A DNA stretch of 64,000 nt from Qipengyuania marincola. Lineage in GTDB: Bacteria; Pseudomonadota; Alphaproteobacteria; Sphingomonadales; Sphingomonadaceae. The DNA lies in the NCBI RefSeq assembly GCF_029688625.1, contig NZ_JARULC010000001.1, positions 868,001 through 932,000 of the forward strand, in the 5' to 3' direction. The notes under the pieces were generated by a model. It made no database searches. It saw only the letters and a program-made list of their open reading frames with translations, and was not told the DNA's origin. The position numbers and the translations under genes are program-made. Below are positions 1 to 64,000 of the stretch, one piece after another (the first letter of the stretch is position 1; each line of letters starts with the position of its first letter).

Positions 1-720
1 GCGCTCGGGTTCGAAGGGCTATCTACGCTCGACGGCCGGGATGCCGGCGTGATCGCGCGTCGTTCGTCCTCCAGCTGGAAGCTCACCACCCGTGCTGCGA
101 GCGGTCACAGCTCCGGCATTTTCTCCGATGACGCCGGCTACGGTGCAATCTACGAGATGGCCCGGATTCTCGACCGGTTTCGGGCAGAACTTCCCGAGGA
201 GAACGCAACCTTCAACATCGGTCTCCTCGCGGGTGGAACGCCCGCCGAGCTGGCCGAGGACGAGCTCTCCGCGACCACTGAGGGCAAGACCAATATCATT
301 CCCTCCATCGCCATAGCGCGTGGCGATCTGCGCACTCTTACGAGCGAGCAGGACGAGCGCATCGTGGCGAAGATGCGTGCGATCGTCGCCGATCATTTGC
401 CCGGGACCAGTGCCGAGTTCGAATTCGAATCGCGCTATCCACCGATGGCACCGACAGACGGCAATCGCGATTTGCTCGCACAGCTCAACCGCATCAATGC
501 CGATCTCGGACTGGACGAGCAGCTGCCCTATCCGCCGTCGCGCCGCGGGGCGGCCGACATCAGTTTCGTCGCGCCCTATGTCGACGGCCTCGCCGGGATG
601 GGGCCCGGTGGTGGCGGGAGCCATGCGGAGGGCGAATATGTCGATTTGCCGACCATCGCGCGGCAGGCCAAGCGCACGGCAATCCTGATAGGCAGGTTGG
701 CCAAGCAACCGCGTGACTAG
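1..720 (+). CDS. M20-family metallopeptidase (3' part only)
   Basis: The reading frame is open from the first base, so the start codon lies outside the window; about 239 codons are visible. The visible part contains the M20 dimerisation (lid) domain, with SGHSSG near its beginning, and then the end of the catalytic domain. RRGAADISF and GGGSHAEGEYVDL there match the C-terminal metal-binding segment of carboxypeptidase G2/ArgE-type enzymes, with the His in SHAEGE as the expected zinc ligand. The N-terminal ligands and any signal peptide are not visible, so substrate and location cannot be told. Its TAG stop lies inside the start of the next gene (8-bp overlap), which suggests co-transcription. 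Confidence 0.85.
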   Translation, partial: ALGFEGLSTLDGRDAGVIARRSSSSWKLTTRAASGHSSGIFSDDAGYGAIYEMARILDRFRAELPEENATFNIGLLAGGTPAELAEDELSATTEGKTNIIPSIAIARGDLRTLTSEQDERIVAKMRAIVADHLPGTSAEFEFESRYPPMAPTDGNRDLLAQLNRINADLGLDEQLPYPPSRRGAADISFVAPYVDGLAGMGPGGGGSHAEGEYVDLPTIARQAKRTAILIGRLAKQPRD

Positions 721-1585
721 GTTTCGCGGGCTGGCTGCGCTGCTGCTGGCGGCCACCCTGGGAGGGTGCGCCACCGGCCCCTCGGCACCGTCGCCGCAGC
801 TCGGCGCGCCATCGTTCTACACCAAGCAGGTGGCCGCACGCGGCATCCCGATCCTCTCTTCGGCCAGGGTAATCGATGAGGCTCTGGTTGCGGCGCGCGC
901 CATGACGCGCGACATGTTCGCGCATCGCCCCGAACTGGCGAAATGGCTCGCCGTCAACGATTACCGTGTCGCGATCATGGCGGTGGACGAGGCGTTGCTC
1001 GATCTTCCGGAAAATGCCGATTGGAAAAAGCCAGCCTTTGACGATCCGCGCCTGACCCGGTGCGAGCGCAAGCTTTACGACACGCGGATCGGACGGCTGT
1101 CGGACCGCGAATACTGGGACAATCGCGCCCGCGCGATCGGTGGCGAGCGGACGGTGGGGTCCGAAGAGGACGTGCTCGGCCTGCCGGCGAGTCGCTATTA
1201 CGGCGAGACGATTTTCGTGCACGAGATGGCGCATAACGTCCTGTTTGCGATCAACGCGGTCGATCCGGCGCTCTATGCGCGGGTACAGGCGGCCTATGAC
1301 AACGCGATCGCGAGCGATCTCTGGCTCAATGAATACACCACCACGACCATCCAGGAATACTGGGCGGAAGGCACGCAATTCTGGTTCGATTCCAACCGTC
1401 TCCAGGCTTTCGACGGTCGCCGCATCCTCAATCATCAGGACCTCGCCGCCTACGACCCGCAGCTCTATGCGGCGCTGGCCGAGGCCTATGGTACCCGGCA
1501 CCGGCTCGATGGCGATCCGTTCTGGCAGCATCCAGCGCGCGTGCCGCCGGGGCCGTTGCCCGAGAACACCGCCGAAGTCTGCTAG
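713..1585 (+). CDS. putative lipoprotein with HExxH metalloprotease-like motif
   Basis: A protein of 290 residues starting at GTG inside the end of the M20 gene. The N-terminus is a lipoprotein signal (hydrophobic stretch, then LGGC with Cys19). A zinc-protease-like HEMAH motif lies at residues 170-174. It is followed 40-50 residues later by EYWAEGTQFW, where Glu215 or Glu219 could be the third metal ligand, as in gluzincins. I do not recognise the family and no other domain is evident. Likely role, by inference: an envelope-anchored metal-dependent hydrolase. The gene is convergent with the cyclophilin gene and their stop codons overlap in one CTAG. Confidence 0.75.
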   Translation: MTRFRGLAALLLAATLGGCATGPSAPSPQLGAPSFYTKQVAARGIPILSSARVIDEALVAARAMTRDMFAHRPELAKWLAVNDYRVAIMAVDEALLDLPENADWKKPAFDDPRLTRCERKLYDTRIGRLSDREYWDNRARAIGGERTVGSEEDVLGLPASRYYGETIFVHEMAHNVLFAINAVDPALYARVQAAYDNAIASDLWLNEYTTTTIQEYWAEGTQFWFDSNRLQAFDGRRILNHQDLAAYDPQLYAALAEAYGTRHRLDGDPFWQHPARVPPGPLPENTAEVC

Positions 1586-2220
1586 TCCGTGACGCTCTCT
1601 ATCCGGCGCGCGTCGATGATCGTTACCGGTTGCGCCAGCATCTGGCCTTTCATCCAGCCTTCGCCCTTGTCCGGATCGGTCGGCATGGCATGAATGGCCT
1701 CTACCACGTCCATGCCATCGACGACCTGTCCGAAAGCGGCGAAACCGGCGCGCACTTCCGGATCGGCGCTGGTCGGGTCGGCATCCATGCTCGGCTCGTC
1801 CTGCAGGAGGATGGAGAAATCGCCGGTCGCGGTTCCCGGCGCGTAGCGTGCCATCGAGAGCGCGCCGCGCTTGTGCAGCACGCCGGTCTCGCTGGTCGGT
1901 TCGTGCGCGATCGGGTCCAGCGTTCGCTCGGGATCGTACTGGGTCCCCGCCTGGATCAGCCCGTTGGGCTGTTCGCCCCAGTCGAGCACCATGGCGCGAT
2001 AGAAAACCGTGCCATCGAAGCGGTCCTCGTCGACGTAGCGCAGGAAATTCGCGGCCGTGACCGGCGCTCGCTCGGTCTCGATGGCCACGGTGATGTCGCC
2101 CGCACTGGTCTCCAGCACCACGCGCGTCGTCTCCGGCGCCGGGGCAGGGACATCGGCAGTTTGCGCTGCAAGGGGGGAGACAGGTAGGGCGAGGGCGGCA
2201 ATTGCGAATCGGAATGACAT
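1582..2220 (-). CDS. periplasmic peptidyl-prolyl cis-trans isomerase, cyclophilin type
   Basis: Cyclophilins isomerise X-Pro bonds and assist folding; this one carries a signal peptide (MSFRFAIAALALPVSPLAAQ), so it should act in the periplasm. The core contains ITVAIETERAPVTAANF, FDGTVFYRAM (catalytic Arg) and GTATGDFSILL, which correspond to the usual cyclophilin blocks, and the C-terminus has VVDGMDVVEAI. The ATG at 2220 is chosen over an ATG 12 codons upstream because the signal peptide begins there. The length of 212 residues is normal for a single-domain periplasmic cyclophilin. Confidence 0.9.
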   Translation of the reverse strand: MSFRFAIAALALPVSPLAAQTADVPAPAPETTRVVLETSAGDITVAIETERAPVTAANFLRYVDEDRFDGTVFYRAMVLDWGEQPNGLIQAGTQYDPERTLDPIAHEPTSETGVLHKRGALSMARYAPGTATGDFSILLQDEPSMDADPTSADPEVRAGFAAFGQVVDGMDVVEAIHAMPTDPDKGEGWMKGQMLAQPVTIIDARRIESVTD

Positions 2221-2260
2221 GGCCGGGAGGATGCCACGATCGGGCCCGGATCGCATAGGC

Positions 2261-2821
2261 TCAGATCACCCCGGCGATCATTCCGCGCTCCGCGGCCTCG
2301 TCGCAATCGAGGTACCAGTTGTCAGGGGCCTTGTCGCGAACCTCCTCGAACGTCACCTCCGATCCATCGACGATATCGCGAAAGCCCTGCTCCTCGATGT
2401 CGATCGAATGCTCGATTTCATGCAGGGCGGCCTTGAGCTGTGCCGTGCAGCTCCTCAGCGGGCCGCTCAGATTGATCGTCTTGGCGATCTGGCGCTCGTG
2501 CAACAGGATGCTCGAACCCTTGGTCAGGAACCGGCAATCGACCGGGAAGCCCGCCATGAAGGTCGCCCCGGCCGAATAGACCGCGGTCTTGCCGAGGAAG
2601 TAGATCGTGCGCCCGGCATCCCGGATCAGGCGCACGTCATCGGCCATTGCGCGGGCGACTTCCGGATTGCCGCCCAGCGTGGTGAGGGCGATCACCAGCG
2701 GCCCGTCCTGAGGCGCGGCGGCAAGCTGGCTGCGGAACTCGGCATACATCGCCTCGTCGACATTGCCGATGAGTCGCAATTGCGGCGCGGTCAGGACTTT
2801 CTGGCGATCGGTGTCGTTCAT
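2261..2821 (-). CDS. ClpP-like serine protease (S14 family)
   Basis: A protein of 186 residues with the ClpP fold pattern: TTLGGNPEVARAM (oxyanion-hole region), TAVYSAGATFMAG with candidate nucleophile Ser83, SSILLHERQ with His108, and PDNWYLDCDEAAERGMI, where Asp167 fits the third catalytic residue. It is divergent from housekeeping ClpP1 and no clpX or clpA is adjacent, so I assign it only to the ClpP-like family; its targets and partner ATPase are unknown. The ATG at 2821 is preferred because a GAGG lies at good spacing upstream. It is divergently oriented to the BlaI-type repressor gene. Confidence 0.8.
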   Translation of the reverse strand: MNDTDRQKVLTAPQLRLIGNVDEAMYAEFRSQLAAAPQDGPLVIALTTLGGNPEVARAMADDVRLIRDAGRTIYFLGKTAVYSAGATFMAGFPVDCRFLTKGSSILLHERQIAKTINLSGPLRSCTAQLKAALHEIEHSIDIEEQGFRDIVDGSEVTFEEVRDKAPDNWYLDCDEAAERGMIAGVI

Positions 2822-2908
2822 CGGCAATCCTCGTTCCTTGGTAGATGGCAGGCCACCAGCGTTCGTAAGGCGAGGGCGTTCCATGATATACCTTCAGCAA
2901 AAGGTGTT

Positions 2909-2939
2909 TACATGCGTAGTCGGAACGGCTACACACGTA
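2909..2939. promoter_or_regulatory. two candidate BlaI/MecI-type operator sites
   Basis: Two copies of the interrupted palindrome TAC-N4-GTA lie at 2909-2918 (TACATGCGTA) and 2930-2939 (TACACACGTA). They are 21 bp apart, about two helical turns, and lie 34-64 bp upstream of the BlaI-like start codon. Known BlaI and MecI operators contain TACA-N2-TGTA cores, so these fit autoregulation by the downstream repressor. The divergent ClpP-like gene could be controlled as well. Binding is inferred from sequence only. Confidence 0.5.
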
Positions 2940-2972
2940 ATCGATACCGAGAAGTACGTGGGGAGTGAAGCA

Positions 2973-3362
2973 ATGGCGAAGCGCAAGGACGGTCCCGGCG
3001 ACCGCATCAGCGAAGCCGAACATGCCGTGATGGAAGTGTTGTGGGAACGCAGCCCCATGAGCGCGGCCGATGTCTGCGACCGTGTCTGCGCCGATCGCGA
3101 CTGGTCCATGCCCACTGTCAAGACCCTGCTCAGTCGTCTGGTATCGAAAGGCGCCCTCGGCACCGAGCCGGTGGGCCGAAAGTTTCTCTACAGTCCCCTC
3201 ATAGAGCGGTCCGACTATGTCGGCACGGAAAGCCGTCGCCTGGTCGAACGGCTGTTCGGCGGGCGGGCAGCGCCGCTTTTCGCCCAGCTTGCCGAGAATG
3301 AGGCGTTGAGTGATAAGGATATCGACGAGATCGAGGCGCTCTTGAGGGAGATGCGCAAATGA
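2973..3362 (+). CDS. BlaI/MecI/CopY-family transcriptional repressor
   Basis: A winged-helix repressor of 129 residues. The N-terminal half (ISEAEHAVMEVLWERSPMSAADV, then WSMPTVKTLLSRLVSKG) is the typical BlaI/MecI DNA-binding domain; the C-terminal part supplies dimerisation and the site cut by a partner protease. The ATG at 2973 follows a GGAG sequence. It overlaps the M56 protease-sensor gene by ATGA, the classical arrangement of a BlaI-BlaR1 pair. Two TAC-N4-GTA sites upstream are candidate operators. No beta-lactamase gene adjoins, so the inducing signal need not be a beta-lactam. Confidence 0.92.
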   Translation: MAKRKDGPGDRISEAEHAVMEVLWERSPMSAADVCDRVCADRDWSMPTVKTLLSRLVSKGALGTEPVGRKFLYSPLIERSDYVGTESRRLVERLFGGRAAPLFAQLAENEALSDKDIDEIEALLREMRK

Positions 3363-5086
3363 CCGAGCTCCTGCGAGAGTATTGGGACTGGTTCCTGCTG
3401 GACACGCTGGTGTGGACCGGCGCGCTGATCGCCCTCGTCCTGCTGATCCGACGCCCTGTCGCGCGACATCTCGGTGCCGGGGCGGCGTACTCGCTATGGG
3501 CGCTTCCGGCATTCAGGCTCGTCATGCCGCCTCTCACCCTGCCGCAATGGATGGCTCCCTCCCTCGCAGAGCCTGTGCAGGCACAGGACCCTGCTGCCGC
3601 GACCGCTGCTGCCATGGACTTCGCGCAATTTGCCCCGATAGAGATGGCTGGTGCCGCGCCGGTCCTGGCCGAGCCGACCGATTTCACGACGCCGCTGGCG
3701 ATCGTGTGGCTGGTTGGCGCGATGATCTTTCTTGCGCGGCGTTTCTGGCTCTACGGCCGCTTGCGCAGCGAATTGCTCGACGATGCGGTGCCTGTGGGTG
3801 AGGTCGGCAGCATTCGCCTCGTCGAAACGCCCGCAATCTCCGGTCCGCTGGCATTCGGCGTGCGCGACAAGGTCATCGCGTTGCCTTCGGGCTTCATGAC
3901 CGGCCGCGACCGGGTCGCGCGCGACCTCGCCATTGCGCATGAACTGGCACACCATCGCGGGCACGATTTGCTCGCCAACATCCTGTTGCAGCCGCTGTTT
4001 GCGGCGCATTGGTTCAACCCCTTGGGCTATATGGGCTGGACCGCCCTGCGCCGCGACCAGGAAGCAGCCTGCGACGCGCGCGTGGTCGCTGCCCGTCCGC
4101 GCGAAGAACGCGCGGTTTATGCAGGGGTTATCGCAGATTACGCACGCCGTCCGCAGGCAGCGAGGCGCCTGGCGCTCGCCGCGCCGATGGCGTGTCCGGT
4201 TTTGGGGGACAAATCCATCATTCACCGATTGAGGAATTTGTCCATGGATGACGTAACACCGCGCCGCCGCATGGTCGCGCGCTCGGGCATTGCCGCTGCC
4301 TTGCTGGCTCTGCCGATGACCGCTTCGATATGCTATTCAAGTGCGCTCGCCTCGCCGCTCGATGCACGGCTCGCCGCCGCCGAGGTGCCACCGCCGCCGC
4401 AAGCGCCGCTGCCGCCGGAAGCACCGGAACCTCCGCTGCCGCCCGAAGCCCCGCTTGCCCCGCCGGCACCGAACGCGGCCGAGATCTGGTTCGATGAGCA
4501 ACGCGATGAGTTGCGTGAAGAACGGCGCGAAGAGCGCGCCGAGCGACAGCTGGAGCGCCAGGAACGCCGGATCGAACGAGCCGAACAGCTGCGCGAGGCG
4601 CGTGTCGAGGCGCGTCGCGATTGGGAAGAGGGCCGCAAGGAATGGGCGCGCGGCAGGATCGCCTATGCCGAAGGTCGCAAGCAGTGGGCGGAGGGCCGCG
4701 TACAGTGGGCCGAGGGGCGCAAACAATGGGCCGAAGGTCGCGTGCAGCACGCCGTAGCCCGCAGCGATCACGCCAAGGCCGAGGCGCAAGCGTACGGCTG
4801 GAGCGAAGCGAACCAGCGGGAAATCGAAAAGACCGTCGAATTGGCGCTCAGGCATGTTCCCAAGGTCGTCGAATCCTGCCGTTATCCCGACCAGCCGGTC
4901 ACGAGCCTCGAGGCGAGCGACGGTTCGGTCGTGATGTATGTTTGTGAAACCGCCGGCGATCGGATCGCGTTGAAGGCACTCAAGTCCGCCCGCGCGGGGA
5001 TCGCCGCAAGCACGAATTTGTCGGATGAGACGCGCCGCGAAATCCTGCGCGAGCTCGATTCCGAAATTGCTCAGCTTTCGCGCTAA
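3359..5086 (+). CDS. M56-family (BlaR1-like) membrane sensor protease with periplasmic heptad repeats
   Basis: 575 residues. The N-terminal third has several membrane segments and the zinc motif HELAHH at residues 194-199, as in BlaR1/MecR1 proteases that inactivate their BlaI partner. A further hydrophobic segment near residue 310 is followed by a Pro/Glu-rich linker, a charged Arg/Glu coiled-coil-like stretch and six heptads of the type RKQWAEG (residues about 426-467). A C-terminal domain of about 90 residues contains two Cys (ESCRYP, VMYVCET). The penicillin-binding sensor domain of true BlaR1 is absent, so the signal is different and unknown. Translation is coupled to the repressor gene by ATGA. 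Confidence 0.88.
   Translation: MTELLREYWDWFLLDTLVWTGALIALVLLIRRPVARHLGAGAAYSLWALPAFRLVMPPLTLPQWMAPSLAEPVQAQDPAAATAAAMDFAQFAPIEMAGAAPVLAEPTDFTTPLAIVWLVGAMIFLARRFWLYGRLRSELLDDAVPVGEVGSIRLVETPAISGPLAFGVRDKVIALPSGFMTGRDRVARDLAIAHELAHHRGHDLLANILLQPLFAAHWFNPLGYMGWTALRRDQEAACDARVVAARPREERAVYAGVIADYARRPQAARRLALAAPMACPVLGDKSIIHRLRNLSMDDVTPRRRMVARSGIAAALLALPMTASICYSSALASPLDARLAAAEVPPPPQAPLPPEAPEPPLPPEAPLAPPAPNAAEIWFDEQRDELREERREERAERQLERQERRIERAEQLREARVEARRDWEEGRKEWARGRIAYAEGRKQWAEGRVQWAEGRKQWAEGRVQHAVARSDHAKAEAQAYGWSEANQREIEKTVELALRHVPKVVESCRYPDQPVTSLEASDGSVVMYVCETAGDRIALKALKSARAGIAASTNLSDETRREILRELDSEIAQLSR
4634..4759 (+). repeat. 21-bp in-frame repeat, six units, in the M56 sensor gene
   Basis: Six successive 21-bp units each encode a heptad: RKEWARG, RIAYAEG, RKQWAEG, RVQWAEG, RKQWAEG, RVQHAVA. 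Units 3 to 5 are nearly identical at protein level but differ at third codon positions, so the repeat is kept by protein selection rather than being a fresh duplication. The Trp/Gln/Glu pattern suggests a long amphipathic helix in the part expected to face the periplasm. Confidence 0.85.
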
Positions 5087-5104
5087 GAGCGCCTGATGGA
5101 ATGA

Positions 5105-5134
5105 GGGGCGGCCGCCGGTTTCGGCGGTCGCCCC
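5105..5134. terminator. strong hairpin between convergent genes, probable bidirectional terminator
   Basis: A 13-bp stem (GGGGCGGCCGCCG paired with CGGCGGTCGCCCC, one G-T pair) closes a GTTT loop. It lies between the stop of the M56 gene and the convergent YpfJ-like gene. Only a short CCTTTC follows on the plus strand, so the U-tract is weak. The position between two convergent stops supports a terminator. Confidence 0.65.
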
Positions 5135-5146
5135 GATCCTTTCACC

Positions 5147-5992
5147 CTAACTGATCGCGGTAATCCGGTCGCAGGCGCGATCGTCGCCCTGCAGGCCAAG
5201 TCGCAGTGCCTGGCTGCGCTGTTCGCTCGTGCCGTGAGTGAAGTTCTCGCTCGACACGCGACCTCCGGTCAGCCGGTCGTCGCCGATCGCCGCGGCGGCT
5301 TGCATGCCTTCTTCGATATCGCCCGGCTCGATGAGGTTGCGGTTCTTGCCGGCCCAGACCCCAGCGTAGCAATCCGCCTGCAACTCCATCAGGACGTTGA
5401 GCTGGTTCGCCTGACGCGGATTGGCCTGCTGCGCACTGCGGATCTGGCCTGAGATGCCGGTGATTGTCTGGACGTGATGCCCGTATTCGTGCGCCACGAC
5501 ATAGAGTCGTGCGAAGTCGCCGCCATTGCCAGCCATTTGCGCAAGCTGGTCGTAGAAACTCGTATCGATGTAGATGCGCTGATCGGCTGGGCAATAGAAC
5601 GGGCCCAAGCCGCTCGATGCCGGCCCGCATTCGGTATTGAACCGGCCGCTGACGAAGTCGAGCCCGGGTGTCTGGAACTGGTCGCCGAGGCCCTGCTGTT
5701 GGAAGGTTCGCGCCCAGGTCTCGTTGAGCGAGGTCAGTGCATTGCAGGTCTCGCGCGCATATTCGTTGGCAGTACACAGAGCCTGCTCGTCCTGCGTTCC
5801 GGCGCTTTGGGTTGCCTGACCCTGCTGCATGCCTTCGACGGTGGCGGCGGTCTGCATCGGGTCGAGCCCGAAGACGAAATAGCCCAGTGCGGCGATGACG
5901 ATGGTCCCGCAGCCGATGCCGCCGGCCTTGCCCACGCCGCCTCCGCGACTGCCGACATCGATCTTGCTGGTGTCGAACGGATTGAGCCGCAT
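5147..5992 (-). CDS. neutral zinc metallopeptidase, YpfJ-like
   Basis: 281 residues. A Gly-rich cytoplasmic start (MRLNPFDTS, GGGVGKAGG) precedes one membrane helix (GCGTIVIAALGYFVFGL), so the catalytic part should be periplasmic. YVVAHEYGHHVQ supplies the HExxH zinc motif (His168, Glu169, His172). MELQADCYAGVWA further on carries a probable third ligand, as in the YpfJ/Zn_peptidase family. The ATG at 5992 has a GGGGATAGG upstream. The substrate is unknown. It diverges from the 3-hydroxybutyrate dehydrogenase gene, with about 95 bp between the start codons. Confidence 0.9.
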   Translation of the reverse strand: MRLNPFDTSKIDVGSRGGGVGKAGGIGCGTIVIAALGYFVFGLDPMQTAATVEGMQQGQATQSAGTQDEQALCTANEYARETCNALTSLNETWARTFQQQGLGDQFQTPGLDFVSGRFNTECGPASSGLGPFYCPADQRIYIDTSFYDQLAQMAGNGGDFARLYVVAHEYGHHVQTITGISGQIRSAQQANPRQANQLNVLMELQADCYAGVWAGKNRNLIEPGDIEEGMQAAAAIGDDRLTGGRVSSENFTHGTSEQRSQALRLGLQGDDRACDRITAIS

Positions 5993-6087
5993 CCTATCCC
6001 CTTTCCCCTTCGGGCCGATGGCCGCGCAGACTTGTCTATTACCCCGGTTGGGGGCAACGCATGGCAAGACAACGCCCGGAGGTCCAA

Positions 6088-6843
6088 ATGTTTCTTGAAG
6101 GTAAGCGCGCTCTCGTTACCGGTTCGACCAGCGGAATTGGCCTCGCCATTGCGCGTGCGCTGGCGGCGGAGGGCGCCGAAATTGTCCTGAACGGCTTCGG
6201 CGACGAGGCCGAGATCGCCAAGCTGTGCGACGAGTTGGGCGCGACCCATTCCGGCGCGGACCTTACCGATGCGGCGCAAATCGAAACGATGATGGCCGCG
6301 GCGGGCGACATCGACATCCTCGTCAACAACGCTGGCGTGCAGCACGTTTCACCGGTGGAGGACTTCCCGGTCGACAAATGGAACCTGATCATCGCCCTGA
6401 ACCTGACAGCTGCCTTCCACACCACGCGTCTTGCTGTGCCCGGCATGAAGAAAAAGGGCTGGGGGCGGATAATCAATACCGCCAGCGCCCATTCCAAGAT
6501 CGCCTCGCCCTTCAAGAGCGCCTACAATGCCAGCAAGCACGGAATTGCGGGCTTCACCAAGACGATCGCGCTCGAGCTTGCAGAGCACGGGATAACCGCC
6601 AATTGCGTCAGTCCCGGATACGTCTGGACTCCGCTGATCGAGGGTCAGATCCCCGATACGATGAAGGCGCGCGGCCTGACCCGCGACGAGGTCATCAATG
6701 ACGTGCTGCTGGTAAAGCAGGCCACCAAGAAGTTCGTGCAGCCCGAAGAAATCGGTGCTCTGGCGACCTTCCTCTGCCGTGACGAGGCGCAGAATGTGAA
6801 CGGCGCCAACTGGAGCATCGATGGCGGCTGGACCGCGGAATAG
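6088..6843 (+). CDS. bdhA: 3-hydroxybutyrate dehydrogenase (SDR family)
   Basis: Interconverts 3-hydroxybutyrate and acetoacetate with NAD, usually in polyhydroxybutyrate or ketone-body use. This 251-residue SDR has the Rossmann motif TGSTSGIG, NNAG, and the catalytic set Ser133, Tyr146 and Lys150 (SAYNASK). The C-terminus FVQPEEIGALATFLC followed by SIDGGWTAE is the characteristic 3-hydroxybutyrate dehydrogenase ending, which separates it from other SDRs. The ATG at 6088 has GGAGG at good spacing; an upstream in-frame start does not. No phb genes adjoin, so the exact substrate rests on family resemblance. Confidence 0.85.
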   Translation: MFLEGKRALVTGSTSGIGLAIARALAAEGAEIVLNGFGDEAEIAKLCDELGATHSGADLTDAAQIETMMAAAGDIDILVNNAGVQHVSPVEDFPVDKWNLIIALNLTAAFHTTRLAVPGMKKKGWGRIINTASAHSKIASPFKSAYNASKHGIAGFTKTIALELAEHGITANCVSPGYVWTPLIEGQIPDTMKARGLTRDEVINDVLLVKQATKKFVQPEEIGALATFLCRDEAQNVNGANWSIDGGWTAE

Positions 6844-6944
6844 GCTCTTCGCGCCCCTCGGCCACAATTCTGCCTTTTTTGGAACCGACGCTGCGCCTCC
6901 GCATTGTCTGGATAATATCCCATTGTTCAGAAGGAGGAATTTTC

Positions 6945-7220
6945 ATGAAGAAGCTTATCATTTTCGCCGCTGCCGCCCCGCTCGCCCTCGCTGCCTGTGG
7001 TCAGGACAGCGCCGTCGAAGAGCAGGGCGACATGCTTGAAGAGCGCGCCGATGCCGTAGAGAACATCGGTGACGATCGTGCAGGCGAGCTTGAGGAAATG
7101 GCCGACGAGGCCCCGACCGACGCGCAGGAAGATGCGCTGAACGCTCGTGCCGAAGAAGTTGACGACATCGGCGACGAGCGGGCCGACGCGCTGAACGAGC
7201 GCGCCGACGAAATGGAGTAA
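6945..7220 (+). CDS. small acidic-repeat lipoprotein
   Basis: 91 residues, preceded by a near-perfect ribosome binding site (AAGGAGGA, 6931-6938). The first 17 residues form a lipoprotein signal ending in LAAC. The mature part is strongly acidic and built from imperfect repeats of the type DDIGDERADALNERADE, seen three times with variation, which should form a helix. Function is not recognised. With its own strong ribosome binding site and a good terminator directly after it, the gene looks like an independently expressed, possibly abundant envelope lipoprotein. Confidence 0.85.
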   Translation: MKKLIIFAAAAPLALAACGQDSAVEEQGDMLEERADAVENIGDDRAGELEEMADEAPTDAQEDALNARAEEVDDIGDERADALNERADEME

Positions 7221-8825
<1,605 letters not shown>

Positions 8826-8828
8826 GTC

Positions 8829-9092
8829 ATGGTCGAAGTCATTCCGTTCATGCTCTTCGTCCTGAAGATATTGGGCGATGATCCGGTAGCGGTAACGCTG
8901 GAACGTCAGCCGGCGCTTTTCGCGAGCGAAGAAGAGTGTCTTGCCGCTGCCGACGCCATGCTCGACGATATCGCTCGTCGCGCTCATCGCGAGCGCCGAG
9001 ACCTGCGGCACTGGTGCCTGCCGGTTCCGGGTCCGGACGAATTCGCTGATCTTTTCGAAGGCGAGCCCTCTGAGGCGCGCGAGCGGTCATGA
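8829..9092 (+). CDS. conserved-looking hypothetical protein upstream of rsmB
   Basis: 87 residues with a short hydrophobic start (VIPFMLFVLKIL) followed by a charged body rich in Glu, Arg and Asp. It sits 3 bp after guaB and overlaps the rsmB start by ATGA, so it is probably translated as part of a guaB-rsmB unit. No domain is recognised. The overlaps on both sides support a real gene. Confidence 0.65.
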   Translation: MVEVIPFMLFVLKILGDDPVAVTLERQPALFASEEECLAAADAMLDDIARRAHRERRDLRHWCLPVPGPDEFADLFEGEPSEARERS

Positions 9093-10267
9093 CTCCGGCG
9101 GCTCGCGTCCAGACCGCGATCGAATTGCTCGACGCCATCATCACCGCTGCGCAGGCAAAGGGCGCCCCTGCCGACCGTATTCTGGCCGACTGGTTTCGCA
9201 GCCATCGCTTCGCGGGCTCCAAGGATCGCCGCGCAATCCGCGAGCTTGTCTTTGCCGCCATCCGTGCCTGCGGGCCGCTACCGGCAAGCGGGCGCGCGGC
9301 AATGCTCCGGCTCGCGCAAAGCGATCCGCTGCTGCCTCCGCTCTTCGATGGTTCCCAATATGGGCCTGCAGCCTTGGGGGGAGGGGAAGCCGTTGCGGAA
9401 GGCGGCATTGCGCCGCAGTGGCTGGAAGACCTGCTTGCGACATCGGACATCGCGGGACTCGAAGCCGAGGCGCTGCTCGAACGCGCCCCGCTCGACCTGC
9501 GGGTAAACACGCTCAAGGCCCGGCGTGCTGCGCTTGAACTGCCGGTCGCCGCGGTGCCGACCGATGCGCCCCACGGATCGCGGCTGGAACCGGGTACTCC
9601 GGTGGAACAATGGCAGCAGTTCAAGGACGGCCTGATCGAAGTGCAGGATACCGGTTCGCAAATCGCCTGCCTGGCAGTGGGCGCGCAGCCGGGGGAGACG
9701 ATCATCGATCTGTGCGCGGGCGGTGGCGGCAAGACCCTCGCGCTGGCGGCGGCCATGGACAATCTCGGGCGCCTGATTGCGAGCGATACCGATCGCAACC
9801 GCCTGTCCCGCCTTGCGCCGCGCGCCGAACGGGCGGGGGCGACGATCGTGGAGACTTGCCTGCTCGATCCGACGCGCGAACACGAGGCTTTGGCCGAGTA
9901 TCTTGGCCAGGCCGATGCGGTGCTGGTCGATGCTCCCTGTTCCGGCACCGGTACATGGCGGCGCAATCCGGAGGCACGGTGGCGGCTCGACCGCGGCGAG
10001 CTGGACAGACTTGTCGGAATTCAGTCCTACCTGCTTGATCTTGCGCGCGATCTCGTGCGGCCCGACGGAAGGGTCATTTACGTCACCTGCTCACTGCTCG
10101 ATGAAGAGGGGGCAGGACAGTTCGACGCCTTTCTCGCTCGCCATGCCGACTGCCGCGCGCTGGATACGCACCTCCCGCTCGGGCAAGCGCGGGGGCAGGG
10201 TTGGCGCCTGACGCCTCGCCATGACGGAACAGACGGGTTTTTCATCGCTTGTGCAGAAAGGGCGTGA
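9089..10267 (+). CDS. rsmB: 16S rRNA m5C methyltransferase, RsmB/Fmu family
   Basis: Methylates a cytosine of 16S rRNA using S-adenosylmethionine. 392 residues: an N-terminal NusB-like RNA-binding region (about 1-140), then a Rossmann methyltransferase with IIDLCAGGGGKTLALAA (SAM motif), DAPCSGTGTWRRNPEARW (motif IV, Cys284) and YVTCSLLDEEG (motif VI, Cys334). The paired PC and TC cysteines are diagnostic of RNA m5C methyltransferases. Exact target C967 is assigned by family. Confidence 0.88.
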   Translation: MTPAARVQTAIELLDAIITAAQAKGAPADRILADWFRSHRFAGSKDRRAIRELVFAAIRACGPLPASGRAAMLRLAQSDPLLPPLFDGSQYGPAALGGGEAVAEGGIAPQWLEDLLATSDIAGLEAEALLERAPLDLRVNTLKARRAALELPVAAVPTDAPHGSRLEPGTPVEQWQQFKDGLIEVQDTGSQIACLAVGAQPGETIIDLCAGGGGKTLALAAAMDNLGRLIASDTDRNRLSRLAPRAERAGATIVETCLLDPTREHEALAEYLGQADAVLVDAPCSGTGTWRRNPEARWRLDRGELDRLVGIQSYLLDLARDLVRPDGRVIYVTCSLLDEEGAGQFDAFLARHADCRALDTHLPLGQARGQGWRLTPRHDGTDGFFIACAERA

Positions 10268-10330
10268 TAAAGCCGCAAGACCATGGCCGATACGCCTGAC
10301 ACAGGACGGAAATCCCCGCTGGAGACGATA

Positions 10331-10837
10331 ATGCGCTTTGCCCCTGCTGCCGCAGCCCTTTCTCTGGTCCTCGCCGCGACGGCGAGTGTCGGCTGGAGCG
10401 CGGACCGCGATCCGAACCCGCGGGCGGCCATGTTGATAACGGAAGGGCAATCCGCGCTCGAGAACGGAAATGTGCAGGGCGCAATCGACGCATACGAAGC
10501 GGCGCTTGCGGTCGATCCGGGGTACACGCCGCTCTACCTGCGTCTCGCCGAGGCGGCGCGCGCAGATCAGTTACAGGGTAAGGCGATCCGCTATTACCGC
10601 GAGGTGCTGGCGCGCGACCCACGCAACTTTGCCGCTATCTCCGGGGAAGGCCAGGCCTTGCTGGAAAAGGGCGCGATCGAGAAAGCGCGCGGCAATCTGG
10701 TTCGCCTCGAGACCGCTTGTGGCAAGAGCTGCCCGGAAACGGAAAGGCTTGCAGCCGCGATCGAAACCGGTGCTCAGCCGCGTGTCCAGACTGCGGAAGC
10801 GACGATCACGATCGAGCCGCAGCCGCAATCCAACTGA
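10331..10837 (+). CDS. exported tetratricopeptide repeat protein
   Basis: 168 residues with a signal peptide (MRFAPAAAALSLVLAATASVGWSA) and about three TPR units between residues 35 and 135 (ALENGNVQGAIDAYEAALAVD, QGKAIRYYREVLARDP, LEKGAIEKARGNLVRLE). TPRs mediate protein contacts; the partner is unknown. The ATG at 10331 follows GGAG, and an earlier in-frame start has no signal peptide at its beginning. It lies in the same direction as rsmB, about 60 bp downstream. Confidence 0.8.
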   Translation: MRFAPAAAALSLVLAATASVGWSADRDPNPRAAMLITEGQSALENGNVQGAIDAYEAALAVDPGYTPLYLRLAEAARADQLQGKAIRYYREVLARDPRNFAAISGEGQALLEKGAIEKARGNLVRLETACGKSCPETERLAAAIETGAQPRVQTAEATITIEPQPQSN

Positions 10838-10841
10838 TCGG

Positions 10842-11318
10842 TCAGACCAGCTCTCGAAAGGCGTCGAGCACGGCGCGATAGACGCGCTTCTTGAACGGCA
10901 CGATCAGCTCCGGCAGATCCTCCGGATCGGCCCATTTCCAGTCGCAGAATTCGGGAGGATCGTGCGCCTCCAGATCGATGTCCGCATCGGTTCCGGAAAA
11001 GCGGGCGAGGAACCAAATCTGCTCCTGTCCGCGATATTTGCCGCCCCACAGCTTGCCCATGAGTTCTTCGGGCAGATCGTAACGGATCGGCTCCTTCGTG
11101 CTGTCGAGCAATGTGACATGCTCCGCGCGCACGCCGGTTTCTTCGGCGAGTTCGCGAAAGGCCGCTTCTTGCAGGTCCTCGCCTTCATCGACGCCGCCCT
11201 GCGGCATTTGCCACCAGTCGCCCTCGCGATTGTCGATACGGCGACCGACGAAGACCTTGCCCTGGGCATTGACCAGCATCACCCCCACGCAGGGCCGGTA
11301 TGCAAGCGGTTCGTTCAC
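10842..11318 (-). CDS. rppH: RNA pyrophosphohydrolase (Nudix)
   Basis: Removes pyrophosphate from the 5' triphosphate of mRNA and thereby starts decay. 158 residues, the typical alphaproteobacterial RppH length, beginning with YRPCVGVMLVNAQGKVFVGRR. The complete Nudix box GGVDEGEDLQEAAFRELAEETGV-type sequence lies at about residues 41-63. WFLARFSGTDADIDL and the C-terminal KKRVYRAVLDAF are also usual. Its start overlaps the stop of the upstream hydrolase gene by 4 bp, so the two form an operon. Confidence 0.93.
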   Translation of the reverse strand: MNEPLAYRPCVGVMLVNAQGKVFVGRRIDNREGDWWQMPQGGVDEGEDLQEAAFRELAEETGVRAEHVTLLDSTKEPIRYDLPEELMGKLWGGKYRGQEQIWFLARFSGTDADIDLEAHDPPEFCDWKWADPEDLPELIVPFKKRVYRAVLDAFRELV

Positions 11319-12265
11319 TTGTAGCGCTCCACCATCAGTTTGGTCGCGTCGAGAAAGGCTTCCAGATCGCGTTGTCCGCTCGGGATTGCCTTCCGCAGGG
11401 TTGTGAAACCGTGAATGATGCCCGGAAACTCGAGATAGACCACCTCGGTGCCGAGGCTGACGAGGTGCGAGGCATATTCGCGCCCGGAATCGCGCAGGGG
11501 GTCCAGACCTGCCGTGCAGACCACGGTCGGCGGCGTGTTCGAACAGTCGCCCACCATCGGCGTATGGCGGGGATCGCTGGCGTCGCCGCCGTATTGCTCG
11601 GTAAACCAGCTCATCGCCGCGCCGGTCAGCAGGAAGCCTTCCGCGAAAGCCGCGAGGCTCGAGTGCTGCGACACATCGCTCGCCACCGGATAGATCGGGG
11701 CCTGCACGATCACCGGTACGTCGGCCGGATCGTTCATCAGCTGGTTGGTCGTGACGATGGTCAGATTGCCGCCAGCGCTATCGCCGGTGATGACGAGCCC
11801 GGTGATCTCTCGGCCGAGCTCGGCAGGCGAGGATGCGACCCAGCGGGCCGCCGCTTCGCAGTCGTCGGGCGCGGCGGGAAAGGTGTGTTCGGGCGCAAGG
11901 CGATAGCCCACCGAGACCACCGGCAGGTCGAGATGATGCGAGATTTCGCTGCACAGCGCGTGATAGACGTCGAGATCGCCGATCACGAAGCCGCCGCCAT
12001 GGATGAAGATCACGCATGGCCCGGCCTCGCGCGTTTCCTTTGTGTCATAGAAGCGCAGCGGAATGTCGCCCGCGGGCCCGGGGCACGTCAGGTCCTTGAT
12101 CACCGCCAGCTTCCGTGGCTCCATTTCAGCGACGGTGCCGAGCGCCTTCATCTGCTGGCGCCCCTCAACCGCGCCGACCTCCTCGACACTCTGCCCACCC
12201 ATCTGTTCGAGCATGTCGAGAAAGCCGCGCACATCGTCGCGCACATAGTGTTCGGTATCGGCCAT
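11315..12265 (-). CDS. alpha/beta hydrolase, hormone-sensitive-lipase (HSL) family
   Basis: 316 residues. HGGGF (from His89) is the oxyanion-hole motif of the HSL family, GDSAGG holds the nucleophile Ser163, LDPLRD supplies Asp255 and GIIHGF supplies His285, so the catalytic triad is complete. No signal peptide, so it is a cytoplasmic esterase or lipase of unknown substrate. It is translationally coupled to rppH and diverges from korA, with about 170 bp between the starts that should hold both promoters. Confidence 0.9.
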   Translation of the reverse strand: MADTEHYVRDDVRGFLDMLEQMGGQSVEEVGAVEGRQQMKALGTVAEMEPRKLAVIKDLTCPGPAGDIPLRFYDTKETREAGPCVIFIHGGGFVIGDLDVYHALCSEISHHLDLPVVSVGYRLAPEHTFPAAPDDCEAAARWVASSPAELGREITGLVITGDSAGGNLTIVTTNQLMNDPADVPVIVQAPIYPVASDVSQHSSLAAFAEGFLLTGAAMSWFTEQYGGDASDPRHTPMVGDCSNTPPTVVCTAGLDPLRDSGREYASHLVSLGTEVVYLEFPGIIHGFTTLRKAIPSGQRDLEAFLDATKLMVERYK

Positions 12266-12436
12266 GGTCTCTCTCCCATTCGTTGCAATTCAGGACTTAG
12301 CCGCTTCGAGGCGCTTTTCCACCGTGCATTTTCTCGCTAGCAGAGAAACTTGATTGCGAGAGGATGGGGCGCCTCCTAGGTGCGGCTTCCCATGAGAACG
12401 GCGCGGGAGAGAGCCGCGCAAGACAAGGAATTCCGG

Positions 12437-14371
12437 ATGGCTACAGCCGCCACCACCCCCGAGGGCGCCGCGTCCTCCACCCCCGACGCCATCGTCGTCC
12501 GCTTTGCCGGGGACTCCGGCGACGGCATGCAGCTGACAGGCGGACAGTTCACCCTGTCGACCGCGCTGGCGGGCAACGACCTGGCGACTTTTCCCGATTT
12601 TCCCGCCGAAATCCGGGCGCCGCAAGGCACGCTGTTCGGTGTGTCCGCCTTCCAGATCAACTTCGGCAGCCGCGCGATCAACACCGCGGGCGATGCGCCG
12701 GACGTGCTGGTGGCGATGAACCCGGCGGCGCTCAAGGTGAACCTTGCGGCGCTGAAGCCGGGCGGGCTGATCGTCGCCGACACGGGAGCCTTCACCAAGC
12801 GCAACCTCGACAAGGCACATTACCTCAGCAACCCGCTGGAAGACGGCAGCCTCGCCAAATACGACGTGCTGGCCTTCGACATCAGCGAGAAAACGATCGA
12901 GGCAGTGAAGCCCTTCGGCCTCGGCAACAAGGATGCGCTGCGCTCCAAGAACATGTGGACGCTGGGCCTTGCGCTGTGGATGTTCGGCCGACCGCGCAAG
13001 CCGATCCACGATTGGCTGAAGGCCAAGTTCAAGTCCAAGCCCGACATCGCCGACGCCAATATCGCCGCACTCGATGCGGGCCATGCCTTCGGCGAGACGG
13101 CCGAGCTGTCCGGCCCGATCCGCCAGATGGAAATGCCCCCGGTCGAAAGCGCCCCGGGACTCTACCGCACGATCACCGGCGCGGAAGCCGTGTCGCTCGG
13201 CCTGGTGGCGGGCGCGCAGCTGGCCGAATTGCCGATGTTCTTCGGCGGCTATCCGATCACGCCCGCCAGCGCGATCCTCCACCACCTCGCGCGGCTGAAG
13301 GAATACGGCGTCACCACTTTTCAGGCGGAAGACGAGATTGCAGCGATCTGCGCCGCCATCGGCGCAAGCTATGCCGGCCAGCTGGGCGTCACGAGTTCGT
13401 CCGGCCCCGGCATTGCGCTCAAGACCGAAGCGATCGGCCTCGGCATCATGACCGAGCTGCCGCTGGTGATCGTCAATTCGCAGCGTGGCGGGCCGAGCAC
13501 CGGCCTGCCGACAAAGACCGAGCAGAGCGACCTCTATCAGGCCGTCTATGGCCGCAATGGCGATGCGCCCATGCCGGTCATCGCCGCACGCAGCCCGTCC
13601 GACGCATTCGAGGTCGCCATCGAAGCCTGCCGCATCGCGACCGAATACATGACGCCGGTCATGCTGTTGACCGATGGCTACATCGCCAATGCCGCCGAGC
13701 CGTGGAAGGTGCCGAACCCGGCCGATTTCACGCCGTTCCCGGCGCAATTCCTCACCGAACCGCGCGGCGAGCAATTGCTGCCCTACAAGCGCAACGAGAA
13801 GGGCGCGCGTCCGTGGATCAAGCCCGGCACGCCCGGCATGATGCACCGCATCGGCGGGATCGAGAAGCACGAGGAAACGGGCAATATCGACTATTCGCCC
13901 GACAACCACCAGCGCATGACCGACCTGCGCAAGGCGAAGGTCGAGAACATCGCCGTGCCCGATCAGGAGGTCGCGCTGGGCGAGACTTCGGGCACGCTCG
14001 CCGTGGTCGGCTGGGGCAGCACCTACGGCCCGATCCACCAGGCCGTGCGCCGAAGCATCGCGAAGGGCTGCTCGGTCAGCCACATCCACGTGCGCCACAT
14101 CTGGCCGATGCCGAAGAACCTCGGCGAACTGCTCAAGGGCTTCGACCATGTGCTGGTGCCGGAAATGAACACCGGCCAGTTCAAGACCGTGCTGCGCGAC
14201 CAGTTCCTCGTCGATGCGCAGCCGCTCACCAAGACCAGCGGCCAGCCCTTCCAGATTGCCGAACTGGAAGCGGCAATCGCGAAGTATTTCGATGGCATCG
14301 AAGGCAATGAGGGTGGGGAGGTCGCAGTCAATGACCAGCAACTTCCAAGCCCTGTTGCGGAGAACGACTGA
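12437..14371 (+). CDS. korA: 2-oxoacid:ferredoxin oxidoreductase, alpha (fused gamma-alpha) subunit
   Basis: Subunit of a ferredoxin-dependent enzyme that oxidatively decarboxylates a 2-oxoacid, most likely 2-oxoglutarate, to the CoA ester. 644 residues: the gamma domain comes first (RFAGDSGDGMQLTGGQF, about residues 20-190), then the alpha domain (GGYPITPASAILHHLA, EDEIAAICAAIGASYAG, SSGPGIALKTEAIGLG). This gamma-alpha fusion is typical of KorA. ATG 12437 follows AAGGAA. The beta-subunit gene starts inside its stop codon. Substrate choice between 2-oxoglutarate and another 2-oxoacid rests on family resemblance. Confidence 0.9.
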   Translation: MATAATTPEGAASSTPDAIVVRFAGDSGDGMQLTGGQFTLSTALAGNDLATFPDFPAEIRAPQGTLFGVSAFQINFGSRAINTAGDAPDVLVAMNPAALKVNLAALKPGGLIVADTGAFTKRNLDKAHYLSNPLEDGSLAKYDVLAFDISEKTIEAVKPFGLGNKDALRSKNMWTLGLALWMFGRPRKPIHDWLKAKFKSKPDIADANIAALDAGHAFGETAELSGPIRQMEMPPVESAPGLYRTITGAEAVSLGLVAGAQLAELPMFFGGYPITPASAILHHLARLKEYGVTTFQAEDEIAAICAAIGASYAGQLGVTSSSGPGIALKTEAIGLGIMTELPLVIVNSQRGGPSTGLPTKTEQSDLYQAVYGRNGDAPMPVIAARSPSDAFEVAIEACRIATEYMTPVMLLTDGYIANAAEPWKVPNPADFTPFPAQFLTEPRGEQLLPYKRNEKGARPWIKPGTPGMMHRIGGIEKHEETGNIDYSPDNHQRMTDLRKAKVENIAVPDQEVALGETSGTLAVVGWGSTYGPIHQAVRRSIAKGCSVSHIHVRHIWPMPKNLGELLKGFDHVLVPEMNTGQFKTVLRDQFLVDAQPLTKTSGQPFQIAELEAAIAKYFDGIEGNEGGEVAVNDQQLPSPVAEND

Positions 14372-15405
14372 TGAACGCACCCGTTAAGATCGAGACCACG
14401 CTCAAGGACTGGGAAACCGACCAAGAGGTTCGCTGGTGCCCGGGATGCGGCGACTATGCCATCCTCAAGGCCGTGCAGCGCACGCTGCCGCAGTTGGGGG
14501 CGGATCCGGCGAATACGGTGTTTATCAGCGGTATCGGCTGTTCGAGCCGCTTTCCCTATTACATCGAGAGCTATGGCTTCCACACCATCCATGGCCGCGC
14601 GCCGGCCTTTGCGACGGGGGCGAAACTCGCCAATCCCGATCTCGACATCTGGCTGGTGACGGGCGACGGCGATGGCCTGTCCATCGGCGGCAACCATTTG
14701 ATGCATGTCCTGCGCCGCAACGTGAACATGCAGATCATGCTGTTCAACAACGAAATCTACGGCCTCACCAAGGGCCAGGCCTCGCCGACCAGCCGCGAGG
14801 GGACCAAGTCGCCCTCGACCCCGATCGGTAGTGTGGACCATCCCGCAAGACCCGCGGCATTCGCACTTGGCAGCGGTGCGCGTTTCGTCGCGCGCGGGTT
14901 CGATGTGTCGAAGCATTTGCCCGAAGTGCTCAAGGCGGCCCATGCCCACAAGGGCGCGGCCTTCATCGAGATCTTCCAGAACTGCATCGTCTACAACAAG
15001 GACGTGTTCGACGATTTCGCCGCGCCCAAGGGGGCGGAAGACCGGCAGCTGTGGCTGGAAGACGGCAAGCCCATGCTGTTCGCCAAGGACACCAAGGGCC
15101 TGACGCTCAATCACGAGACGCTGAGCCTCGAAGTGGTCGATGTGGCCGACGGCGACTGGAAGAGCGCGGGCGTGATCGTCCACGATGTCACCAACCGTTC
15201 GATTGCCCACATGCTGGTCGAAATGCCGTTCGGCCCGTTCCCAATGGCGTTGGGCGTGCTTTACGACGATCCGGCCCCCACCTTCGAGGATGCCGTGACC
15301 GAGGAACGCGCCAAGGCGAGCGCCGGCAAGGAAGCGAACCTCGCCAAATTGCTGAGCAGCGGCCAGACCTGGACGGTCAGCGGCACTGCGCAGGACCCGA
15401 TCTAG
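14371..15405 (+). CDS. korB: 2-oxoacid:ferredoxin oxidoreductase, beta subunit
   Basis: The thiamine-diphosphate subunit of the KorAB complex, 344 residues. VRWCPGCGDYAIL is the conserved N-terminal Cys motif; GCSSRFPYY, HTIHGRA and VTGDGDGLSIGGNH followed by NNEIYGLTKGQ form the thiamine diphosphate and Mg binding site. There is no dedicated ferredoxin domain or adjacent ferredoxin gene, so electrons must go to a ferredoxin encoded elsewhere. The start overlaps the korA stop by one base (TGATG). Confidence 0.93.
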   Translation: MNAPVKIETTLKDWETDQEVRWCPGCGDYAILKAVQRTLPQLGADPANTVFISGIGCSSRFPYYIESYGFHTIHGRAPAFATGAKLANPDLDIWLVTGDGDGLSIGGNHLMHVLRRNVNMQIMLFNNEIYGLTKGQASPTSREGTKSPSTPIGSVDHPARPAAFALGSGARFVARGFDVSKHLPEVLKAAHAHKGAAFIEIFQNCIVYNKDVFDDFAAPKGAEDRQLWLEDGKPMLFAKDTKGLTLNHETLSLEVVDVADGDWKSAGVIVHDVTNRSIAHMLVEMPFGPFPMALGVLYDDPAPTFEDAVTEERAKASAGKEANLAKLLSSGQTWTVSGTAQDPI

Positions 15406-15426
15406 GCGGGACCCGATTTAGGCGGG
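15395..15426. repeat. 16-bp tandem duplication spanning the korB/PAP2 convergent stops
   Basis: ACCCGATCTAGGCGGG (15395-15410) is followed directly by ACCCGATTTAGGCGGG (15411-15426), with a single C/T difference. The first copy contains the korB stop and the second contains the stop of the convergent PAP2 gene. It appears to be a small local duplication that created the present spacing between the two stops. Confidence 0.85.
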
Positions 15427-16137
15427 GACCGGGTCTTCCCCCGGTTCCTCAATCTTGTGACGCTCCTGTAATCGGGTGGCGATGAGGCCCATCGCCAGCG
15501 CCCAGCTGGCCCCGACCGTCCAGCCGCCGAGTACGTCGGTGGGGTAATGTACGCCCAGATATAGCCGGCTGAACCCGATGGCGAGCACAAGCAGTGCGGC
15601 GCTGCCGATGGTGAATATGCGCGCACGGCGTTCGTCGAAACTGCGCGAAATCATGACTGCCAGCGTGAGGTAGACGATGGCGCTGTTCATCGAATGGCCG
15701 CTCGGAAAGCTGAGCGAGGTAACCTCGACCAGATGCGGGACCACTTCGGGCCGTTCGCGCGCGAAGAGGCTCTTGAGCAATTTGCCCATCACTGCACCGC
15801 CGCCGGTCGCGAGGGCGGTGTAGAGCGCCTGCTTCACGCGTCCGCGCATCAGCAGGAACGCGATGGCAAGCGCGGAGACCAGCGTCAGCACGGTCACGCC
15901 ACCGAGCGCGGTTATGTCGCGCATCGAACCGAGCAGCCATGATGGCCCGACCGGTGCGGCGAGGTCCCCCGGCATGCGCAGCGCTTTCAGGAATGCGATA
16001 TCGAAGGCCTGCGTGTCGCCTTCCATCATCTCGCCGGCCAGCTTGACGAACCCGCCGATCAGCGCGGCGCCGACCAGAAGACCGATCAGTAGGCCCTGTT
16101 CACGGTGGATATAGGTCCTGAGGGTGGATAGCTGCAC
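15418..16137 (-). CDS. PAP2-family membrane phosphatase
   Basis: 239 residues with about six membrane segments and all three PAP2 phosphatase motifs: KSLFARERP, PSGHSMNSA and SRLYLGVHYPTDVLGG, with the catalytic His residues in the last two. Such enzymes dephosphorylate phosphatidate, undecaprenyl pyrophosphate or similar lipids at the outer face of the inner membrane; which one cannot be told. The start is GTG at 16137, supported by AAGGA 7 bp upstream. It is divergent from the YdjM-like gene. Confidence 0.92.
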   Translation of the reverse strand: MQLSTLRTYIHREQGLLIGLLVGAALIGGFVKLAGEMMEGDTQAFDIAFLKALRMPGDLAAPVGPSWLLGSMRDITALGGVTVLTLVSALAIAFLLMRGRVKQALYTALATGGGAVMGKLLKSLFARERPEVVPHLVEVTSLSFPSGHSMNSAIVYLTLAVMISRSFDERRARIFTIGSAALLVLAIGFSRLYLGVHYPTDVLGGWTVGASWALAMGLIATRLQERHKIEEPGEDPVPA

Positions 16138-16205
16138 AGCCGGTCCTTTGCGATGGTGCGGCGATAACGCATGAGTGGCCGAGGTTATCCGACAGGAGAG
16201 ATACG

Positions 16206-17162
16206 CTGGACAATCTGACCCACTCCCTCGTCGGGGCGCTGATCGGGCAGGCGGGGTTCAAGAAGAAGACCGGCCTTGCCATGCCCGCGTTGATCATCGG
16301 GGCGAACCTGCCCGATGTGGATGCGGCGTGCTTCCTGTGGCTCGACGGGGTGGAGCATCTCGGCTTCCGGCGCGGGATCACGCATGGACCGCCTGCCTGG
16401 CTGCTGCTGCCGCTGGTGCTGGCGGGGCTGCTCTACGGTTTCGACCGCTGGCAGGCGAAGCGCGGCACGCGGCCAGCGGCGCGCTTGCCGGTGAGCTTCA
16501 AATGGCTTTACCTGCTCGGCTTCATCGGCTGCCTGACGCACCCGGCGCTCGACTGGCTCAACGTTTACGGCATCCGCCTGCTGGAGCCATTCTCCAGCCG
16601 CTGGTTCTACGGCGACACGCTGTTCATAATCGACGTGTGGCTGTGGGGGTTGATGGGCTCAGCGACATGGTTCTCGCTCCGCCGCGAGAAGCGGGGCGGG
16701 GATTGGCGGAGGCCGGCGCGCGTGGCGCTGAGCGTGGCGCTGGCGTATATCGGCGTGAACGCGGCCATAACCCATTCATACGAGCGGATGACGCCCATGA
16801 ATGCTTCGGGACCGACGATCGCAAGTCCACTGCCCCTTGCCTTTTGGCAACGGGAAATGATCACACCGCTCGAAAACGGGCAGTTTCAAATTATTCCGAA
16901 CTTCGCAGGTCCGACCGAGGAGCGGGTTCGACCAGATATTCTTGGCGATCCTGCGCTTGCCTATTTTTGCGATCTCGACCGGATCGCCAAGCTTAATTCA
17001 CAGACGCGCGCATTCCTCTTCTGGTCGCGCTCGCCATTTCTGGAGAGAGCGCCTAACGGCTCGATCCTGCTCCGCGATGCGCGCTTCTACGATCCGCGTG
17101 CGCGTGACCGCTTCACCGTGGCGCTGCCCCTTGTGACGTGCGAGGAACTTCCCTCGCGTTGA
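16206..17162 (+). CDS. YdjM-like membrane-bound metal-dependent hydrolase, probable CTG start
   Basis: The reading frame begins naturally with LDNLTHSLVGALIGQAG, which matches the usual N-terminus of this family (MDNLTHSL). No ATG, GTG or TTG occurs there; the CTG at 16206 has AGGAG ending 7 bp upstream. The first ATG (16281) would remove 25 conserved residues including the early His. From CTG the protein has 318 residues, with conserved ANLPDVDA, ITHGP and THPALDWLN and about five membrane segments. The C-terminal 110 residues form a soluble domain. Catalytic activity is inferred from the conserved His/Asp pattern only. Confidence 0.8.
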   Translation: MDNLTHSLVGALIGQAGFKKKTGLAMPALIIGANLPDVDAACFLWLDGVEHLGFRRGITHGPPAWLLLPLVLAGLLYGFDRWQAKRGTRPAARLPVSFKWLYLLGFIGCLTHPALDWLNVYGIRLLEPFSSRWFYGDTLFIIDVWLWGLMGSATWFSLRREKRGGDWRRPARVALSVALAYIGVNAAITHSYERMTPMNASGPTIASPLPLAFWQREMITPLENGQFQIIPNFAGPTEERVRPDILGDPALAYFCDLDRIAKLNSQTRAFLFWSRSPFLERAPNGSILLRDARFYDPRARDRFTVALPLVTCEELPSR

Positions 17163-17189
17163 TCCCGTTGCCTCGCAAAAGGGGATTTC

Positions 17190-18590
17190 ATGGCTTCACC
17201 ACAAATCGTCTGGCTGCGGCGCGACTTGCGCATGAAGGACCAGCCCGCGCTCCATGCCGCCGCGCAGTCAGGGCCGGTGATCCCGGTCTATATCCTCGAC
17301 GACGAGCGCGCAGGCGATCGCAAGCTGGGTGGGGCGCATCGCTGGTGGCTGCATCATTCGCTGGAGGACCTCGCGAAAAGCTACGGTCGCCGCAATGCGG
17401 AGATCGTAATGCGCCGGGGCGACAGCGTCTCCGTGCTGCAGGGCATCGCGCAGGAAACCGGCGCGAGCGCGATCCACGCGAACCGTCATTACGAACCCTG
17501 GCACCGCGAGGCCGAGGAAGACCTGCACGATGCGCTGAAGGACAGCGAGTGCGAGCTGGTGCTGCACGATGGCAACTACCTGCTGCCCCCCGGCACGGCG
17601 CGCACCGGCGGCGGCGATCCCTACAAGATCTACACGCCCTTCATGAAGGCGGTGAAGGAGCTGCTGCCCCCGCGCGACGAGCTGCCCGAGCCGGGCACGA
17701 TCTCGCAGCCGTCCGATATGCCGGAGAGCGACGATCTCGCCGACTGGAACTTGCTGCCGACCAAGCCCGACTGGGCAGGGGGTCTGCGCGATTTCTGGAC
17801 CGTGGGCGAAGATGCCGCGCATGAGCGGCTGGGTTGGTGGGCGGATCACGTCGGCGGCTATGACGACGGGCGCAATCTGCCGAGCGAGGATGCGACCTCG
17901 AAAATGTCGCCGCACCTCCACTGGGGCGAAATCTCGCCCGTCACCATCTGGCACCGCATGAAGGACATGCGCTCCGACGGGTGGCAAGTTTACGAGAAGG
18001 AGCTGATCTGGCGCGACTATGCGCAGAACGTGATCTGCCAGTTCCCGAAATACCCCGAAGAAAGCTACCGCGATTACGATGAGCAGACGCTGTGGCGGAA
18101 CCCCAATCGCGGTCACATCATCCAGTCCGAACTGGAGGCGTGGCAACAGGGGCAGACCGGCTATCCGATCGTCGATGCCGGCATGCGCCAGCTATGGCAG
18201 ACCGGCTGGATGCACAACCGCGTCCGCATGATCGCGGCCAGCTTCCTCATCAAACACCTGCTGATCGACTGGCGCCATGGCGAGCGCTGGTTTTGGGACA
18301 CGCTTGTCGATGGCGACTATGCGAGCAACGGCACCAATTGGCAGTGGGTCAGCGGCACAGGCGTCGACAGCAACATGTTCCCGCGCATCATGGCCCCGCT
18401 CAGCCAAAGCGAGAAGTTCGACGCGGCGGAGTATATCCGCGAATACGTGCCGGAGCTTGCCGATCTGGACGACGAGCATATCCACGATCCCGACGACAAG
18501 CATCGGCCGGACGACTACCCGGAGAAGCTGATCGGCCACAAGGAAGCCCGCGAGCGCGCGCTGCAGGCTTATCGGGACAGCAAATCATAG
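17190..18590 (+). CDS. phrB: deoxyribodipyrimidine photolyase (class I)
   Basis: Light-driven repair of cyclobutane pyrimidine dimers. 466 residues: an N-terminal antenna domain (IVWLRRDLRMKDQPAL) and a C-terminal FAD domain with LHWGEISP, GYPIVDAGMRQLWQTGWMHN, RMIAASFLIKHLLIDWR and DYASNGTNWQW, all typical for class I CPD photolyases. The ATG follows AAAAGGGGATTTC. It precedes a cyclopropane synthase-like gene, from which it is separated by about 40 bp holding a small hairpin. Confidence 0.93.
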   Translation: MASPQIVWLRRDLRMKDQPALHAAAQSGPVIPVYILDDERAGDRKLGGAHRWWLHHSLEDLAKSYGRRNAEIVMRRGDSVSVLQGIAQETGASAIHANRHYEPWHREAEEDLHDALKDSECELVLHDGNYLLPPGTARTGGGDPYKIYTPFMKAVKELLPPRDELPEPGTISQPSDMPESDDLADWNLLPTKPDWAGGLRDFWTVGEDAAHERLGWWADHVGGYDDGRNLPSEDATSKMSPHLHWGEISPVTIWHRMKDMRSDGWQVYEKELIWRDYAQNVICQFPKYPEESYRDYDEQTLWRNPNRGHIIQSELEAWQQGQTGYPIVDAGMRQLWQTGWMHNRVRMIAASFLIKHLLIDWRHGERWFWDTLVDGDYASNGTNWQWVSGTGVDSNMFPRIMAPLSQSEKFDAAEYIREYVPELADLDDEHIHDPDDKHRPDDYPEKLIGHKEARERALQAYRDSKS

Positions 18591-18600
18591 ACGCTTGAGG

Positions 18601-18620
18601 ATGGCGCCGCTCCGCGCCAT
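18601..18620. repeat. short hairpin between photolyase and cyclopropane synthase-like genes
   Basis: ATGGCGC and GCGCCAT pair perfectly around a six-base loop just after the photolyase stop. No T-tract follows, so it may attenuate or stabilise the transcript rather than terminate it. Confidence 0.3.
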
Positions 18621-18631
18621 AGCCACGCGCA

Positions 18632-19882
18632 ATGGACATGCAGACCACACTTCGCGGACGAAGCCTGACCGAGGGGGCGCAGCGCTTTGCAAGGCGGCCC
18701 GGCGTGTTCGCTCGGATGTTCGTACCGGGGGTCGAGAAGATCCTCGACCGGATCGATCAAGCGCTGATTTCCGGCACGATCCACGGCACGCTGCCCGACG
18801 GCACGCCGCGCACGCTCGGCGGCCGCGCGCCGGGGTTCGAATGTACGGTTGAGCTGCGGAGCTATAACGCGCTGCTGCGGCTCGCGAGCAATGGTTCGGT
18901 CGGCTGGTATCAGGCATGGGAAGCAGGCGAATGGTGGAGCCCCGATCCCGTGCCGCTGTTCGCGCTGTTCATGCAGCATGCGACGCGGCTGGGCGATACG
19001 GCACGCGCGAAGGGTCCGTTCCGCCATGCGCTGAAGCTGGCGCATCTCTTCAATCGCAACACACATGAGGGCGCGCAGAAGAATATCAGCGCGCATTACG
19101 ACCTCGGCAATGATTTCTACGAGGCATGGCTCGATCCGACGATGAGCTATTCCTCCGGGCTCGACGTCACGGCGGACGGGCTGGAAGCGGCACAGAAGCG
19201 CAAGTGGGACGCGCTGGCGTCACGCACCGGCGATGCCGCCACGGTGCTTGAGATCGGCTGCGGCTGGGGCGCGCTGGCGGACGATCTGGCGCGGCGAGGC
19301 AGTGACGTCACCGCCATCAGCCTTTCGGGCGAGCAGCTCGACTGGGCGAGGGCACGCCACAGTGACGCCATCCACTTCCGCAAGCAGGATTATCGCGACA
19401 CGGCCGGCAGCTATGATGCCATCGTGTCGGTCGAGATGGTCGAGGCGCTGGGCCGCGAATACTGGCCGACGTTCATGGATTGCATCGCGCGCAACCTGAA
19501 ACCGGGCGGACGCGCGGCGATCCAGTACATCTCCATCGACGACGATATCTTCGAGGATTACGCGGCCAGCGCCGACTTCATCCAGGCTTATATCTTTCCC
19601 GGTGGCTTGCTCATCCGGACCAGCGAATTCCGCAAACTGGCCGAAGAGCGCGGACTTGTTTGGAAGGATCAGCACGATTTTGGCCTCGACTATGCGGAAA
19701 CGCTGCGGGCCTGGCGGCAAAATTTCGACGCCGCCGCGCGCGAGGAACGGTTGCCAGCGGGCTTCGACGAGGGTTTCTGCGATCTCTGGCGCTATTACCT
19801 GATGTATTGCGAAGGCGGGTTCCGTGGCGGCGGGATCGATGTGCACCAGGTCACTCTGGTGAATGAAGGAGACTTAGGATGA
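18632..19882 (+). CDS. cyclopropane-fatty-acyl-phospholipid synthase family methyltransferase
   Basis: 416 residues. The family transfers a methylene group from S-adenosylmethionine to unsaturated acyl chains of membrane lipids. The protein shows the CFA pattern: QKNISAHYDLGNDFYEAWLD, MSYSSG, VLEIGCGWGALA (SAM site), SVEMVEALGREYW (catalytic region) and FIQAYIFPGG with a C-terminal WRYYLMYCEGGF. A short N-terminal domain of about 100 residues precedes the catalytic part, as usual. Its last bases overlap the next gene by 4 bp (ATGA). Confidence 0.9.
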   Translation: MDMQTTLRGRSLTEGAQRFARRPGVFARMFVPGVEKILDRIDQALISGTIHGTLPDGTPRTLGGRAPGFECTVELRSYNALLRLASNGSVGWYQAWEAGEWWSPDPVPLFALFMQHATRLGDTARAKGPFRHALKLAHLFNRNTHEGAQKNISAHYDLGNDFYEAWLDPTMSYSSGLDVTADGLEAAQKRKWDALASRTGDAATVLEIGCGWGALADDLARRGSDVTAISLSGEQLDWARARHSDAIHFRKQDYRDTAGSYDAIVSVEMVEALGREYWPTFMDCIARNLKPGGRAAIQYISIDDDIFEDYAASADFIQAYIFPGGLLIRTSEFRKLAEERGLVWKDQHDFGLDYAETLRAWRQNFDAAAREERLPAGFDEGFCDLWRYYLMYCEGGFRGGGIDVHQVTLVNEGDLG

Positions 19883-21066
19883 GGGCATTTCTTGCATCGA
19901 CCCTGGCCATTGCCTTAGCAGGCTGTGCGACGGCCTATGAAAACACGCCCGTGGCGGCAGCGCCAGCGGTCACGCAAAGCATGCCCGAACGAATGGCGAG
20001 CATGGACCCCGGCGATTCCATCTTGTTCTGGGACGACGCGCGGCGCTCTGCTGCGTTTCGCGATATGGAGTCGCTCTTTCCCGGTCTCGAAGTCGCCGCC
20101 GCTGCCGATCCGCGGGACTTGCGCCGTGGTCCGCCTCTGTCCCGCGATGTCCAAGTGGCAATCCGCGAGTTCATGACCGAAACCGAAGCCGCCGGTGTAA
20201 TGGTGCTCGACGATGGCACCGTGCGGTTCGAGGAATATGGGCTCGGCCTCATGCCCGCCGACCGGTGGACCAGCTTTTCTGTGGCCAAAAGCTTCACCTC
20301 CACGCTGCTTGGCGCGGCAATTGCCGATGGCGCGATCGACAGCGTTGATACGCCCGTGACCGAAATCATTCCCGCGCTTGCCGGCACCGCCTATGATGGC
20401 GTTACCGTCGGGCAGGTTGCGAGCATGACGTCCGGAGTAGCGTGGAATGAGGATTACACCGACCCGAACAGCGATGTCGCCCGGATGTTATCGGTCACCC
20501 CGGTCGCGGGAGAATCGCAGGCGGTGACCTATGCAAAAACCCTTTCTCGAGAGGCACCGGCAGGCGAGAAGTGGGTCTACAAGACGCTTGAGACCAACCT
20601 CCTTGGCCTGATCGTCGAGGAAGCTACCGGCAAATCGCTCGCCGCCTATGCGGCGGAGAAGATCGTCGAGCCTGCCGGGTTCGAGGGCGGGCTCTTCTGG
20701 ATGCAGGACCTCACCGGCGGCAATATTGGCGGCTGTTGCCTGTCGCTGCGCCTCGCGGATTATGCGCGCATGGGCCAGTTTGCGCTCGAAGGCGGCAAGG
20801 GGGTCGTTCCGGAAAACTGGTTTGCCACCGCAGGATCGCCGCTGGTCGATTTCGGCGCCAGTGCACCGGGCTTCGGCTATGGCTATCAGTGGTGGACTTA
20901 CCCCGGCGCTTATGGCGCGCAGGGGATCTTCGGACAGGCGATTACTATCGTTCCCGAGAGCGACCTCGTCGTGGCGGTCATCAGCAACTGGCCTACCGCC
21001 ACAAGCACGGCCAACCGAAACGCCTTTCGCGATATGGTGGGCAAGATCGCAGCCGATCTCGATTGA
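19879..21066 (+). CDS. class C beta-lactamase-like serine hydrolase, lipoprotein
   Basis: 395 residues beginning with a lipoprotein signal (MRAFLASTLAIALAGC, Cys16). SFSVAKSFTSTLLG contains the catalytic Ser134-x-x-Lys137 of the beta-lactamase/D-aminopeptidase/esterase EstB superfamily. VGQVASMTSGVAWNEDY and KWVYKTLETNLLGLIVEEATG follow in usual order. Members include esterases and D-peptidases; a true beta-lactamase role is not supported. It is translationally coupled to the cyclopropane synthase-like gene. Confidence 0.88.
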   Translation: MRAFLASTLAIALAGCATAYENTPVAAAPAVTQSMPERMASMDPGDSILFWDDARRSAAFRDMESLFPGLEVAAAADPRDLRRGPPLSRDVQVAIREFMTETEAAGVMVLDDGTVRFEEYGLGLMPADRWTSFSVAKSFTSTLLGAAIADGAIDSVDTPVTEIIPALAGTAYDGVTVGQVASMTSGVAWNEDYTDPNSDVARMLSVTPVAGESQAVTYAKTLSREAPAGEKWVYKTLETNLLGLIVEEATGKSLAAYAAEKIVEPAGFEGGLFWMQDLTGGNIGGCCLSLRLADYARMGQFALEGGKGVVPENWFATAGSPLVDFGASAPGFGYGYQWWTYPGAYGAQGIFGQAITIVPESDLVVAVISNWPTATSTANRNAFRDMVGKIAADLD

Positions 21067-21073
21067 ACGCAGT

Positions 21074-21104
21074 GGTGGCGGCGACCGCTAGCGGCACCGC
21101 CACC
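21074..21104. terminator. nested inverted repeat after the serine hydrolase gene
   Basis: GGTGGCGG (21074-21081) pairs with CCGCCACC (21097-21104), and CCGCTAGCGG between them is itself a palindrome, giving a tall stem or cruciform 8 bp after the stop codon. No T-tract follows. A terminator or transcript-stabilising hairpin is likely because the next gene is convergent. Confidence 0.45.
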
Positions 21105-21208
21105 GGCAACGAGCACTCGGGACACGGTTCAGGCCGGGCCCTGAGGCCGCTGCCAAAGCGTTCGGTGTCGTTGCCTGTCTGCGTGAATAGGATGGGGTAC
21201 AATCCCGC

Positions 21209-21556
21209 TCAGTAAGAGCGGTAGTTACCCGCGCCGGTGTAGCGACCGATGATGTTGTCATGCACGATCGGCGACAGCAGCTCGTTGAAAGCGCAGCCGA
21301 CCATGCAGTTTTCCCACCAGACGACCTGCGCCTGGAGCGATTCCAGACCGGGCAGGGTGAGCCAGCACATCTGGCCCTCGTGCATGCGGTTGAGCGCTGC
21401 GGCGGAAAATCCCGAAATCGAAAGATCGTGTACCACGGTCTGGAAAGCGCGTCCGCCCGACGCACGAAGCTGGCCCGGGATGGTGAGCTTGGTCCGCGGT
21501 GCGCAGCGATCTTCCTGCGCGGCGACAAGATAGCGATCCTGTGTCTGGTAGGTCAT
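21209..21556 (-). CDS. PilZ-domain protein (putative c-di-GMP receptor)
   Basis: 115 residues, essentially one PilZ domain. RCAPR gives the RxxxR motif and DLSISG the DxSxxG motif that together bind cyclic di-GMP; the rest (TLPGLESLQAQVVWWENCMVGCAF) matches the PilZ beta-barrel. It probably links c-di-GMP levels to motility or surface polysaccharide; no partner gene adjoins. The ATG at 21556 follows GGAAGG; an upstream TTG is less likely. Confidence 0.88.
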   Translation of the reverse strand: MTYQTQDRYLVAAQEDRCAPRTKLTIPGQLRASGGRAFQTVVHDLSISGFSAAALNRMHEGQMCWLTLPGLESLQAQVVWWENCMVGCAFNELLSPIVHDNIIGRYTGAGNYRSY

Positions 21557-21669
21557 ATGACGCCCTTCCAATTCGAGTTTCCGGCGGTTTCGAGGCCGCT
21601 CGCGCCCGTGAATACTTAAGCCGAATCTCGGCCTTTCAGGTTACCAAACGGTAAACCGGTCGGGTTAAT

Positions 21670-22383
21670 TCACTCTTCCACCCGCTCTCGGTGGAAGCCC
21701 TCGAAATCGTTAACAAGCAGCTCGACTATGCGGCTGCCAACCGTTTCGGGTGGTTTGACGGTCTGCGGGTCTTCGCCGGGATAGGCTTTTGCACGCATTG
21801 CCGTGCGAGTCGCACCCGGATCGATCAGCGCGACCCGAACCTTCGACACTTTCTCAACCTCGGCCGCATAGCATTCGAGAAGGTTGTCGAAAGCAGCCTT
21901 GGTTGATCCGTAGGCCGACCAATAGGCGCGAGGGGTCTCGCCGACGCTGCTTGTCAGGCCGAAAACCCGCCCCGCATCGGCACGCTTGAGCAGCGGATCG
22001 AAATTGGCAAGCAATGCCTGAGTCGCCAGCACGTTGACTGTTATCGCCTGACTGAACTGCTTGCCGTCGATCTGAGTAACTGGCGTGAGAGTCGGCAGGT
22101 AAGCTGCTGAAACAACCAGCGCATCGAGCTTGTCCCATCGTCCGGCAACGGCCGATGCCAGGCGTGCGATGCCGTCGCTTTCAGCAAGGTCGACTGGCGC
22201 GATAGTAGACTGCCCGCCAGCCTCGTGAATGGCATCCTCGACCTGTTCCAGCCCACGGACATCGCGTGCGGTCAGGACGACATGCGCGCCCGCCTTCGCA
22301 AGGGCCTGAGCCGTCGCGGCGCCGATACCCTTGCTGGCCCCGGTTACGAGCGCAAGCCGGCCGTCGAGCGGCATGTCGCTCAT
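21670..22383 (-). CDS. short-chain dehydrogenase/reductase
   Basis: 237 residues. ALVTGASKGIGAATA is the nucleotide-binding motif, SSVGETP holds the catalytic Ser and YWSAYGSTKAAF supplies Tyr-x-x-x-Lys, so it is a complete classical SDR. The substrate cannot be inferred. The start ATG overlaps the purF stop (ATGA), so it is the downstream partner of purF in one transcript. Confidence 0.88.
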   Translation of the reverse strand: MSDMPLDGRLALVTGASKGIGAATAQALAKAGAHVVLTARDVRGLEQVEDAIHEAGGQSTIAPVDLAESDGIARLASAVAGRWDKLDALVVSAAYLPTLTPVTQIDGKQFSQAITVNVLATQALLANFDPLLKRADAGRVFGLTSSVGETPRAYWSAYGSTKAAFDNLLECYAAEVEKVSKVRVALIDPGATRTAMRAKAYPGEDPQTVKPPETVGSRIVELLVNDFEGFHRERVEE

Positions 22384-23852
22384 TCGGCAGCCTCGACGGG
22401 GAGCGCAAGCTGGCCTTGTTTTTCCTCGCGGCGGACAAGGTCGGTCAGCGAAGTCGGATAATCGCCCGTGAAGCAGGCATCGCAGAATTGCGGGCAGGTG
22501 CTGTTGCGCGGCTTTTCGCCAACCGCGCGATAGAGTCCGTCGATGGAGACGAAGGCGAGGCTGTCCGCCCTGATGAATTCGCGCATCGGTTCCACATCCA
22601 TGCGGGCGGCCAGCAGCTTGGAGCGTTCGGGCGTGTCGACCCCATAAAAGCAACTGTGCGCAGTCGGCGGGCTGGCAACGCGGAAATGGACTTCGATGGC
22701 GCCGGCATCACGCATCATTTCGACGATCTGGAGTGAGGTCGTGCCGCGCACGATGCTGTCGTCGATCAGGACGATGCGCTTGCCCTCGACCAGGGCGCGA
22801 TTGGCGTTGTGCTTGCGCTTGACGCCCGCATGCCGCGCGCCGTCGCTCGGCTGGATGAAGGTGCGCCCGACATAGTGCGAACGAATTATGCCGAGTTCAA
22901 AGGGGATGCCCGATTCCTGCGCATAGCCGATCGCTGCCGGCACGCCGCTGTCGGGTACGGGGATCACGAGGTCCGCCTCGACCGGCTTTTCTCGCGCCAG
23001 TTCGGCGCCGATCGCCTTGCGCGCTTCATAAATGCTGCGGCCGTCGAACACGGAATCGGGACGACTGAAATAGACATGCTCGAAAATGCAGGGGCGCGGA
23101 GCGTGATTCCCGAACGGATGCAGGGAGTCGATATTGCCGTCGAAATCGACCCGGATGACTTCGCCCGGCTCGACCTGGCGCACGAACTCTGCGCCGACCA
23201 CGTCGAACGCCACGGTCTCGGACGCGAAGACGGTCGCATCGCCGATCCGCCCCATCTGCAGCGGGCGAATGCCGAGCGGGTCGCGGCAGGCGATCATTCC
23301 TTCCGGCGTCATCACGATTAACGCATAGGCACCCTCGAGCAAACGCAGCGCGTCGATCAACCGGTCCATGATCGTGGGATATCGGCTGGTTGCGACCAGG
23401 TGAATGATGACCTCGGTGTCGCTGGTCGACTGGAAGATCGATCCGCGCCGCACGAGATCCTCGCGCAGCATCCCGGCATTCGAGATATTGCCATTGTGCG
23501 CAACGGCAAAGCCTCCGCTCGCAAGATCCGCATAGAGCGGCTGCACGTTGCGCAAACCCGAACCGCCGGTCGTCGAGTAGCGGACGTGTCCCGCGGCCAT
23601 CATGCCGGGCAATTCGGCGATGGCCTCTTGGCTGGAGAAGTTTTCCGCAACATGTCCGATGCCACGGCGAGTAAAGAATTCCGCGCCATCGAAGCTTGTA
23701 ATCCCGGCGGCTTCCTGGCCGCGGTGCTGCAACGCGTGCAGCCCCAGCGCGGTCGCCGCCGCGGCATCGGTCGCATTGACGGCACCGAACACGCCGCACT
23801 CTTCGCGCAGCTTGTCGCCATCCTCGTCGAGAAACGGGTGGGTGAGGTTCAT
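22380..23852 (-). CDS. purF: amidophosphoribosyltransferase
   Basis: Makes 5-phosphoribosylamine from PRPP and glutamine, the first committed step of purine synthesis. 490 residues from ATG 23852. An 18-residue propeptide (MNLTHPFLDEDGDKLREE) precedes the nucleophile Cys19 (CGVFGAVNA), which becomes N-terminal after cleavage. ALQHRGQEAAGI and NGNISNAGMLRE belong to the glutaminase domain, and VLIDDSIVRGTTS is the PRPP-binding loop. The C-terminal Cys pair (CPQFCDACFTGDYP) resembles the 4Fe-4S type found in the Bacillus-like PurF subgroup. It diverges from the lolC gene. Confidence 0.95.
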   Translation of the reverse strand: MNLTHPFLDEDGDKLREECGVFGAVNATDAAAATALGLHALQHRGQEAAGITSFDGAEFFTRRGIGHVAENFSSQEAIAELPGMMAAGHVRYSTTGGSGLRNVQPLYADLASGGFAVAHNGNISNAGMLREDLVRRGSIFQSTSDTEVIIHLVATSRYPTIMDRLIDALRLLEGAYALIVMTPEGMIACRDPLGIRPLQMGRIGDATVFASETVAFDVVGAEFVRQVEPGEVIRVDFDGNIDSLHPFGNHAPRPCIFEHVYFSRPDSVFDGRSIYEARKAIGAELAREKPVEADLVIPVPDSGVPAAIGYAQESGIPFELGIIRSHYVGRTFIQPSDGARHAGVKRKHNANRALVEGKRIVLIDDSIVRGTTSLQIVEMMRDAGAIEVHFRVASPPTAHSCFYGVDTPERSKLLAARMDVEPMREFIRADSLAFVSIDGLYRAVGEKPRNSTCPQFCDACFTGDYPTSLTDLVRREEKQGQLALPVEAAE

Positions 23853-24023
23853 CGAAGGGCCTGTCCGCGCCAGCAATCGGGATGCGCGACCCAATGGCGA
23901 TGTTACGCGACGATTACAAGGGCAGTGCGGCAAGTGGCATAGTGATCGGCCGACAGGATTTCATTGCAGCGACAGCTTCGCCTGCTAAGGCCCGTGGACC
24001 AAACAGGACGTGTAAGGGCCGGC

Positions 24024-25265
24024 TTGATCCTCTCCGCTTTCGAACGAACGATTGCCCGACGCTACTTGCTGCCCGGCAGGAGCGAAGCATTCATTGCGCT
24101 TGTCGCGGGCATTTCCATCACCGTCGTCATGTTGTCGGTCGCCATGCTCGTGATTGTCATGAGCGTGATGAACGGGTTCCGCGCCGAGCTGCTCGACAAG
24201 ATCGTCGGGCTGAACGGCCATGCAATCGTCCAGGCCTATGGCGGTAAGTTGGAGGATTGGGAGTCGATCCTCGAGGAGGTGCGCGAAACCCCCGGCGTTA
24301 CGGCGGCAAGTCCGCTCATCGAGCAGCCCCTGCTGACCAGCTTCAACGGCCGCGTCGAGGCAATACTCGTGCGCGGCAACACTCCGCAGGACATCCGCGA
24401 CCTCGGCAGCAAGGTGGTAAGCGGCAATATCGACGCGCTGCAGCCTGGCGCGAGCAGAGTTGCGATCGGGGTCCGGCTTGCGGAGAACATCGGCGCGCGT
24501 GTCGGAGACACGATCACCATCATCAATCCGCAAGGCCGCTCGACGCCTTTCGGCACTGTGCCGCGCCAGATCGGCTATGAAGTGTCGGCAATTTTCGAAG
24601 TGGGTGTCTACGATTATGATGGCGCCTTCGTGGTCATGCCGATGCAGGATGCGCAGACGCTGCTGCTGCTCGGGGACACGGTGAGCATGATCGAGGTCAC
24701 TGTCGAGGACCCCGATGAAGTCGGCGAAATCCTTGCTCCCGTTCAGCGTGCAGTTCAGGGCAGGGCGGTGGTGGCCGACTGGAAAACGATCAACTCGACC
24801 TTGTTCGAGGCGCTTCAGGTTGAGCGCGTGGCGATGGCTTTCGCATTAAGTTTCATGGTTTTGGTCGCGGCTTTCAATATCCTTTCGAGCCTCGTAATGC
24901 TGGTGCGTGCCAAGACGCGCGATATTGCGATCATGCGGACTATGGGCGCGACCCGCCGCAGCCTGATGAAGATTTTCGTGACAACCGGCTTCACGGTTGG
25001 TGCCATCGGTACGCTTGCCGGGCTGGTGCTCGGTTTCATTGTCCTTACATTCCGCCAGCCCATCGTCACCGGGATCGGTTGGCTGACCGGGGTAGAGCTG
25101 TGGGATCCGCAAGTCCGCTTCTTGACCACATTGCCATCCAAAACTGATCCGGTCGAGGTGGCGCTGATCGTTCTGCTTGCGCTGGTGCTGAGCTTCCTGG
25201 CCACGCTTTATCCTGCGTGGAAGGCTGCCAGCACCGATCCCGTCCAGGTGCTTCGCTATGAATAG
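24024..25265 (+). CDS. lipoprotein-releasing ABC transporter permease, LolC/E type
   Basis: 413 residues from a TTG start at 24024 (AAGGG upstream; start [18 protein letters not shown]). This matches the usual beginning of the family; a further TTG at 23964 is possible. Architecture: first membrane helix (about 25-45), a large periplasmic MacB-type domain, then three helices at the C-terminus ([52 protein letters not shown]). It releases outer-membrane lipoproteins from the inner membrane for LolA. Only one permease gene adjoins lolD, so a homodimer (LolF-like) may operate. Confidence 0.9.
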
Positions 25266-25944
25266 CGGTGGCGTGCGACCGGTGGTGGAACTGAAGCAGC
25301 TCACGCGCAGCTTCGAGCAGGGTGGGGAGCGGATTGACGTCCTGCGCGGCGTCGATCTGGCCGTGCAACCGGGCGAGATCGTAGCCTTGCTCGGACCCTC
25401 CGGCTCAGGCAAGTCGACGCTCTTGCAAGCAGTCGGCCTGCTGGAAGGTGGATTTGGCGGCGAAATCTTCATCGCTGGAGAATCTGCGGAGAAATCCGAT
25501 TCCCATGCCCGGACTCTTCTGCGGCGCGAGCACCTCGGTTTCGTTTACCAATTCCACCATTTGCTGCCCGATTTCGACGCAGTCGAGAACGTGGTTCTGC
25601 CGCAACTCGTATCGGGAAAACCACGCGAGGAAGCCGAACATCGTGCCCGGCAGTTGCTGACCTCCCTCGGGCTCGGCCATCGGCTGGACCACCGACCGAG
25701 CCAGTTGTCGGGGGGCGAGCAGCAACGCGTGGCTGTCGCACGCGGGCTTGCCAACCGGCCAAAGCTGGTGCTCGCCGACGAGCCCACCGGCAATCTTGAC
25801 GAACACACCAGCGACCGTGTGCTGGAGCAATTCCTTGCCCTGGTCCGAGGTGAGGGCAGTGCCGCCCTGATCGCGACACATAACGAGCGGTTAGCCGCGC
25901 GCATGGATCGGGTCGTACGCCTGCACGAAGGGCTGCTCGAGTAG
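25258..25944 (+). CDS. lolD: lipoprotein-releasing ABC transporter ATPase
   Basis: 228-residue ATPase with Walker [11 protein letters not shown]-loop [11 protein letters not shown], signature [16 protein letters not shown], Walker [13 protein letters not shown] and a switch His in IATHNERL. The sequence [14 protein letters not shown] is typical of LolD. It overlaps the permease gene by 8 bp and supplies the energy for lipoprotein release. Confidence 0.93.
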
Positions 25945-25990
25945 GACCCGAAGGGCCGCTGGCGAGTTTGGTCATTAAAGGAGATTTTGC

Positions 25991-26269
25991 ATGACCGACC
26001 ACCCCAGCACCTACCGCGCCGAAGATACCCATCGCCCGGGCATCCAGTGGGACGATCGCGCGAGCCTGCACCGAGAAGGTGATGGCGACGGAGTGCTCGA
26101 CGGTGCGAAGGGGCTGCGTCAGGGCACATTCGCCGACCTCATCCGCCACATCATGCTTATGAGCCCCGACGAGCGCAGCGAATATTACATCGAGAAGCTG
26201 GGTGATCGTGAATACCATGCGGAAGAAATCGCCATGCTCGCAGCGCGCGATGATTTCCCGCGTTCTTAG
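25991..26269 (+). CDS. hypothetical protein, 92 residues
   Basis: Not recognised. A soluble, charged protein without signal peptide or membrane helix. The second half (GTFADLIRHIMLMSPDERSE, then EKLGDREYHAEEIAML) is predicted helical. A strong ribosome binding site (AAAGGAGA, 7 bp upstream) supports expression. It follows lolD by about 45 bp in the same direction. Confidence 0.7.
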   Translation: MTDHPSTYRAEDTHRPGIQWDDRASLHREGDGDGVLDGAKGLRQGTFADLIRHIMLMSPDERSEYYIEKLGDREYHAEEIAMLAARDDFPRS

Positions 26270-26351
26270 CGGGCGGTCACGCTCTCGTCGAAGCGCCGCA
26301 TACGGTTCGGCAAAGATGTGACAGGTTTCTCCCGAGAGGGGAAATGCTACC

Positions 26352-26861
26352 ATGCTTACGTCCGCCGCAGCCGCGCTGCTGATCGCCCAAGTCAACATTC
26401 CCGCCACGCCACCACCGCAGCCATCATGCGAAACAGAGGCGCATTCCGCTTTCGATTTCTGGGTCGGAGAGTGGGAGGTTTATCCCAAGGGTCGCGAAGA
26501 GAAGGTCGCCGATAGCCGGATCGAGCGAGTCAGCGCAGGCTGCGCCATCCTCGAAAACTGGATGCCGCTCCAGGGGCCGGAGGGCAAAAGCCTGACCGCT
26601 CTGGACCCGCAGACCGGCCGCTGGCACCAGCTATGGATCGGCGGTCAGCCAGGCCGCGTATTCTTCGACGGCGGTCCGGTCGATGGCGCGATGGTGCTGA
26701 CCGGCTATTGGGGCAAGGATCAGGAGGGCACTCCGCAGCTTGTGCGAATGACATACAGCGTGCAGGAGGACGGCAGCGTGCGCCAGTACGGTCAGGCATC
26801 CTCGGACCATGGCCAAACGTGGCGGGACAGCTTCGACCTTATCTATCGCCGCAAGGATTAA
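26352..26861 (+). CDS. exported DUF1579-like protein
   Basis: 169 residues with a short signal-like start (MLTSAAAALLIAQVNIPA). The body FDFWVGEWEVYPKG, SAGCAILENWMP, GRWHQLWIGG and SSDHGQTWRDSFDLIYRR follows the pattern of the DUF1579/lipocalin-like beta-sheet family found in many proteobacteria; the function is unknown. It precedes the glutathione peroxidase gene by 7 bp, which suggests an operon. Confidence 0.75.
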   Translation: MLTSAAAALLIAQVNIPATPPPQPSCETEAHSAFDFWVGEWEVYPKGREEKVADSRIERVSAGCAILENWMPLQGPEGKSLTALDPQTGRWHQLWIGGQPGRVFFDGGPVDGAMVLTGYWGKDQEGTPQLVRMTYSVQEDGSVRQYGQASSDHGQTWRDSFDLIYRRKD

Positions 26862-26868
26862 CGCCCCC

Positions 26869-27348
26869 ATGACCACAATCGCCGATTTCACTGTATCGAC
26901 CAGCAAGGGCGAGGCGCTCGACCTTGGCGAGAAGCTCGGCAAGGTTCTGCTGGTGGTCAATACCGCCAGCAAGTGCGGTTTCACGCCGCAATATGACGGG
27001 CTGGAAGAGCTGTATCAGCGCTATGGCGACAAGGGTTTCGAAGTACTGGCCTTCCCCTGCAATCAATTCGGCAACCAGGAACCGGGCGATGCGGAGGAGA
27101 TCGAGCAGTTCTGCAAAGTGAATTTCGGCCTCACCTTCCCGCTGATGGCGAAGGTGGACGTAAACGGCGACGAAGCAAGTCCGCTATTCGACTGGATGAA
27201 GAAAGAGGCGCCCGGCCTGATGGGATCCAAGGCGATCAAATGGAACTTCACCAAATTCCTGATCGACCGGAAGGGAAACGTCGTAAAGAGGTACGGCCCG
27301 GCCGACGCGCCAAAAGGCATCGCCGTGGATATCGAGAGCCTGCTGTAA
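26869..27348 (+). CDS. glutathione peroxidase family thiol peroxidase
   Basis: 159 residues. NTASKCGFTPQY carries the peroxidatic Cys36 (a cysteine, not selenocysteine), FPCNQFGNQEPG the Gln, and IKWNFTKFLID the Trp and Asn of the catalytic tetrad. Bacterial members usually reduce peroxides with thioredoxin rather than glutathione. No signal peptide, so cytoplasmic. It lies just after the DUF1579-like gene. Confidence 0.93.
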   Translation: MTTIADFTVSTSKGEALDLGEKLGKVLLVVNTASKCGFTPQYDGLEELYQRYGDKGFEVLAFPCNQFGNQEPGDAEEIEQFCKVNFGLTFPLMAKVDVNGDEASPLFDWMKKEAPGLMGSKAIKWNFTKFLIDRKGNVVKRYGPADAPKGIAVDIESLL

Positions 27349-27379
27349 CCGTTCCGGCGGCCCGCGCGAAAGGCAGACC

Positions 27380-27700
27380 ATGCTTGCTGATATCAACCAG
27401 TGGTTCCTCGCCCTCGGCGCCGAATATGGCGTCAATCCCTACATCTTCGGCGGGATTTATGTGGGAGCGATCCCCTTTTTCCTGCTCTCGATCGGCTGGC
27501 TGGTGAAGCGCGCGCGAGCAGGACGTTCCACGGTGGTGCCGACCATGCTGGCCGGGTTCTTTTTCGTCTCCGCCTACCTTTACCTGGCGATCGCGGGGCG
27601 GAATATTCCGATCTGGGTCTGGATCTTCCTGGCCGCGCTGGTGATCTATGGCGCTATCTCCACGATCCGCGATACGCGCAAGAAGATTCGGGAGGGCTGA
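27380..27700 (+). CDS. small integral membrane protein
   Basis: 106 residues with three hydrophobic segments (IFGGIYVGAIPFFLLSIGWL, VPTMLAGFFFVSAYLYLAIA, IWVWIFLAALVIYGAIS) joined by short basic loops and a basic C-terminal tail. The family is not recognised. It lies between the peroxidase and dnaE genes in the same direction. Confidence 0.75.
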   Translation: MLADINQWFLALGAEYGVNPYIFGGIYVGAIPFFLLSIGWLVKRARAGRSTVVPTMLAGFFFVSAYLYLAIAGRNIPIWVWIFLAALVIYGAISTIRDTRKKIREG

Positions 27701-27773
27701 CTTCTCCACGCGCTGTGGAGAAAGAGCGCTGCGGGAGCCTTCCGAATCCGCGTAAAACCCTTAACTTGTGGCT

Positions 27774-30700
27774 ATGAGCTACAAGCCTTTCGTCCCACTG
27801 CGCGTGTTGTCGGCATATTCGATGCTCGAAGGGGCAATCGATCCCAAGGCGATGGCCAAGCTGGCGAAGGAACGCGGCTTTCCCGCGATCGCGATCGCGG
27901 ACCGCAACGGGCTTTACGGTGCGGTCATGTTCGCCAACGCCTGCAAGGCGGAAGGTATTCAGCCGATCATCGGCACGCTTCTGGGCGTCGCGAGGGATGC
28001 CGAGGGCAAGCAGGTCGACTACCTGCCGCTCTATGCGCAGGACGAGGCGGGCTACGACAATCTTTGTCATCTGGTTTCCAAAGCGCATCTCGAACGCCCG
28101 CTGGAATTTGAGCCGCATGTGCGGATGGAGGATTTCGAGGGTCGCACCGGTGGGCTGATTGCGCTGACGGGGGCGAGCGAAGGGGTCGTAACGCGGCTTC
28201 TGGCGGAAGGTCAGCAAAGTCATGCCGAACTTGCACTGGATCGCCTGCAGGCGCTGTTTCCGGACAGGCTCTACATCGAACTCGCGAGGCGCGGAGATGA
28301 GGTAGAGGAGCGTGCTGAGGATGCCCTCGTCGATTTGGCCTATGCGCGAGACCTGCCGCTGATTGCGACCAACCCGGCAAACTATGCCGAACCGCACATG
28401 CATAAGGCGCATGATGCAATGCTATGCATTGCCGGCTCGACCCATATCGAGGCCGAGGAGCGCGCGCGGTCCAATCCGGAAAGCTACGTCAAGACCTACC
28501 ACATGATGGACGAGGCGTTCGCCGACCTGCCCGAAGCAGTCGAGAACACTATCGTCCTTGCGCAGCGCTGCGCCTACGCGCCGCCCTATCGCGACCCGAT
28601 CTTGCCCAGCCTTGCGGGCGATCTGGAAGGCGAAGCGCGGGCGCTGGAAGAGGACGCGCGCAATGGCCTCGAAGCTCGGCTGGCGCCCTATGGCGAGATG
28701 TCGGAAGAAGACCGCAAGGTCTATTTCGACCGGTTGAAGTTCGAAGTCGACATCATCAACCAGATGGGCTTTCCCGGCTACTTCCTGATCGTTGCCGACT
28801 TCATCAAATGGGCCAAGGATCAGGACATTCCCGTCGGCCCGGGCCGTGGCTCGGGTGCGGGCAGCCTTGTCGCCTGGGCGCTCACGATTACCGATCTCGA
28901 CCCGATCCAGCTCGGCCTGCTGTTCGAACGCTTCCTCAACCCCGAGCGCGTATCGATGCCCGACTTCGACATCGACTTCTGCGAAACGCGGCGCGGCGAG
29001 GTGATCCGCTACGTCCAGCAGAAATACGGCCACGATCACGTCGCGCAGATAATTACCTTCGGTAAGCTGAAGGCCCGCGCCGTGCTGCGCGATACGGGCC
29101 GCATTTTGCAGATGAGCTACGGCCATGTGGATCGCCTCTGCAAGATGGTGCCCAATCACCCGACCGACCCCTGGACGCTGCCCCGCGCGCTCAATGGCGC
29201 GGCAGACTTCAAGCGCGAATACGATAACGACAATGAGGTGAAGCGCCTCGTCGATCTCGCGATGCAGCTGGAGGGCTTCCCGCGCAACAGCTCGACCCAC
29301 GCCGCTGGCGTCGTGATCGGCGATCGCCCGCTGGCGCAACTCGTCCCGCTTTACCGCGACCCGCGCTCGGACATGCCGGTGACGCAATACGACATGAAGA
29401 ATGTCGAGAGCTCCGGCCTCGTGAAGTTCGACTTCCTTGGATTGAAGACGCTTTCGGTGCTCAAGAAGGCCACCGACCTGCTCAAGCGGCGCGAGATCGA
29501 CATCGACCTCTCGACGCTCCCGCTCGACGATCCCAAGGTCTATGAGCTGATGAAGGCGGGCAACACGGTCGGTGTGTTCCAGCTGGAATCGGAAGGCATG
29601 CGCCGCACGCTGACGGCAGTGAAACCGACAAATTTCGGCGACATCATCGCGCTCGTGTCGCTCTATCGTCCGGGTCCGATGGACAACATTCCGCTGTTCG
29701 GCAAGCGCAAGGCGGGCGAGGTCGCGATCGAATATCCGCACGCCAAGCTCGAAGGCATCCTGGCCGAGACATATGGCATCTTCGTCTATCAGGAACAGGT
29801 CATGCAGGCCGCGCAGATCCTCGCCGGATATTCGCTCGGGGATGCCGACCTGCTGCGCCGCGCCATGGGCAAGAAGGTGCAGGCCGAAATGGACGCCCAG
29901 CGTGAGCGGTTCGTCGAGGGCTGCAAGGAAGTCTCCGGCATTGAAAAGGCCGAGGCGAATGCGCTGTTCGACTTGATCGACAAGTTCGCCGGCTACGGCT
30001 TCAACAAGTCGCACGCTGCGGCCTACGCGTTGCTCGCCTACCAGACGGCGTGGCTCAAGGCGCATTATCCGGAAGAGTTCTTCGCCGCGTCTATGTGCTT
30101 CGACATGCACCAGTCGGAGAAACTGGCCGTCTTTGTCGACGATGCGCGGCGCAGCGGAATCAAGGTGCTGCCACCCGCGCTGAACTATTCCGAGGCGGAA
30201 TACAGTGTCGAGCAGACCGACGATGGCTATGCCGTGCGCTATGCGCTGGCGGGCATTCGCAATGTCGGCGAACGGGCGATGGAAGCGATCGTCCACGAGC
30301 GGGAGGTCAGCGGCAAGTTCGAGAGCCTGCAGGACCTGTTCGAGCGGCTGCCCAAGGGCTCGATGAATTCTCGTCAGCTGGAGGCGCTGATTTCGGCCGG
30401 CGCACTCGACGAATTCGAGACCAACCGGGCGAAGCTGTTCGCCAATGCCGACATGCTGCTGGCCATCGCGGACGCTGCCGAGCGCGAGCGGTCGAGCGGG
30501 CAGGCGGCGCTGTTCGGCGGCGACGATGCGGCGAGCGAAGACACGCTGCGCCTCAAGGATGCCGATCCCTGGCCGCGCGCGGAGCAAATGGCGCGGGAGA
30601 AGGAGAACTTCGGCTTCTACTTCGCCGAGCATCCGGTCGAAGCCTGGCGCACCGTGGCAAGCGCGCAGGGTGCGCGCAGCTATGCCTCGCTTATGGCGAG

Positions 30701-31250
30701 CGGCGCCCCTCCCGGCGGCCGCGCGGGTGCGGTGATGGCAGCCATGGTCGAGAAGGCGAGCAAGGGAACCACCAAGCGCGGCAAGCCCTTCATCCGCGCC
30801 GATTTCTCCGACAGCTCCGGCCAGTTCAGTGCCGCCTGTTTCGAGGAGGGCATGGTCGATCGCTTCCTCGAATGGGCGGAGAACCAGACCTGCGTAAAGC
30901 TTGACGTCGAGCTCGACAGTCCAAGTCCCGACGAACCGCCGCGGATTACCGTGCGCGGCGCCGTCCCCTTGGATGCAGTGAAAGGCAGCATGGCGATGCT
31001 GCTCACTCTCGAGGTTGAGAATGTCGATGCCCTCATGGAGCTGGCAATCGCGCTTCAGACGGCAGGCGAGGGCGGCGACGAGGTGATGGCGACACTGCAC
31101 ACCGGCGATCCCGAGCCGCCGGTCATGCGCCTCGGCCGTACATTTTGCATCGATGGAGAGCTCGCTGAACGCTTGGCAAGCGTGCCCGGCCTTGCCAAGG
31201 TGCAACTGACCGCGCGACGGGGGAAGGCAAACCTGCGCCTCGTCGCCTGA
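27774..31250 (+). CDS. dnaE: DNA polymerase III alpha subunit
   Basis: The replicative polymerase, 1158 residues from ATG 27774 (a GTG two codons earlier is possible). Order: N-terminal PHP domain (about 1-270), palm with PDFDIDF (Asp397 and Asp399, the metal-binding pair) and GRGSGAGSLVAW, fingers (ESEGMRRTLTAVKP, GYGFNKSHAAAYALLAYQTAWLK), helix-hairpin-helix and OB-fold parts. The PHP motif near residue 10 reads PLRVLSAYS instead of the HLRVHS usual in active PHP domains, so PHP metal binding is probably lost. It is a DnaE1-type enzyme relying on a separate DnaQ exonuclease. Confidence 0.96.
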   Translation: MSYKPFVPLRVLSAYSMLEGAIDPKAMAKLAKERGFPAIAIADRNGLYGAVMFANACKAEGIQPIIGTLLGVARDAEGKQVDYLPLYAQDEAGYDNLCHLVSKAHLERPLEFEPHVRMEDFEGRTGGLIALTGASEGVVTRLLAEGQQSHAELALDRLQALFPDRLYIELARRGDEVEERAEDALVDLAYARDLPLIATNPANYAEPHMHKAHDAMLCIAGSTHIEAEERARSNPESYVKTYHMMDEAFADLPEAVENTIVLAQRCAYAPPYRDPILPSLAGDLEGEARALEEDARNGLEARLAPYGEMSEEDRKVYFDRLKFEVDIINQMGFPGYFLIVADFIKWAKDQDIPVGPGRGSGAGSLVAWALTITDLDPIQLGLLFERFLNPERVSMPDFDIDFCETRRGEVIRYVQQKYGHDHVAQIITFGKLKARAVLRDTGRILQMSYGHVDRLCKMVPNHPTDPWTLPRALNGAADFKREYDNDNEVKRLVDLAMQLEGFPRNSSTHAAGVVIGDRPLAQLVPLYRDPRSDMPVTQYDMKNVESSGLVKFDFLGLKTLSVLKKATDLLKRREIDIDLSTLPLDDPKVYELMKAGNTVGVFQLESEGMRRTLTAVKPTNFGDIIALVSLYRPGPMDNIPLFGKRKAGEVAIEYPHAKLEGILAETYGIFVYQEQVMQAAQILAGYSLGDADLLRRAMGKKVQAEMDAQRERFVEGCKEVSGIEKAEANALFDLIDKFAGYGFNKSHAAAYALLAYQTAWLKAHYPEEFFAASMCFDMHQSEKLAVFVDDARRSGIKVLPPALNYSEAEYSVEQTDDGYAVRYALAGIRNVGERAMEAIVHEREVSGKFESLQDLFERLPKGSMNSRQLEALISAGALDEFETNRAKLFANADMLLAIADAAERERSSGQAALFGGDDAASEDTLRLKDADPWPRAEQMAREKENFGFYFAEHPVEAWRTVASAQGARSYASLMASGAPPGGRAGAVMAAMVEKASKGTTKRGKPFIRADFSDSSGQFSAACFEEGMVDRFLEWAENQTCVKLDVELDSPSPDEPPRITVRGAVPLDAVKGSMAMLLTLEVENVDALMELAIALQTAGEGGDEVMATLHTGDPEPPVMRLGRTFCIDGELAERLASVPGLAKVQLTARRGKANLRLVA

Positions 31251-31270
31251 ATACGGCGAGAGGAGAGCAT

Positions 31271-32875
31271 ATGTCGTTAGGCGCCATGCAGGATTGGACC
31301 ATGCGGATTTCGCATGTGATCGACCATGCTGCGAGAGAAGCCCCAACCCGCGAGATCGTGACCCGCTGGGCCGATGGCAGCGAGACGCGGACCAATTGGG
31401 CGGGCATCCACCGCGATGCGCGCAAGATGGCGCAGGCGCTACAGGCGCTCGGCCTCAAGCCGGGGGACAAGGTCGCGAGCCTCGCGATGAACCATTCGCG
31501 CCACCTCGTCAGCTGGTTCGGGGTCGCGGGGATGGGCGGCGTCCTTCACACCTGCAATCCGCGCCTGTTCGAAGAGCAGCTGGAGTATATCGTCGGCCAT
31601 GCCGAGGATAAGGTGATGCTCTACGATGCGGCCTTCCAGCCGATCATCGACAAGATGCGCGACCAGTGGCCGACGGTCGAACATTACATCTGCTTCGATC
31701 CGCCCGAGGGCAGCGATGCCACGGCTTTCGAAGACTGGATTGGCGCGCAGAGCGGCGAATTCGAATGGGTCGCGGGCGACGAGCGCGATCCCTGCATGAT
31801 CTGCTACACCAGCGGCACTACCGGCAATCCCAAGGGCGTGCAGTATGAGCATCGCTCCACTGTGCTCCACGCGCTTGCCGGCTTGCAGCCGAGCACATTC
31901 AATTTCAGCGCGTCCTCGGTAATGCTGCCGGTCGTGCCGATGTTCCATGCGGCGAGCTGGGGCCTGCCCTACGCTGGCGCGATGGCGGGGATCAAATTCG
32001 TGTTCAGCGCGGTCAACGATCCGGCCGTGCTCGACGAGATGATGAAGAAGGAAGGCGTGACCGACAGCGCCGGCGTGCCGACCGTCTGGCTTGCCCATTT
32101 CCAATACTGCGATGCCAACGATATCGAGCTGCCCAAGCTACGCGCGGCAACCATCGGCGGTTCGGCCGCCCCGCGCTTCATGATCGAGCGGCTGATGAAG
32201 AATGGCACCCGCGTCCAGCACGCCTGGGGGATGACGGAAACCTCGCCTATCGGCACCGTCGGCGGCCCCACAGCGGACTGGGACGAGATGACCTTCGATC
32301 AGAAGGTCGAGAAGACCATGAAGCAGGGCCGCCCGATTTTCGGCGTGGAGCTGCGCACGGTCGATCTCGACGATCGCACCAAGGTCCTGCCGCGCGATGG
32401 CGAGGCATCGGGCGCGCTACAGATCCGCGGCCCGTGGGTCGTCAAACGCTACTTCAAGGCCGAAGAAGACGCGCTGACAGCTGATGGCTGGTTCGATACC
32501 GGCGATGTCGCCATCCTGCACCCGGACGGCACGATGCAGATCACCGACCGCACCAAGGACGTTATCAAGTCCGGCGGCGAATGGATCAGCTCGGTCGAGC
32601 TCGAAAACGCCGCAGTCGGCCACCCTGCCGTGGCCGAGGCGGCTTGCGTCGGCATGTTTCACCCCAAGTGGGACGAGCGCCCGGTGCTGTTCGTGGTCAA
32701 GAAGGAGGGCAAGGACTGCACGGCGGAAGAGGTGGTAAACTTCCTCTCCGACAAGGTGGCCAAGTGGTGGCTGCCCGATGCGGTCGAGTTCGTCGACGAC
32801 ATCCCGCACACCGCCACCGGCAAGATCAGCAAGAAGGACCTGCGCGATCGGTTCAGCGACTATACGCTCGCCTGA
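31271..32875 (+). CDS. acyl-CoA synthetase (AMP-forming)
   Basis: 534 residues of the ANL superfamily; activates a fatty or other carboxylic acid to its CoA thioester through an acyl-[24 protein letters not shown] is the P-loop, [11 protein letters not shown] the A5 motif, [14 protein letters not shown] the A7 motif, [16 protein letters not shown] the hinge, and [17 protein letters not shown] carries the catalytic Lys. The pattern resembles long- or medium-chain fatty-acid ligases. It follows dnaE by 20 bp. Confidence 0.92.
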
Positions 32876-32882
32876 CGTAGCT

Positions 32883-33371
32883 GTGCGCACCGCAGTGGTG
32901 GAGGATGCCGCTGCGGTGCAGGCGATCTACGCCCATCACGTCGCGCACAGCACGGCGACCTTCGATACCGTGGCACCGGACGAGGCGTTCTGGCGCGAGA
33001 AAATCGGCGCGGTTGCAGCGCGTGGCTGGCCGTTTCTCATGGTGGAACGCGATGGCGAGGTGGGGGGCTATGCCTATGCAACCCAATTCCGCGACCGCGC
33101 GGCCTATGCGCATACTTGCGAAAACAGCATCTATATCGCCGACTTACAGCGCGGTTCGGGCCTCGGCTCCACCTTGCTGGCGGCGCTGGTCGATGCAGCG
33201 GGCGACGCGGGCTTCGAGCAGATGATCGCAGTCATCGGCGGGGGCGAACCCGCCTCGGTGGCGCTGCACGGCAAGCTCGGCTTCGTCGAGGCAGGGCGGA
33301 TGCGGCAGGTCGGCATGAAATTCGGACGGCGGCTCGATACAGTTTACATGCAGCTAGCCCTGCATAGATAA
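32883..33371 (+). CDS. GNAT acetyltransferase, phosphinothricin acetyltransferase-like
   Basis: 162 residues from a GTG at 32883, just after the acyl-CoA synthetase gene. VRTAVVEDAAAVQAIYAHHV, FWREKIGAV, GGYAYATQFRDRAAYAHTCENSIYI, RGSGLGSTLLAALV and VALHGKLGFVEAGRM follow the order of the Pat/Bar/MnaT acetyltransferases that N-acetylate methionine derivatives or phosphinothricin. The acceptor is unknown. Confidence 0.9.
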   Translation: MRTAVVEDAAAVQAIYAHHVAHSTATFDTVAPDEAFWREKIGAVAARGWPFLMVERDGEVGGYAYATQFRDRAAYAHTCENSIYIADLQRGSGLGSTLLAALVDAAGDAGFEQMIAVIGGGEPASVALHGKLGFVEAGRMRQVGMKFGRRLDTVYMQLALHR

Positions 33372-33412
33372 GCTGCGACAGTCGCTTGCAAGACTTTCCA
33401 AGGAGTATTCGA

Positions 33413-33880
33413 ATGCCCCGCTTTCGCCCTGTTTTTGCACTGGCCCCGCTGGCGTTGATCGCCTGCGCGCAGGCCGCCTCCGCCAGTACCATCAACGTGG
33501 CGAAGACCCCGTGGTGCGGCTGCTGCAGCGAATGGATCGAGCGGATGCGCGATGCCGGTTTCGAGATGTCCGTACGCGACGTCGAGAACACGACGCCGGT
33601 CGCGGATGCGGCCGGTGTGCCCGCCAATCTGCGCAGCTGCCACACCGCGACCGTTGGCGGGTATGCCATCGAAGGCCATGTGCCTGCCGAAGACATACGG
33701 CGCCTGCTCGATGAAAAGCCGGATGCCGTCGGCCTCGCCGTGCCGGGCATGCCCATCGGCTCTCCGGGGATGGAAGTGGCGGGGCGCAGCCAGACCTACC
33801 AGACCGTCCTGATCATGCGTGACGGCAAGCACCGCGTATGGGCGACCCATGAGGGGACAGCCGAAGCCCACAAGCACTGA
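33413..33880 (+). CDS. exported DUF411 metal-binding protein
   Basis: 155 residues, with AAGGAGTATTCGA before the ATG. The N-terminus is a signal peptide ending near AQAASA. The mature part has the DUF411 hallmark KTPWCGCCSEW and a later Cys (NLRSCHTATVGGYAIEGHV). DUF411 proteins are thought to bind metals such as copper in the periplasm; no copper gene adjoins, so the role stays open. Confidence 0.88.
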   Translation: MPRFRPVFALAPLALIACAQAASASTINVAKTPWCGCCSEWIERMRDAGFEMSVRDVENTTPVADAAGVPANLRSCHTATVGGYAIEGHVPAEDIRRLLDEKPDAVGLAVPGMPIGSPGMEVAGRSQTYQTVLIMRDGKHRVWATHEGTAEAHKH

Positions 33881-33905
33881 GCACGATCGAGTACGGAGAG
33901 ACAAT

Positions 33906-34334
33906 TTGACCAACTACATCGACCCGAGCCGTGCCAATTTCGAGGCGTTCAAGGCCCTCCCGCGCGACGAGCCGATCCACATGCTCAACCTTCTGCTCTA
34001 TCGCGACAAAGCCGAGTATCCCGAGGGTCACGAGCATCATGGCAACGGCTGGAGCGGCCGCCGCGCCTATGAGGAATACGGGAAGACCAGCGGCCCGATC
34101 TTCCGCCGCGTGGGTGGCTCCATCGTGTGGCGCGGCGCGTTCCAGACCATGGTGACTGGCCCGGACGACATGCGCTGGCACGATGGCTTCGTGGCGGAAT
34201 ATCCGAACAGCGGCGCATTCTTCGAGATGATCACGGATCCGGAGTACCAGAAGGCGGTCGTCAACCGCACGGCGGCGCTGGTGGATAGCAGGCTGGTACG
34301 GTTTGCACCGGGTGATGCGGGCGACGGGTTCTAG
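33906..34334 (+). CDS. DUF1330-like protein
   Basis: 142 residues from a TTG at 33906, preceded by GGAGAG. No ATG or GTG gives the full start of the conserved region. PIHMLNLLLYRDKAEYP, AYEEYGKTSGPIFRRVGG and MRWHDGFVAEYPNSGAFFEMITDPEY match the DUF1330/dimeric alpha-beta barrel type, whose function is mostly unknown. It is convergent with the radical SAM gene through a shared hairpin. Confidence 0.8.
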   Translation: MTNYIDPSRANFEAFKALPRDEPIHMLNLLLYRDKAEYPEGHEHHGNGWSGRRAYEEYGKTSGPIFRRVGGSIVWRGAFQTMVTGPDDMRWHDGFVAEYPNSGAFFEMITDPEYQKAVVNRTAALVDSRLVRFAPGDAGDGF

Positions 34335-34356
34335 CCTCCCCGGACCGGGGAGGCTA
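34332..34356. terminator. perfect inverted repeat running from stop codon to stop codon
   Basis: A 10-bp perfect stem (TAGCCTCCCC with GGGGAGGCTA) around the loop GGACC. The first three bases are the TAG stop of the DUF1330-like gene and the last three are the complement of the TAG stop of the convergent radical SAM gene. There is no T-tract on either side, so termination may be Rho-independent only in part. Confidence 0.7.
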
Positions 34357-35451
34357 AAGCAACCGCAGCTGCCCGCCGACAGCGGGCGGCCTGAATGCCG
34401 TACAGTCCAGCTCGAACTTCGCCTTGCCGATTCCGGCACGTTTGTAGGCGAGGCGGAAGCGGGCGCGGAAGAGGTCGCCCCACACGCCAGTGGGGCGCAG
34501 ACGGCTGAAGAAGTTCGGATCGTTGTCCTTACCGCTGCGGATCGACTGGACGATGCTCATCACCTTGTCGCCCCGCTCGGGGTAATGGACCGAGAGCCAT
34601 TCGCGGAACAGCGGGGCGACCTCGTGTGGCAGGCGTAGCGGAATCCAACCGCAGCTGTCGACGGCCATCGCCGCGGCGCGCTGGACGATCTCTTCCATGA
34701 ACTCGTCGGTAATCGCCGGGATGACCGGCGCGACCGAGCAATGAGTTGGTACGCCGGCGTCGGATAATTTTCCCAGCGCCTGCAATCGTTTGGCAGGCGA
34801 TGCTGCGCGCGGTTCGAGCTTGCCCGATAGCTTGGGATCGTAGGTCGTGACGGAGATGGCCACTGCTACCAGCCTGCGTTGAGCCATTTCGGCTAGCAGG
34901 TCCAGATCGTCTAGCACGCGGTCGGACTTGGTCGTGATTGTAACCGGATGCCGCGTGTCCAGGCACACCTCCAGCACCGAACGCGTGATCCGGTAATCGC
35001 GCTCGATCGGCTGGTAGGGATCGGTGTTGGTCCCCATCGCGATCGGCTTGGGCCGGTACTTCGGCTTGGCCAGTGTGGCACGCAATATCTCGGCCGCATT
35101 GGGCTTTGCGAACAGTTGCGTTTCGAAATCCAGCCCCGGCGACAGGTCGTGATAGGCATGCGTCGGACGAGCAAAACAATAGACGCACCCATGCTCGCAG
35201 CCGCGATAGGCATTGATCGAGCGGTCGAAAAAAATGTCGGGCGACTGGTTGAAGCTGAGGATCGTCTTGGGCCGTTCCTCGGTCACCCGAGTGCGTAGCT
35301 TCACCGGCGGCCCGTCCAGTGCCTCCATATGGTCGCGCCAGTCGCCATCCTGTTCGCGCGTTGCCAGCCCGAATCGCGTGGGGACGGTACCGGACTGCGC
35401 TCCACGGCCGGAAATGGGAGGTTCGAGGCGTTTCTCCATAGCGGCGAACAT
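34354..35451 (-). CDS. SplB-like radical SAM protein (PA0069 family)
   Basis: 365 residues. YRGCEHGCVYCFARP is the CxxxCxxC iron-sulfur motif for radical SAM chemistry; GRGAQSGTVPTRF at the start and SFNQSPDIFFDRSINAYRG just before it are typical of the PA0069/SplB-related family, distantly similar to spore photoproduct lyase. The substrate of this family is not established. The start is ambiguous: ATG 35451 or ATG 35439, neither with a clear ribosome binding site. Confidence 0.88.
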   Translation of the reverse strand: MFAAMEKRLEPPISGRGAQSGTVPTRFGLATREQDGDWRDHMEALDGPPVKLRTRVTEERPKTILSFNQSPDIFFDRSINAYRGCEHGCVYCFARPTHAYHDLSPGLDFETQLFAKPNAAEILRATLAKPKYRPKPIAMGTNTDPYQPIERDYRITRSVLEVCLDTRHPVTITTKSDRVLDDLDLLAEMAQRRLVAVAISVTTYDPKLSGKLEPRAASPAKRLQALGKLSDAGVPTHCSVAPVIPAITDEFMEEIVQRAAAMAVDSCGWIPLRLPHEVAPLFREWLSVHYPERGDKVMSIVQSIRSGKDNDPNFFSRLRPTGVWGDLFRARFRLAYKRAGIGKAKFELDCTAFRPPAVGGQLRLL

Positions 35452-35479
35452 AAACAGAACAAGCAGTGCTGTCGAGCGC

Positions 35480-36514
35480 TCAGCCGAGCGAAATCTGCAA
35501 TCCAGCCCCCCCGAGCCAGAGACCCACCAACAGTGCCGATTCCCATCCGATACCGACAGGCCCTTGCCGTTCGCGGCGCAACAGACCCAGCAGCAGTATT
35601 CCTGTCATCAGGATCGCAAGCGCGACCCAGAAAACGCTGCGCTCGCTCATCGCGTTGTAGATGCTGCCCTCGCGATAGGCGACGTCGCTGGCGGCGATGA
35701 ACAGCGCGTCGAACATGTTGCCGCCGATGATGCCACCCACGGCCAGCTGCAACGCGCCCCGGCGCACGGCAGCGATTGTCGTGACGAGTTCAGGCAGCGA
35801 TGTGACGACCGCTGTGCCCAGCGCGCCGACGACCCCTTGCGAAATGCCGAGCCTGTCCGACAGCTCCAGCCCGGCAGTGCCGACGAAATAGCCGCACAGC
35901 CCGACAATGCCGACCATCGCGGCGAAGATAGCGAAGAGCAGCGCGAGCGGTCGGTGGTCGTCGCAGTCATCGTCATCCTCGTCACGCGTGGCGTCGGTCT
36001 GGCGCGGCAGCCACATGGGTTTCTGCTTTATCCGGTGCGCATTGTGCAATCCGACGAAATAGACTGCCACCAGCACGGGCGTCAGCGGATTGACCCCGAA
36101 GATGGCATAGGGAGGCGACACCCATGCCATCAGCGGAAGGATAAGCAGGATTATCAGCACCGTCGCTTGCCCCAGATTGACCGGGCTCGCCGCCGCGTGT
36201 TCAAGGTTCACCTTGCGATAGGCGACATCGGCGAGTGCCAGGAACATCGTCTGTGCTGCGATGCCGCCCATCGCGTTCGACACTGCGAGGTCCGGCGCGC
36301 CGCTGGCCGCCGTGCTGGCAGAGGTTACGATGCCCGCGATACTGGTGCCGGCGCCGAGCAGGACCGAGCCGACGAGCGCTTCGCCAAATCCGGTACGGTC
36401 TGCCAATGTGTCGGCAAGACCCGCCATACGGGTGCCGATCAATGCGATCACCACGGCCGCGCCGCCGAAAACCAGCAGCAGCGTCTGGGTGGAAAAGGCC
36501 GTTACTACAAACAG
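35480..36514 (-). CDS. CaCA-family sodium/calcium antiporter-like protein, possible CTG start
   Basis: Membrane exchanger with two homologous halves. The alpha repeats are GEALVGSVLLGAGTSIAGIVTSA, with NAMGGIAAQTMF, and SQGVVGALGTAVVTSLPELVTTIAAV, with GGIIGGNMFDALFI. The acidic residue usual in the first repeat is replaced (TSIAGI instead of TSLPEL), so transport properties may differ. The first regular start (GTG 36454) cuts the first membrane helix; the frame upstream reads FSTQTLLLVFGGAA and contains no ATG, GTG or TTG. A CTG at 36514 with GGGGAG 5 bp upstream restores the helix and gives 344 residues. A His/Asp-rich loop (DATRDEDDDDCDDH) lies between the halves. Confidence 0.75.
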   Translation of the reverse strand: MFVVTAFSTQTLLLVFGGAAVVIALIGTRMAGLADTLADRTGFGEALVGSVLLGAGTSIAGIVTSASTAASGAPDLAVSNAMGGIAAQTMFLALADVAYRKVNLEHAAASPVNLGQATVLIILLILPLMAWVSPPYAIFGVNPLTPVLVAVYFVGLHNAHRIKQKPMWLPRQTDATRDEDDDDCDDHRPLALLFAIFAAMVGIVGLCGYFVGTAGLELSDRLGISQGVVGALGTAVVTSLPELVTTIAAVRRGALQLAVGGIIGGNMFDALFIAASDVAYREGSIYNAMSERSVFWVALAILMTGILLLGLLRRERQGPVGIGWESALLVGLWLGGAGLQISLG

Positions 36515-36566
36515 TTTCGCTCCCCGCTGGCGTCACCCTATGACGCGCGAAGAGCGTGCGGAGTTC

Positions 36567-37094
36567 CTAGCGCTCGCGCAAGCGCGGCATGAGATCGACG
36601 AAATTGCAGGGGCGATTGCGGCTGTCGAGCTGTTCGGCGAGGATCATGTCCCAACCATCCTTCACCGCCCCGTTGGAACCGGGCAGGGCGAAGATGTAGG
36701 TGCCGCGCGCCACCACACCGCAGGCACGGCTTTGCACCGTGCTTGTGCCGATGGTTTTGTAGCTCAGCCAGCGGAACAGTTCGCCGAAGCCGGGGATGTC
36801 CTTGCTCTTCACCCGATCGAGTGCCTCGGGCGTGACGTCGCGACCGGTGAGGCCGGTCCCGCCGGTCGTGATGATGCAATCGATCGCCTCATCGTCAATC
36901 CAGCGATGGAGATGCGCAGCAATCTCCTCGACGCTGTCTCGGCTGATTTCGCGCGATGCCAGGGAGTGACCGGCCGTCCCGATCCGCTCCGCAAGAATGT
37001 CGCCCGAGGTGTCCTCAGCCAGCGTGCGGCTGTCGGAAACCGTCAACAGTGCGATGCTCACGGGCTTGAAGGTGCGGCTCTCGTCGATCGCCAT
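36567..37094 (-). CDS. moaB: molybdenum cofactor biosynthesis protein MoaB
   Basis: 175 residues of the MoaB/Mog type, which act in adenylation of molybdopterin. [40 protein letters not shown] and [19 protein letters not shown] are the conserved MPT-binding motifs. It begins 1 bp after the stop of the lytic transglycosylase gene, so it shares that transcript. No other moa gene is near. Confidence 0.93.
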
Positions 37095-37095
37095 G

Positions 37096-38814
37096 CTACT
37101 GCGCTCGCGGAAATTGCGGCCAGTCGTTTTCAGCGAGGTCGATGCGACTTGGCGCTGGCGCGTCGGCTTGGCGCAGGTACATCCAATAATTGCGCATCAC
37201 GATGGCGACATAGCTGCGCGTCTCCCAATAGGGCAGCGACTCCATGTAGAGCAGCGGATCGTCCTGATCGCGCACCTCGTTTTCCCAGCGGGCCACGGGG
37301 GTTGGTCCGGCATTGTAGGCGGCCATGACTTTCGGAAGCCTGCCTTGCGTGTAGCCGGCCGATCCCAGCGCCTCGAGCGTACGCTGTCCGAAGGCGAGAT
37401 TGACTGCCGGATCCTTCAGGTCCGCGCCGCTGCTCATATTGATCGAAGCGGCATACTCACGCTGGGTGATCGGCATGATCTGCATCAGTCCGATCGCGCC
37501 GGCCGGGCTGACCACGCGCTCGCGGAAATTGGATTCCTGCAAGGCATGGGCAAAGGCGAGGGCGGGATCGACCCGCCAGCCACCGATCGGCTGGCGGAAG
37601 GTCACCGGATATTTCAAGCTCGGATGCGATCCCGTGCGTGGCGGCGCATTATAGGCCATGAAGTTCTGCGTGCCAGTGAGGCCAAGCGCGCGGGCGAGCT
37701 TGCCCATGGCCTCGAAATCATCGGGATCGCCGGTCCTCACCAGCCAGCGCAAGGCCTCGTCGGCTTCCTCGCGTCGCCCGATCTCGGCGAGCATGACGGC
37801 TAGACGCGCGGCTTCTTCGCGCGATAGCCTCTGCCAGTCACGCTCGGTCAGATCGGGGGTGGTGTGCGTTTCGGGCAGTGGCTTGCCGAGTTGCTCATGC
37901 GCGATCATGCCATAGAGCGTGTCCGGGAAACGCGCTGCGCCGCGCAATTGCTCGGCCGCATCCTCGGGCTGGCGACAGCGAACCAGTGACCGGCTGGCCC
38001 AGTAATGGGCTGCGCTGGAAAGTTCTGGATTGGTGGCCGCGCCGGCGCTGCGACCGAATGCTTGTGCCGCGCGCGCGCAATCGCCAAGGCGCCATGCGGC
38101 AAGGCCCGCTACCCAGTCCCCCTCCGCAATCCAGGCCCCGCTGCCGCCGTCGCGAACCGTCTCGGCGATGGCAGAAGCCTGTGCGTCCCGGTTCTCAATG
38201 TAGTAGCTCCATGCCACACGCTGCCGCCATTCGGCTCGGGCGGCGGAGGAGAGCGTTGCATCAACGCCGTCGAGCAACAAGCGAGCTCCGTCGGGATCGT
38301 CGTTGCGGATGTGGCCGAGAATCGCCTCGCTCACCGATTGCGGCATGCTGCCGTCGTTGACTGTGCGTGGCAGCGTCCGCCGAGTGATGCCGGGCTGGCG
38401 CACCAGCTGGCGCTCGCGCCGCAGATCGTATTCCCGCTCCAGCCCGCGCGTCTGGCCGAGGCGAACCAGGCTTTCGGCATAAGGCAGGTCGCGATAGCGA
38501 TCGAGCCAGGCTTCGACGCGTTCCAGCGGGATCCGCGGGCTATTCGCATGCAGGTAATAATGCGCTAGCGCCGCCCCGTGTAGCGGACCATCGCTTTGCT
38601 GGCCGAGCATGACTTCCACGCGGTCCCAATTTTCCGCATTGATCGCCTCGTAAAGCGACCCGTAATAGGCGCGATCCTCGCTCGAAAGCAGGCGCGGCAG
38701 CGCATCGGCATGCGAGCGGGTGAAGTAGTCGACGCTGCTTTGCTGGGCCACGGCTGGCACCGCGATCAGTGTCCCTGCAGCTAAGGCGAGGGCAAGAGTG
38801 TGTCTCAGGATCAT
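37096..38814 (-). CDS. soluble lytic murein transglycosylase
   Basis: 572 residues with a signal peptide (MILRHTLALALAAGTLIAVPAVAQ); cleaves peptidoglycan between MurNAc and GlcNAc in the periplasm. The long N-terminal helical superhelix resembles Slt70 and the C-terminal SLT domain has ALQESNFRERVVSPAGAIGLMQ with catalytic Glu427, followed by GQRTLEALGS and VMAAYNAGPTPVARW. The ATG at 38814 overlaps the stop of the UDG-like gene (ATGA) and begins exactly at the signal peptide. Confidence 0.93.
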   Translation of the reverse strand: MILRHTLALALAAGTLIAVPAVAQQSSVDYFTRSHADALPRLLSSEDRAYYGSLYEAINAENWDRVEVMLGQQSDGPLHGAALAHYYLHANSPRIPLERVEAWLDRYRDLPYAESLVRLGQTRGLEREYDLRRERQLVRQPGITRRTLPRTVNDGSMPQSVSEAILGHIRNDDPDGARLLLDGVDATLSSAARAEWRQRVAWSYYIENRDAQASAIAETVRDGGSGAWIAEGDWVAGLAAWRLGDCARAAQAFGRSAGAATNPELSSAAHYWASRSLVRCRQPEDAAEQLRGAARFPDTLYGMIAHEQLGKPLPETHTTPDLTERDWQRLSREEAARLAVMLAEIGRREEADEALRWLVRTGDPDDFEAMGKLARALGLTGTQNFMAYNAPPRTGSHPSLKYPVTFRQPIGGWRVDPALAFAHALQESNFRERVVSPAGAIGLMQIMPITQREYAASINMSSGADLKDPAVNLAFGQRTLEALGSAGYTQGRLPKVMAAYNAGPTPVARWENEVRDQDDPLLYMESLPYWETRSYVAIVMRNYWMYLRQADAPAPSRIDLAENDWPQFPRAQ

Positions 38815-39596
38815 GTCGTCCATTCCAGCCATCGGTGCCAAAGGGTCTCGCGGCGTTTGGCACTGCGGGCGATTTGCGAGAAATCTGGCGCGGCGAGCAG
38901 GGGGAGGGGCTTCTCGCCCACCTCTATCGTCAAGGGCTCGCGCAGCTTGTCGGGCGCGATGTCGAAAAGGGCCAGAGGCGAGCGACCGATCGCAAGCACG
39001 CGCGCGGGAGCGGCAAGCGCAAGGTGGTGTCGGGTCACTTCGGCCAAGCCGCGTCGGGCCAGGACGCTCCAGTCGGGAAGAGGCATCGGGGCTGGCAGGA
39101 CACTCGCCAAATAAACCTCGTCCGCACTGACCTCCATCGACTGCAACATGGCCGACAGCAGTCTGCCAGCGCCGCCCGTCAGCAGCCCCTCGCCATCATC
39201 GGGCTCGGGCTGCGGAACGAGAATGCACAGCTTCGCACCTGCGACCCCACGCGGCGGCACACGCCGGTCGAGTGAACCCTCTGCCAGCGAAGGCTCGGTC
39301 ATCCACCATTCGCGAAATTTTTCCAGATTGGTGGGCCAGTCGGTGAGCGCCCCGCCAATAAGGGGTGCTGCTTCCTGCTCCAGTGCCCGAGTGAGCGGCG
39401 TGGCGGGCGGCGGCGGGGGTGGAACCGCGCCCTGGGGAGCCGCTACGGCATGGTCGGCTTCGGGTTCCGCCAGCCATTGCGTCGGCGCATCAGCATAGTC
39501 GAAATCAACGCCTGCCTCGCGCCACCATGCGATGGCCCCCTCCAGCGCCTCGGCTGCGTCGAAATCGCGCGGTTCTGGAGTATCGGATCGCATCAT
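38811..39596 (-). CDS. uracil-DNA glycosylase superfamily-like protein, probably degenerate
   Basis: 261 residues. The middle part (LCILVPQPEPDDGEGLLTGGAGRLLSAMLQSM, then VYLASVLPAP and RVLAIGRSPLALF) follows family 4 uracil-DNA glycosylases. However, the usual GEAPG motif is replaced, the Fe-S cysteines are missing and no C-terminal HP motif is seen. A Pro-rich linker (VPPPPPPAT) follows an acidic N-terminal region. Glycosylase activity is therefore doubtful; it may bind DNA or be a relict. First gene of the minus-strand run to the antiporter. ATG 39596 or the next codon could be the start. Confidence 0.7.
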   Translation of the reverse strand: MMRSDTPEPRDFDAAEALEGAIAWWREAGVDFDYADAPTQWLAEPEADHAVAAPQGAVPPPPPPATPLTRALEQEAAPLIGGALTDWPTNLEKFREWWMTEPSLAEGSLDRRVPPRGVAGAKLCILVPQPEPDDGEGLLTGGAGRLLSAMLQSMEVSADEVYLASVLPAPMPLPDWSVLARRGLAEVTRHHLALAAPARVLAIGRSPLALFDIAPDKLREPLTIEVGEKPLPLLAAPDFSQIARSAKRRETLWHRWLEWTT

Positions 39597-39676
39597 CGTG
39601 TCGGTGCAGGTCTTGACCTCTAACGCACCAGCAATCAAGGCATCCGCAACACATTTAGCGACGAAAAGAGAGAGAC

Positions 39677-41326
39677 ATGAGCGAACGCGAATCCATGCCC
39701 TGCGACGTCGTCATCATCGGCGGCGGGGTCGCCGGTCTTGGCGCGGCCATTCGGCTGAAGCAGATCAACGAGGAGCTCGAGGTCGTCCTGCTCGAAAAGG
39801 GCAGCGAAATCGGCGCGCATATCCTCTCGGGCGCCGTGGTTGACCCCAAGGCGCTGGACGAGTTGTTTCCCGATTGGCGCGACATGGATTGCCCGATGGC
39901 GGAAACGCCGGTCACCGAAGACCTGTTCTACGGCATTTCGGAAACCGGTCAGTCGGCCATGCCGCATGCATTTTTCCCGCCCTTCATGTCGAACGACGGC
40001 TGCTACACCGGATCGCTGGCAAACCTGTGCCGCTGGATGGGCGAGCAGGCCGAGGCGCTGGGCGTGATGGTCTTCCCGGGCTTCCCAGCAGCAGAAGTGC
40101 TGTTCGACGAGAATGGCGCCGTGTCGGGCGTCGCCACGCAGGACATGGGCATCGCGGCCGATGGGTCGCAGAAGGACGATTACCAGCCGGGGATGGAAAT
40201 CCACGCGAAATACACGCTCTTCGCAGAGGGCGCGCGCGGCAATCTGACCAAGAAGATGAAGGCGAAATACGACCTCGAGGCCGATTGCCAGCCGCAGGTC
40301 TACGGCCTCGGCATCAAGGAAGTGTGGGACATCGATCCCGAACTGCACGTACCCGGCAAGATCGTCCATACGCAGGGCTGGCCGCTGAGCGAGAGCGGCA
40401 GCAACGGCGGCGGTTTCCTCTATCACCAGGCGAACAATCAGGTCGCTTTGGGTCTCGTCACTTGGCTCGATTACAGCAATCCTTACGTCTCGCCCTATCA
40501 GGAATTCCAGCGCTGGAAGCACCATCCGCTGATTGCCGAGACACTGAAGGGCGGCAAGCGCGTGGCGTATGGCGCGCGCGCGATCAACGATGGCGGCTGG
40601 CAGAGCGTGCCCAAACTCGCCTTCCCGGGCGGTGCGCTGATCGGTTGTGCCGCGGGCTTCGTCAACGTCCCGCGGATCAAGGGCAGCCACACTGCGATGA
40701 AGAGCGGGATGCTCGCAGCGGAATCGGTCGCGAAGGCGATTGCCGATGGGCACGAGAAGACCGAGTTGATGGATTACGATGCCGCGGTGCGCGATAGCTG
40801 GATCGCGACCGAATTGAAGCAAGTCCAGAATGCCTTGCCCGCGATCGAGCGCTACGGCGCCGACATCGGCACGCTGCTCGGCGGCATCGACATGTGGATG
40901 CGCTACCTCAAGATCGGCCTGCCGATCAGTATGAAGCACCACAAGGACCACGAGCAGCTGCAGCGCGCCGATCTTTACCAGCCGATCGACTATCCCAAGC
41001 CCGACAATGTGCTCAGCTTCGATAAGCTGACCAGCGTCAGCTACAGCTACACCAACCATGCGGAGGACCAGCCGGTTCACCTCAAGGTGAAGGACATGGA
41101 GCTGCAGAAGGAAAGCGAGCTGGGCGTCTATGCCGGCCCTTCCAACCGCTATTGTCCTGCCGGCGTCTACGAATGGCTGACCGACGAAGACACGGGCGAG
41201 CCGAAGTTCCAGATCAACTCGCAGAATTGCGTCCATTGCAAGACCTGCGACATCAAGGACCCGAACCAGAACATCGAATGGACCACGCCCGAAGGCGGCG
41301 GCGGGCCGAACTATCCGAATATGTGA
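39677..41326 (+). CDS. electron transfer flavoprotein-ubiquinone oxidoreductase
   Basis: Passes electrons from ETF (acyl-CoA dehydrogenases) to ubiquinone at the inner membrane. 549 residues: FAD motif VVIIGGGVAGLGAAIRL with LLEKGSEIGAHILSG, the ubiquinone/FAD middle part (GCAAGFVNVPRIKGSHTAMKSG), and a C-terminal 4Fe-4S ferredoxin domain (SNRYCPAG, INSQNCVHCKTCDIKDP). The full-length family pattern is complete. Divergent from the UDG-like gene, with 80 bp between starts. Confidence 0.95.
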   Translation: MSERESMPCDVVIIGGGVAGLGAAIRLKQINEELEVVLLEKGSEIGAHILSGAVVDPKALDELFPDWRDMDCPMAETPVTEDLFYGISETGQSAMPHAFFPPFMSNDGCYTGSLANLCRWMGEQAEALGVMVFPGFPAAEVLFDENGAVSGVATQDMGIAADGSQKDDYQPGMEIHAKYTLFAEGARGNLTKKMKAKYDLEADCQPQVYGLGIKEVWDIDPELHVPGKIVHTQGWPLSESGSNGGGFLYHQANNQVALGLVTWLDYSNPYVSPYQEFQRWKHHPLIAETLKGGKRVAYGARAINDGGWQSVPKLAFPGGALIGCAAGFVNVPRIKGSHTAMKSGMLAAESVAKAIADGHEKTELMDYDAAVRDSWIATELKQVQNALPAIERYGADIGTLLGGIDMWMRYLKIGLPISMKHHKDHEQLQRADLYQPIDYPKPDNVLSFDKLTSVSYSYTNHAEDQPVHLKVKDMELQKESELGVYAGPSNRYCPAGVYEWLTDEDTGEPKFQINSQNCVHCKTCDIKDPNQNIEWTTPEGGGGPNYPNM

Positions 41327-41350
41327 CGGCCTTCTCGGCAGGAGACTGCT

Positions 41351-41578
41351 TTGGTGAGTGAAGGCAAATACAGGCGAGAACCTAAGACTTTCGAACGAGT
41401 GCTGGCGGGTATCCTCGTCGCTGCCTCCATCGCTGTTTTTGCGAACCTCCTGACTGACGGAAGCCTGCTTGGTATAGACGGCATGAGAGGCATCGCTTTC
41501 GTCGGAATACCTACGATGGGTTTCTTCTTCTACGCCAAGAGCCGCCGTATCGGTTTCCATCGTGATGATCGTGCCTGA
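41351..41578 (+). CDS. small membrane protein, 75 residues
   Basis: A basic N-terminus (KYRREPKTFERV) followed by two hydrophobic segments (LAGILVAASIAVFANLL, GIAFVGIPTMGFFFYA) and a basic tail. Not recognised. The start is TTG 41351 or GTG 41354, both near an AGGAG. It runs up to the ispE start and is likely co-transcribed with the ETF oxidoreductase gene. Confidence 0.6.
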   Translation: MVSEGKYRREPKTFERVLAGILVAASIAVFANLLTDGSLLGIDGMRGIAFVGIPTMGFFFYAKSRRIGFHRDDRA

Positions 41579-41582
41579 CACT

Positions 41583-42389
41583 ATGACGGAAACCGCCTAC
41601 GCCAAGGTCAACCTAGCGCTGCATGTCCGCAGGCGGCGGGATGATGGGTATCACGAACTCGAAACGCTGTTCGCCTTCGTCGATGCAGGGGATGTGCTGA
41701 GCACCAGCAGCGCCGAGCAGGACAGCGTGCAGGTGGTCGGGGAGTTTGCGGGCGGACTTGACCATCCGTTCGACAACCTCGTCGCCAAGGCGCTCGGCAA
41801 GCTGCCGCGAGCCGAAGGGCTCGCGATCACTCTTGAGAAAAACCTACCTGTCGCGGCCGGGCTGGGCGGGGGTTCGGCGGATGCCGGGGCCGTGTTCCGC
41901 ATCATGCGCGAGCGGTTCGGTCTGCCGGACGACTGGCGGGAGCGTGCCGCCGCGCTCGGGGCAGACGTCCCGGCCTGCGTCGAGAGCCGCACCTGCATCG
42001 GGCGCGGGACGGGGACCGAGCTCGAGCCGGCGGACGACAGTCTTGCCGGAACGCCCGTACTGCTGGTCAACCCGCGCTTGCCGCTTTCGACCGGGCCGGT
42101 GTTCAAGGCATGGGATGGTGCGGACTGCGGGCCGATGTCGCAAGGCGACGCGCGGACGATCGCGTTGGAAGGCCGCAACGACCTCGAAGCCCCGGCCATC
42201 GAACTGTGCCCCGAAATCGCCGACGTGCTCGCCGCAATGCGCGGAACTTCGCCGTTTCTCGCCCGTATGTCAGGTTCGGGCGCGACGTGTTTCGCGCTGT
42301 TCGAGAACGAAACAGCGCGGGACGAGGCCGCGGCACGCATTGCCGCCGACCACCCCGGCTGGTGGCAGATGCGAGGGAACCTCAGATGA
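41583..42389 (+). CDS. ispE: 4-diphosphocytidyl-2-C-methyl-D-erythritol kinase
   Basis: Phosphorylates CDP-methylerythritol in the MEP route to isoprenoids. 268 residues of the GHMP kinase family: AYAKVNLALHVRRRRDDGYHEL at the start, the ATP loop LPVAAGLGGGSADAGAVFR, and SGSGATCFALFEN near the end. The ATG at 41583 fits the usual N-terminus; earlier GTG or ATG codons at 41562-41565 add seven residues. It overlaps the next gene by ATGA. Confidence 0.94.
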   Translation: MTETAYAKVNLALHVRRRRDDGYHELETLFAFVDAGDVLSTSSAEQDSVQVVGEFAGGLDHPFDNLVAKALGKLPRAEGLAITLEKNLPVAAGLGGGSADAGAVFRIMRERFGLPDDWRERAAALGADVPACVESRTCIGRGTGTELEPADDSLAGTPVLLVNPRLPLSTGPVFKAWDGADCGPMSQGDARTIALEGRNDLEAPAIELCPEIADVLAAMRGTSPFLARMSGSGATCFALFENETARDEAAARIAADHPGWWQMRGNLR

Positions 42390-43111
42390 TCGACGGTCTT
42401 CCGTACCGCCAGGTTGGTATGGACACGATCCGCCCCGGCGGGCTGGTCTGCGTGGCGGACCACGCCTCCAATTTCGTGCCGGAGGGGATCGACCTCGGCA
42501 TCGACAGCAAACTGCTGAATGACCACATCGCCTTGGACATCGGAGTCGAAGGCATTGCCGATCGGCTTGCCCGTCGCCACAATATTCCCGCACATATTGC
42601 TACCGTCAGTCGCCTCGTCTGTGACTTCCATCGGCGGGAAGACGAGCCGGCCGTCGTCCCGACGGAAAGCGACGGGCATCTGATCCCGGGCAATATCGGC
42701 GCGGATGTCGAAAAGCGCCTGGCGCACTATCATCGACCCTATCACGAGGCGCTGGCCAGCTTCATCGAGGAAACCCGTCCGAAGCTGATCATCGCGCTGC
42801 ACAGCTTCACGCCGAGCATGGCCAGCAAGGACGAAGAACGGCCGTGGGAAGTCGCGCTGCTCTATAACCAGGACGACAGGGCCGCGCGCCACGCCATCCG
42901 CCTGTTCGGCGAACAGGGACTGACTGTGGGCGACAACGAGCCCTATTCGGGCAAGCAGCTAAACGCCACGATGGACCGGCATGCGGAGGCCAGCGGCATT
43001 CCCTACTGCACCGTCGAAATCCGCCAGGACCAGATCGATACGCCCGCGGGCCAGGCGCGCTGGGCGGTGATGCTTGCCGATGTGTTGGGGCGGGTCGCGC
43101 TCGAGGTCTGA
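42386..43111 (+). CDS. N-formylglutamate amidohydrolase family protein
   Basis: 241 residues. VCVADHASNFVPEG, HIALDIGVEGIADRLARR, SRLVCDFHRREDE, IIALHSFTPSM and TVEIRQDQIDTPAGQARWA are the conserved blocks of FGase (HutG2-like), a zinc-dependent hydrolase that frees glutamate from formylglutamate. No hut genes are near, so another N-acylated amino acid could be the substrate. It is translationally coupled to ispE. Confidence 0.88.
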   Translation: MIDGLPYRQVGMDTIRPGGLVCVADHASNFVPEGIDLGIDSKLLNDHIALDIGVEGIADRLARRHNIPAHIATVSRLVCDFHRREDEPAVVPTESDGHLIPGNIGADVEKRLAHYHRPYHEALASFIEETRPKLIIALHSFTPSMASKDEERPWEVALLYNQDDRAARHAIRLFGEQGLTVGDNEPYSGKQLNATMDRHAEASGIPYCTVEIRQDQIDTPAGQARWAVMLADVLGRVALEV

Positions 43112-43202
43112 TAGTCAGGCTTGGCCGCCCTCGCGCCAATCTAGCGTTAGCGTCGGCCCACTCCTCTGCTAGGCTTGCTGCCGAAGCAAAGAGAGACACC
43201 CG

Positions 43203-45059
43203 ATGCCGCAATACCGCTCCCGCACCACCACCCATGGCCGCAACATGGCGGGCGCACGCGGTCTGTGGCGCGCGACGGGCATGAAGGACGGCGATTTCGG
43301 CAAGCCGATCATCGCGGTCGTGAACAGCTTTACACAGTTTGTCCCCGGACATGTCCACTTGAAGGATCTGGGCCAACTGGTCGCGCACGAGATCGAGGCT
43401 GCTGGCGGAGTTGCCAAGGAATTCAATACGATAGCGGTCGACGACGGCATCGCCATGGGCCACGATGGCATGCTCTATTCGCTGCCCAGCCGCGACCTGA
43501 TCGCCGACAGCGTCGAATACATGGTCAACGCCCACTGCGCCGATGCCATGGTGTGCATTTCCAATTGCGACAAGATCACGCCGGGCATGCTGATGGCGGC
43601 GATGCGGCTCAACATACCGGCGGTCTTCGTCAGCGGCGGACCGATGGAGGCGGGCAAGGTCGTGGTGAAGGGCAAGGAAGTCGCGCTCGATCTGGTGGAC
43701 GCGATGGTCGCCGCGGCGGACGAAAGCTACACCGACGAGGAAGTGACCGCCATCGAGCAGAACGCTTGCCCGACTTGCGGCTCGTGTTCTGGCATGTTCA
43801 CGGCCAATTCGATGAACTGCCTGACCGAGGCGCTGGGCCTTTCGCTGCCCGGTAACGGGTCGACGCTGGCCACCCATGCCGACCGCAAGAGCCTGTTCGA
43901 GCGGGCCGGCCGCCTCGTGGTCACGCTTGCCCGCCGCTATTACGAGGAGGAAGACGAGAGCGTCTTGCCGCGCTCCATCGCCAGTTTCGAGGCGTTCGAA
44001 AACGCCATGAGCCTCGACATCGCCATGGGCGGTTCGACCAATACCGTCCTGCACCTGCTGGCCGCTGCGCATGAGGCGGGTGTCGATTTCACCATGGAAG
44101 ATATCGACCGATTGAGCCGCAAGGTGCCGTGCCTCAGCAAGGTCGCTCCGGCCAAGAGCGACGTCCACATGGAAGACGTCCACCGTGCTGGCGGCATCAT
44201 GTCGATCCTCGGCGAACTCGAAAAGGCCGGCCTGCTCCATACTGCGCTGCCGACCGTGCACAGCCCGACCATGGGAGATGCGCTGGACGATTGGGACATC
44301 GGGCGCACGCAGAACAATAAGGTGCGCGAATTCTATTCCGCCGCGCCAGGCGGCGTTCCGACGCAGACTGCATTCAGCCAGTCGCGCCGTTGGGAGGAAC
44401 TCGATCTCGACCGCGAAAACGGCGTCATTCGAAGCGCCCATCACGCCTTCAGCCAGGACGGTGGCTTGGCCGTGCTCTATGGCAATATCGCCCGCGACGG
44501 CTGCATCGTGAAGACTGCGGGGGTGGACGAGAGCATCCTCACTTTCTCCGGCCCGGCAAAAGTCTACGAGAGCCAGGACGATGCCGTGACGGCAATCCTC
44601 ACCGGACAGGTTGTGGAGGGTGACGTCGTGGTGATCCGCTACGAGGGGCCGCGCGGAGGGCCGGGGATGCAGGAAATGCTCTATCCGACCAGCTACCTGA
44701 AATCCAAGGGCCTCGGCGCGGCCTGTGCGCTGCTGACTGACGGGCGTTTTTCAGGCGGCACCTCCGGACTGTCGATCGGCCATGTCTCTCCTGAGGCGGC
44801 GGAAGGCGGCACTATAGGGCTGGTCGAAGAGGGCGATATCATTGCGATCGACATCCCCAACCGCACGATCACGCTGGAGGTCTCCGACGAAGAGCTCGAG
44901 CGACGCCGCGCAATGATGGACGCGAAGGGCGAGGATGGCTGGCATCCCGCGAGCCCGCGCGAGCGCCGCGTGACCGACGCGCTCAGAGCATATGCTGCGA
45001 TGACGACCTCCGCAGCACGCGGCGCCATCCGCGACGTTTCGCAACTGCGCCGTCGGTAG
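43203..45059 (+). CDS. ilvD: dihydroxy-acid dehydratase
   Basis: Dehydrates dihydroxy-isovalerate and its isoleucine analogue in branched-chain amino acid synthesis. 618 residues. [19 protein letters not shown] and [20 protein letters not shown] supply the cluster cysteines. [19 protein letters not shown] and [12 protein letters not shown] near the end are also diagnostic. The length is normal. It stands alone with 90 bp in front of it, so it probably has its own promoter. Confidence 0.97.
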
Positions 45060-45071
45060 GGCTTGCTCAAC

Positions 45072-45089
45072 GCTGCCAGCCGTGGCAGC
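45072..45089. terminator. weak hairpin after ilvD
   Basis: GCTGCCA and TGGCAGC pair perfectly around GCCG, 12 bp after the ilvD stop. No T-tract follows. Possible weak terminator or stability element. Confidence 0.35.
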
Positions 45090-45097
45090 CGCGCCGC

Positions 45098-45442
45098 ATG
45101 CGCTTGAGATCGTGTCTTCTGTTGCCCTGTGCCGTTCCCCTCGCGATCGGTTGCTCGGAGACTCAGCCTGTTGCCAGCGAGGGTGCCGAGCCCGTCTTGT
45201 GCGCGGTCGCAGGGGACACCGAATGGTCCGACGAGTGCCGCCTAGAGACTGCAAGAGTGGGCGGCGCGAATGTGCTCGTTATCCGGCATCCCGACGGTGG
45301 CTTTCGCCGGCTGATCGCAGGGCCCAAAGGCTTTCAGACAGCTGACGGATCCGCCGAAGCGCAGACAGAATTCCGCAACGGCCGGGCATTCGTGACGATC
45401 GACAACGCGACTTACAGCTTGCCGGACACTCGCCAGCCATGA
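45098..45442 (+). CDS. small lipoprotein, hypothetical
   Basis: 114 residues with a lipoprotein signal (MRLRSCLLLPCAVPLAIGC, Cys19). The mature part has two further Cys (VLCAVAGDTEWSDECRLE), probably a disulfide, and a beta-rich remainder (VLVIRHPDGGFRRLIAGPKG, AFVTIDNATYSLP). The family is not recognised. Its end overlaps the nnr gene by 4 bp (ATGA). Confidence 0.75.
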   Translation: MRLRSCLLLPCAVPLAIGCSETQPVASEGAEPVLCAVAGDTEWSDECRLETARVGGANVLVIRHPDGGFRRLIAGPKGFQTADGSAEAQTEFRNGRAFVTIDNATYSLPDTRQP

Positions 45443-46824
45443 TCCCGTCACCCATTCTCACTGTTGATGAGATGCGGGCCGCGGAAGAGGCGGCAATAGC
45501 GCAGGGAACCAGCGCCTGGAGGCTCATGCAGAGAGCGGGCGAAGGGGCCGCCGCCTGGGTTGCGCGAGCCGCCTCCGGACGAGCGATTACCGTGCTTTGC
45601 GGTCCGGGAAACAACGGCGGTGATGGCTACGTCATTGCGGAAACCCTCCGTGCGCGCGGAAGCTCCATAGAGGTCATCGCGCCAAAGGAGCCCGCCACCG
45701 AGAGCGCGAAAAGGGCGCGGTCGCGATATCGCGGTAAGGTGCGCAGCGAAGGCCCGATCACCCATGCCGTAATCGTCGATTGCCTGTTCGGTTACGGCTT
45801 GTCGCGGCGGGTCGAAGGTGGTTTTGCGACTTTGCTCGAAGAACTATCCGCAAAGCCCTGTTACAAAATCGCAATTGACGTCCCCAGCGCGATCGAGAGC
45901 GATACGGGCAAGTTGCTCGGTCCTCTTCCCTACTACGATCTTACGCTTGCGCTGGGCGCATGGAAGCAAGCACATTTTCTCATGCCCGCGATGCCTTCGA
46001 TGGGCACGAGGCGCTGCGTTCCGATCGGTCTGTCATTCGAAGGAGCACCCAATTGGCCCTCGGCGCGGCCGCGCTTTGCGAAACCCGCGCCCGATGCCCA
46101 CAAATACCGTCGTGGCCTGCTGGCAGTCGTGGCTGGCTCCATGCCTGGCGCGACCCTGCTTTCTGCCGAGGCTGCCATGCGATCCGGCGCGGGCTATGTA
46201 AAACTTGTGAGCGATCATTCGCACCCCGATGCACCAGCGGATCTCGTCATCGAAAGCGATCTCGAGCAGGTACTGGCGGATGAGCGCTTGTCGGCCGTGC
46301 TCATTGGCCCGGGCCTCGGTCGTGACGAAATCGGTCGTGAACACCTTCGCAAGGTCCTTGAAAGCGGAAAGCCGGGCGTTCTCGATGCGGACGCCTTATA
46401 CCTGCTCGACGAGGCATATCTCGAAGGCGTCGACACCAGGCGGATATGTGTGACGCCGCATGAAGGCGAGTTGGCAAAATTGTGCGATACCTTCGGTCTC
46501 ACCGCCGATGGCAAGCTAGCCAAGGCCAGAGCGCTCCATGACGCGACCGGATTGACTGTGCTTGCGAAGGGACCTGATACCGTAATGGTCACGGCAAAGG
46601 GGGCTACCTTTTTCGATAGGGGTTCGAGCTGGCTGTCGGTTGCAGGAAGCGGCGATGTGCTGGCCGGTATCATCGCCTCTCGCCTCGCCGTTCACGGCGA
46701 TACGGCCAAGGCGGCCGAGGAAGGGGTTTGGCTCCACCACGAAGCGGCCCGTCATGCAGCGCCGGCTTTCTCGGCGAGCGACCTCGCGCAATGCGTTAAA
46801 TCAGCCGTGGCGTCGTTCCTGTGA
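45439..46824 (+). CDS. nnr: bifunctional NAD(P)H-hydrate epimerase/ADP-dependent dehydratase
   Basis: Repairs damaged hydrated NAD(P)H. 461 residues: the N-terminal YjeF_N epimerase domain (about 1-200) has CGPGNNGGDGYVIAETLR, DCLFGYGLSR and IDVPSAIESDTG; the C-terminal dehydratase domain (about 215-461) has HKYRRGLLAVVAGS, IGPGLGRDE, VTPHEGELAKL and the AGSGDVLAGII catalytic motif. The fused two-domain form is the common bacterial type. It overlaps the genes on both sides. Confidence 0.94.
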   Translation: MIPSPILTVDEMRAAEEAAIAQGTSAWRLMQRAGEGAAAWVARAASGRAITVLCGPGNNGGDGYVIAETLRARGSSIEVIAPKEPATESAKRARSRYRGKVRSEGPITHAVIVDCLFGYGLSRRVEGGFATLLEELSAKPCYKIAIDVPSAIESDTGKLLGPLPYYDLTLALGAWKQAHFLMPAMPSMGTRRCVPIGLSFEGAPNWPSARPRFAKPAPDAHKYRRGLLAVVAGSMPGATLLSAEAAMRSGAGYVKLVSDHSHPDAPADLVIESDLEQVLADERLSAVLIGPGLGRDEIGREHLRKVLESGKPGVLDADALYLLDEAYLEGVDTRRICVTPHEGELAKLCDTFGLTADGKLAKARALHDATGLTVLAKGPDTVMVTAKGATFFDRGSSWLSVAGSGDVLAGIIASRLAVHGDTAKAAEEGVWLHHEAARHAAPAFSASDLAQCVKSAVASFL

Positions 46825-48032
46825 GCGAAGGCGAGCAGATCGAGCGCATTGCTGCGCGCGGCGATGGCGTCACGCGGTCCGGGCGCCATGTGGCGGGAGG
46901 AGTGCCAGGCGACACCGTGAAGCCTGATGGCACAGTGTCGCTCGGCCCGCATCGTGCGCAGCCACCGTGCCGTCACTTCGCAACGCCTCCTGCCACAGGT
47001 TGCGGCGGATGCCAGTTGCAGCATGTCGACGAAGCAGCATTGCGGCAATTCGTGACCGATCGTGTCGTTTACGCTGCCGAGGGTCAGGGTCTGGTGATCG
47101 ATGAATTGCTGGAGACGCATTTGTCGCCGCCAGCGTCGCGCCGCAGAGCCACCCTACACGGCTTGCGAACGGCCAAAGGCGCGATGCTAGGGTTTCACGA
47201 GGCCGCATCCCGGCGCATCGTCGATTTACGCGAGTGCCACATCCTCCAGCCGGAACTCGTCGCACTTATCGATCCCCTGCGGCGTTTGATAGCGGACTAC
47301 GCCGGACGCGATCCGGTGGATGTCGAACTGACGCGCGCCGACCAGGGTATCGATTGCAATTTCAAAGGGCTGGAGCCGAAAGGACTGGCGGCGCAGGAAG
47401 CGCTGGCGGGTTTCGCGCGCGATCATGGCTTGGCGCGTCTATCGCTCGACTATGGTTATGGCCCTGAGACCATATGGGAGCCCGAACCGGTGACGGTGAA
47501 GCTCGGGAGCGTAGCGGTGTCCCTCCCGCACGGGGCCTTCCTGCAACCAACACATGATGGCGAACAAGTCCTGATCAATGATGCCCGCGATTTTCTGGGC
47601 GAGGCGGCAACGGTCGCCGACCTGTTTTCGGGGCTGGGCACCTTCGCATTCGATCTGGCCAATCCGGCGAAGGTGCTAGCGGTCGAGGCAGGCCGCGACG
47701 CGCATCTCGCCTGCAAGGCAAGCGCTAACTCGCGGCAGTTGCCCGTCCATGCAATGCATCGCGATCTGTTCCGAAATCCGTTGCAGCCAGCGGAGATCGA
47801 TCGCTTTGCCGCGGTTGTCCTCGACCCGCCGCGAGCAGGCGCACGCGACCAGATTGCGCAGATCGCAGCGAGTGGTGCCGAGCGGATCGCTTACATCAGT
47901 TGCAACCCGGCAAGCTGGGCGAAGGACGCGAAAACTCTGGTTGAGGCAGGCTTCGGCCTTCGAAAACTGCGACCGGTCGGTCAATTCCGCTGGTCAACGC
48001 ATGTCGAATTGACCAGCTATTTCACACGCTAG
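46821..48032 (+). CDS. TrmA/RlmD-family RNA m5U methyltransferase
   Basis: 403 residues. The N-terminal TRAM-like part is short; CRHFATPPATGCGGCQLQH holds the 4Fe-4S cysteines as in RlmD/RumA. VADLFSGLGTFAFDL is the SAM motif, VVLDPPRAGARDQIAQIA the motif IV, and AYISCNPASWAKDAKTL contains catalytic Cys361. The target, 23S rRNA or tRNA uridine, cannot be fixed from sequence alone. It is convergent with the hydrolase 1 gene, overlapping by 4 bp. Confidence 0.9.
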   Translation: MSEGEQIERIAARGDGVTRSGRHVAGGVPGDTVKPDGTVSLGPHRAQPPCRHFATPPATGCGGCQLQHVDEAALRQFVTDRVVYAAEGQGLVIDELLETHLSPPASRRRATLHGLRTAKGAMLGFHEAASRRIVDLRECHILQPELVALIDPLRRLIADYAGRDPVDVELTRADQGIDCNFKGLEPKGLAAQEALAGFARDHGLARLSLDYGYGPETIWEPEPVTVKLGSVAVSLPHGAFLQPTHDGEQVLINDARDFLGEAATVADLFSGLGTFAFDLANPAKVLAVEAGRDAHLACKASANSRQLPVHAMHRDLFRNPLQPAEIDRFAAVVLDPPRAGARDQIAQIAASGAERIAYISCNPASWAKDAKTLVEAGFGLRKLRPVGQFRWSTHVELTSYFTR

Positions 48033-48805
48033 TTGCGCAGGCTTTCTAGCAATCGAGCCTCTAGCCATGCCTGCGCGTGTGCCTCCCCTAACGCGTGATT
48101 TGCGTTCGGACAGGTCGCGATGGCCAAGCGCCTATCCGGCCAGGTGGCGCTGAATTGCTGCGCCGTGCGATCATTTTCGGCCAGGAGGATTTGAACCGAT
48201 CCGTCGAACCGGTCCAGGCCTGCTCGCATCTCATTGCCTAGCGAGGATGCAGTCGGCGCCGGCCGTGCGGCCCGTCTCAAGCCGGACGCGAGTTTGCGCA
48301 GGTCCACCCCGCCGCCCAAAAGCCGTGCTATTTCTCGCGGATTGCCCAGTTTCTGGCGATAACGCTCTCGGATCGAAGCGGCGGGCAGGGACTGCTCTTG
48401 CCCATCGTCGAAGGTCCAGGGATTGCTCAGCACCAGCCCGTCGCAGCCTGCTCCAGCGAAGAGCATCAGTGCGCTTGCCGCGTCGCAATTGCCGTGACCG
48501 ATTACGCGCTCGACTTGCGGGGCGATCGCCCGAAAAGCTTGCAGGGCAGCGCGGATATCTTTCGCCGCGTTACGAAACCCGCGGTTCTCCCCCTCACTAT
48601 CGCCGATGCCCCGTCGATCGAACCGCATGACCGGAAAGCCGCGGGCGGCGATCGCGGCGGCGAGCCTCGCCTGACCATTGAAAGCGCCCGCGCGGATCTC
48701 GTTGCCACCACTCACAATCAACAGGCCGGTTGTTCCGGGTGCGGTATCCAGCGTGCCGGCACAGGTTCTGCCTTGGCACTGAAAAGTGAGGGGTAGCCGG
48801 CTCAT
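48029..48805 (-). CDS. alpha/beta hydrolase 1, exosortase A system-associated
   Basis: 258 residues of the alpha/beta hydrolase fold. VSGGNEIRAGAFNGQARLAA and FPVMRFDRRGIGDSEGENRGF mark the hydrolase 1 family that accompanies exosortase A loci. The usual Ser-elbow position reads GHGNCDAASALML, so Cys takes the place of the nucleophilic Ser or the residue is shifted. CPNANHALGE has the His. Substrate unknown; proposed to cleave or release an acyl product of the ACP-ligase cassette. It overlaps hydrolase 2 by 4 bp. Confidence 0.85.
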   Translation of the reverse strand: MSRLPLTFQCQGRTCAGTLDTAPGTTGLLIVSGGNEIRAGAFNGQARLAAAIAARGFPVMRFDRRGIGDSEGENRGFRNAAKDIRAALQAFRAIAPQVERVIGHGNCDAASALMLFAGAGCDGLVLSNPWTFDDGQEQSLPAASIRERYRQKLGNPREIARLLGGGVDLRKLASGLRRAARPAPTASSLGNEMRAGLDRFDGSVQILLAENDRTAQQFSATWPDRRLAIATCPNANHALGEAHAQAWLEARLLESLRN

Positions 48806-49482
48806 CTCGAAGCCATCGCCTTAATGATGTGCGTAGCGAGGGCTTCCGCCTGCGCTGCATCGAAGTCGTTCTCAGCTCGCAACCACAGGGGTCGTCCGCC
48901 GATGTCAGTCTGCTTGATCACCTCGTAGCCGACGATATCGGGTTCTGCGCCATCGGCCAGTTCTTTCATCAGCTCGGGACTCAGGTCCCAGCCTGCCAGA
49001 GTAATTCCGTCGGATGCTCCCGCTTCGAGCAATTCCTCGGCCGTCGCAGTGCGCCCTGCTTCCTTCGCGGAGAGGATCTCCGCTCGCAACAGTCGCTGGA
49101 GGACTGGACGGGCCCCGCACGGTTCGAAGCACCATCCCGTCAAGCCCTGCGGAGCGATCAAGGCGGACGACCGAATGGTCAGGATATGCGTCGCGCGACA
49201 AGCCGTCGCTGCACTTTCGGCGCAGCGACGCCAGATGGCGAGTGACTGATGTCCATGCGGGGCAAGGCTCTCGTTGACACCTGGCAGGTCGGGGCAGAAG
49301 GTATCCACACCGCGTTCATCGAAAAGTCGCATCGTCCCAGCAATCTGGCAGCGGAACTTGTTGGCTTCGTCGAACAGCGGCGGCAGGATCAGCAGCCGCG
49401 CTTCCCGTTGCCGGTCGAAGCTGAAGAGGAGCTCTTCGCGCGTGGTCCCTGACGGCGATGGGCAGGGCCAGTCGCTGTACAT
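48802..49482 (-). CDS. alpha/beta hydrolase 2, exosortase A system-associated
   Basis: 226 residues. LLILPPLFDEANKFRCQIAGTMRLFDERGVDTFCPDLPGVNES is the typical beginning of exosortase-associated hydrolase 2. The core reads ILTIRSSALIAPQGLTGWCFEPCGARPVLQRLLRAE; a clear GxSxG is not seen, so the catalytic residues may differ from classical lipases. Between the ACP gene and hydrolase 1 in one minus-strand operon. Function not established for the family. Confidence 0.82.
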   Translation of the reverse strand: MYSDWPCPSPSGTTREELLFSFDRQREARLLILPPLFDEANKFRCQIAGTMRLFDERGVDTFCPDLPGVNESLAPHGHQSLAIWRRCAESAATACRATHILTIRSSALIAPQGLTGWCFEPCGARPVLQRLLRAEILSAKEAGRTATAEELLEAGASDGITLAGWDLSPELMKELADGAEPDIVGYEVIKQTDIGGRPLWLRAENDFDAAQAEALATHIIKAMASR

Positions 49483-49490
49483 GCCGTGCG

Positions 49491-49793
49491 TCAGCCTGCG
49501 ACCGCCTTCGCCTCGGCGAAGGCGAGCAGCGCACCATAGTTTTCCAGCATCTCTCCATCGATCTCGTCATCGTCGATTACGATATCGAGCCGGTCTTCCA
49601 TCTCGGTCAGCAAGCCCGCGACTGCCATGGAGTCAAGCTCCGGGAGGTGGCCGAATAGGCCGGTGTCGGAGTCGAAATCCTCGACCTGCTTGTCTTTCAG
49701 GCCCAATACGTCGCGCAGGATGGCACGCAGGGTCTGATCGATGTCGCTGCGGCTCGGGCCGGCAGGCTCGGCTGTGGCGGTCTCGGCAGTCAT
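49491..49793 (-). CDS. acyl carrier protein, exosortase A system-associated
   Basis: 100 residues of the phosphopantetheine-attachment family. LPELDSMAVAGLLTEMEDRLDIVIDDDEI carries Ser55 in the DSM motif, the site for the 4'-phosphopantetheine arm, with an acidic helix II-III typical of ACPs. The extended N-terminus (TAETATAEPAGPSRSD) is unusual. It should carry the acyl group activated by the divergent ligase. The ATG at 49793 is chosen because it begins the helical ACP-like part; an upstream frame has no homology-like content. Confidence 0.9.
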   Translation of the reverse strand: MTAETATAEPAGPSRSDIDQTLRAILRDVLGLKDKQVEDFDSDTGLFGHLPELDSMAVAGLLTEMEDRLDIVIDDDEIDGEMLENYGALLAFAEAKAVAG

Positions 49794-49833
49794 TCGCTCT
49801 CTCGGTTTCCCCTGCGTCACAAGCCGGTGCCCC

Positions 49834-50811
49834 TTAGCTCTGCGAAGTTCCGCGCGCAAGGCGGCGTGCCACGGCCTTGGCGATTGCCGGCCACGCGCGG
49901 GGATTGCGCCAATCAAGGCACTCCAGCCGAAAGCGAGCGCGTACCGTTTCCATCCAATCCTTCTTGTACGCATCTGAGCCGGTGCCGAAATCGATCATCT
50001 CCACCTTGTCTCGGTCGATGACGTGCTCGAACATCGCGGCGGTCAGCACGGTGCCGGCCGACAATGCCGCTCCTGCTTCGGTATGGGCAAGCTTGTGGAT
50101 ATAGGCTGTCCCGCCATCCACGGTCCAGAATTGCGCCGCAACGCGCGTGCCATCGGCCGATGCGATGCCGAGCCGCAAACGGCCCGCATGGCCTTCATTA
50201 TTTGCGAACCGTTCGAGAATGTCGGCCCGTTCCTCCACTGGTTTCCAACTCTTCTCGTAGACAAAATTATAATCTGACCAGGCATTTGCGTCGAAATCTT
50301 CGAATATCTCGATGTCGATCTTGCCCCGTTTGCGTTTCAAGGTTGTGCGCAATCGTCCGGGACGGCCTGCCCAGTACTCGGCGAACGACCTGCCGCGGAC
50401 ACCGACAATATGGTTCTCGTCGCAATGCTCGCGAAAAACGAGCCAGCCCGCTTTTTGGAAGCTTCGTTCCAGAAGGGAGGCGGTCCCATCCTCCTCGGGC
50501 AGCGGCGCCAAAATGATGGACGCTGTCTTGCGCCGTAGCATGCGTCCCAATGCTGCCAGCGCTTCCGGTGCGGTTCCGACCGGTCGCCAGGTGAACGAAA
50601 ACCAGTTCGTCAGGCTTTCGAGCCCCTTGGCGCGACGAGCGAGCACCATGGCTGCGGCCTCGTCGCCAGAAGCAGCTTCGGCAATGACCACGTCGTTGCG
50701 ATCTTCCGCGAGCAGCGCGTACCAGGCCAGCCTGTCGAAAGGCCCGGTGCCATTCGTGTCGAGGCCTTGCAGTTTGTCGATCCTGTCGTGATAGCTGACT
50801 TCGAATGCCAC
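49834..50811 (-). CDS. CelD/FemAB-like GNAT acyltransferase, exosortase A region
   Basis: 325 residues from GTG 50811 (GAGGA 7 bp upstream). WFSFTWRPVGTAPEALAALGRMLRR, GRPGRLRTTLKRKRGKIDIEIF, SWKPVEERADILERFA, AAQFWTVDGGTAYIHKLAHTE and VEMIDFGTGSDAYKKDWME are the blocks of the CelD/BcsL acetyltransferase group in the GNAT/FemAB superfamily. Such proteins transfer acyl or aminoacyl groups, often onto polysaccharide precursors. It is a plausible acceptor-side enzyme for the ACP-bound group made by this cassette. Confidence 0.85.
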   Translation of the reverse strand: MAFEVSYHDRIDKLQGLDTNGTGPFDRLAWYALLAEDRNDVVIAEAASGDEAAAMVLARRAKGLESLTNWFSFTWRPVGTAPEALAALGRMLRRKTASIILAPLPEEDGTASLLERSFQKAGWLVFREHCDENHIVGVRGRSFAEYWAGRPGRLRTTLKRKRGKIDIEIFEDFDANAWSDYNFVYEKSWKPVEERADILERFANNEGHAGRLRLGIASADGTRVAAQFWTVDGGTAYIHKLAHTEAGAALSAGTVLTAAMFEHVIDRDKVEMIDFGTGSDAYKKDWMETVRARFRLECLDWRNPRAWPAIAKAVARRLARGTSQS

Positions 50812-50837
50812 CCGTGAATCCTCGTGCCGGAGCCTTG

Positions 50838-52352
50838 ATGCCTGATCTCACGCCGTATCCGCTCGATCAACTGACCGTGCGGGGCGATGCACAGGCGAAT
50901 GCGCTCGTCCTCAAGGATCGGACTCTGACTTTCGGTGACCTGGAGGAGGGCGTGGCTCTGCTGGCAGGGTGGCTTGCAGATCAAGTACCTGAAGGCTCTC
51001 GGGTCGCTAGCTGGGCGACGAAGGGCGAATTGACCTGCCTCCTGCCGCTAGCGGCCGCGCGCGCGGGCCTCGTCCACGTGCCTATCAATCCCTTGCTCAA
51101 GCGGGCGCAAGTCGCTCATATTCTGACCGATAGTGGTGCCTCGATGCTGGTAGGTACTCCGGCCCGGCTTGAATCGCTGAACGCTGAAGATGTGCCAAAT
51201 GACTGTCACGTGGTGTCTGAAGCAGCCGCGATCAGCCAGGCTAGCGCACTGGGCCATCGCCTCGCGCCGTCGGATCGCCCGACGAAGGATCTTGCCGCGA
51301 TCCTCTATACCAGCGGGTCGACAGGCAAGCCCAAGGGCGTGATGCTGAGCCATGCCAATCTCTGGTTGGGCGCCGTCTCGGTCAGCCACTATCTCGGCCT
51401 TGCAGCAGATGACATCACGCTGGCAGTGCTGCCCTTGAGTTTCGATTACGGGCAAAACCAGCTTCTCTCGGCTTGGTATGCCGGAAGCTGCGCAGTTCCG
51501 CTCGACTATCTGTTTGCGCGGGACGTGACGAAAGCCTGTGCCAAACATGGCATAACGACGCTGGCCGGGGTTCCGCCGCTATGGGTCCAGCTGACCGAAG
51601 CTGCCTGGCCGGAAGACGCTGTCGGATCCCTGAGGCGCATCACGAATTCAGGTGGCGCACTTACTACCGAATTGATTGACGCCCTGCGCAAAAAGCTGCC
51701 CCAGACGGATATTTTCCCGATGTATGGCCTGACCGAAGCATTTCGCTCAACCTATCTCGATCCGTCGCTTGTCGCATCGCATCCGACCTCCATGGGACGC
51801 GCGATTCCCTTCGCCGAGATCATCGTCGTCGACGACGCAGGGCAGGTCAGCGAAGCTGGCGAGGAAGGCGAACTGGTACATTGCGGTCCTCTCGTGGCGC
51901 AGGGCTATTGGCAGGACGAGGCGAAAACCAAGGAACGCTTCAGGCCTGCGCCACCAGAGTCCCGCTACGGAGGAACGGCCGTGTGGTCGGGTGATCGGGT
52001 CATCCGAGACGAGGACGGTTTGCTGTATTTCGTCGGCCGACGCGACGCGATGATCAAAAGCGCTGGCAACCGCATCAGTCCGCAGGAGATCGAAGACGCT
52101 GCGCGTGCCACCGGCCTGGTCTCGGACGCGGTCGCGCTCGGCGTGCCAGACAGCCGGTTGGGACAGGCCATCCATCTCGTGGTCCGGCCTGCAGCCGAAG
52201 CGGAACATGCGCACGCCGCGCTGGCCGACAGGTTGAAAGATATCCTGCCGAACTTCATGCAACCTCACTCCATAGAATGGAGGGACGCGCTGCCTACCAA
52301 CCCCAATGGCAAGATTGATCGCGCGGCACTTCTCGAGGAGCTAGCGCAGTGA
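50838..52352 (+). CDS. acyl-CoA ligase (AMP-forming), exosortase A system-associated
   Basis: 504 residues of the ANL superfamily. AAILYTSGSTGKPKGVMLSH is the P-loop, FPMYGLTEAFRSTYL the A5 motif, GTAVWSGDRVIRDEDGLLYF the A7 motif, DAMIKSAGNRISPQEIE the hinge and NPNGKIDRAALLEEL holds the catalytic Lys. It is predicted to adenylate a carboxylic or amino acid and load it on the neighbouring ACP. ATG 50838 has GGAG upstream. The next gene begins in its stop codon. Divergent from the acyltransferase gene with only 26 bp between starts. Confidence 0.92.
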   Translation: MPDLTPYPLDQLTVRGDAQANALVLKDRTLTFGDLEEGVALLAGWLADQVPEGSRVASWATKGELTCLLPLAAARAGLVHVPINPLLKRAQVAHILTDSGASMLVGTPARLESLNAEDVPNDCHVVSEAAAISQASALGHRLAPSDRPTKDLAAILYTSGSTGKPKGVMLSHANLWLGAVSVSHYLGLAADDITLAVLPLSFDYGQNQLLSAWYAGSCAVPLDYLFARDVTKACAKHGITTLAGVPPLWVQLTEAAWPEDAVGSLRRITNSGGALTTELIDALRKKLPQTDIFPMYGLTEAFRSTYLDPSLVASHPTSMGRAIPFAEIIVVDDAGQVSEAGEEGELVHCGPLVAQGYWQDEAKTKERFRPAPPESRYGGTAVWSGDRVIRDEDGLLYFVGRRDAMIKSAGNRISPQEIEDAARATGLVSDAVALGVPDSRLGQAIHLVVRPAAEAEHAHAALADRLKDILPNFMQPHSIEWRDALPTNPNGKIDRAALLEELAQ

Positions 52353-53575
52353 AGCCGACAGGCCCGATCCCGTCTGGATTTTCCACAATCGATGGAGAGC
52401 TTGCGATCGCCGGACGACCGGTTTCCTCACTTGTTCAGGAAGCTGGGGGAACTCCCCTATTCGTCTATTCAGAGGAGATGATCGAACAGCGGATCGCCGC
52501 CTTGCGATCGGCTATGCCCGCCCGAATTGAGATAAATTACGCCATAAAAGCCAATAGCTTTCCGCCTGTTCTTAGCTCAATCTCGAACCTTGTCGACGGA
52601 ATGGATATCGCGTCAGGCGGCGAGCTCGAAATGGTACAGTCGCTTGGTTACGACATGGACCGTGTGAGTTTTGCAGGTCCGGGCAAGCGCGATAGCGAGC
52701 TGGAGGCCGCCATCGCCGCCGGCGTCACGCTCAATCTCGAGAGCGAAAACGAGGCAACCCGGGCGGTGAAGATTGCCGAGCGAGTAGGAACTAGGCCGAA
52801 GCTCGCGATCCGCGTCAATCCGGACTTCGACCTCAAGGGGTCTGGCATGAAGATGGGCGGCGGGCCCAAGCCATTCGGCATTGATGCTGTAAGAGTGCCG
52901 GCCCTAGCGCGTGATTTGGCCAACGCGGGGTGCGACTGGCGCGGTCTGCATATTTTCACCGGCAGTCAGGCGCTCTCGGCCGATGCGGTAATCGAGATGC
53001 AGGCCGAGGTGCTCGATTTGGCTTTTCGCATTTGCGACGAAGCAGGCGTCGACCTTCCCAAACTGAATATGGGGGGTGGCTTTGGCATTCCCTATTTCGC
53101 GGGCGACGAGCCGCTCGATATAGCGGCGGTTGGCGTTGCCCTTGAAGATAAGTTGCGAGGCCTCAAGGATAAATATCAGAAAACGCGGTTCTTCATAGAG
53201 CTTGGCCGGTTTCTGGTGGGGGAAGCCGGGGTTTATCTGACGCAAATTGTCGATCGCAAGGTCAGCCATGGCGAGACATATCTGGTGACAGACGGCGGGC
53301 TTCACCATCAGCTTGCCGCTTCAGGCAATTTCGGGACGGTGGTGCGCCGCAATTATCCGGTGGCGATCGCATCCCGCTTTGGAGCGCCACCGGTGGAAAC
53401 CGCCAATATCGTCGGGTGTCTATGCACTCCGTTGGATCGACTTGCCGACAAGGTGGAAGTTCCCCAAGCAGAGATCGGTGACATCGTCGCGGTGTTTTGC
53501 GCTGGCGCTTATGGTGCCAGTGCCTCACCAAGCGAGTTTCTGGGCCACGGACCGGCGCGCGAGATGCTGGTCTGA
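52349..53575 (+). CDS. PLP-dependent decarboxylase, exosortase A system-associated
   Basis: 408 residues of the fold III Orn/DAP/Arg decarboxylase family. INYAIKANSFPPVLSS carries the PLP Lys67; LHIFTGSQALS (SGSQ-like), MGGGFGIPY (phosphate loop), FFIELGRFLVGEAG and FCAGAYGAS with Cys384 (active site of the opposite subunit) follow in the usual order. The substrate is not known; it may decarboxylate an amino acid while it is held on the ACP. Start GTG overlaps the ligase stop (GTGA). Confidence 0.92.
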   Translation: MKPTGPIPSGFSTIDGELAIAGRPVSSLVQEAGGTPLFVYSEEMIEQRIAALRSAMPARIEINYAIKANSFPPVLSSISNLVDGMDIASGGELEMVQSLGYDMDRVSFAGPGKRDSELEAAIAAGVTLNLESENEATRAVKIAERVGTRPKLAIRVNPDFDLKGSGMKMGGGPKPFGIDAVRVPALARDLANAGCDWRGLHIFTGSQALSADAVIEMQAEVLDLAFRICDEAGVDLPKLNMGGGFGIPYFAGDEPLDIAAVGVALEDKLRGLKDKYQKTRFFIELGRFLVGEAGVYLTQIVDRKVSHGETYLVTDGGLHHQLAASGNFGTVVRRNYPVAIASRFGAPPVETANIVGCLCTPLDRLADKVEVPQAEIGDIVAVFCAGAYGASASPSEFLGHGPAREMLV

Positions 53576-53751
53576 CGGAATCGAGTCCCATTTAGGGACA
53601 GCCCTGCAAAGACTTGGTAAACCTGCGGGAATCGGGGCGTCTTCCGGTCTATGGATAACGCTATATTCACCTTTGCAGCGCATAAGGTTCGCAATCCGTG
53701 CGAGCCGTCGGCTTGCCGAATACGCCCGCGATCGCTTGAGGTAAGAATTTG

Positions 53752-54393
53752 ATGCTATTCCATGCGAAGGCCAGACTGATCGGACACTGTCTTGCCGCAA
53801 CCTTGGTATTAAGTGGTTGCACGACCACCGGCGAAGAATTGCCGCCGGCCACTTTCGTGGCGTTGCAGGAGGGGCCGGGCGAAGAATACGTCATCGGCCC
53901 ACTCGACGAATTGACCATCCATGTCTGGCGCAATCCCGAACTTGGTGCGGAAAAGATCCAGGTCCGCCCCGATGGTCGCATCACCATTCCTCTGGTGAAA
54001 GACATGCCGGCCGTCGGCAAGACCCCCTCCATGCTTGAGGAGGACATTCGCCTGCAGCTCAGCGAATATATCGAGGATCCGCTTGTCTCGGTTATCGTGA
54101 ATGAGTTTGCCGGCACCTTCAGCCAGCAGATCCGCATAGTCGGGGCGACGGAGCAGCCGGCATCTTTGCCCTATCGCGCCAATATGACCGTTCTCGACGC
54201 GATGATAGCGGTCGGTGGTCTTAGCGAATTTGCGGCGGGCAATCGTGCCAAATTGATACGCTTCGACAAGCAGATGGGGCAGCAACGCGAATACGCGCTA
54301 AGGCTCACCGACTTGCTGAAGCGTGGCGATAGCGAAGCGAACGTCCTGCTGCAGCCCGGAGATGTGATCATCATCCCGGAAAGCACTTTCTGA
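53752..54393 (+). CDS. polysaccharide export lipoprotein, XrtA system
   Basis: 213 residues. Lipoprotein signal (LAATLVLSGC, Cys23), then the poly-export domain (YVIGPLDELTIHVWRNPEL, VRPDGRITIPLVKDMPAVGKTPS) and an SLBB-like part (IRIVGATEQPASLPYRANMTVLDAMIAVGGLSEFAAGNRA). Wza-type protein forming the outer-membrane exit for the polysaccharide. ATG 53752, or the TTG just before it, follows GAGG. The 176-bp gap upstream is the widest of this region and should hold the operon promoter, though I cannot define its -35 and -10 boxes. Confidence 0.93.
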   Translation: MLFHAKARLIGHCLAATLVLSGCTTTGEELPPATFVALQEGPGEEYVIGPLDELTIHVWRNPELGAEKIQVRPDGRITIPLVKDMPAVGKTPSMLEEDIRLQLSEYIEDPLVSVIVNEFAGTFSQQIRIVGATEQPASLPYRANMTVLDAMIAVGGLSEFAAGNRAKLIRFDKQMGQQREYALRLTDLLKRGDSEANVLLQPGDVIIIPESTF

Positions 54394-54408
54394 CGGTAGT
54401 CCTGATCC

Positions 54409-55929
54409 ATGCAGGAAGTCTTCGACGAGGTTCGCAGTGCGCTGCACACGGTGTGGAACCGCCGGTGGCTGGCGCTCGCGGTCGCCTGGGGCGTGTGCGT
54501 CCTCGGATGGCTTTTCGTCGCGACGATCCCAAATAGTTATGAAAGCCGGGCTCGCATTTACGTGGAGCTCGACGACGTCCTGTCCAAGCAGCTCGAAATT
54601 TCCGGCGAGGGGCGCCAGGCCATCACCAAGGTTCGCCAGACTCTGACCAGCGCGGTCAATCTCGAGAAAGTGGTGCGCTCGACCCAATTGGGCGAAAATG
54701 TGAACACCCAGCGCGAGATGCAGGACGCTGTCGACCGACTGACCGAGCAGGTCGGCATCAAGAGCACGGAAGACAATCTGTTCGAACTGACCGCCACCGT
54801 CGGCAACGCATCGTTGACGGATGCGGAGAATGCGGCGCTCGCCCAGGACGTCGTTCAGAAACTGATCGACATCTTTCGCGAGGAGAATGTCGCAGGCAAT
54901 CGCGGGCAAGTTGCCGATACGCTCGCTTTTCTCGACCAGCAGCTCGAGGAGCGCAAACGCGAGCTGGAGGCAGCGGAACAACGCCGCCTCGCCTTCGAGG
55001 CACAGAATCCCGAGCTTATTGGTGGAAGCGGCAGCGTAACAGTCAGGCTGAATGCGATGCGCGATGAAATGCGCGACGTCGATAGCGATATCGCGGCTGC
55101 GCAAAGTGCGCTCGCGGCAATCAGCGGTCAGGTCTCGAGCACGCCGCGCTCCATCGCGACCGCCGGCGATGTGGGCGGGGCACGGATGGCACTTACTCAA
55201 GCACAATCTCAGCTGTCTGCGATGCGGGCACGCGGGCTTACCGACAGCCATCCGGACGTGCAGGCGCAGAAGCGCCAGATCGCCCTGCTTCGCGAACAGG
55301 CTGCAAACGAGCCTTCGGGAGCGGGAAGCGCACCCAATCCGGCCTACGCTTCGCTGGTGGCAATGCGTTCGGAGCGGCAGGCTAACCTTCAGGCGCTGCA
55401 GGCACGCAAGGCGGCCCTGCAATCCGATATCTCGCGGCTGATCGCCAATCAGGCGGAGGAGCCCGCCGTTGCCGCGGAAGCCAATCGGATCAGCCGCGAT
55501 TACGAGGTGCTGAAAGAGAAATATGACGAGCTCCTCAACGATCGCGAGGAGATGCGGCTGCGCGGCCAGGTCGAAACCGAACGCAGCGCGTTTCAGTTCG
55601 AGGTCATCGACCCGCCGACTGCGCCGACACGGCCTGCTGCGCCCAATCGCCCGCTGCTCCTCGTCGGTGTATTGCTCGCAGGTGTCGCGATCGGTTCTGC
55701 CGTCGCCTTCGTCATGGGACAGCTGCGCTCCAGTTTCACGACTGCGGACAAGCTCGAACGCATGCTGGATCTGCCTGTCGTCGGCACGATATCGCGATCG
55801 GTGACCGTCGCCGACAGGCGTCGCGGGCGCGTGCAGCTCAAGAAGTTTTTCGCCGCAAGCGGTGCACTTGCCGGTCTGTGCATGGTGTTGCTGCTGGTTG
55901 AAATCATTCAAGTTGGCTCGGTGGCCTGA
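54409..55929 (+). CDS. XrtA system polysaccharide chain length determinant
   Basis: 506 residues of the Wzz/KpsE-like polysaccharide co-polymerase family. A first membrane helix (about residues 22-42) is followed by a periplasmic Wzz domain (ARIYVELDDVLSKQLEISGEG) and a long coiled-coil-like region (about 160-370, with many Gln, Glu and Arg). A Pro-rich stretch (DPPTAPTRPAAPNRP) precedes the second membrane helix (about 415-440). The C-terminus has a further hydrophobic helix (GALAGLCMVLLLVEIIQV). It sets chain length and works with the kinase downstream. Confidence 0.92.
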   Translation: MQEVFDEVRSALHTVWNRRWLALAVAWGVCVLGWLFVATIPNSYESRARIYVELDDVLSKQLEISGEGRQAITKVRQTLTSAVNLEKVVRSTQLGENVNTQREMQDAVDRLTEQVGIKSTEDNLFELTATVGNASLTDAENAALAQDVVQKLIDIFREENVAGNRGQVADTLAFLDQQLEERKRELEAAEQRRLAFEAQNPELIGGSGSVTVRLNAMRDEMRDVDSDIAAAQSALAAISGQVSSTPRSIATAGDVGGARMALTQAQSQLSAMRARGLTDSHPDVQAQKRQIALLREQAANEPSGAGSAPNPAYASLVAMRSERQANLQALQARKAALQSDISRLIANQAEEPAVAAEANRISRDYEVLKEKYDELLNDREEMRLRGQVETERSAFQFEVIDPPTAPTRPAAPNRPLLLVGVLLAGVAIGSAVAFVMGQLRSSFTTADKLERMLDLPVVGTISRSVTVADRRRGRVQLKKFFAASGALAGLCMVLLLVEIIQVGSVA

Positions 55930-55942
55930 GAGGAACGTGTCA

Positions 55943-57040
55943 GTGAACAAGCCGGCCAATCTCACTCCGCCCGCCGAGGGCAAGGACGACAAGCGGGACT
56001 CTCTGCTTGAGCGCGCCAGTGGGGCGTTCGGGCTCGACGAGCTGAAGCCTGCCGCCGTGCCGAAGGGACTGGCGAGCGACAGGGCCACCAAATTCGCTCC
56101 GCAGCGCGAGATCAGCCGCGACCCACAGCGTGACATGAGCCGCGACTCAGACCGTGAGCTTGGCCGCGACCCGCAGGGGCAGGAGACGCCTCGCCGCCGT
56201 GCATCCGATTACATCGGAGAACCTGCCCACGCCGCTCCCGCCGCAACGCAGCGCGAAGATCGCAAGACGGCAGTTCCCGAAGCCAAGGGGCCGGCAGTAG
56301 AATTCACCGGCGAGAAGCGCGAAATCGTCCGCTCGCTCTTGCGCGAGCAGGGTCTGATCGATCCCGACGGCGGTGCTTCGACCCTGTTGGAAGAATTCCG
56401 CATCGTGAAGCGGCAGGTTCTCGCGGCAGCCAAGGCAGATGAAGGCCAGGCGCAGGCGCGGCGCGTGCTGATCTGTTCGCCCCATCCCAATGAGGGCAAG
56501 ACATTTTGTGCGCTCAATCTCGCCATGGCGATGGCAGCCGAACGCGATACGGAAGTGCTTCTGATCGACGCCGATTTCGGCAAGCCGTCGATCATGTCGA
56601 AACTGGGCCTCGAGGCGGGGAAAGGCTTCATGGACGTGCTCGCCAATCCCGCGAGCCAGGTCGAGGATTTCGTCGTCGGTACCGACATCTCCGGGCTGTG
56701 GTTGCTGCCGGCGGGCGAGCGGACGGGTCGCGACAGCGAGTATCTCGCCAGCGAGCGAACCTGGGAGGTTCTCAACCGGCTCACGCGAAATGCCCCCAAC
56801 CGCTTCATAATCTTCGACAGTACTCCGGCATTGGCGGCCACACCGGCAGCCGAACTGGCCAAGCATGTAGGGCAGGCCCTGCTCGTGGCGCGGAGCGATC
56901 AGACCGGACGCGCGGCTCTGGAGGATGCGATCGACCTTTTGTCGGCGTGTCCCGACATCAAACTCCTGCTCAACGATGCAACCTTCAGCCCGAGTGGTCG
57001 AAAGTTCGGCAGCTATTATGGCTACGGTGAAGAAAAATAA
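55943..57040 (+). CDS. XrtA-associated tyrosine autokinase
   Basis: 365 residues. The cytoplasmic BY-kinase domain has Walker A SPHPNEGKT (Lys186, Thr187), Walker A' VLLIDADFGKPS, Walker B FIIFDSTPA and a C-terminal Tyr cluster (YYGYGEEK) as autophosphorylation sites. The N-terminal 130 residues are a disordered-looking linker with three 8-residue repeats (residues 57-80) rich in Arg and Asp. It regulates polymer length with the chain-length protein. The GTG at 55943 has AGAGGA at 8 bp; an upstream GTG at 55937 is too close to it. Confidence 0.9.
   Translation: MNKPANLTPPAEGKDDKRDSLLERASGAFGLDELKPAAVPKGLASDRATKFAPQREISRDPQRDMSRDSDRELGRDPQGQETPRRRASDYIGEPAHAAPAATQREDRKTAVPEAKGPAVEFTGEKREIVRSLLREQGLIDPDGGASTLLEEFRIVKRQVLAAAKADEGQAQARRVLICSPHPNEGKTFCALNLAMAMAAERDTEVLLIDADFGKPSIMSKLGLEAGKGFMDVLANPASQVEDFVVGTDISGLWLLPAGERTGRDSEYLASERTWEVLNRLTRNAPNRFIIFDSTPALAATPAAELAKHVGQALLVARSDQTGRAALEDAIDLLSACPDIKLLLNDATFSPSGRKFGSYYGYGEEK
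56111..56182 (+). repeat. 24-bp repeat, three units, in the kinase linker
   Basis: Three successive units encode ISRDPQRD, MSRDSDRE and LGRDPQGQ. The SRD/GRD core is kept while other positions vary. It lies in the charged N-terminal linker before the kinase domain. Confidence 0.8.
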
Positions 57041-58710
57041 TGGGTTTTCTTCGCCATTCCGGTCAAGCGATAGCGCTGTCCTTGGCAGCCGTTTGCGCGA
57101 TGGCCACCCCCGCGCATGCGCAATCGGGGGCCACCGCACCATCATCGCAATCGGCGGAGCCGGAAGAGGCGCAGGCGAGCCGGAGCCTGCGCATCGATCC
57201 CTATATCGAGGCGAACACGATCGCCAACTGGCAGATCACACCGGGCGACGACGTTCTCACCTACACGCAGCTGGCGGTCGGAGTTGACGGGTCCGTCCAG
57301 GGGCGAAACACCGGTGGGGCAATATCCCTTCGTTACGAGCGCAATTTCGCGCATCAATCGGACGGCGCGGATTCCGACACGCTGACCGGGCTTGCGCGCG
57401 GTTATGTCTCGCTGGTTCCGCGGGTCCTCACACTGGAAGCGGGCGCGCTGGCGTCGCGAACGAGCGTAGATGGATCCGGCCGATCCATCATCGCGCCACT
57501 GGCGGCGGACGATCTCACTACGCAGACCTATTCGGTCTATGCCGGGCCCAACCTTCAGACCCGTGTCCAGGATATCGACATATCCGCCGACTACCGCATC
57601 GGTTACACGCGCGTCGAAGGGCCGGATTTCCTGACTTTCGCGGGCGATCCGGTCGACATCTTCGACGAGAGCGTCAGCCACAGCGCCAGCGCGCGCGCTG
57701 GAACGCAGCCGGGCTGGGGAGGCTTGCCGGTGGGGCTGGGCGTTGGCGCGGGTTTCTACCAGGAAGACATCTCCAATCTCGACCAGCGAGTGCGCGATGC
57801 CTTCGTCCGCGGCGATGTAACGGTACCCGTGACCCCGACGCTCGCTGTCGTCTTCGGGGCAGGCTATGAGGATGTGGAGGTATCGAGCCGCGATGTGCTG
57901 CGCGATGCCGATGGCGATCCGATCCTCGGGACCGACGGTCGGCTGATAACCGACGAGGCCAGCCCGCGCGTCATCGCCTATGAAGCTGACGGCCTGATCT
58001 GGGACGTCGGTGTCGTGTGGCGGCCGAGCAGCCGGACCGAGCTTCAGGCGACCTTCGGCCACCGCTACGACAGCGAGACTTTCTACGGCAGTTTTACCTG
58101 GCAACCCGACCGTCGCAGCAGCTTCGGCCTTGGTGTTTACGATAGCATCCAGGGCTTTGGTGGACGGCTCAACAATGCGTTGGCAGCGCTGCCCACCGAC
58201 TTCTCTGTCGTCCGTGATCCCGTGACGGGTGATATCACCGGCTGCGTCAACAGCCTCGACGGGCTCGGCTGCCTCGACGGGGCGCTTGGCTCCGTCAGGT
58301 CGTCTGTATTCCGGGGTCGCGGTGTCGTGGCGAGCTATACCTACGATTTCGGTCGTACCGTAGCCGGCATCGGTGCCGGCTACGATCGCCGCCGCTTTAT
58401 CGGCGCGCCGGGTACGATCCTCGAGCTGGCCGACGGTATCGTCGACGAGAGCGTGTTTGTCTCGGCAAACCTCGCCGGCCCTCTGGCTCGCGGCAATTAC
58501 TCGCTCAACGGCTACGCCAACTGGTTCGACAGCGGCGCGAGTTCGCTCGGCGATGCTTTCGCAGTCGGCGCGTCGGCAGCCTATTCGGAGCGCGTTTGGC
58601 GCAACCTTTCGGCACGTGCTGCCGTTGCCTTGACCATGGTAGATCTGGAAGCTGCGCCTGACACCTTCCTGACTGCCTCCGCGCTCCTCGGACTGCGCTA
58701 CGATTTCTGA
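57040..58710 (+). CDS. exosortase A-associated outer-membrane beta-barrel protein
   Basis: 556 residues with a signal peptide (ALSLAAVCAMATPAHAQ). The body alternates hydrophobic and polar residues through many beta strands (ISLRYERNF, ARGYVSLVP, SADYRIGYTRVEG, SRTELQATFGHRYD, GRGNYSLNGYANWF-like) and ends in SALLGLRYDF with a terminal Phe, a good outer-membrane barrel signature. It corresponds to the uncharacterised TIGR03016-type protein of PEP-CTERM/XrtA loci; the function is not established. The start overlaps the kinase stop by one base. Confidence 0.85.
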   Translation: MGFLRHSGQAIALSLAAVCAMATPAHAQSGATAPSSQSAEPEEAQASRSLRIDPYIEANTIANWQITPGDDVLTYTQLAVGVDGSVQGRNTGGAISLRYERNFAHQSDGADSDTLTGLARGYVSLVPRVLTLEAGALASRTSVDGSGRSIIAPLAADDLTTQTYSVYAGPNLQTRVQDIDISADYRIGYTRVEGPDFLTFAGDPVDIFDESVSHSASARAGTQPGWGGLPVGLGVGAGFYQEDISNLDQRVRDAFVRGDVTVPVTPTLAVVFGAGYEDVEVSSRDVLRDADGDPILGTDGRLITDEASPRVIAYEADGLIWDVGVVWRPSSRTELQATFGHRYDSETFYGSFTWQPDRRSSFGLGVYDSIQGFGGRLNNALAALPTDFSVVRDPVTGDITGCVNSLDGLGCLDGALGSVRSSVFRGRGVVASYTYDFGRTVAGIGAGYDRRRFIGAPGTILELADGIVDESVFVSANLAGPLARGNYSLNGYANWFDSGASSLGDAFAVGASAAYSERVWRNLSARAAVALTMVDLEAAPDTFLTASALLGLRYDF

Positions 58711-58724
58711 TAAGGACGCTAGCT

Positions 58725-59921
58725 ATGTACGAAGATTTCTACGGTTTCAGCGAGCGCCCCTTCCAGCTTACCCCGGACCCGGCGTTCTATTTCGAAAGCA
58801 TCACGCACAAGAAGGCGCTGAGCTATCTCGGCTACGGGCTGAACCAGGGCGAAGGCTTTGTTGTCATCACTGGCGAGGTCGGGGCCGGCAAATCGACGCT
58901 GGTCGCGCATCTCCGGCAAAAGCTCGATGGCGAGCAGATGACGGTCGGCGAAGTCGTCACGAGCGCTCTGGACGATGACGAGATGATCCACGTCGCTGCG
59001 CGCAGCTTCGGGCTCGATGTCGCTGGTGGCGACAAGGCAACCGCGCTCGCCGCCATCGAGCTGTTCCTCCATGAAGAGGCCCGCAATGGGCGCCGTGTCC
59101 TGTTGATCGTCGATGAGGCGCAAAACCTCTCGATCGGTGCACTCGAAGAATTGCGCATGCTGTCCAACTTCCAGCTGGGCTCGCATCCGCTATTGCAGAC
59201 GCTGCTTCTCGGACAGCCGGAATTCAAGCAGTTGTTGGCGAAATCTGAGGAACTGGAGCAGCTGCGCCAGCGCGTGATCGCGGCGCATCACCTGGATGCG
59301 ATGCAGCCGGGTGAAGTCGAGGCCTATGTGACCCACCGGCTGCGCCATGTCGGCTGGGACGGTGCGCCGGAGATCGACAAGGCGATCTGGGTCAGGCTGC
59401 ACAAGGCGAGTGGAGGAATTCCGCGCAAGGTCAACCAGATCATGACCCGGCTGTTGCTCATGGGCGCGCTGGAAGAACGCGCACGGCTCGATGCGGAGAT
59501 GCTCGAGGCCGTGCTGCTTGAGATGTCCGGTGACGAAGTTTCGGAGGAAGCTGGCGAGCCTGCATCAAAGCCACGGCCGGATCGCGACCTGCCTGCCGCG
59601 GATGCGATTGCCCGCGCTCATGGAGAGACGACGCCCGACTCCGCAACGGCGGGCCGGTCTGGCGGAGTCTTGTTGAACCGCCAGATCAAGGCAATCGAGC
59701 ACGCCTTTGCCGAACGCGACCGCCACTTGGCACGCTTGCGCCGTGAGGTCGAAAAGCTCGCTGCTGCCCGCGAAGAGGCCGGTGGCGAGCTTTCGGGCGA
59801 TGCGGATAAGCGTCTGGCTGACATCGAGCGTCGTCTCGACGAACAGGAACAATCTCTGCGTCATGTCCTGACGATGATGATCGACTATTTCGAAAGCCAG
59901 GCTACGCGCGCTGCGGCCTGA
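58725..59921 (+). CDS. XrtA-associated ExeA-like AAA ATPase
   Basis: 398 residues. MYEDFYGFSERPFQLTPDPAFYF is the conserved beginning; GEVGAGKST (residues 50-58) is Walker A, VLLIVDEAQNLS Walker B, and GHP-like sensor parts follow (LGQPEFKQLL, LRQRV). The C-terminal 120 residues are a charged coiled coil (RRLDEQEQSLRHVLTMM). Related to the ExeA ATPase of type II secretion but without its peptidoglycan-binding part. It may drive assembly of the export complex. RBS AAGGA lies upstream of the start. Confidence 0.92.
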   Translation: MYEDFYGFSERPFQLTPDPAFYFESITHKKALSYLGYGLNQGEGFVVITGEVGAGKSTLVAHLRQKLDGEQMTVGEVVTSALDDDEMIHVAARSFGLDVAGGDKATALAAIELFLHEEARNGRRVLLIVDEAQNLSIGALEELRMLSNFQLGSHPLLQTLLLGQPEFKQLLAKSEELEQLRQRVIAAHHLDAMQPGEVEAYVTHRLRHVGWDGAPEIDKAIWVRLHKASGGIPRKVNQIMTRLLLMGALEERARLDAEMLEAVLLEMSGDEVSEEAGEPASKPRPDRDLPAADAIARAHGETTPDSATAGRSGGVLLNRQIKAIEHAFAERDRHLARLRREVEKLAAAREEAGGELSGDADKRLADIERRLDEQEQSLRHVLTMMIDYFESQATRAAA

Positions 59922-59939
59922 CGTGGGCGGGAGGAGCCG

Positions 59940-60812
59940 ATGACAGAATCCGGCATCGTCAACGGCCTGTCAGTCGACGTGGAAGACTGGTTCCAGGTCG
60001 GTGCTTTCGAGAATACCATCCATCGCGAGGACTGGGATTCCCTGCAATTGCGGGTCGGCGACAATGTCGCACGGATCCTGGACCTCTTCGATGAAGCCGG
60101 CGTCAAGGCGACCTTCTTCACCCTGGGTTGGGTGGCCGAGCGCAACCGCTCCGCCATGCGCTCCATCGTGGAGCGGGGCCACGAATTGGCAAGCCATGGC
60201 TACGACCACACGCGGGTCTTCACCTTCACGCCGGAGCAATTCGCCGACGACATCGCCAGAGCCCGGGCGATCCTTGAAGACGCGTCCGGTGCACGCATAA
60301 CCGGCTATCGCGCGCCGAGCTTTTCCATCGATGCGCGCAATCCGTGGGCGCATGAAGTGCTTGCCGACCACGGGTATGCCTATTCTTCCAGCGTCGCGCC
60401 TGTCGTGCATGATCATTACGGATGGCGCGAGGCGCCGCGCTTCGCCTTCAACCCGGTGGCAGGCAGCGATCTGGTAGAAATACCGGTGACTACGGCGATG
60501 TTTCGCGGCCGCCGCCTTGCCGCAGGTGGCGGCGGTTTCTTCCGCGTCCTGCCCTATGGCTTCAGCCGCTGGGCGATCCGGCAGGTGAACCGGCGGGATG
60601 CACGGCCAGCGGTGTTCTACTTCCACCCGTGGGAAGTCGATCCGGACCAGCCGCGTGTTGCGACCGCGCCGATGCGATCGCGCCTGCGGCACTATACCAA
60701 TCTCGCGCGGATGGAGGACAAGCTCTCCGGGCTGCTGAAGGAGTTTTCCTGGGGCCGGATGGACGAGCTCGCCAAGGTCGAGGCCGGGCGTAGTCTCGAG
60801 TGGGCAGCGTGA
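59940..60812 (+). CDS. XrtA system polysaccharide deacetylase
   Basis: 290 residues of the NodB/PDA type with the DUF3473 C-terminal part that marks the XrtA family. LSVDVEDWFQVG carries the catalytic and metal Asp, SHGYDHTRV the metal-binding His pair, and ITGYRAPSFSIDARNPW the following NodB motif; VFYFHPWEVDP holds the last His. It removes acetyl groups from the exported polysaccharide, probably at the periplasmic face. No clear signal peptide is seen, so the location is open. Confidence 0.92.
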   Translation: MTESGIVNGLSVDVEDWFQVGAFENTIHREDWDSLQLRVGDNVARILDLFDEAGVKATFFTLGWVAERNRSAMRSIVERGHELASHGYDHTRVFTFTPEQFADDIARARAILEDASGARITGYRAPSFSIDARNPWAHEVLADHGYAYSSSVAPVVHDHYGWREAPRFAFNPVAGSDLVEIPVTTAMFRGRRLAAGGGGFFRVLPYGFSRWAIRQVNRRDARPAVFYFHPWEVDPDQPRVATAPMRSRLRHYTNLARMEDKLSGLLKEFSWGRMDELAKVEAGRSLEWAA

Positions 60813-61870
60813 ACGCTCCGGTCCGGCTCGCGGCTGCCGTTCGATCCGTCGACTTCAACGATCGCACCGAGATCGCGCGGGTCGAGAGTTTCGTGGCGGA
60901 TCGCGAGGGCAGCGTCTTTCAGCGGCCACTGTGGGTCGAAACCACTGCGGAGGGTACGCGAAACACGCCTTTCGGCCTCGTTGTCGAACGCGGAGGCGCG
61001 CTTGACGCATGGCTGCCGCTGACGCTGGTTCATTCGCCGCTGTTCGGCCGGGCATTCGTGTCGAGCGGCTTCGGTGTCGGTGGCGGAATGCTGGTCTCGC
61101 GCGAGGCGGATATCGAGGTGCTCGGTGCGGCAGCGATCGAGCTTGCCGAGAGACATAACGTCGCAACGATCGAGCTGCGCGATGCGACAGCGCCCGGGGA
61201 ATGGAAGTCCATCGAGGGCAAGCATGCCAATTTCTCGCGCGAACTTGCCGCGGATGACGAAGCGCAACTGCTGGCTATTCCGCGCAAGGCCCGGGCGGAA
61301 GTCCGCAAGGGAATGGCCAATCCGCTTACGGTTTCGGTCGGCCGGGACGAGGCGGATCGCGCGGCGCACTATGCCGTCTTTTCGCGGAGCGTGCACAACC
61401 TCGGAACGCCGGTTTTTCCGCGTAGCCTGTTCGACGCCGTGCTGGACGGCTTCGGCCCGGATGCAGACATTCTGACCGTGCATGCCGAAACCGGCCCGGT
61501 GGCGAGCGTTCTTTCGCTCTATCATGCAGGGACGGTCATGCCATTCTGGGGAGGCGGGACCTTCGCCGCGCGAGGCCTGCGCGCCAATGAACGCATGTAC
61601 TACGAACTCATGTTGCATGCCCGTCGCAAGGGGTGCTCCCGGTTCGACTTCGGCCGCTCCAAGACGGGAAGCGGGCCGTTTGCTTTCAAGAAGAACTGGG
61701 GCTTCGAACCAGAACCGCTGACCTATCGCAGCTGGTCGGCGCCCGGCAGCGCGGAACGCAATATCGACCCGAACGATGCGAGCTATTCGACGAAGATCGA
61801 GCTATGGAAGCGCATGCCGTTATCCCTCGCCAATGCGTTCGGGCCGCATATCGCGCGCGGACTGGGCTGA
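60809..61870 (+). CDS. FemAB family XrtA/PEP-CTERM system-associated protein
   Basis: 353 residues from a GTG overlapping the deacetylase stop (GTGA; a GTG at 60800 is also possible). The blocks GLVVERGGALDAWLPL, ISREL-like FSRELAADDEAQLLAIPRKARAEVRKGM, VLSLYHAGTVMPFWGGG and FDFGRSKTGSGPFAFKKNWGF are typical of the XrtA FemAB group. FemAB proteins transfer aminoacyl groups to sugars or peptides. Expected to modify the polysaccharide or a linked peptide. Confidence 0.92.
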   Translation: MNAPVRLAAAVRSVDFNDRTEIARVESFVADREGSVFQRPLWVETTAEGTRNTPFGLVVERGGALDAWLPLTLVHSPLFGRAFVSSGFGVGGGMLVSREADIEVLGAAAIELAERHNVATIELRDATAPGEWKSIEGKHANFSRELAADDEAQLLAIPRKARAEVRKGMANPLTVSVGRDEADRAAHYAVFSRSVHNLGTPVFPRSLFDAVLDGFGPDADILTVHAETGPVASVLSLYHAGTVMPFWGGGTFAARGLRANERMYYELMLHARRKGCSRFDFGRSKTGSGPFAFKKNWGFEPEPLTYRSWSAPGSAERNIDPNDASYSTKIELWKRMPLSLANAFGPHIARGLG

Positions 61871-61881
61871 TCGAGCCGAAG

Positions 61882-63105
61882 ATGGGCGACATCCTGTTCC
61901 TCGGACATCGTGTTCCGTTTCCGCCCGATCGCGGCGACAAGATACGCTCGCACCACCTGCTGAAGGGGTTGGCGAGGATTGCCCCGGTTCACGTGGGGAC
62001 ATTTGCGGAAACACCCGCCGATCGCATGCGGAAGGGAGAGCTGGCGGCACTCGCGAAAACGCACGCATTGATCGACCGTCAGAAACCGTTGCCGCTCGCC
62101 GGACTCCAGGCTGTGGTGACGAACCGTCCCGTGAGCCTGGCGGCATTCGATCACGCGGCGATGCGGTCCTATGTCGCGAAGACGGTAAGAAATCACCGTA
62201 TCGATACGATCTTCGTGTTCTCCGGCCAGATGGGTCAGTATATTCCGTCGGATTTCGGCGGGCGGATCATTGTCGATCTGTGCGACGTCGATAGCGCCAA
62301 GTTCGCTGCCTATGCGGATAGCGGCCAGCGGCGCTGGCTCAATCGAAGGGAGGCTCGCCTGCTGGCGCGGGAAGAGCAAAGGCTGGCCCATCGCGCCGAC
62401 ATGACCTTCCTGATCAGCGATGCGGAAGTCGGACTGTTTCGCCAGCAGATCGGCGATACTGCCGGTATCGACGTGCGATCCCTTGGCAACGGGATCGATG
62501 CCGCGTTTTTCGCCCCTGACGGGATAACCCCGTCCGAGCACTTGGCCGAGGCGGAGGACCCGCAGCTCGTTTTCACCGGGCAGATGGATTACCCGCCCAA
62601 TATCGCTGCGGTCGAGTGGATGATCGATGAGGTCATGCCGCGGCTCCGCCAGCACCATCCGCGCGCCCGCTTCCACGTCGTCGGACGTGCGGCCCCCGCC
62701 AGACTTACGGCACGGCATGGCGAGGTCGGGACCAGGGTATGGGGCGAAGTTCCCGATGTCCGGCCATTCCTGCGGGCCGCGGACATCGTGGTCGCGCCGC
62801 TGCTCCTTGCTCGCGGAGTGCAGAACAAGGTGCTCGAGGCGATGGCCATGGCCCGGCCGGTCCTGCTTACTCCCGGTGCGGCAACCGGCATCGATGCTCA
62901 GAATGCCCAGCATTTCCTGGTGCGCGAGGCCAACCCGGCAATCTGGATCGAGGCGATCGATGAGTTGTTCGGCCAACCCGCAAGGGCGGCGGCGATGGGC
63001 GCGGAGGCTCGTCGCTATGTTGTCGGGAATCTGAGTTGGGAAAGCGTCTATCGCCAGTTGGCCGCACTTGTCTCTCCGGGCGCGGCCGGGCGCGATGCAG
63101 CCTGA
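61882..63105 (+). CDS. XrtA/PEP-CTERM system-associated glycosyltransferase
   Basis: 407 residues with two Rossmann halves of GT-B type. HRVPFPPDRGDKIRSHHLLK is the hallmark start of the TIGR03087-like family; DLCDVDSAKFAAYAD follows, and LVFTGQMDYPPN, VWGEVPDVRPFLRAADIVVAPLL and GVQNKVLEAMAMARPVLLTPGA make the nucleotide-sugar domain. It should add a sugar to the growing polysaccharide in the cytoplasm. The reading frame runs into the start of xrtA (11-bp overlap). Confidence 0.93.
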   Translation: MGDILFLGHRVPFPPDRGDKIRSHHLLKGLARIAPVHVGTFAETPADRMRKGELAALAKTHALIDRQKPLPLAGLQAVVTNRPVSLAAFDHAAMRSYVAKTVRNHRIDTIFVFSGQMGQYIPSDFGGRIIVDLCDVDSAKFAAYADSGQRRWLNRREARLLAREEQRLAHRADMTFLISDAEVGLFRQQIGDTAGIDVRSLGNGIDAAFFAPDGITPSEHLAEAEDPQLVFTGQMDYPPNIAAVEWMIDEVMPRLRQHHPRARFHVVGRAAPARLTARHGEVGTRVWGEVPDVRPFLRAADIVVAPLLLARGVQNKVLEAMAMARPVLLTPGAATGIDAQNAQHFLVREANPAIWIEAIDELFGQPARAAAMGAEARRYVVGNLSWESVYRQLAALVSPGAAGRDAA

Positions 63106-64000
63106 TTTTGCCATGGCCGGAGCCGCGACACGATCGTGGAGGGCAGCGATCGCGCAGCTCGCCGTCATCTGGTCGCTGCTGTTCGCCGCGACCTTCGACC
63201 AATGGGCGCAGATGTTCCATCAATGGTGGAACATCGACACCTATAGCCACATCCTTCTGATCCCACCGATCATCGCCTGGCTGGTTTGGCTGAAGCGTGA
63301 TGCCCTTGTGCGGATTGCGCCCACTGGCTGGTGGCCAGGCCTGATCTGGGCGTTGCTCGGCCTCGCTCTGTGGACGGTCGGGCGCGCATTGGAGGTGAAC
63401 CTCTTTGCGCAGACAGGGACGCTGATGGCGGTGCAGGGCGCAACGGTCGCGCTTCTGGGCTTGCGCATCAGCCTCTTTCTCGCTCTGCCGATCGCTTACT
63501 CCAGTTTCCTGGTGCCCTTCGGCGACGAGATCATCCCGCAATTGCAGGCCGTAACCGCAAACCTCGCAACATGGCTTACCGACCTCAGCGGAATCGCGAT
63601 GATCGCCGATGGGATCTATATCGATACGCCAGCGGGGCTTTTCATCGTCGCCGAGGCGTGTTCGGGGGTGAAATTTCTGATCGCCATGGTGACATTGGGC
63701 GTCCTCGTCATCTTCACTTGCTTCGAGAGCTGGTCGCGGCGGGCGTGGTTCATGCTGGCCTGCATCGCCGTTCCGATCCTCGCCAACGGTATTCGCGCCT
63801 GGGCGACCATCTTCATCGCGCAATATGTCGGTGCCGAAGCGGCGGGCAGCTTCGATCATATCGTTTATGGGTGGGTTTTCTTCGGCATCGTCATCGCGCT
63901 GGTTCTTGGCTTTGCCTGGCCCTGGTTCGAGCGTGATCCGGAGGACTCCGGATGGACCTCTGACGAGATTTCCAGCTTGCCGCTGGTCGATAGCCTGGAG
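63095..64000 (+). CDS. xrtA: exosortase A (XrtA/EpsH), cut at the right edge
   Basis: 302 codons are visible and the gene continues beyond the window. About eight membrane helices; the catalytic triad is Cys189 (EACSGVKFL), Arg234 (NGIRAW) and His255 (FDHIVYGW), as in exosortases. It is expected to cleave PEP-CTERM proteins at the membrane. ATG 63095 is chosen; ATG 63113 is an alternative without overlap. Just after the last helix the visible end (DPEDSGWTSDEISSLPLVDSLE) begins a hydrophilic tail, so an EpsI-like C-terminal domain could follow. Confidence 0.95.
   Translation, partial: MQPDFAMAGAATRSWRAAIAQLAVIWSLLFAATFDQWAQMFHQWWNIDTYSHILLIPPIIAWLVWLKRDALVRIAPTGWWPGLIWALLGLALWTVGRALEVNLFAQTGTLMAVQGATVALLGLRISLFLALPIAYSSFLVPFGDEIIPQLQAVTANLATWLTDLSGIAMIADGIYIDTPAGLFIVAEACSGVKFLIAMVTLGVLVIFTCFESWSRRAWFMLACIAVPILANGIRAWATIFIAQYVGAEAAGSFDHIVYGWVFFGIVIALVLGFAWPWFERDPEDSGWTSDEISSLPLVDSLE

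Follow-up and report, generated by a model that had tools for sequence, protein, structure and literature searches.

Background

The locus described here raises the question of why a small cassette that appears equipped to activate an amino acid, tether it to a carrier protein and decarboxylate it there should lie beside exosortase A (XrtA), and whether this neighbourhood tells what the cassette is for. The answer bears on a gap, namely the source of beta-alanine in sphingomonads that lack PanD (aspartate 1-decarboxylase, TIGR00223): in 22 sphingomonad rows of a published survey of beta-alanine routes, PanD is scored in none (0/22) and PanC in 21/22, glutamate decarboxylase in 2/22, and a beta-alanine aminotransferase (AAM) gene in 13/22, which makes a transaminase a possible source (PMC7142369). 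Among the titles and abstract openings covered (subscription papers being mostly outside that coverage) there is no proposal of a carrier-bound beta-alanine route for pantothenate, and a term search of the text of Haft 2006 (PMC1569441) for ligase, decarboxylase, acyl carrier and hydrolase came back empty.

This analysis suggests that a stand-alone ACP, an AMP-forming ligase and a PLP decarboxylase (termed here the trio) probably make carrier-tethered beta-alanine, and that they seem to take the place of the usual enzyme, PanD, in a bacterial family, the Sphingomonadaceae, whose members mostly lack it. If this is true, then chemistry known from antibiotic assembly is used by a large bacterial family to build a core cofactor, and three protein families, either named after exosortase A or unnamed, gain a function.

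Organization of the locus

The window--that is, the whole 64,000-nucleotide stretch of Qipengyuania marincola DNA that was analysed--contains the following features:

48029-48805, minus strand: hydrolase 1, alpha/beta-hydrolase fold, TIGR03100 at 230 bits (cut-off 168); accessory
48802-49482, minus strand: hydrolase 2, alpha/beta-hydrolase fold, below the TIGR03101 cut-off; accessory
49491-49793, minus strand: stand-alone ACP, PF00550, 100 aa from the MTAET start; core of the module
49834-50811, minus strand: CelD-like GNAT acyltransferase, PF13480; accessory, goes with the XrtA-type block
50805-52352, plus strand: AMP-forming ligase, VinN-like beta-amino-acid type, TIGR03098 at 635.4 bits (cut-off 592.35); core
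52349-53575, plus strand: fold-III PLP decarboxylase, BtrK type, TIGR03099 at 577.1 bits (cut-off 478.45); core
53749-63105, plus strand: XrtA polysaccharide operon (export protein, chain length, kinase, outer membrane protein, ATPase, deacetylase, FemAB-like, glycosyltransferase); context
63155-63931, plus strand: exosortase A (XrtA), TIGR03109 match at 306 bits (G000:C1:931155-931931); context

The first six genes lie where the original prediction had placed them, with exosortase A about 9.6 kb downstream of the block. The annotated starts of the GNAT and ligase genes overlap by a few bases, so that one or both true starts probably lie further in. Scans of the window for structural RNAs and tRNAs gave no match at the gathering threshold. 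The six-gene arrangement is not due to chance: among the 72 of 80 Sphingomonadales loci in which the upstream flank of the decarboxylase gene exceeds 3 kb, the ACP gene is divergent to the ligase gene in all 72, the ligase gene adjoins the decarboxylase gene on the same strand in 71, and all six genes occur together in 63.

A stand-alone core

A survey for strict co-occurrence of the six genes, which the original prediction had proposed, breaks this unit apart. Eight loci keep just the ACP, the ligase and the decarboxylase; the GNAT and hydrolase 2 were not found in the flanks of these loci, and hydrolase 1 is over its cut-off in none of the eight genomes (termed here trio-only). Exosortase A is likewise over its cut-off in 0/8 trio-only genomes versus 11/12 other genomes; three of the trio-only genomes (L036, L039 and L058) give scores of 114-128 bits with the exosortase A model, and these are not counted as exosortase A. 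The trio in trio-only genomes is under purifying selection, as it is elsewhere. The same separability is seen in a sample of 199 Sphingomonadaceae, in which 168 genomes are defined as carriers by a decarboxylase match with E at most 1e-100 (165 being over the cut-off): exosortase A is missing from 41 of the 168. In the other direction, the decarboxylase is present in 127 of the 129 exosortase-A genomes of this family, and in one of the remaining two a contig ends within it.

Strict co-occurrence thus fails, and on the same counts the notion of the trio as an obligate partner of exosortase A is rejected. The ACP, ligase and decarboxylase are the core of the module and stand alone. Because the trio persists without exosortase A and hydrolase 1, attachment of its product to the polysaccharide or to a PEP-CTERM partner, as originally proposed, cannot be its only job; such attachment survives as no more than part of the picture.

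Residues and relatives of the trio

By sequence, the closest solved relative of the decarboxylase is BtrK (248 bits), followed by diaminopimelate decarboxylase (162 bits). In a tree, LysA separates at 100/100, and BtrK falls among the remaining sequences at 82/60, on a long branch. The PLP lysine Lys67, already listed in the original prediction, is indeed invariant (13/13 sequences). Cys384, named along with it, varies (C, Q, A, L or M in the 13 sequences) and is rejected as an active-site residue; the invariant cysteine is instead Cys359, within the motif LCTPLD (13/13, and 119/119 in a wider set). The pair Cys359-Thr360 is shared with BtrK, whereas LysA has Cys-Glu there; the acid of the Cys-Glu or Cys-Asp motif has a role in LysA and ODC. 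Hence the PLP lysine, the Cys-Thr pair and the grouping apart from LysA assign the enzyme to the BtrK/VinO type, and the Cys-Thr pair and a score of 243.4 bits on TIGR01048 (cut-off 297.9) place it outside LysA. According to its PDB molecule name, BtrK acts on a glutamyl carrier.

For the ligase, BtrJ of butirosin synthesis had been taken as the model. BtrJ is an ATP-grasp ligase for glutamate; the substrate-pocket segment of the window's ligase ranks VinN first, the adenylating enzyme of vicenistatin biosynthesis (101 bits, with no gap through the loop), and BtrJ is therefore replaced by VinN. The pocket of the window's ligase comprises Asp214, Tyr215, Ser282 and a short loop with Phe313-Arg314, together with the catalytic Lys503. 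The VinN signature, as given in passages of PMC11253843, consists of D230, F231, S299, a loop one residue shorter and K330-R331; its D230, F231, S299 and R331 correspond to Asp214, Tyr215, Ser282 and Arg314, the loops are of equal length, and Phe313 stands in place of K330. In a wider set of ligases the pocket Asp (93/93) and Arg (95/95) are invariant, and the VinN-type Ser is Thr or another residue in several relatives. VinN is described in passages of PMC11284099 as loading 3-methyl-Asp or Asp on an ACP.

The phosphopantetheine serine of the ACP is Ser55, within ELDSMAV; the earlier numbering is right for the 100-aa start (the residue is Ser115 of the longest frame), and the Asp-Ser pair, Ser55 included, is invariant in 88/88 ACPs. 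The closest solved relative, at 50 bits, is the uncharacterised ACP-like protein 2lki. At the level of sequence, the likenesses to BtrK and VinN lend good support to the central element of the original prediction: that the ligase, the ACP and the BtrK-like decarboxylase would form a module decarboxylating an amino acid on its carrier.

Distribution of PanD and PanC

PanD occurs in only 8 of the 199 Sphingomonadaceae: in none of the 168 carriers versus 8 of the 31 others (Fisher 1.5e-7, ignoring relatedness). Among the 70 genomes of this family without exosortase A, it occurs in 0/41 carriers versus 8/29 others (p 4.5e-4, again ignoring relatedness). A second, phylum-wide sample, which shares ten Sphingomonadaceae genomes with the first and in which only genomes over the TIGR03099 cut-off count as carriers, has PanD in 0/19 carriers versus 164/280 others; for carriers outside the Sphingomonadaceae the count is 0/6 (p 0.006, relatedness ignored). 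Because the genomes are related, such p values overstate independence. PanD swaps with the trio inside a genus--of the three g199 genomes, one has PanD and two the trio--and also across other families. PanC is present in 164/168 carriers, the four exceptions being assemblies at most 85% complete, and is absent from 8/31 non-carrier Sphingomonadaceae. Having the trio goes along with lacking PanD and having PanC, a pattern that points to beta-alanine supply. A clean case is Erythrobacter sp. SD-21, which has the trio alone (L036), has no exosortase A over the cut-off and, of the beta-alanine routes in the published survey, is scored for PYD1 alone (PMC7142369).

Fifteen decarboxylase-negative genomes have PanC and lack PanD. 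Three are partial cases: G490 has a trio truncated where its contig stops; G404 retains the ACP, GNAT and hydrolases, with ligase and decarboxylase absent from that contig; and G445 has the ligase. Twelve have PanC with neither trio nor PanD, seven of them encoding a PF00282 protein and five none. This fold-I PLP decarboxylase was considered as a substitute in trio-less genomes and finds no support (7/14 versus 5/26 carriers, G490 being counted among the carriers; p 0.07); the ten proteins scanned, of 16, all fall short of the cut-offs for PanP and diaminobutyrate decarboxylase. PF00282 occurs in 3/8 PanD-positive and 0/8 PanC-less genomes. Three carriers are ligase-negative, namely G366 (ligase in two overlapping frames), G453 and G462. 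Below the carriers of the phylum sample, the next 16 genomes (lower-scoring trio-like or decarboxylase relatives at 311-456 bits) include six with PanD; a still lower tier, at about 270-304 bits, consists mainly of family f28 and has PanD in large part, and in nine f28 loci and one f47 locus from it the decarboxylase has neither ligase nor ACP as a neighbour. When 172 loci and the window were searched by tblastn with a single panC and a single panD, no pan genes came up in trio loci, the only matches being in L153-L155, which were chosen for their pan genes. Dihydropyrimidinase is over its cut-off in 0/37 genomes of the window's genus.

The accessory hydrolases

The original prediction had two hydrolases clear or release the product, which is not supported in that form. 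At the nucleophile place, hydrolase 1 has an invariant Cys and hydrolase 2 an invariant Arg. Hydrolase 1 has Cys107-Asp212-His237 (Cys 68/68, Asp 67/67, His 67/67), and in its model (pLDDT 88.8) Cys107 sits between strand 100-106 and helix 108-115; it is perhaps an acyltransferase or a thioesterase. Because it is absent where the trio stands alone, hydrolase 1 cannot be the general release enzyme, and as an obligatory one it is rejected for trio-only genomes. Hydrolase 2 scores 32.9 bits on TIGR03101, far below the cut-off of 202.75, and has Arg104 instead of Ser at the nucleophile place (69/69 and 18/18); its alpha/beta-hydrolase fold is drawn from a predicted structure (pLDDT 94.3) and fold matches.

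A proposed route to beta-alanine and its alternatives

In the route proposed here, the ligase would adenylate the beta-carboxylate of L-aspartate (or of a close analogue) and transfer it to the ACP; the decarboxylase, of BtrK/VinO type, would next remove the free alpha-carboxylate, converting Asp-ACP to beta-alanyl-ACP; and beta-alanine, once released, would pass through PanC to pantothenate and CoA. For most Sphingomonadaceae, and for some bacteria outside the family, the trio would thereby stand in for PanD. In genomes that also have exosortase A, the carrier-bound group may be diverted to the XrtA polysaccharide system by the GNAT together with the Cys-type hydrolase 1, and perhaps hydrolase 2. 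No candidate for beta-alanine release was found in trio-only genomes, and spending ATP and a carrier on beta-alanine is odd, given that one-step enzymes exist. The twelve PanC-bearing genomes with neither trio nor PanD, the want of pan genes in trio loci, the Phe in place of VinN's K330, the variable pocket Ser and the lower-scoring relatives that coexist with PanD also count against the route, and Glu may be the substrate instead of Asp. Taken as a whole, carrier-bound aspartate decarboxylation feeding PanC and also tapped by the XrtA block is favoured here, by somewhat more than an even chance. The broader statement--that in most Sphingomonadaceae the beta-alanine for vitamin B5 and CoA arises on a carrier protein, from aspartate that is activated with ATP and loses a carboxylate while attached to a phosphopantetheine arm, with XrtA tapping the same pool--is evenly balanced between true and false. 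Such a pathway would be self-referential, because the arm carrying the intermediate is built from the product; and its genes would be labelled 'exosortase A-associated' only because a polysaccharide system draws on that carrier-bound pool as well.

The original prediction instead has the trio make a decarboxylated aminoacyl group for the GNAT, the FemAB-like protein or hydrolase 1 to couple to a PEP-CTERM partner or to the XrtA polysaccharide, survival without XrtA being a remnant or a secondary use. The six-gene loci (63/72), the near-universal decarboxylase in exosortase-A genomes, the deacetylase and FemAB genes of the operon and the GNAT and hydrolases accompanying the trio all speak for it; it is nevertheless unlikely, given the presence of the trio, under purifying selection, in eight of eight trio-only genomes without exosortase A or hydrolase 1 over cut-off, the 41 carriers without exosortase A, and a PanD exclusion that holds among such genomes too. 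Rather less probable still is a different carrier-bound product for a lipid, polymer or small molecule--Glu to 4-aminobutyryl-ACP, in the manner of BtrK with its glutamyl carrier, or 3-methyl-Asp to 3-aminoisobutyryl-ACP--with the PanD pattern as a lineage effect. Trio-like sets elsewhere do adjoin other ligases and carriers (L128, L131 and L132), but the VinN-type pocket would fit a substrate whose amino group is beta to the activated carboxylate, and a lineage effect accords poorly with PanD swaps, both inside one genus and across other families, and with the agreement between trio and PanC. Finally, the NCBIfam name of TIGR03098, and lysA as the next family for the decarboxylase (243 bits), would suit an acyl-CoA ligase and a decarboxylase of free diaminopimelate, ornithine or lysine, with the ACP incidental. 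This is very improbable: the genome has a separate LysA with CETGD (L002/L150), Cys-Thr replaces Cys-Glu or Cys-Asp in the decarboxylase, the amino-anchoring Asp of the ligase is invariant, and an ACP always adjoins the ligase.

Comparison with known systems

The proposed beta-alanine route resembles VinN-VinL-VinO, which serve beta-amino-acid starter units of vicenistatin, and the fluvirucin system, whose FlvN loads Asp (as described in passages of PMC11284099). Shared features are a stand-alone adenylating ligase with a beta-amino-acid pocket, a stand-alone ACP and a PLP decarboxylase that acts, here by prediction, on the carrier (the decarboxylase was compared by sequence with BtrK, the likeness to VinO being drawn apart from sequence). 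There, however, the system primes a polyketide synthase, and its product is capped by another ligase, none of which is found in the block here, and the distribution of the trio follows pantothenate synthesis. In Rhizobium etli a uracil-degradation route to beta-alanine is a PanD substitute within the Alphaproteobacteria; it differs in using the beta-alanine synthase of pyrimidine breakdown, which is scored in 2/22 sphingomonad rows (PMC7142369). With BtrI-BtrJ-BtrK of butirosin the trio has in common a BtrK-like decarboxylase and a carrier protein, but its ligase is AMP-forming and VinN-like, unlike BtrJ. PanD is a pyruvoyl enzyme that acts on free aspartate, using neither carrier nor ATP. The trio and PanD would share an overall outcome, aspartate to beta-alanine; they have no sequence relation, and among the genomes sampled they are mutually exclusive.

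The gene block and its decarboxylase

The best-supported reading of the gene block beside exosortase A (XrtA) is that three of its products (the ACP, the AMP-forming ligase and the PLP decarboxylase, termed here the trio) constitute a carrier-bound substitute for PanD, the aspartate 1-decarboxylase that usually provides beta-alanine. The genome totals 2.99 Mb over four contigs. The block and the genes that follow it are arranged in this way:

48029-48805, minus strand: hydrolase 1
48802-49482, minus strand: hydrolase 2
within 48029-53575, minus strand: ACP and CelD-like GNAT
within 48029-53575, divergent from the minus-strand four: AMP-forming ligase and fold-III PLP decarboxylase
53749-63105, after the block: XrtA polysaccharide operon
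63155-63931, after the polysaccharide operon: exosortase A

The decarboxylase, whose nearest named relatives come from Erythrobacter and Qipengyuania, has BtrK (2j66/7ru7) as its top solved relative by sequence, at 248 bits, the best diaminopimelate decarboxylase scoring 162 bits. Both it and BtrK have Cys-Thr where LysA shows Cys-Glu, a pair found in only 3 of 38 wider loci (L113-L150), all of them LysA-like; the conserved cysteine is Cys359, rather than Cys384 as previously assigned. In a tree of 48 rows LysA is separate (100/100), and BtrK falls, on a long branch and with modest support (82/60), inside the remaining rows. The genome encodes a separate LysA of its own.

Two of the wider loci (L131 and L132) contain frames of about 813-828 aa, in which a BtrK-like decarboxylase domain is joined to another long part, and adjoin several ligase-like genes; these are probably other biosynthetic clusters employing the same step. 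A further Cys-Thr group (L134-L142 and L147-L149; motif GPLCT.ADKLA), mostly from one family (f28), occurs mostly in genomes with PanD, and neither a ligase nor an ACP was found beside its decarboxylases.

The ligase and its predicted substrate

With the full-length ligase, NRPS adenylation domains lead the solved matches, and VinN, IdnL1, CmiS6 and HitB fall within the best 17 rows; for the substrate-pocket segment VinN ranks first (101 bits), ungapped through the YG.TE..R loop. According to a review (PMC11253843), the beta-amino-acid determinants of VinN are D230, which anchors the amino group, the bulky F231 and S299, and a K330/R331 loop that is one residue shorter. The window ligase's counterparts are Asp214, Tyr215, Ser282, Phe313 and Arg314, in a loop equal in length to VinN's. 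Among the collected ligases the pocket Asp (93/93) and loop Arg (95/95) are invariant; the pocket Ser differs in some relatives. As described in PMC11284099, VinN accepts 3-methyl-Asp, and Asp at low efficiency, VinL is the protein loaded, and VinO decarboxylates while the substrate is on the carrier. Because on-carrier decarboxylation requires a free alpha-carboxylate, the expected substrate is a dicarboxylic amino acid attached via its side chain; a VinN-like pocket would favour Asp over Glu. Where the trio is present, this predicted chemistry would supply beta-alanine.

Separability from the polysaccharide system

Of 80 Sphingomonadales loci, 72 extend far enough upstream for this comparison: all 72 have a divergent ACP, 71 an adjacent ligase, and 63 the GNAT together with both hydrolases. 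Eight loci (L036, L039, L046, L047, L051, L052, L058 and L099) have the trio only, some with remnants of XrtA ATPase or deacetylase genes. Exosortase A is over cut-off in none of these eight genomes versus 11 of 12 comparison genomes, and hydrolase 1 in none versus 4 of 4. The comparison genome without exosortase A (L060) has all six genes and a reduced polysaccharide operon, and resembles a locus midway through loss of the XrtA system. The decarboxylase and ligase are under purifying selection in XrtA-less genomes as elsewhere: with synonymous sites near saturation, pN/pS is 0.22-0.28 in four XrtA-less pairs versus 0.26-0.31 in three pairs with the operon. The trio, kept in these genomes without exosortase A or hydrolase 1, therefore has a function independent of the polysaccharide system.

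Hydrolase 1 has a Cys-Asp-His triad, whose cysteine (invariant in 68/68, in place of Ser) a confident model places at the nucleophile elbow. A cysteine at this position is known from acyltransferases, such as PHA synthase, and is no less compatible with an acyltransferase than with a hydrolase; fold neighbours are mainly esterases and lipases, and also include RhlA, described as both thioesterase and acyltransferase. Hydrolase 2 has the same alpha/beta-hydrolase fold, scores far under its family's cut-off, and has an invariant Arg (69/69) in place of the elbow nucleophile; it is probably not a hydrolase, and is perhaps a partner subunit. Together with the GNAT, these proteins would transfer the carrier-bound group to the XrtA polysaccharide. 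The original prediction, which sent a decarboxylated aminoacyl group to the polysaccharide or a PEP-CTERM partner, was correct in kind about carrier decarboxylation, and its destination accounts for only part of the distribution.

PanD, PanC and other sources of beta-alanine

Among 199 Sphingomonadaceae genomes, 168 have the decarboxylase, 167 the ligase and 165 both; exosortase A occurs in 129, of which 127 have the decarboxylase. Because the genomes are related, the p values for exclusion of PanD are not those of independent trials: PanD occurs in 8 of the 199, all of which lack the decarboxylase, the ligase and exosortase A (Fisher 1.5e-7); when only the 70 genomes without exosortase A are compared, in 0/41 carriers of the decarboxylase versus 8/29 others (p 4.5e-4); and in a phylum-wide sample of 299, in 0/19 carriers versus 164/280 others, the six carriers outside the family having none (0/6, p 0.006). 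The other 13 belong to the same family, 10 of them also to the Sphingomonadaceae survey. Of three genomes in one genus (g199), two encode the decarboxylase of the trio and the third encodes PanD. Among the 16 genomes next in decarboxylase score, 6 have PanD, and distant, lower-scoring trio-like sets (e.g., L119, L126, L127 and L130) may have other products.

PanC, which uses beta-alanine for pantothenate synthesis, occurs in 187 of the 199; the 12 PanC-less genomes are 8 without the decarboxylase and 4 carriers with assemblies 66-85% complete. No pan genes were found in any trio locus. In 22 sphingomonad rows of table A2 of an independent survey (PMC7142369), PanD is scored 0 in all 22 and PanC 1 in 21, uracil-breakdown beta-alanine synthase and glutamate decarboxylase 1 in 2 each, while 13 rows have a score of 1 or more for beta-alanine aminotransferase. 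A beta-alanine source is thus absent on paper where the trio occurs. Dihydropyrimidinase is over cut-off in 0/37 genomes of the window's genus versus 5/24 others of the order.

Fifteen of the 199 genomes have PanC, and neither PanD nor a detected decarboxylase. In G490 the trio is present, its decarboxylase interrupted by a contig end; G404 retains ACP, GNAT and hydrolases, and G445 the ligase. Among the remaining 12, seven have PF00282 proteins, whose role is uncertain, and no beta-alanine source was found in five; a transaminase may be a source. The PF00282 decarboxylase-like group (L157-L169) of several sphingomonads may form a further subfamily of amino-acid decarboxylases; its scanned members fall short of the cut-offs for both PanP and diaminobutyrate decarboxylase. 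Among trio-only genomes no candidate enzyme for freeing beta-alanine from the carrier was found.

Comparison with known systems

For decarboxylation on the carrier, VinN-VinL-VinO provides a better model than does the butirosin system on which the original prediction drew.
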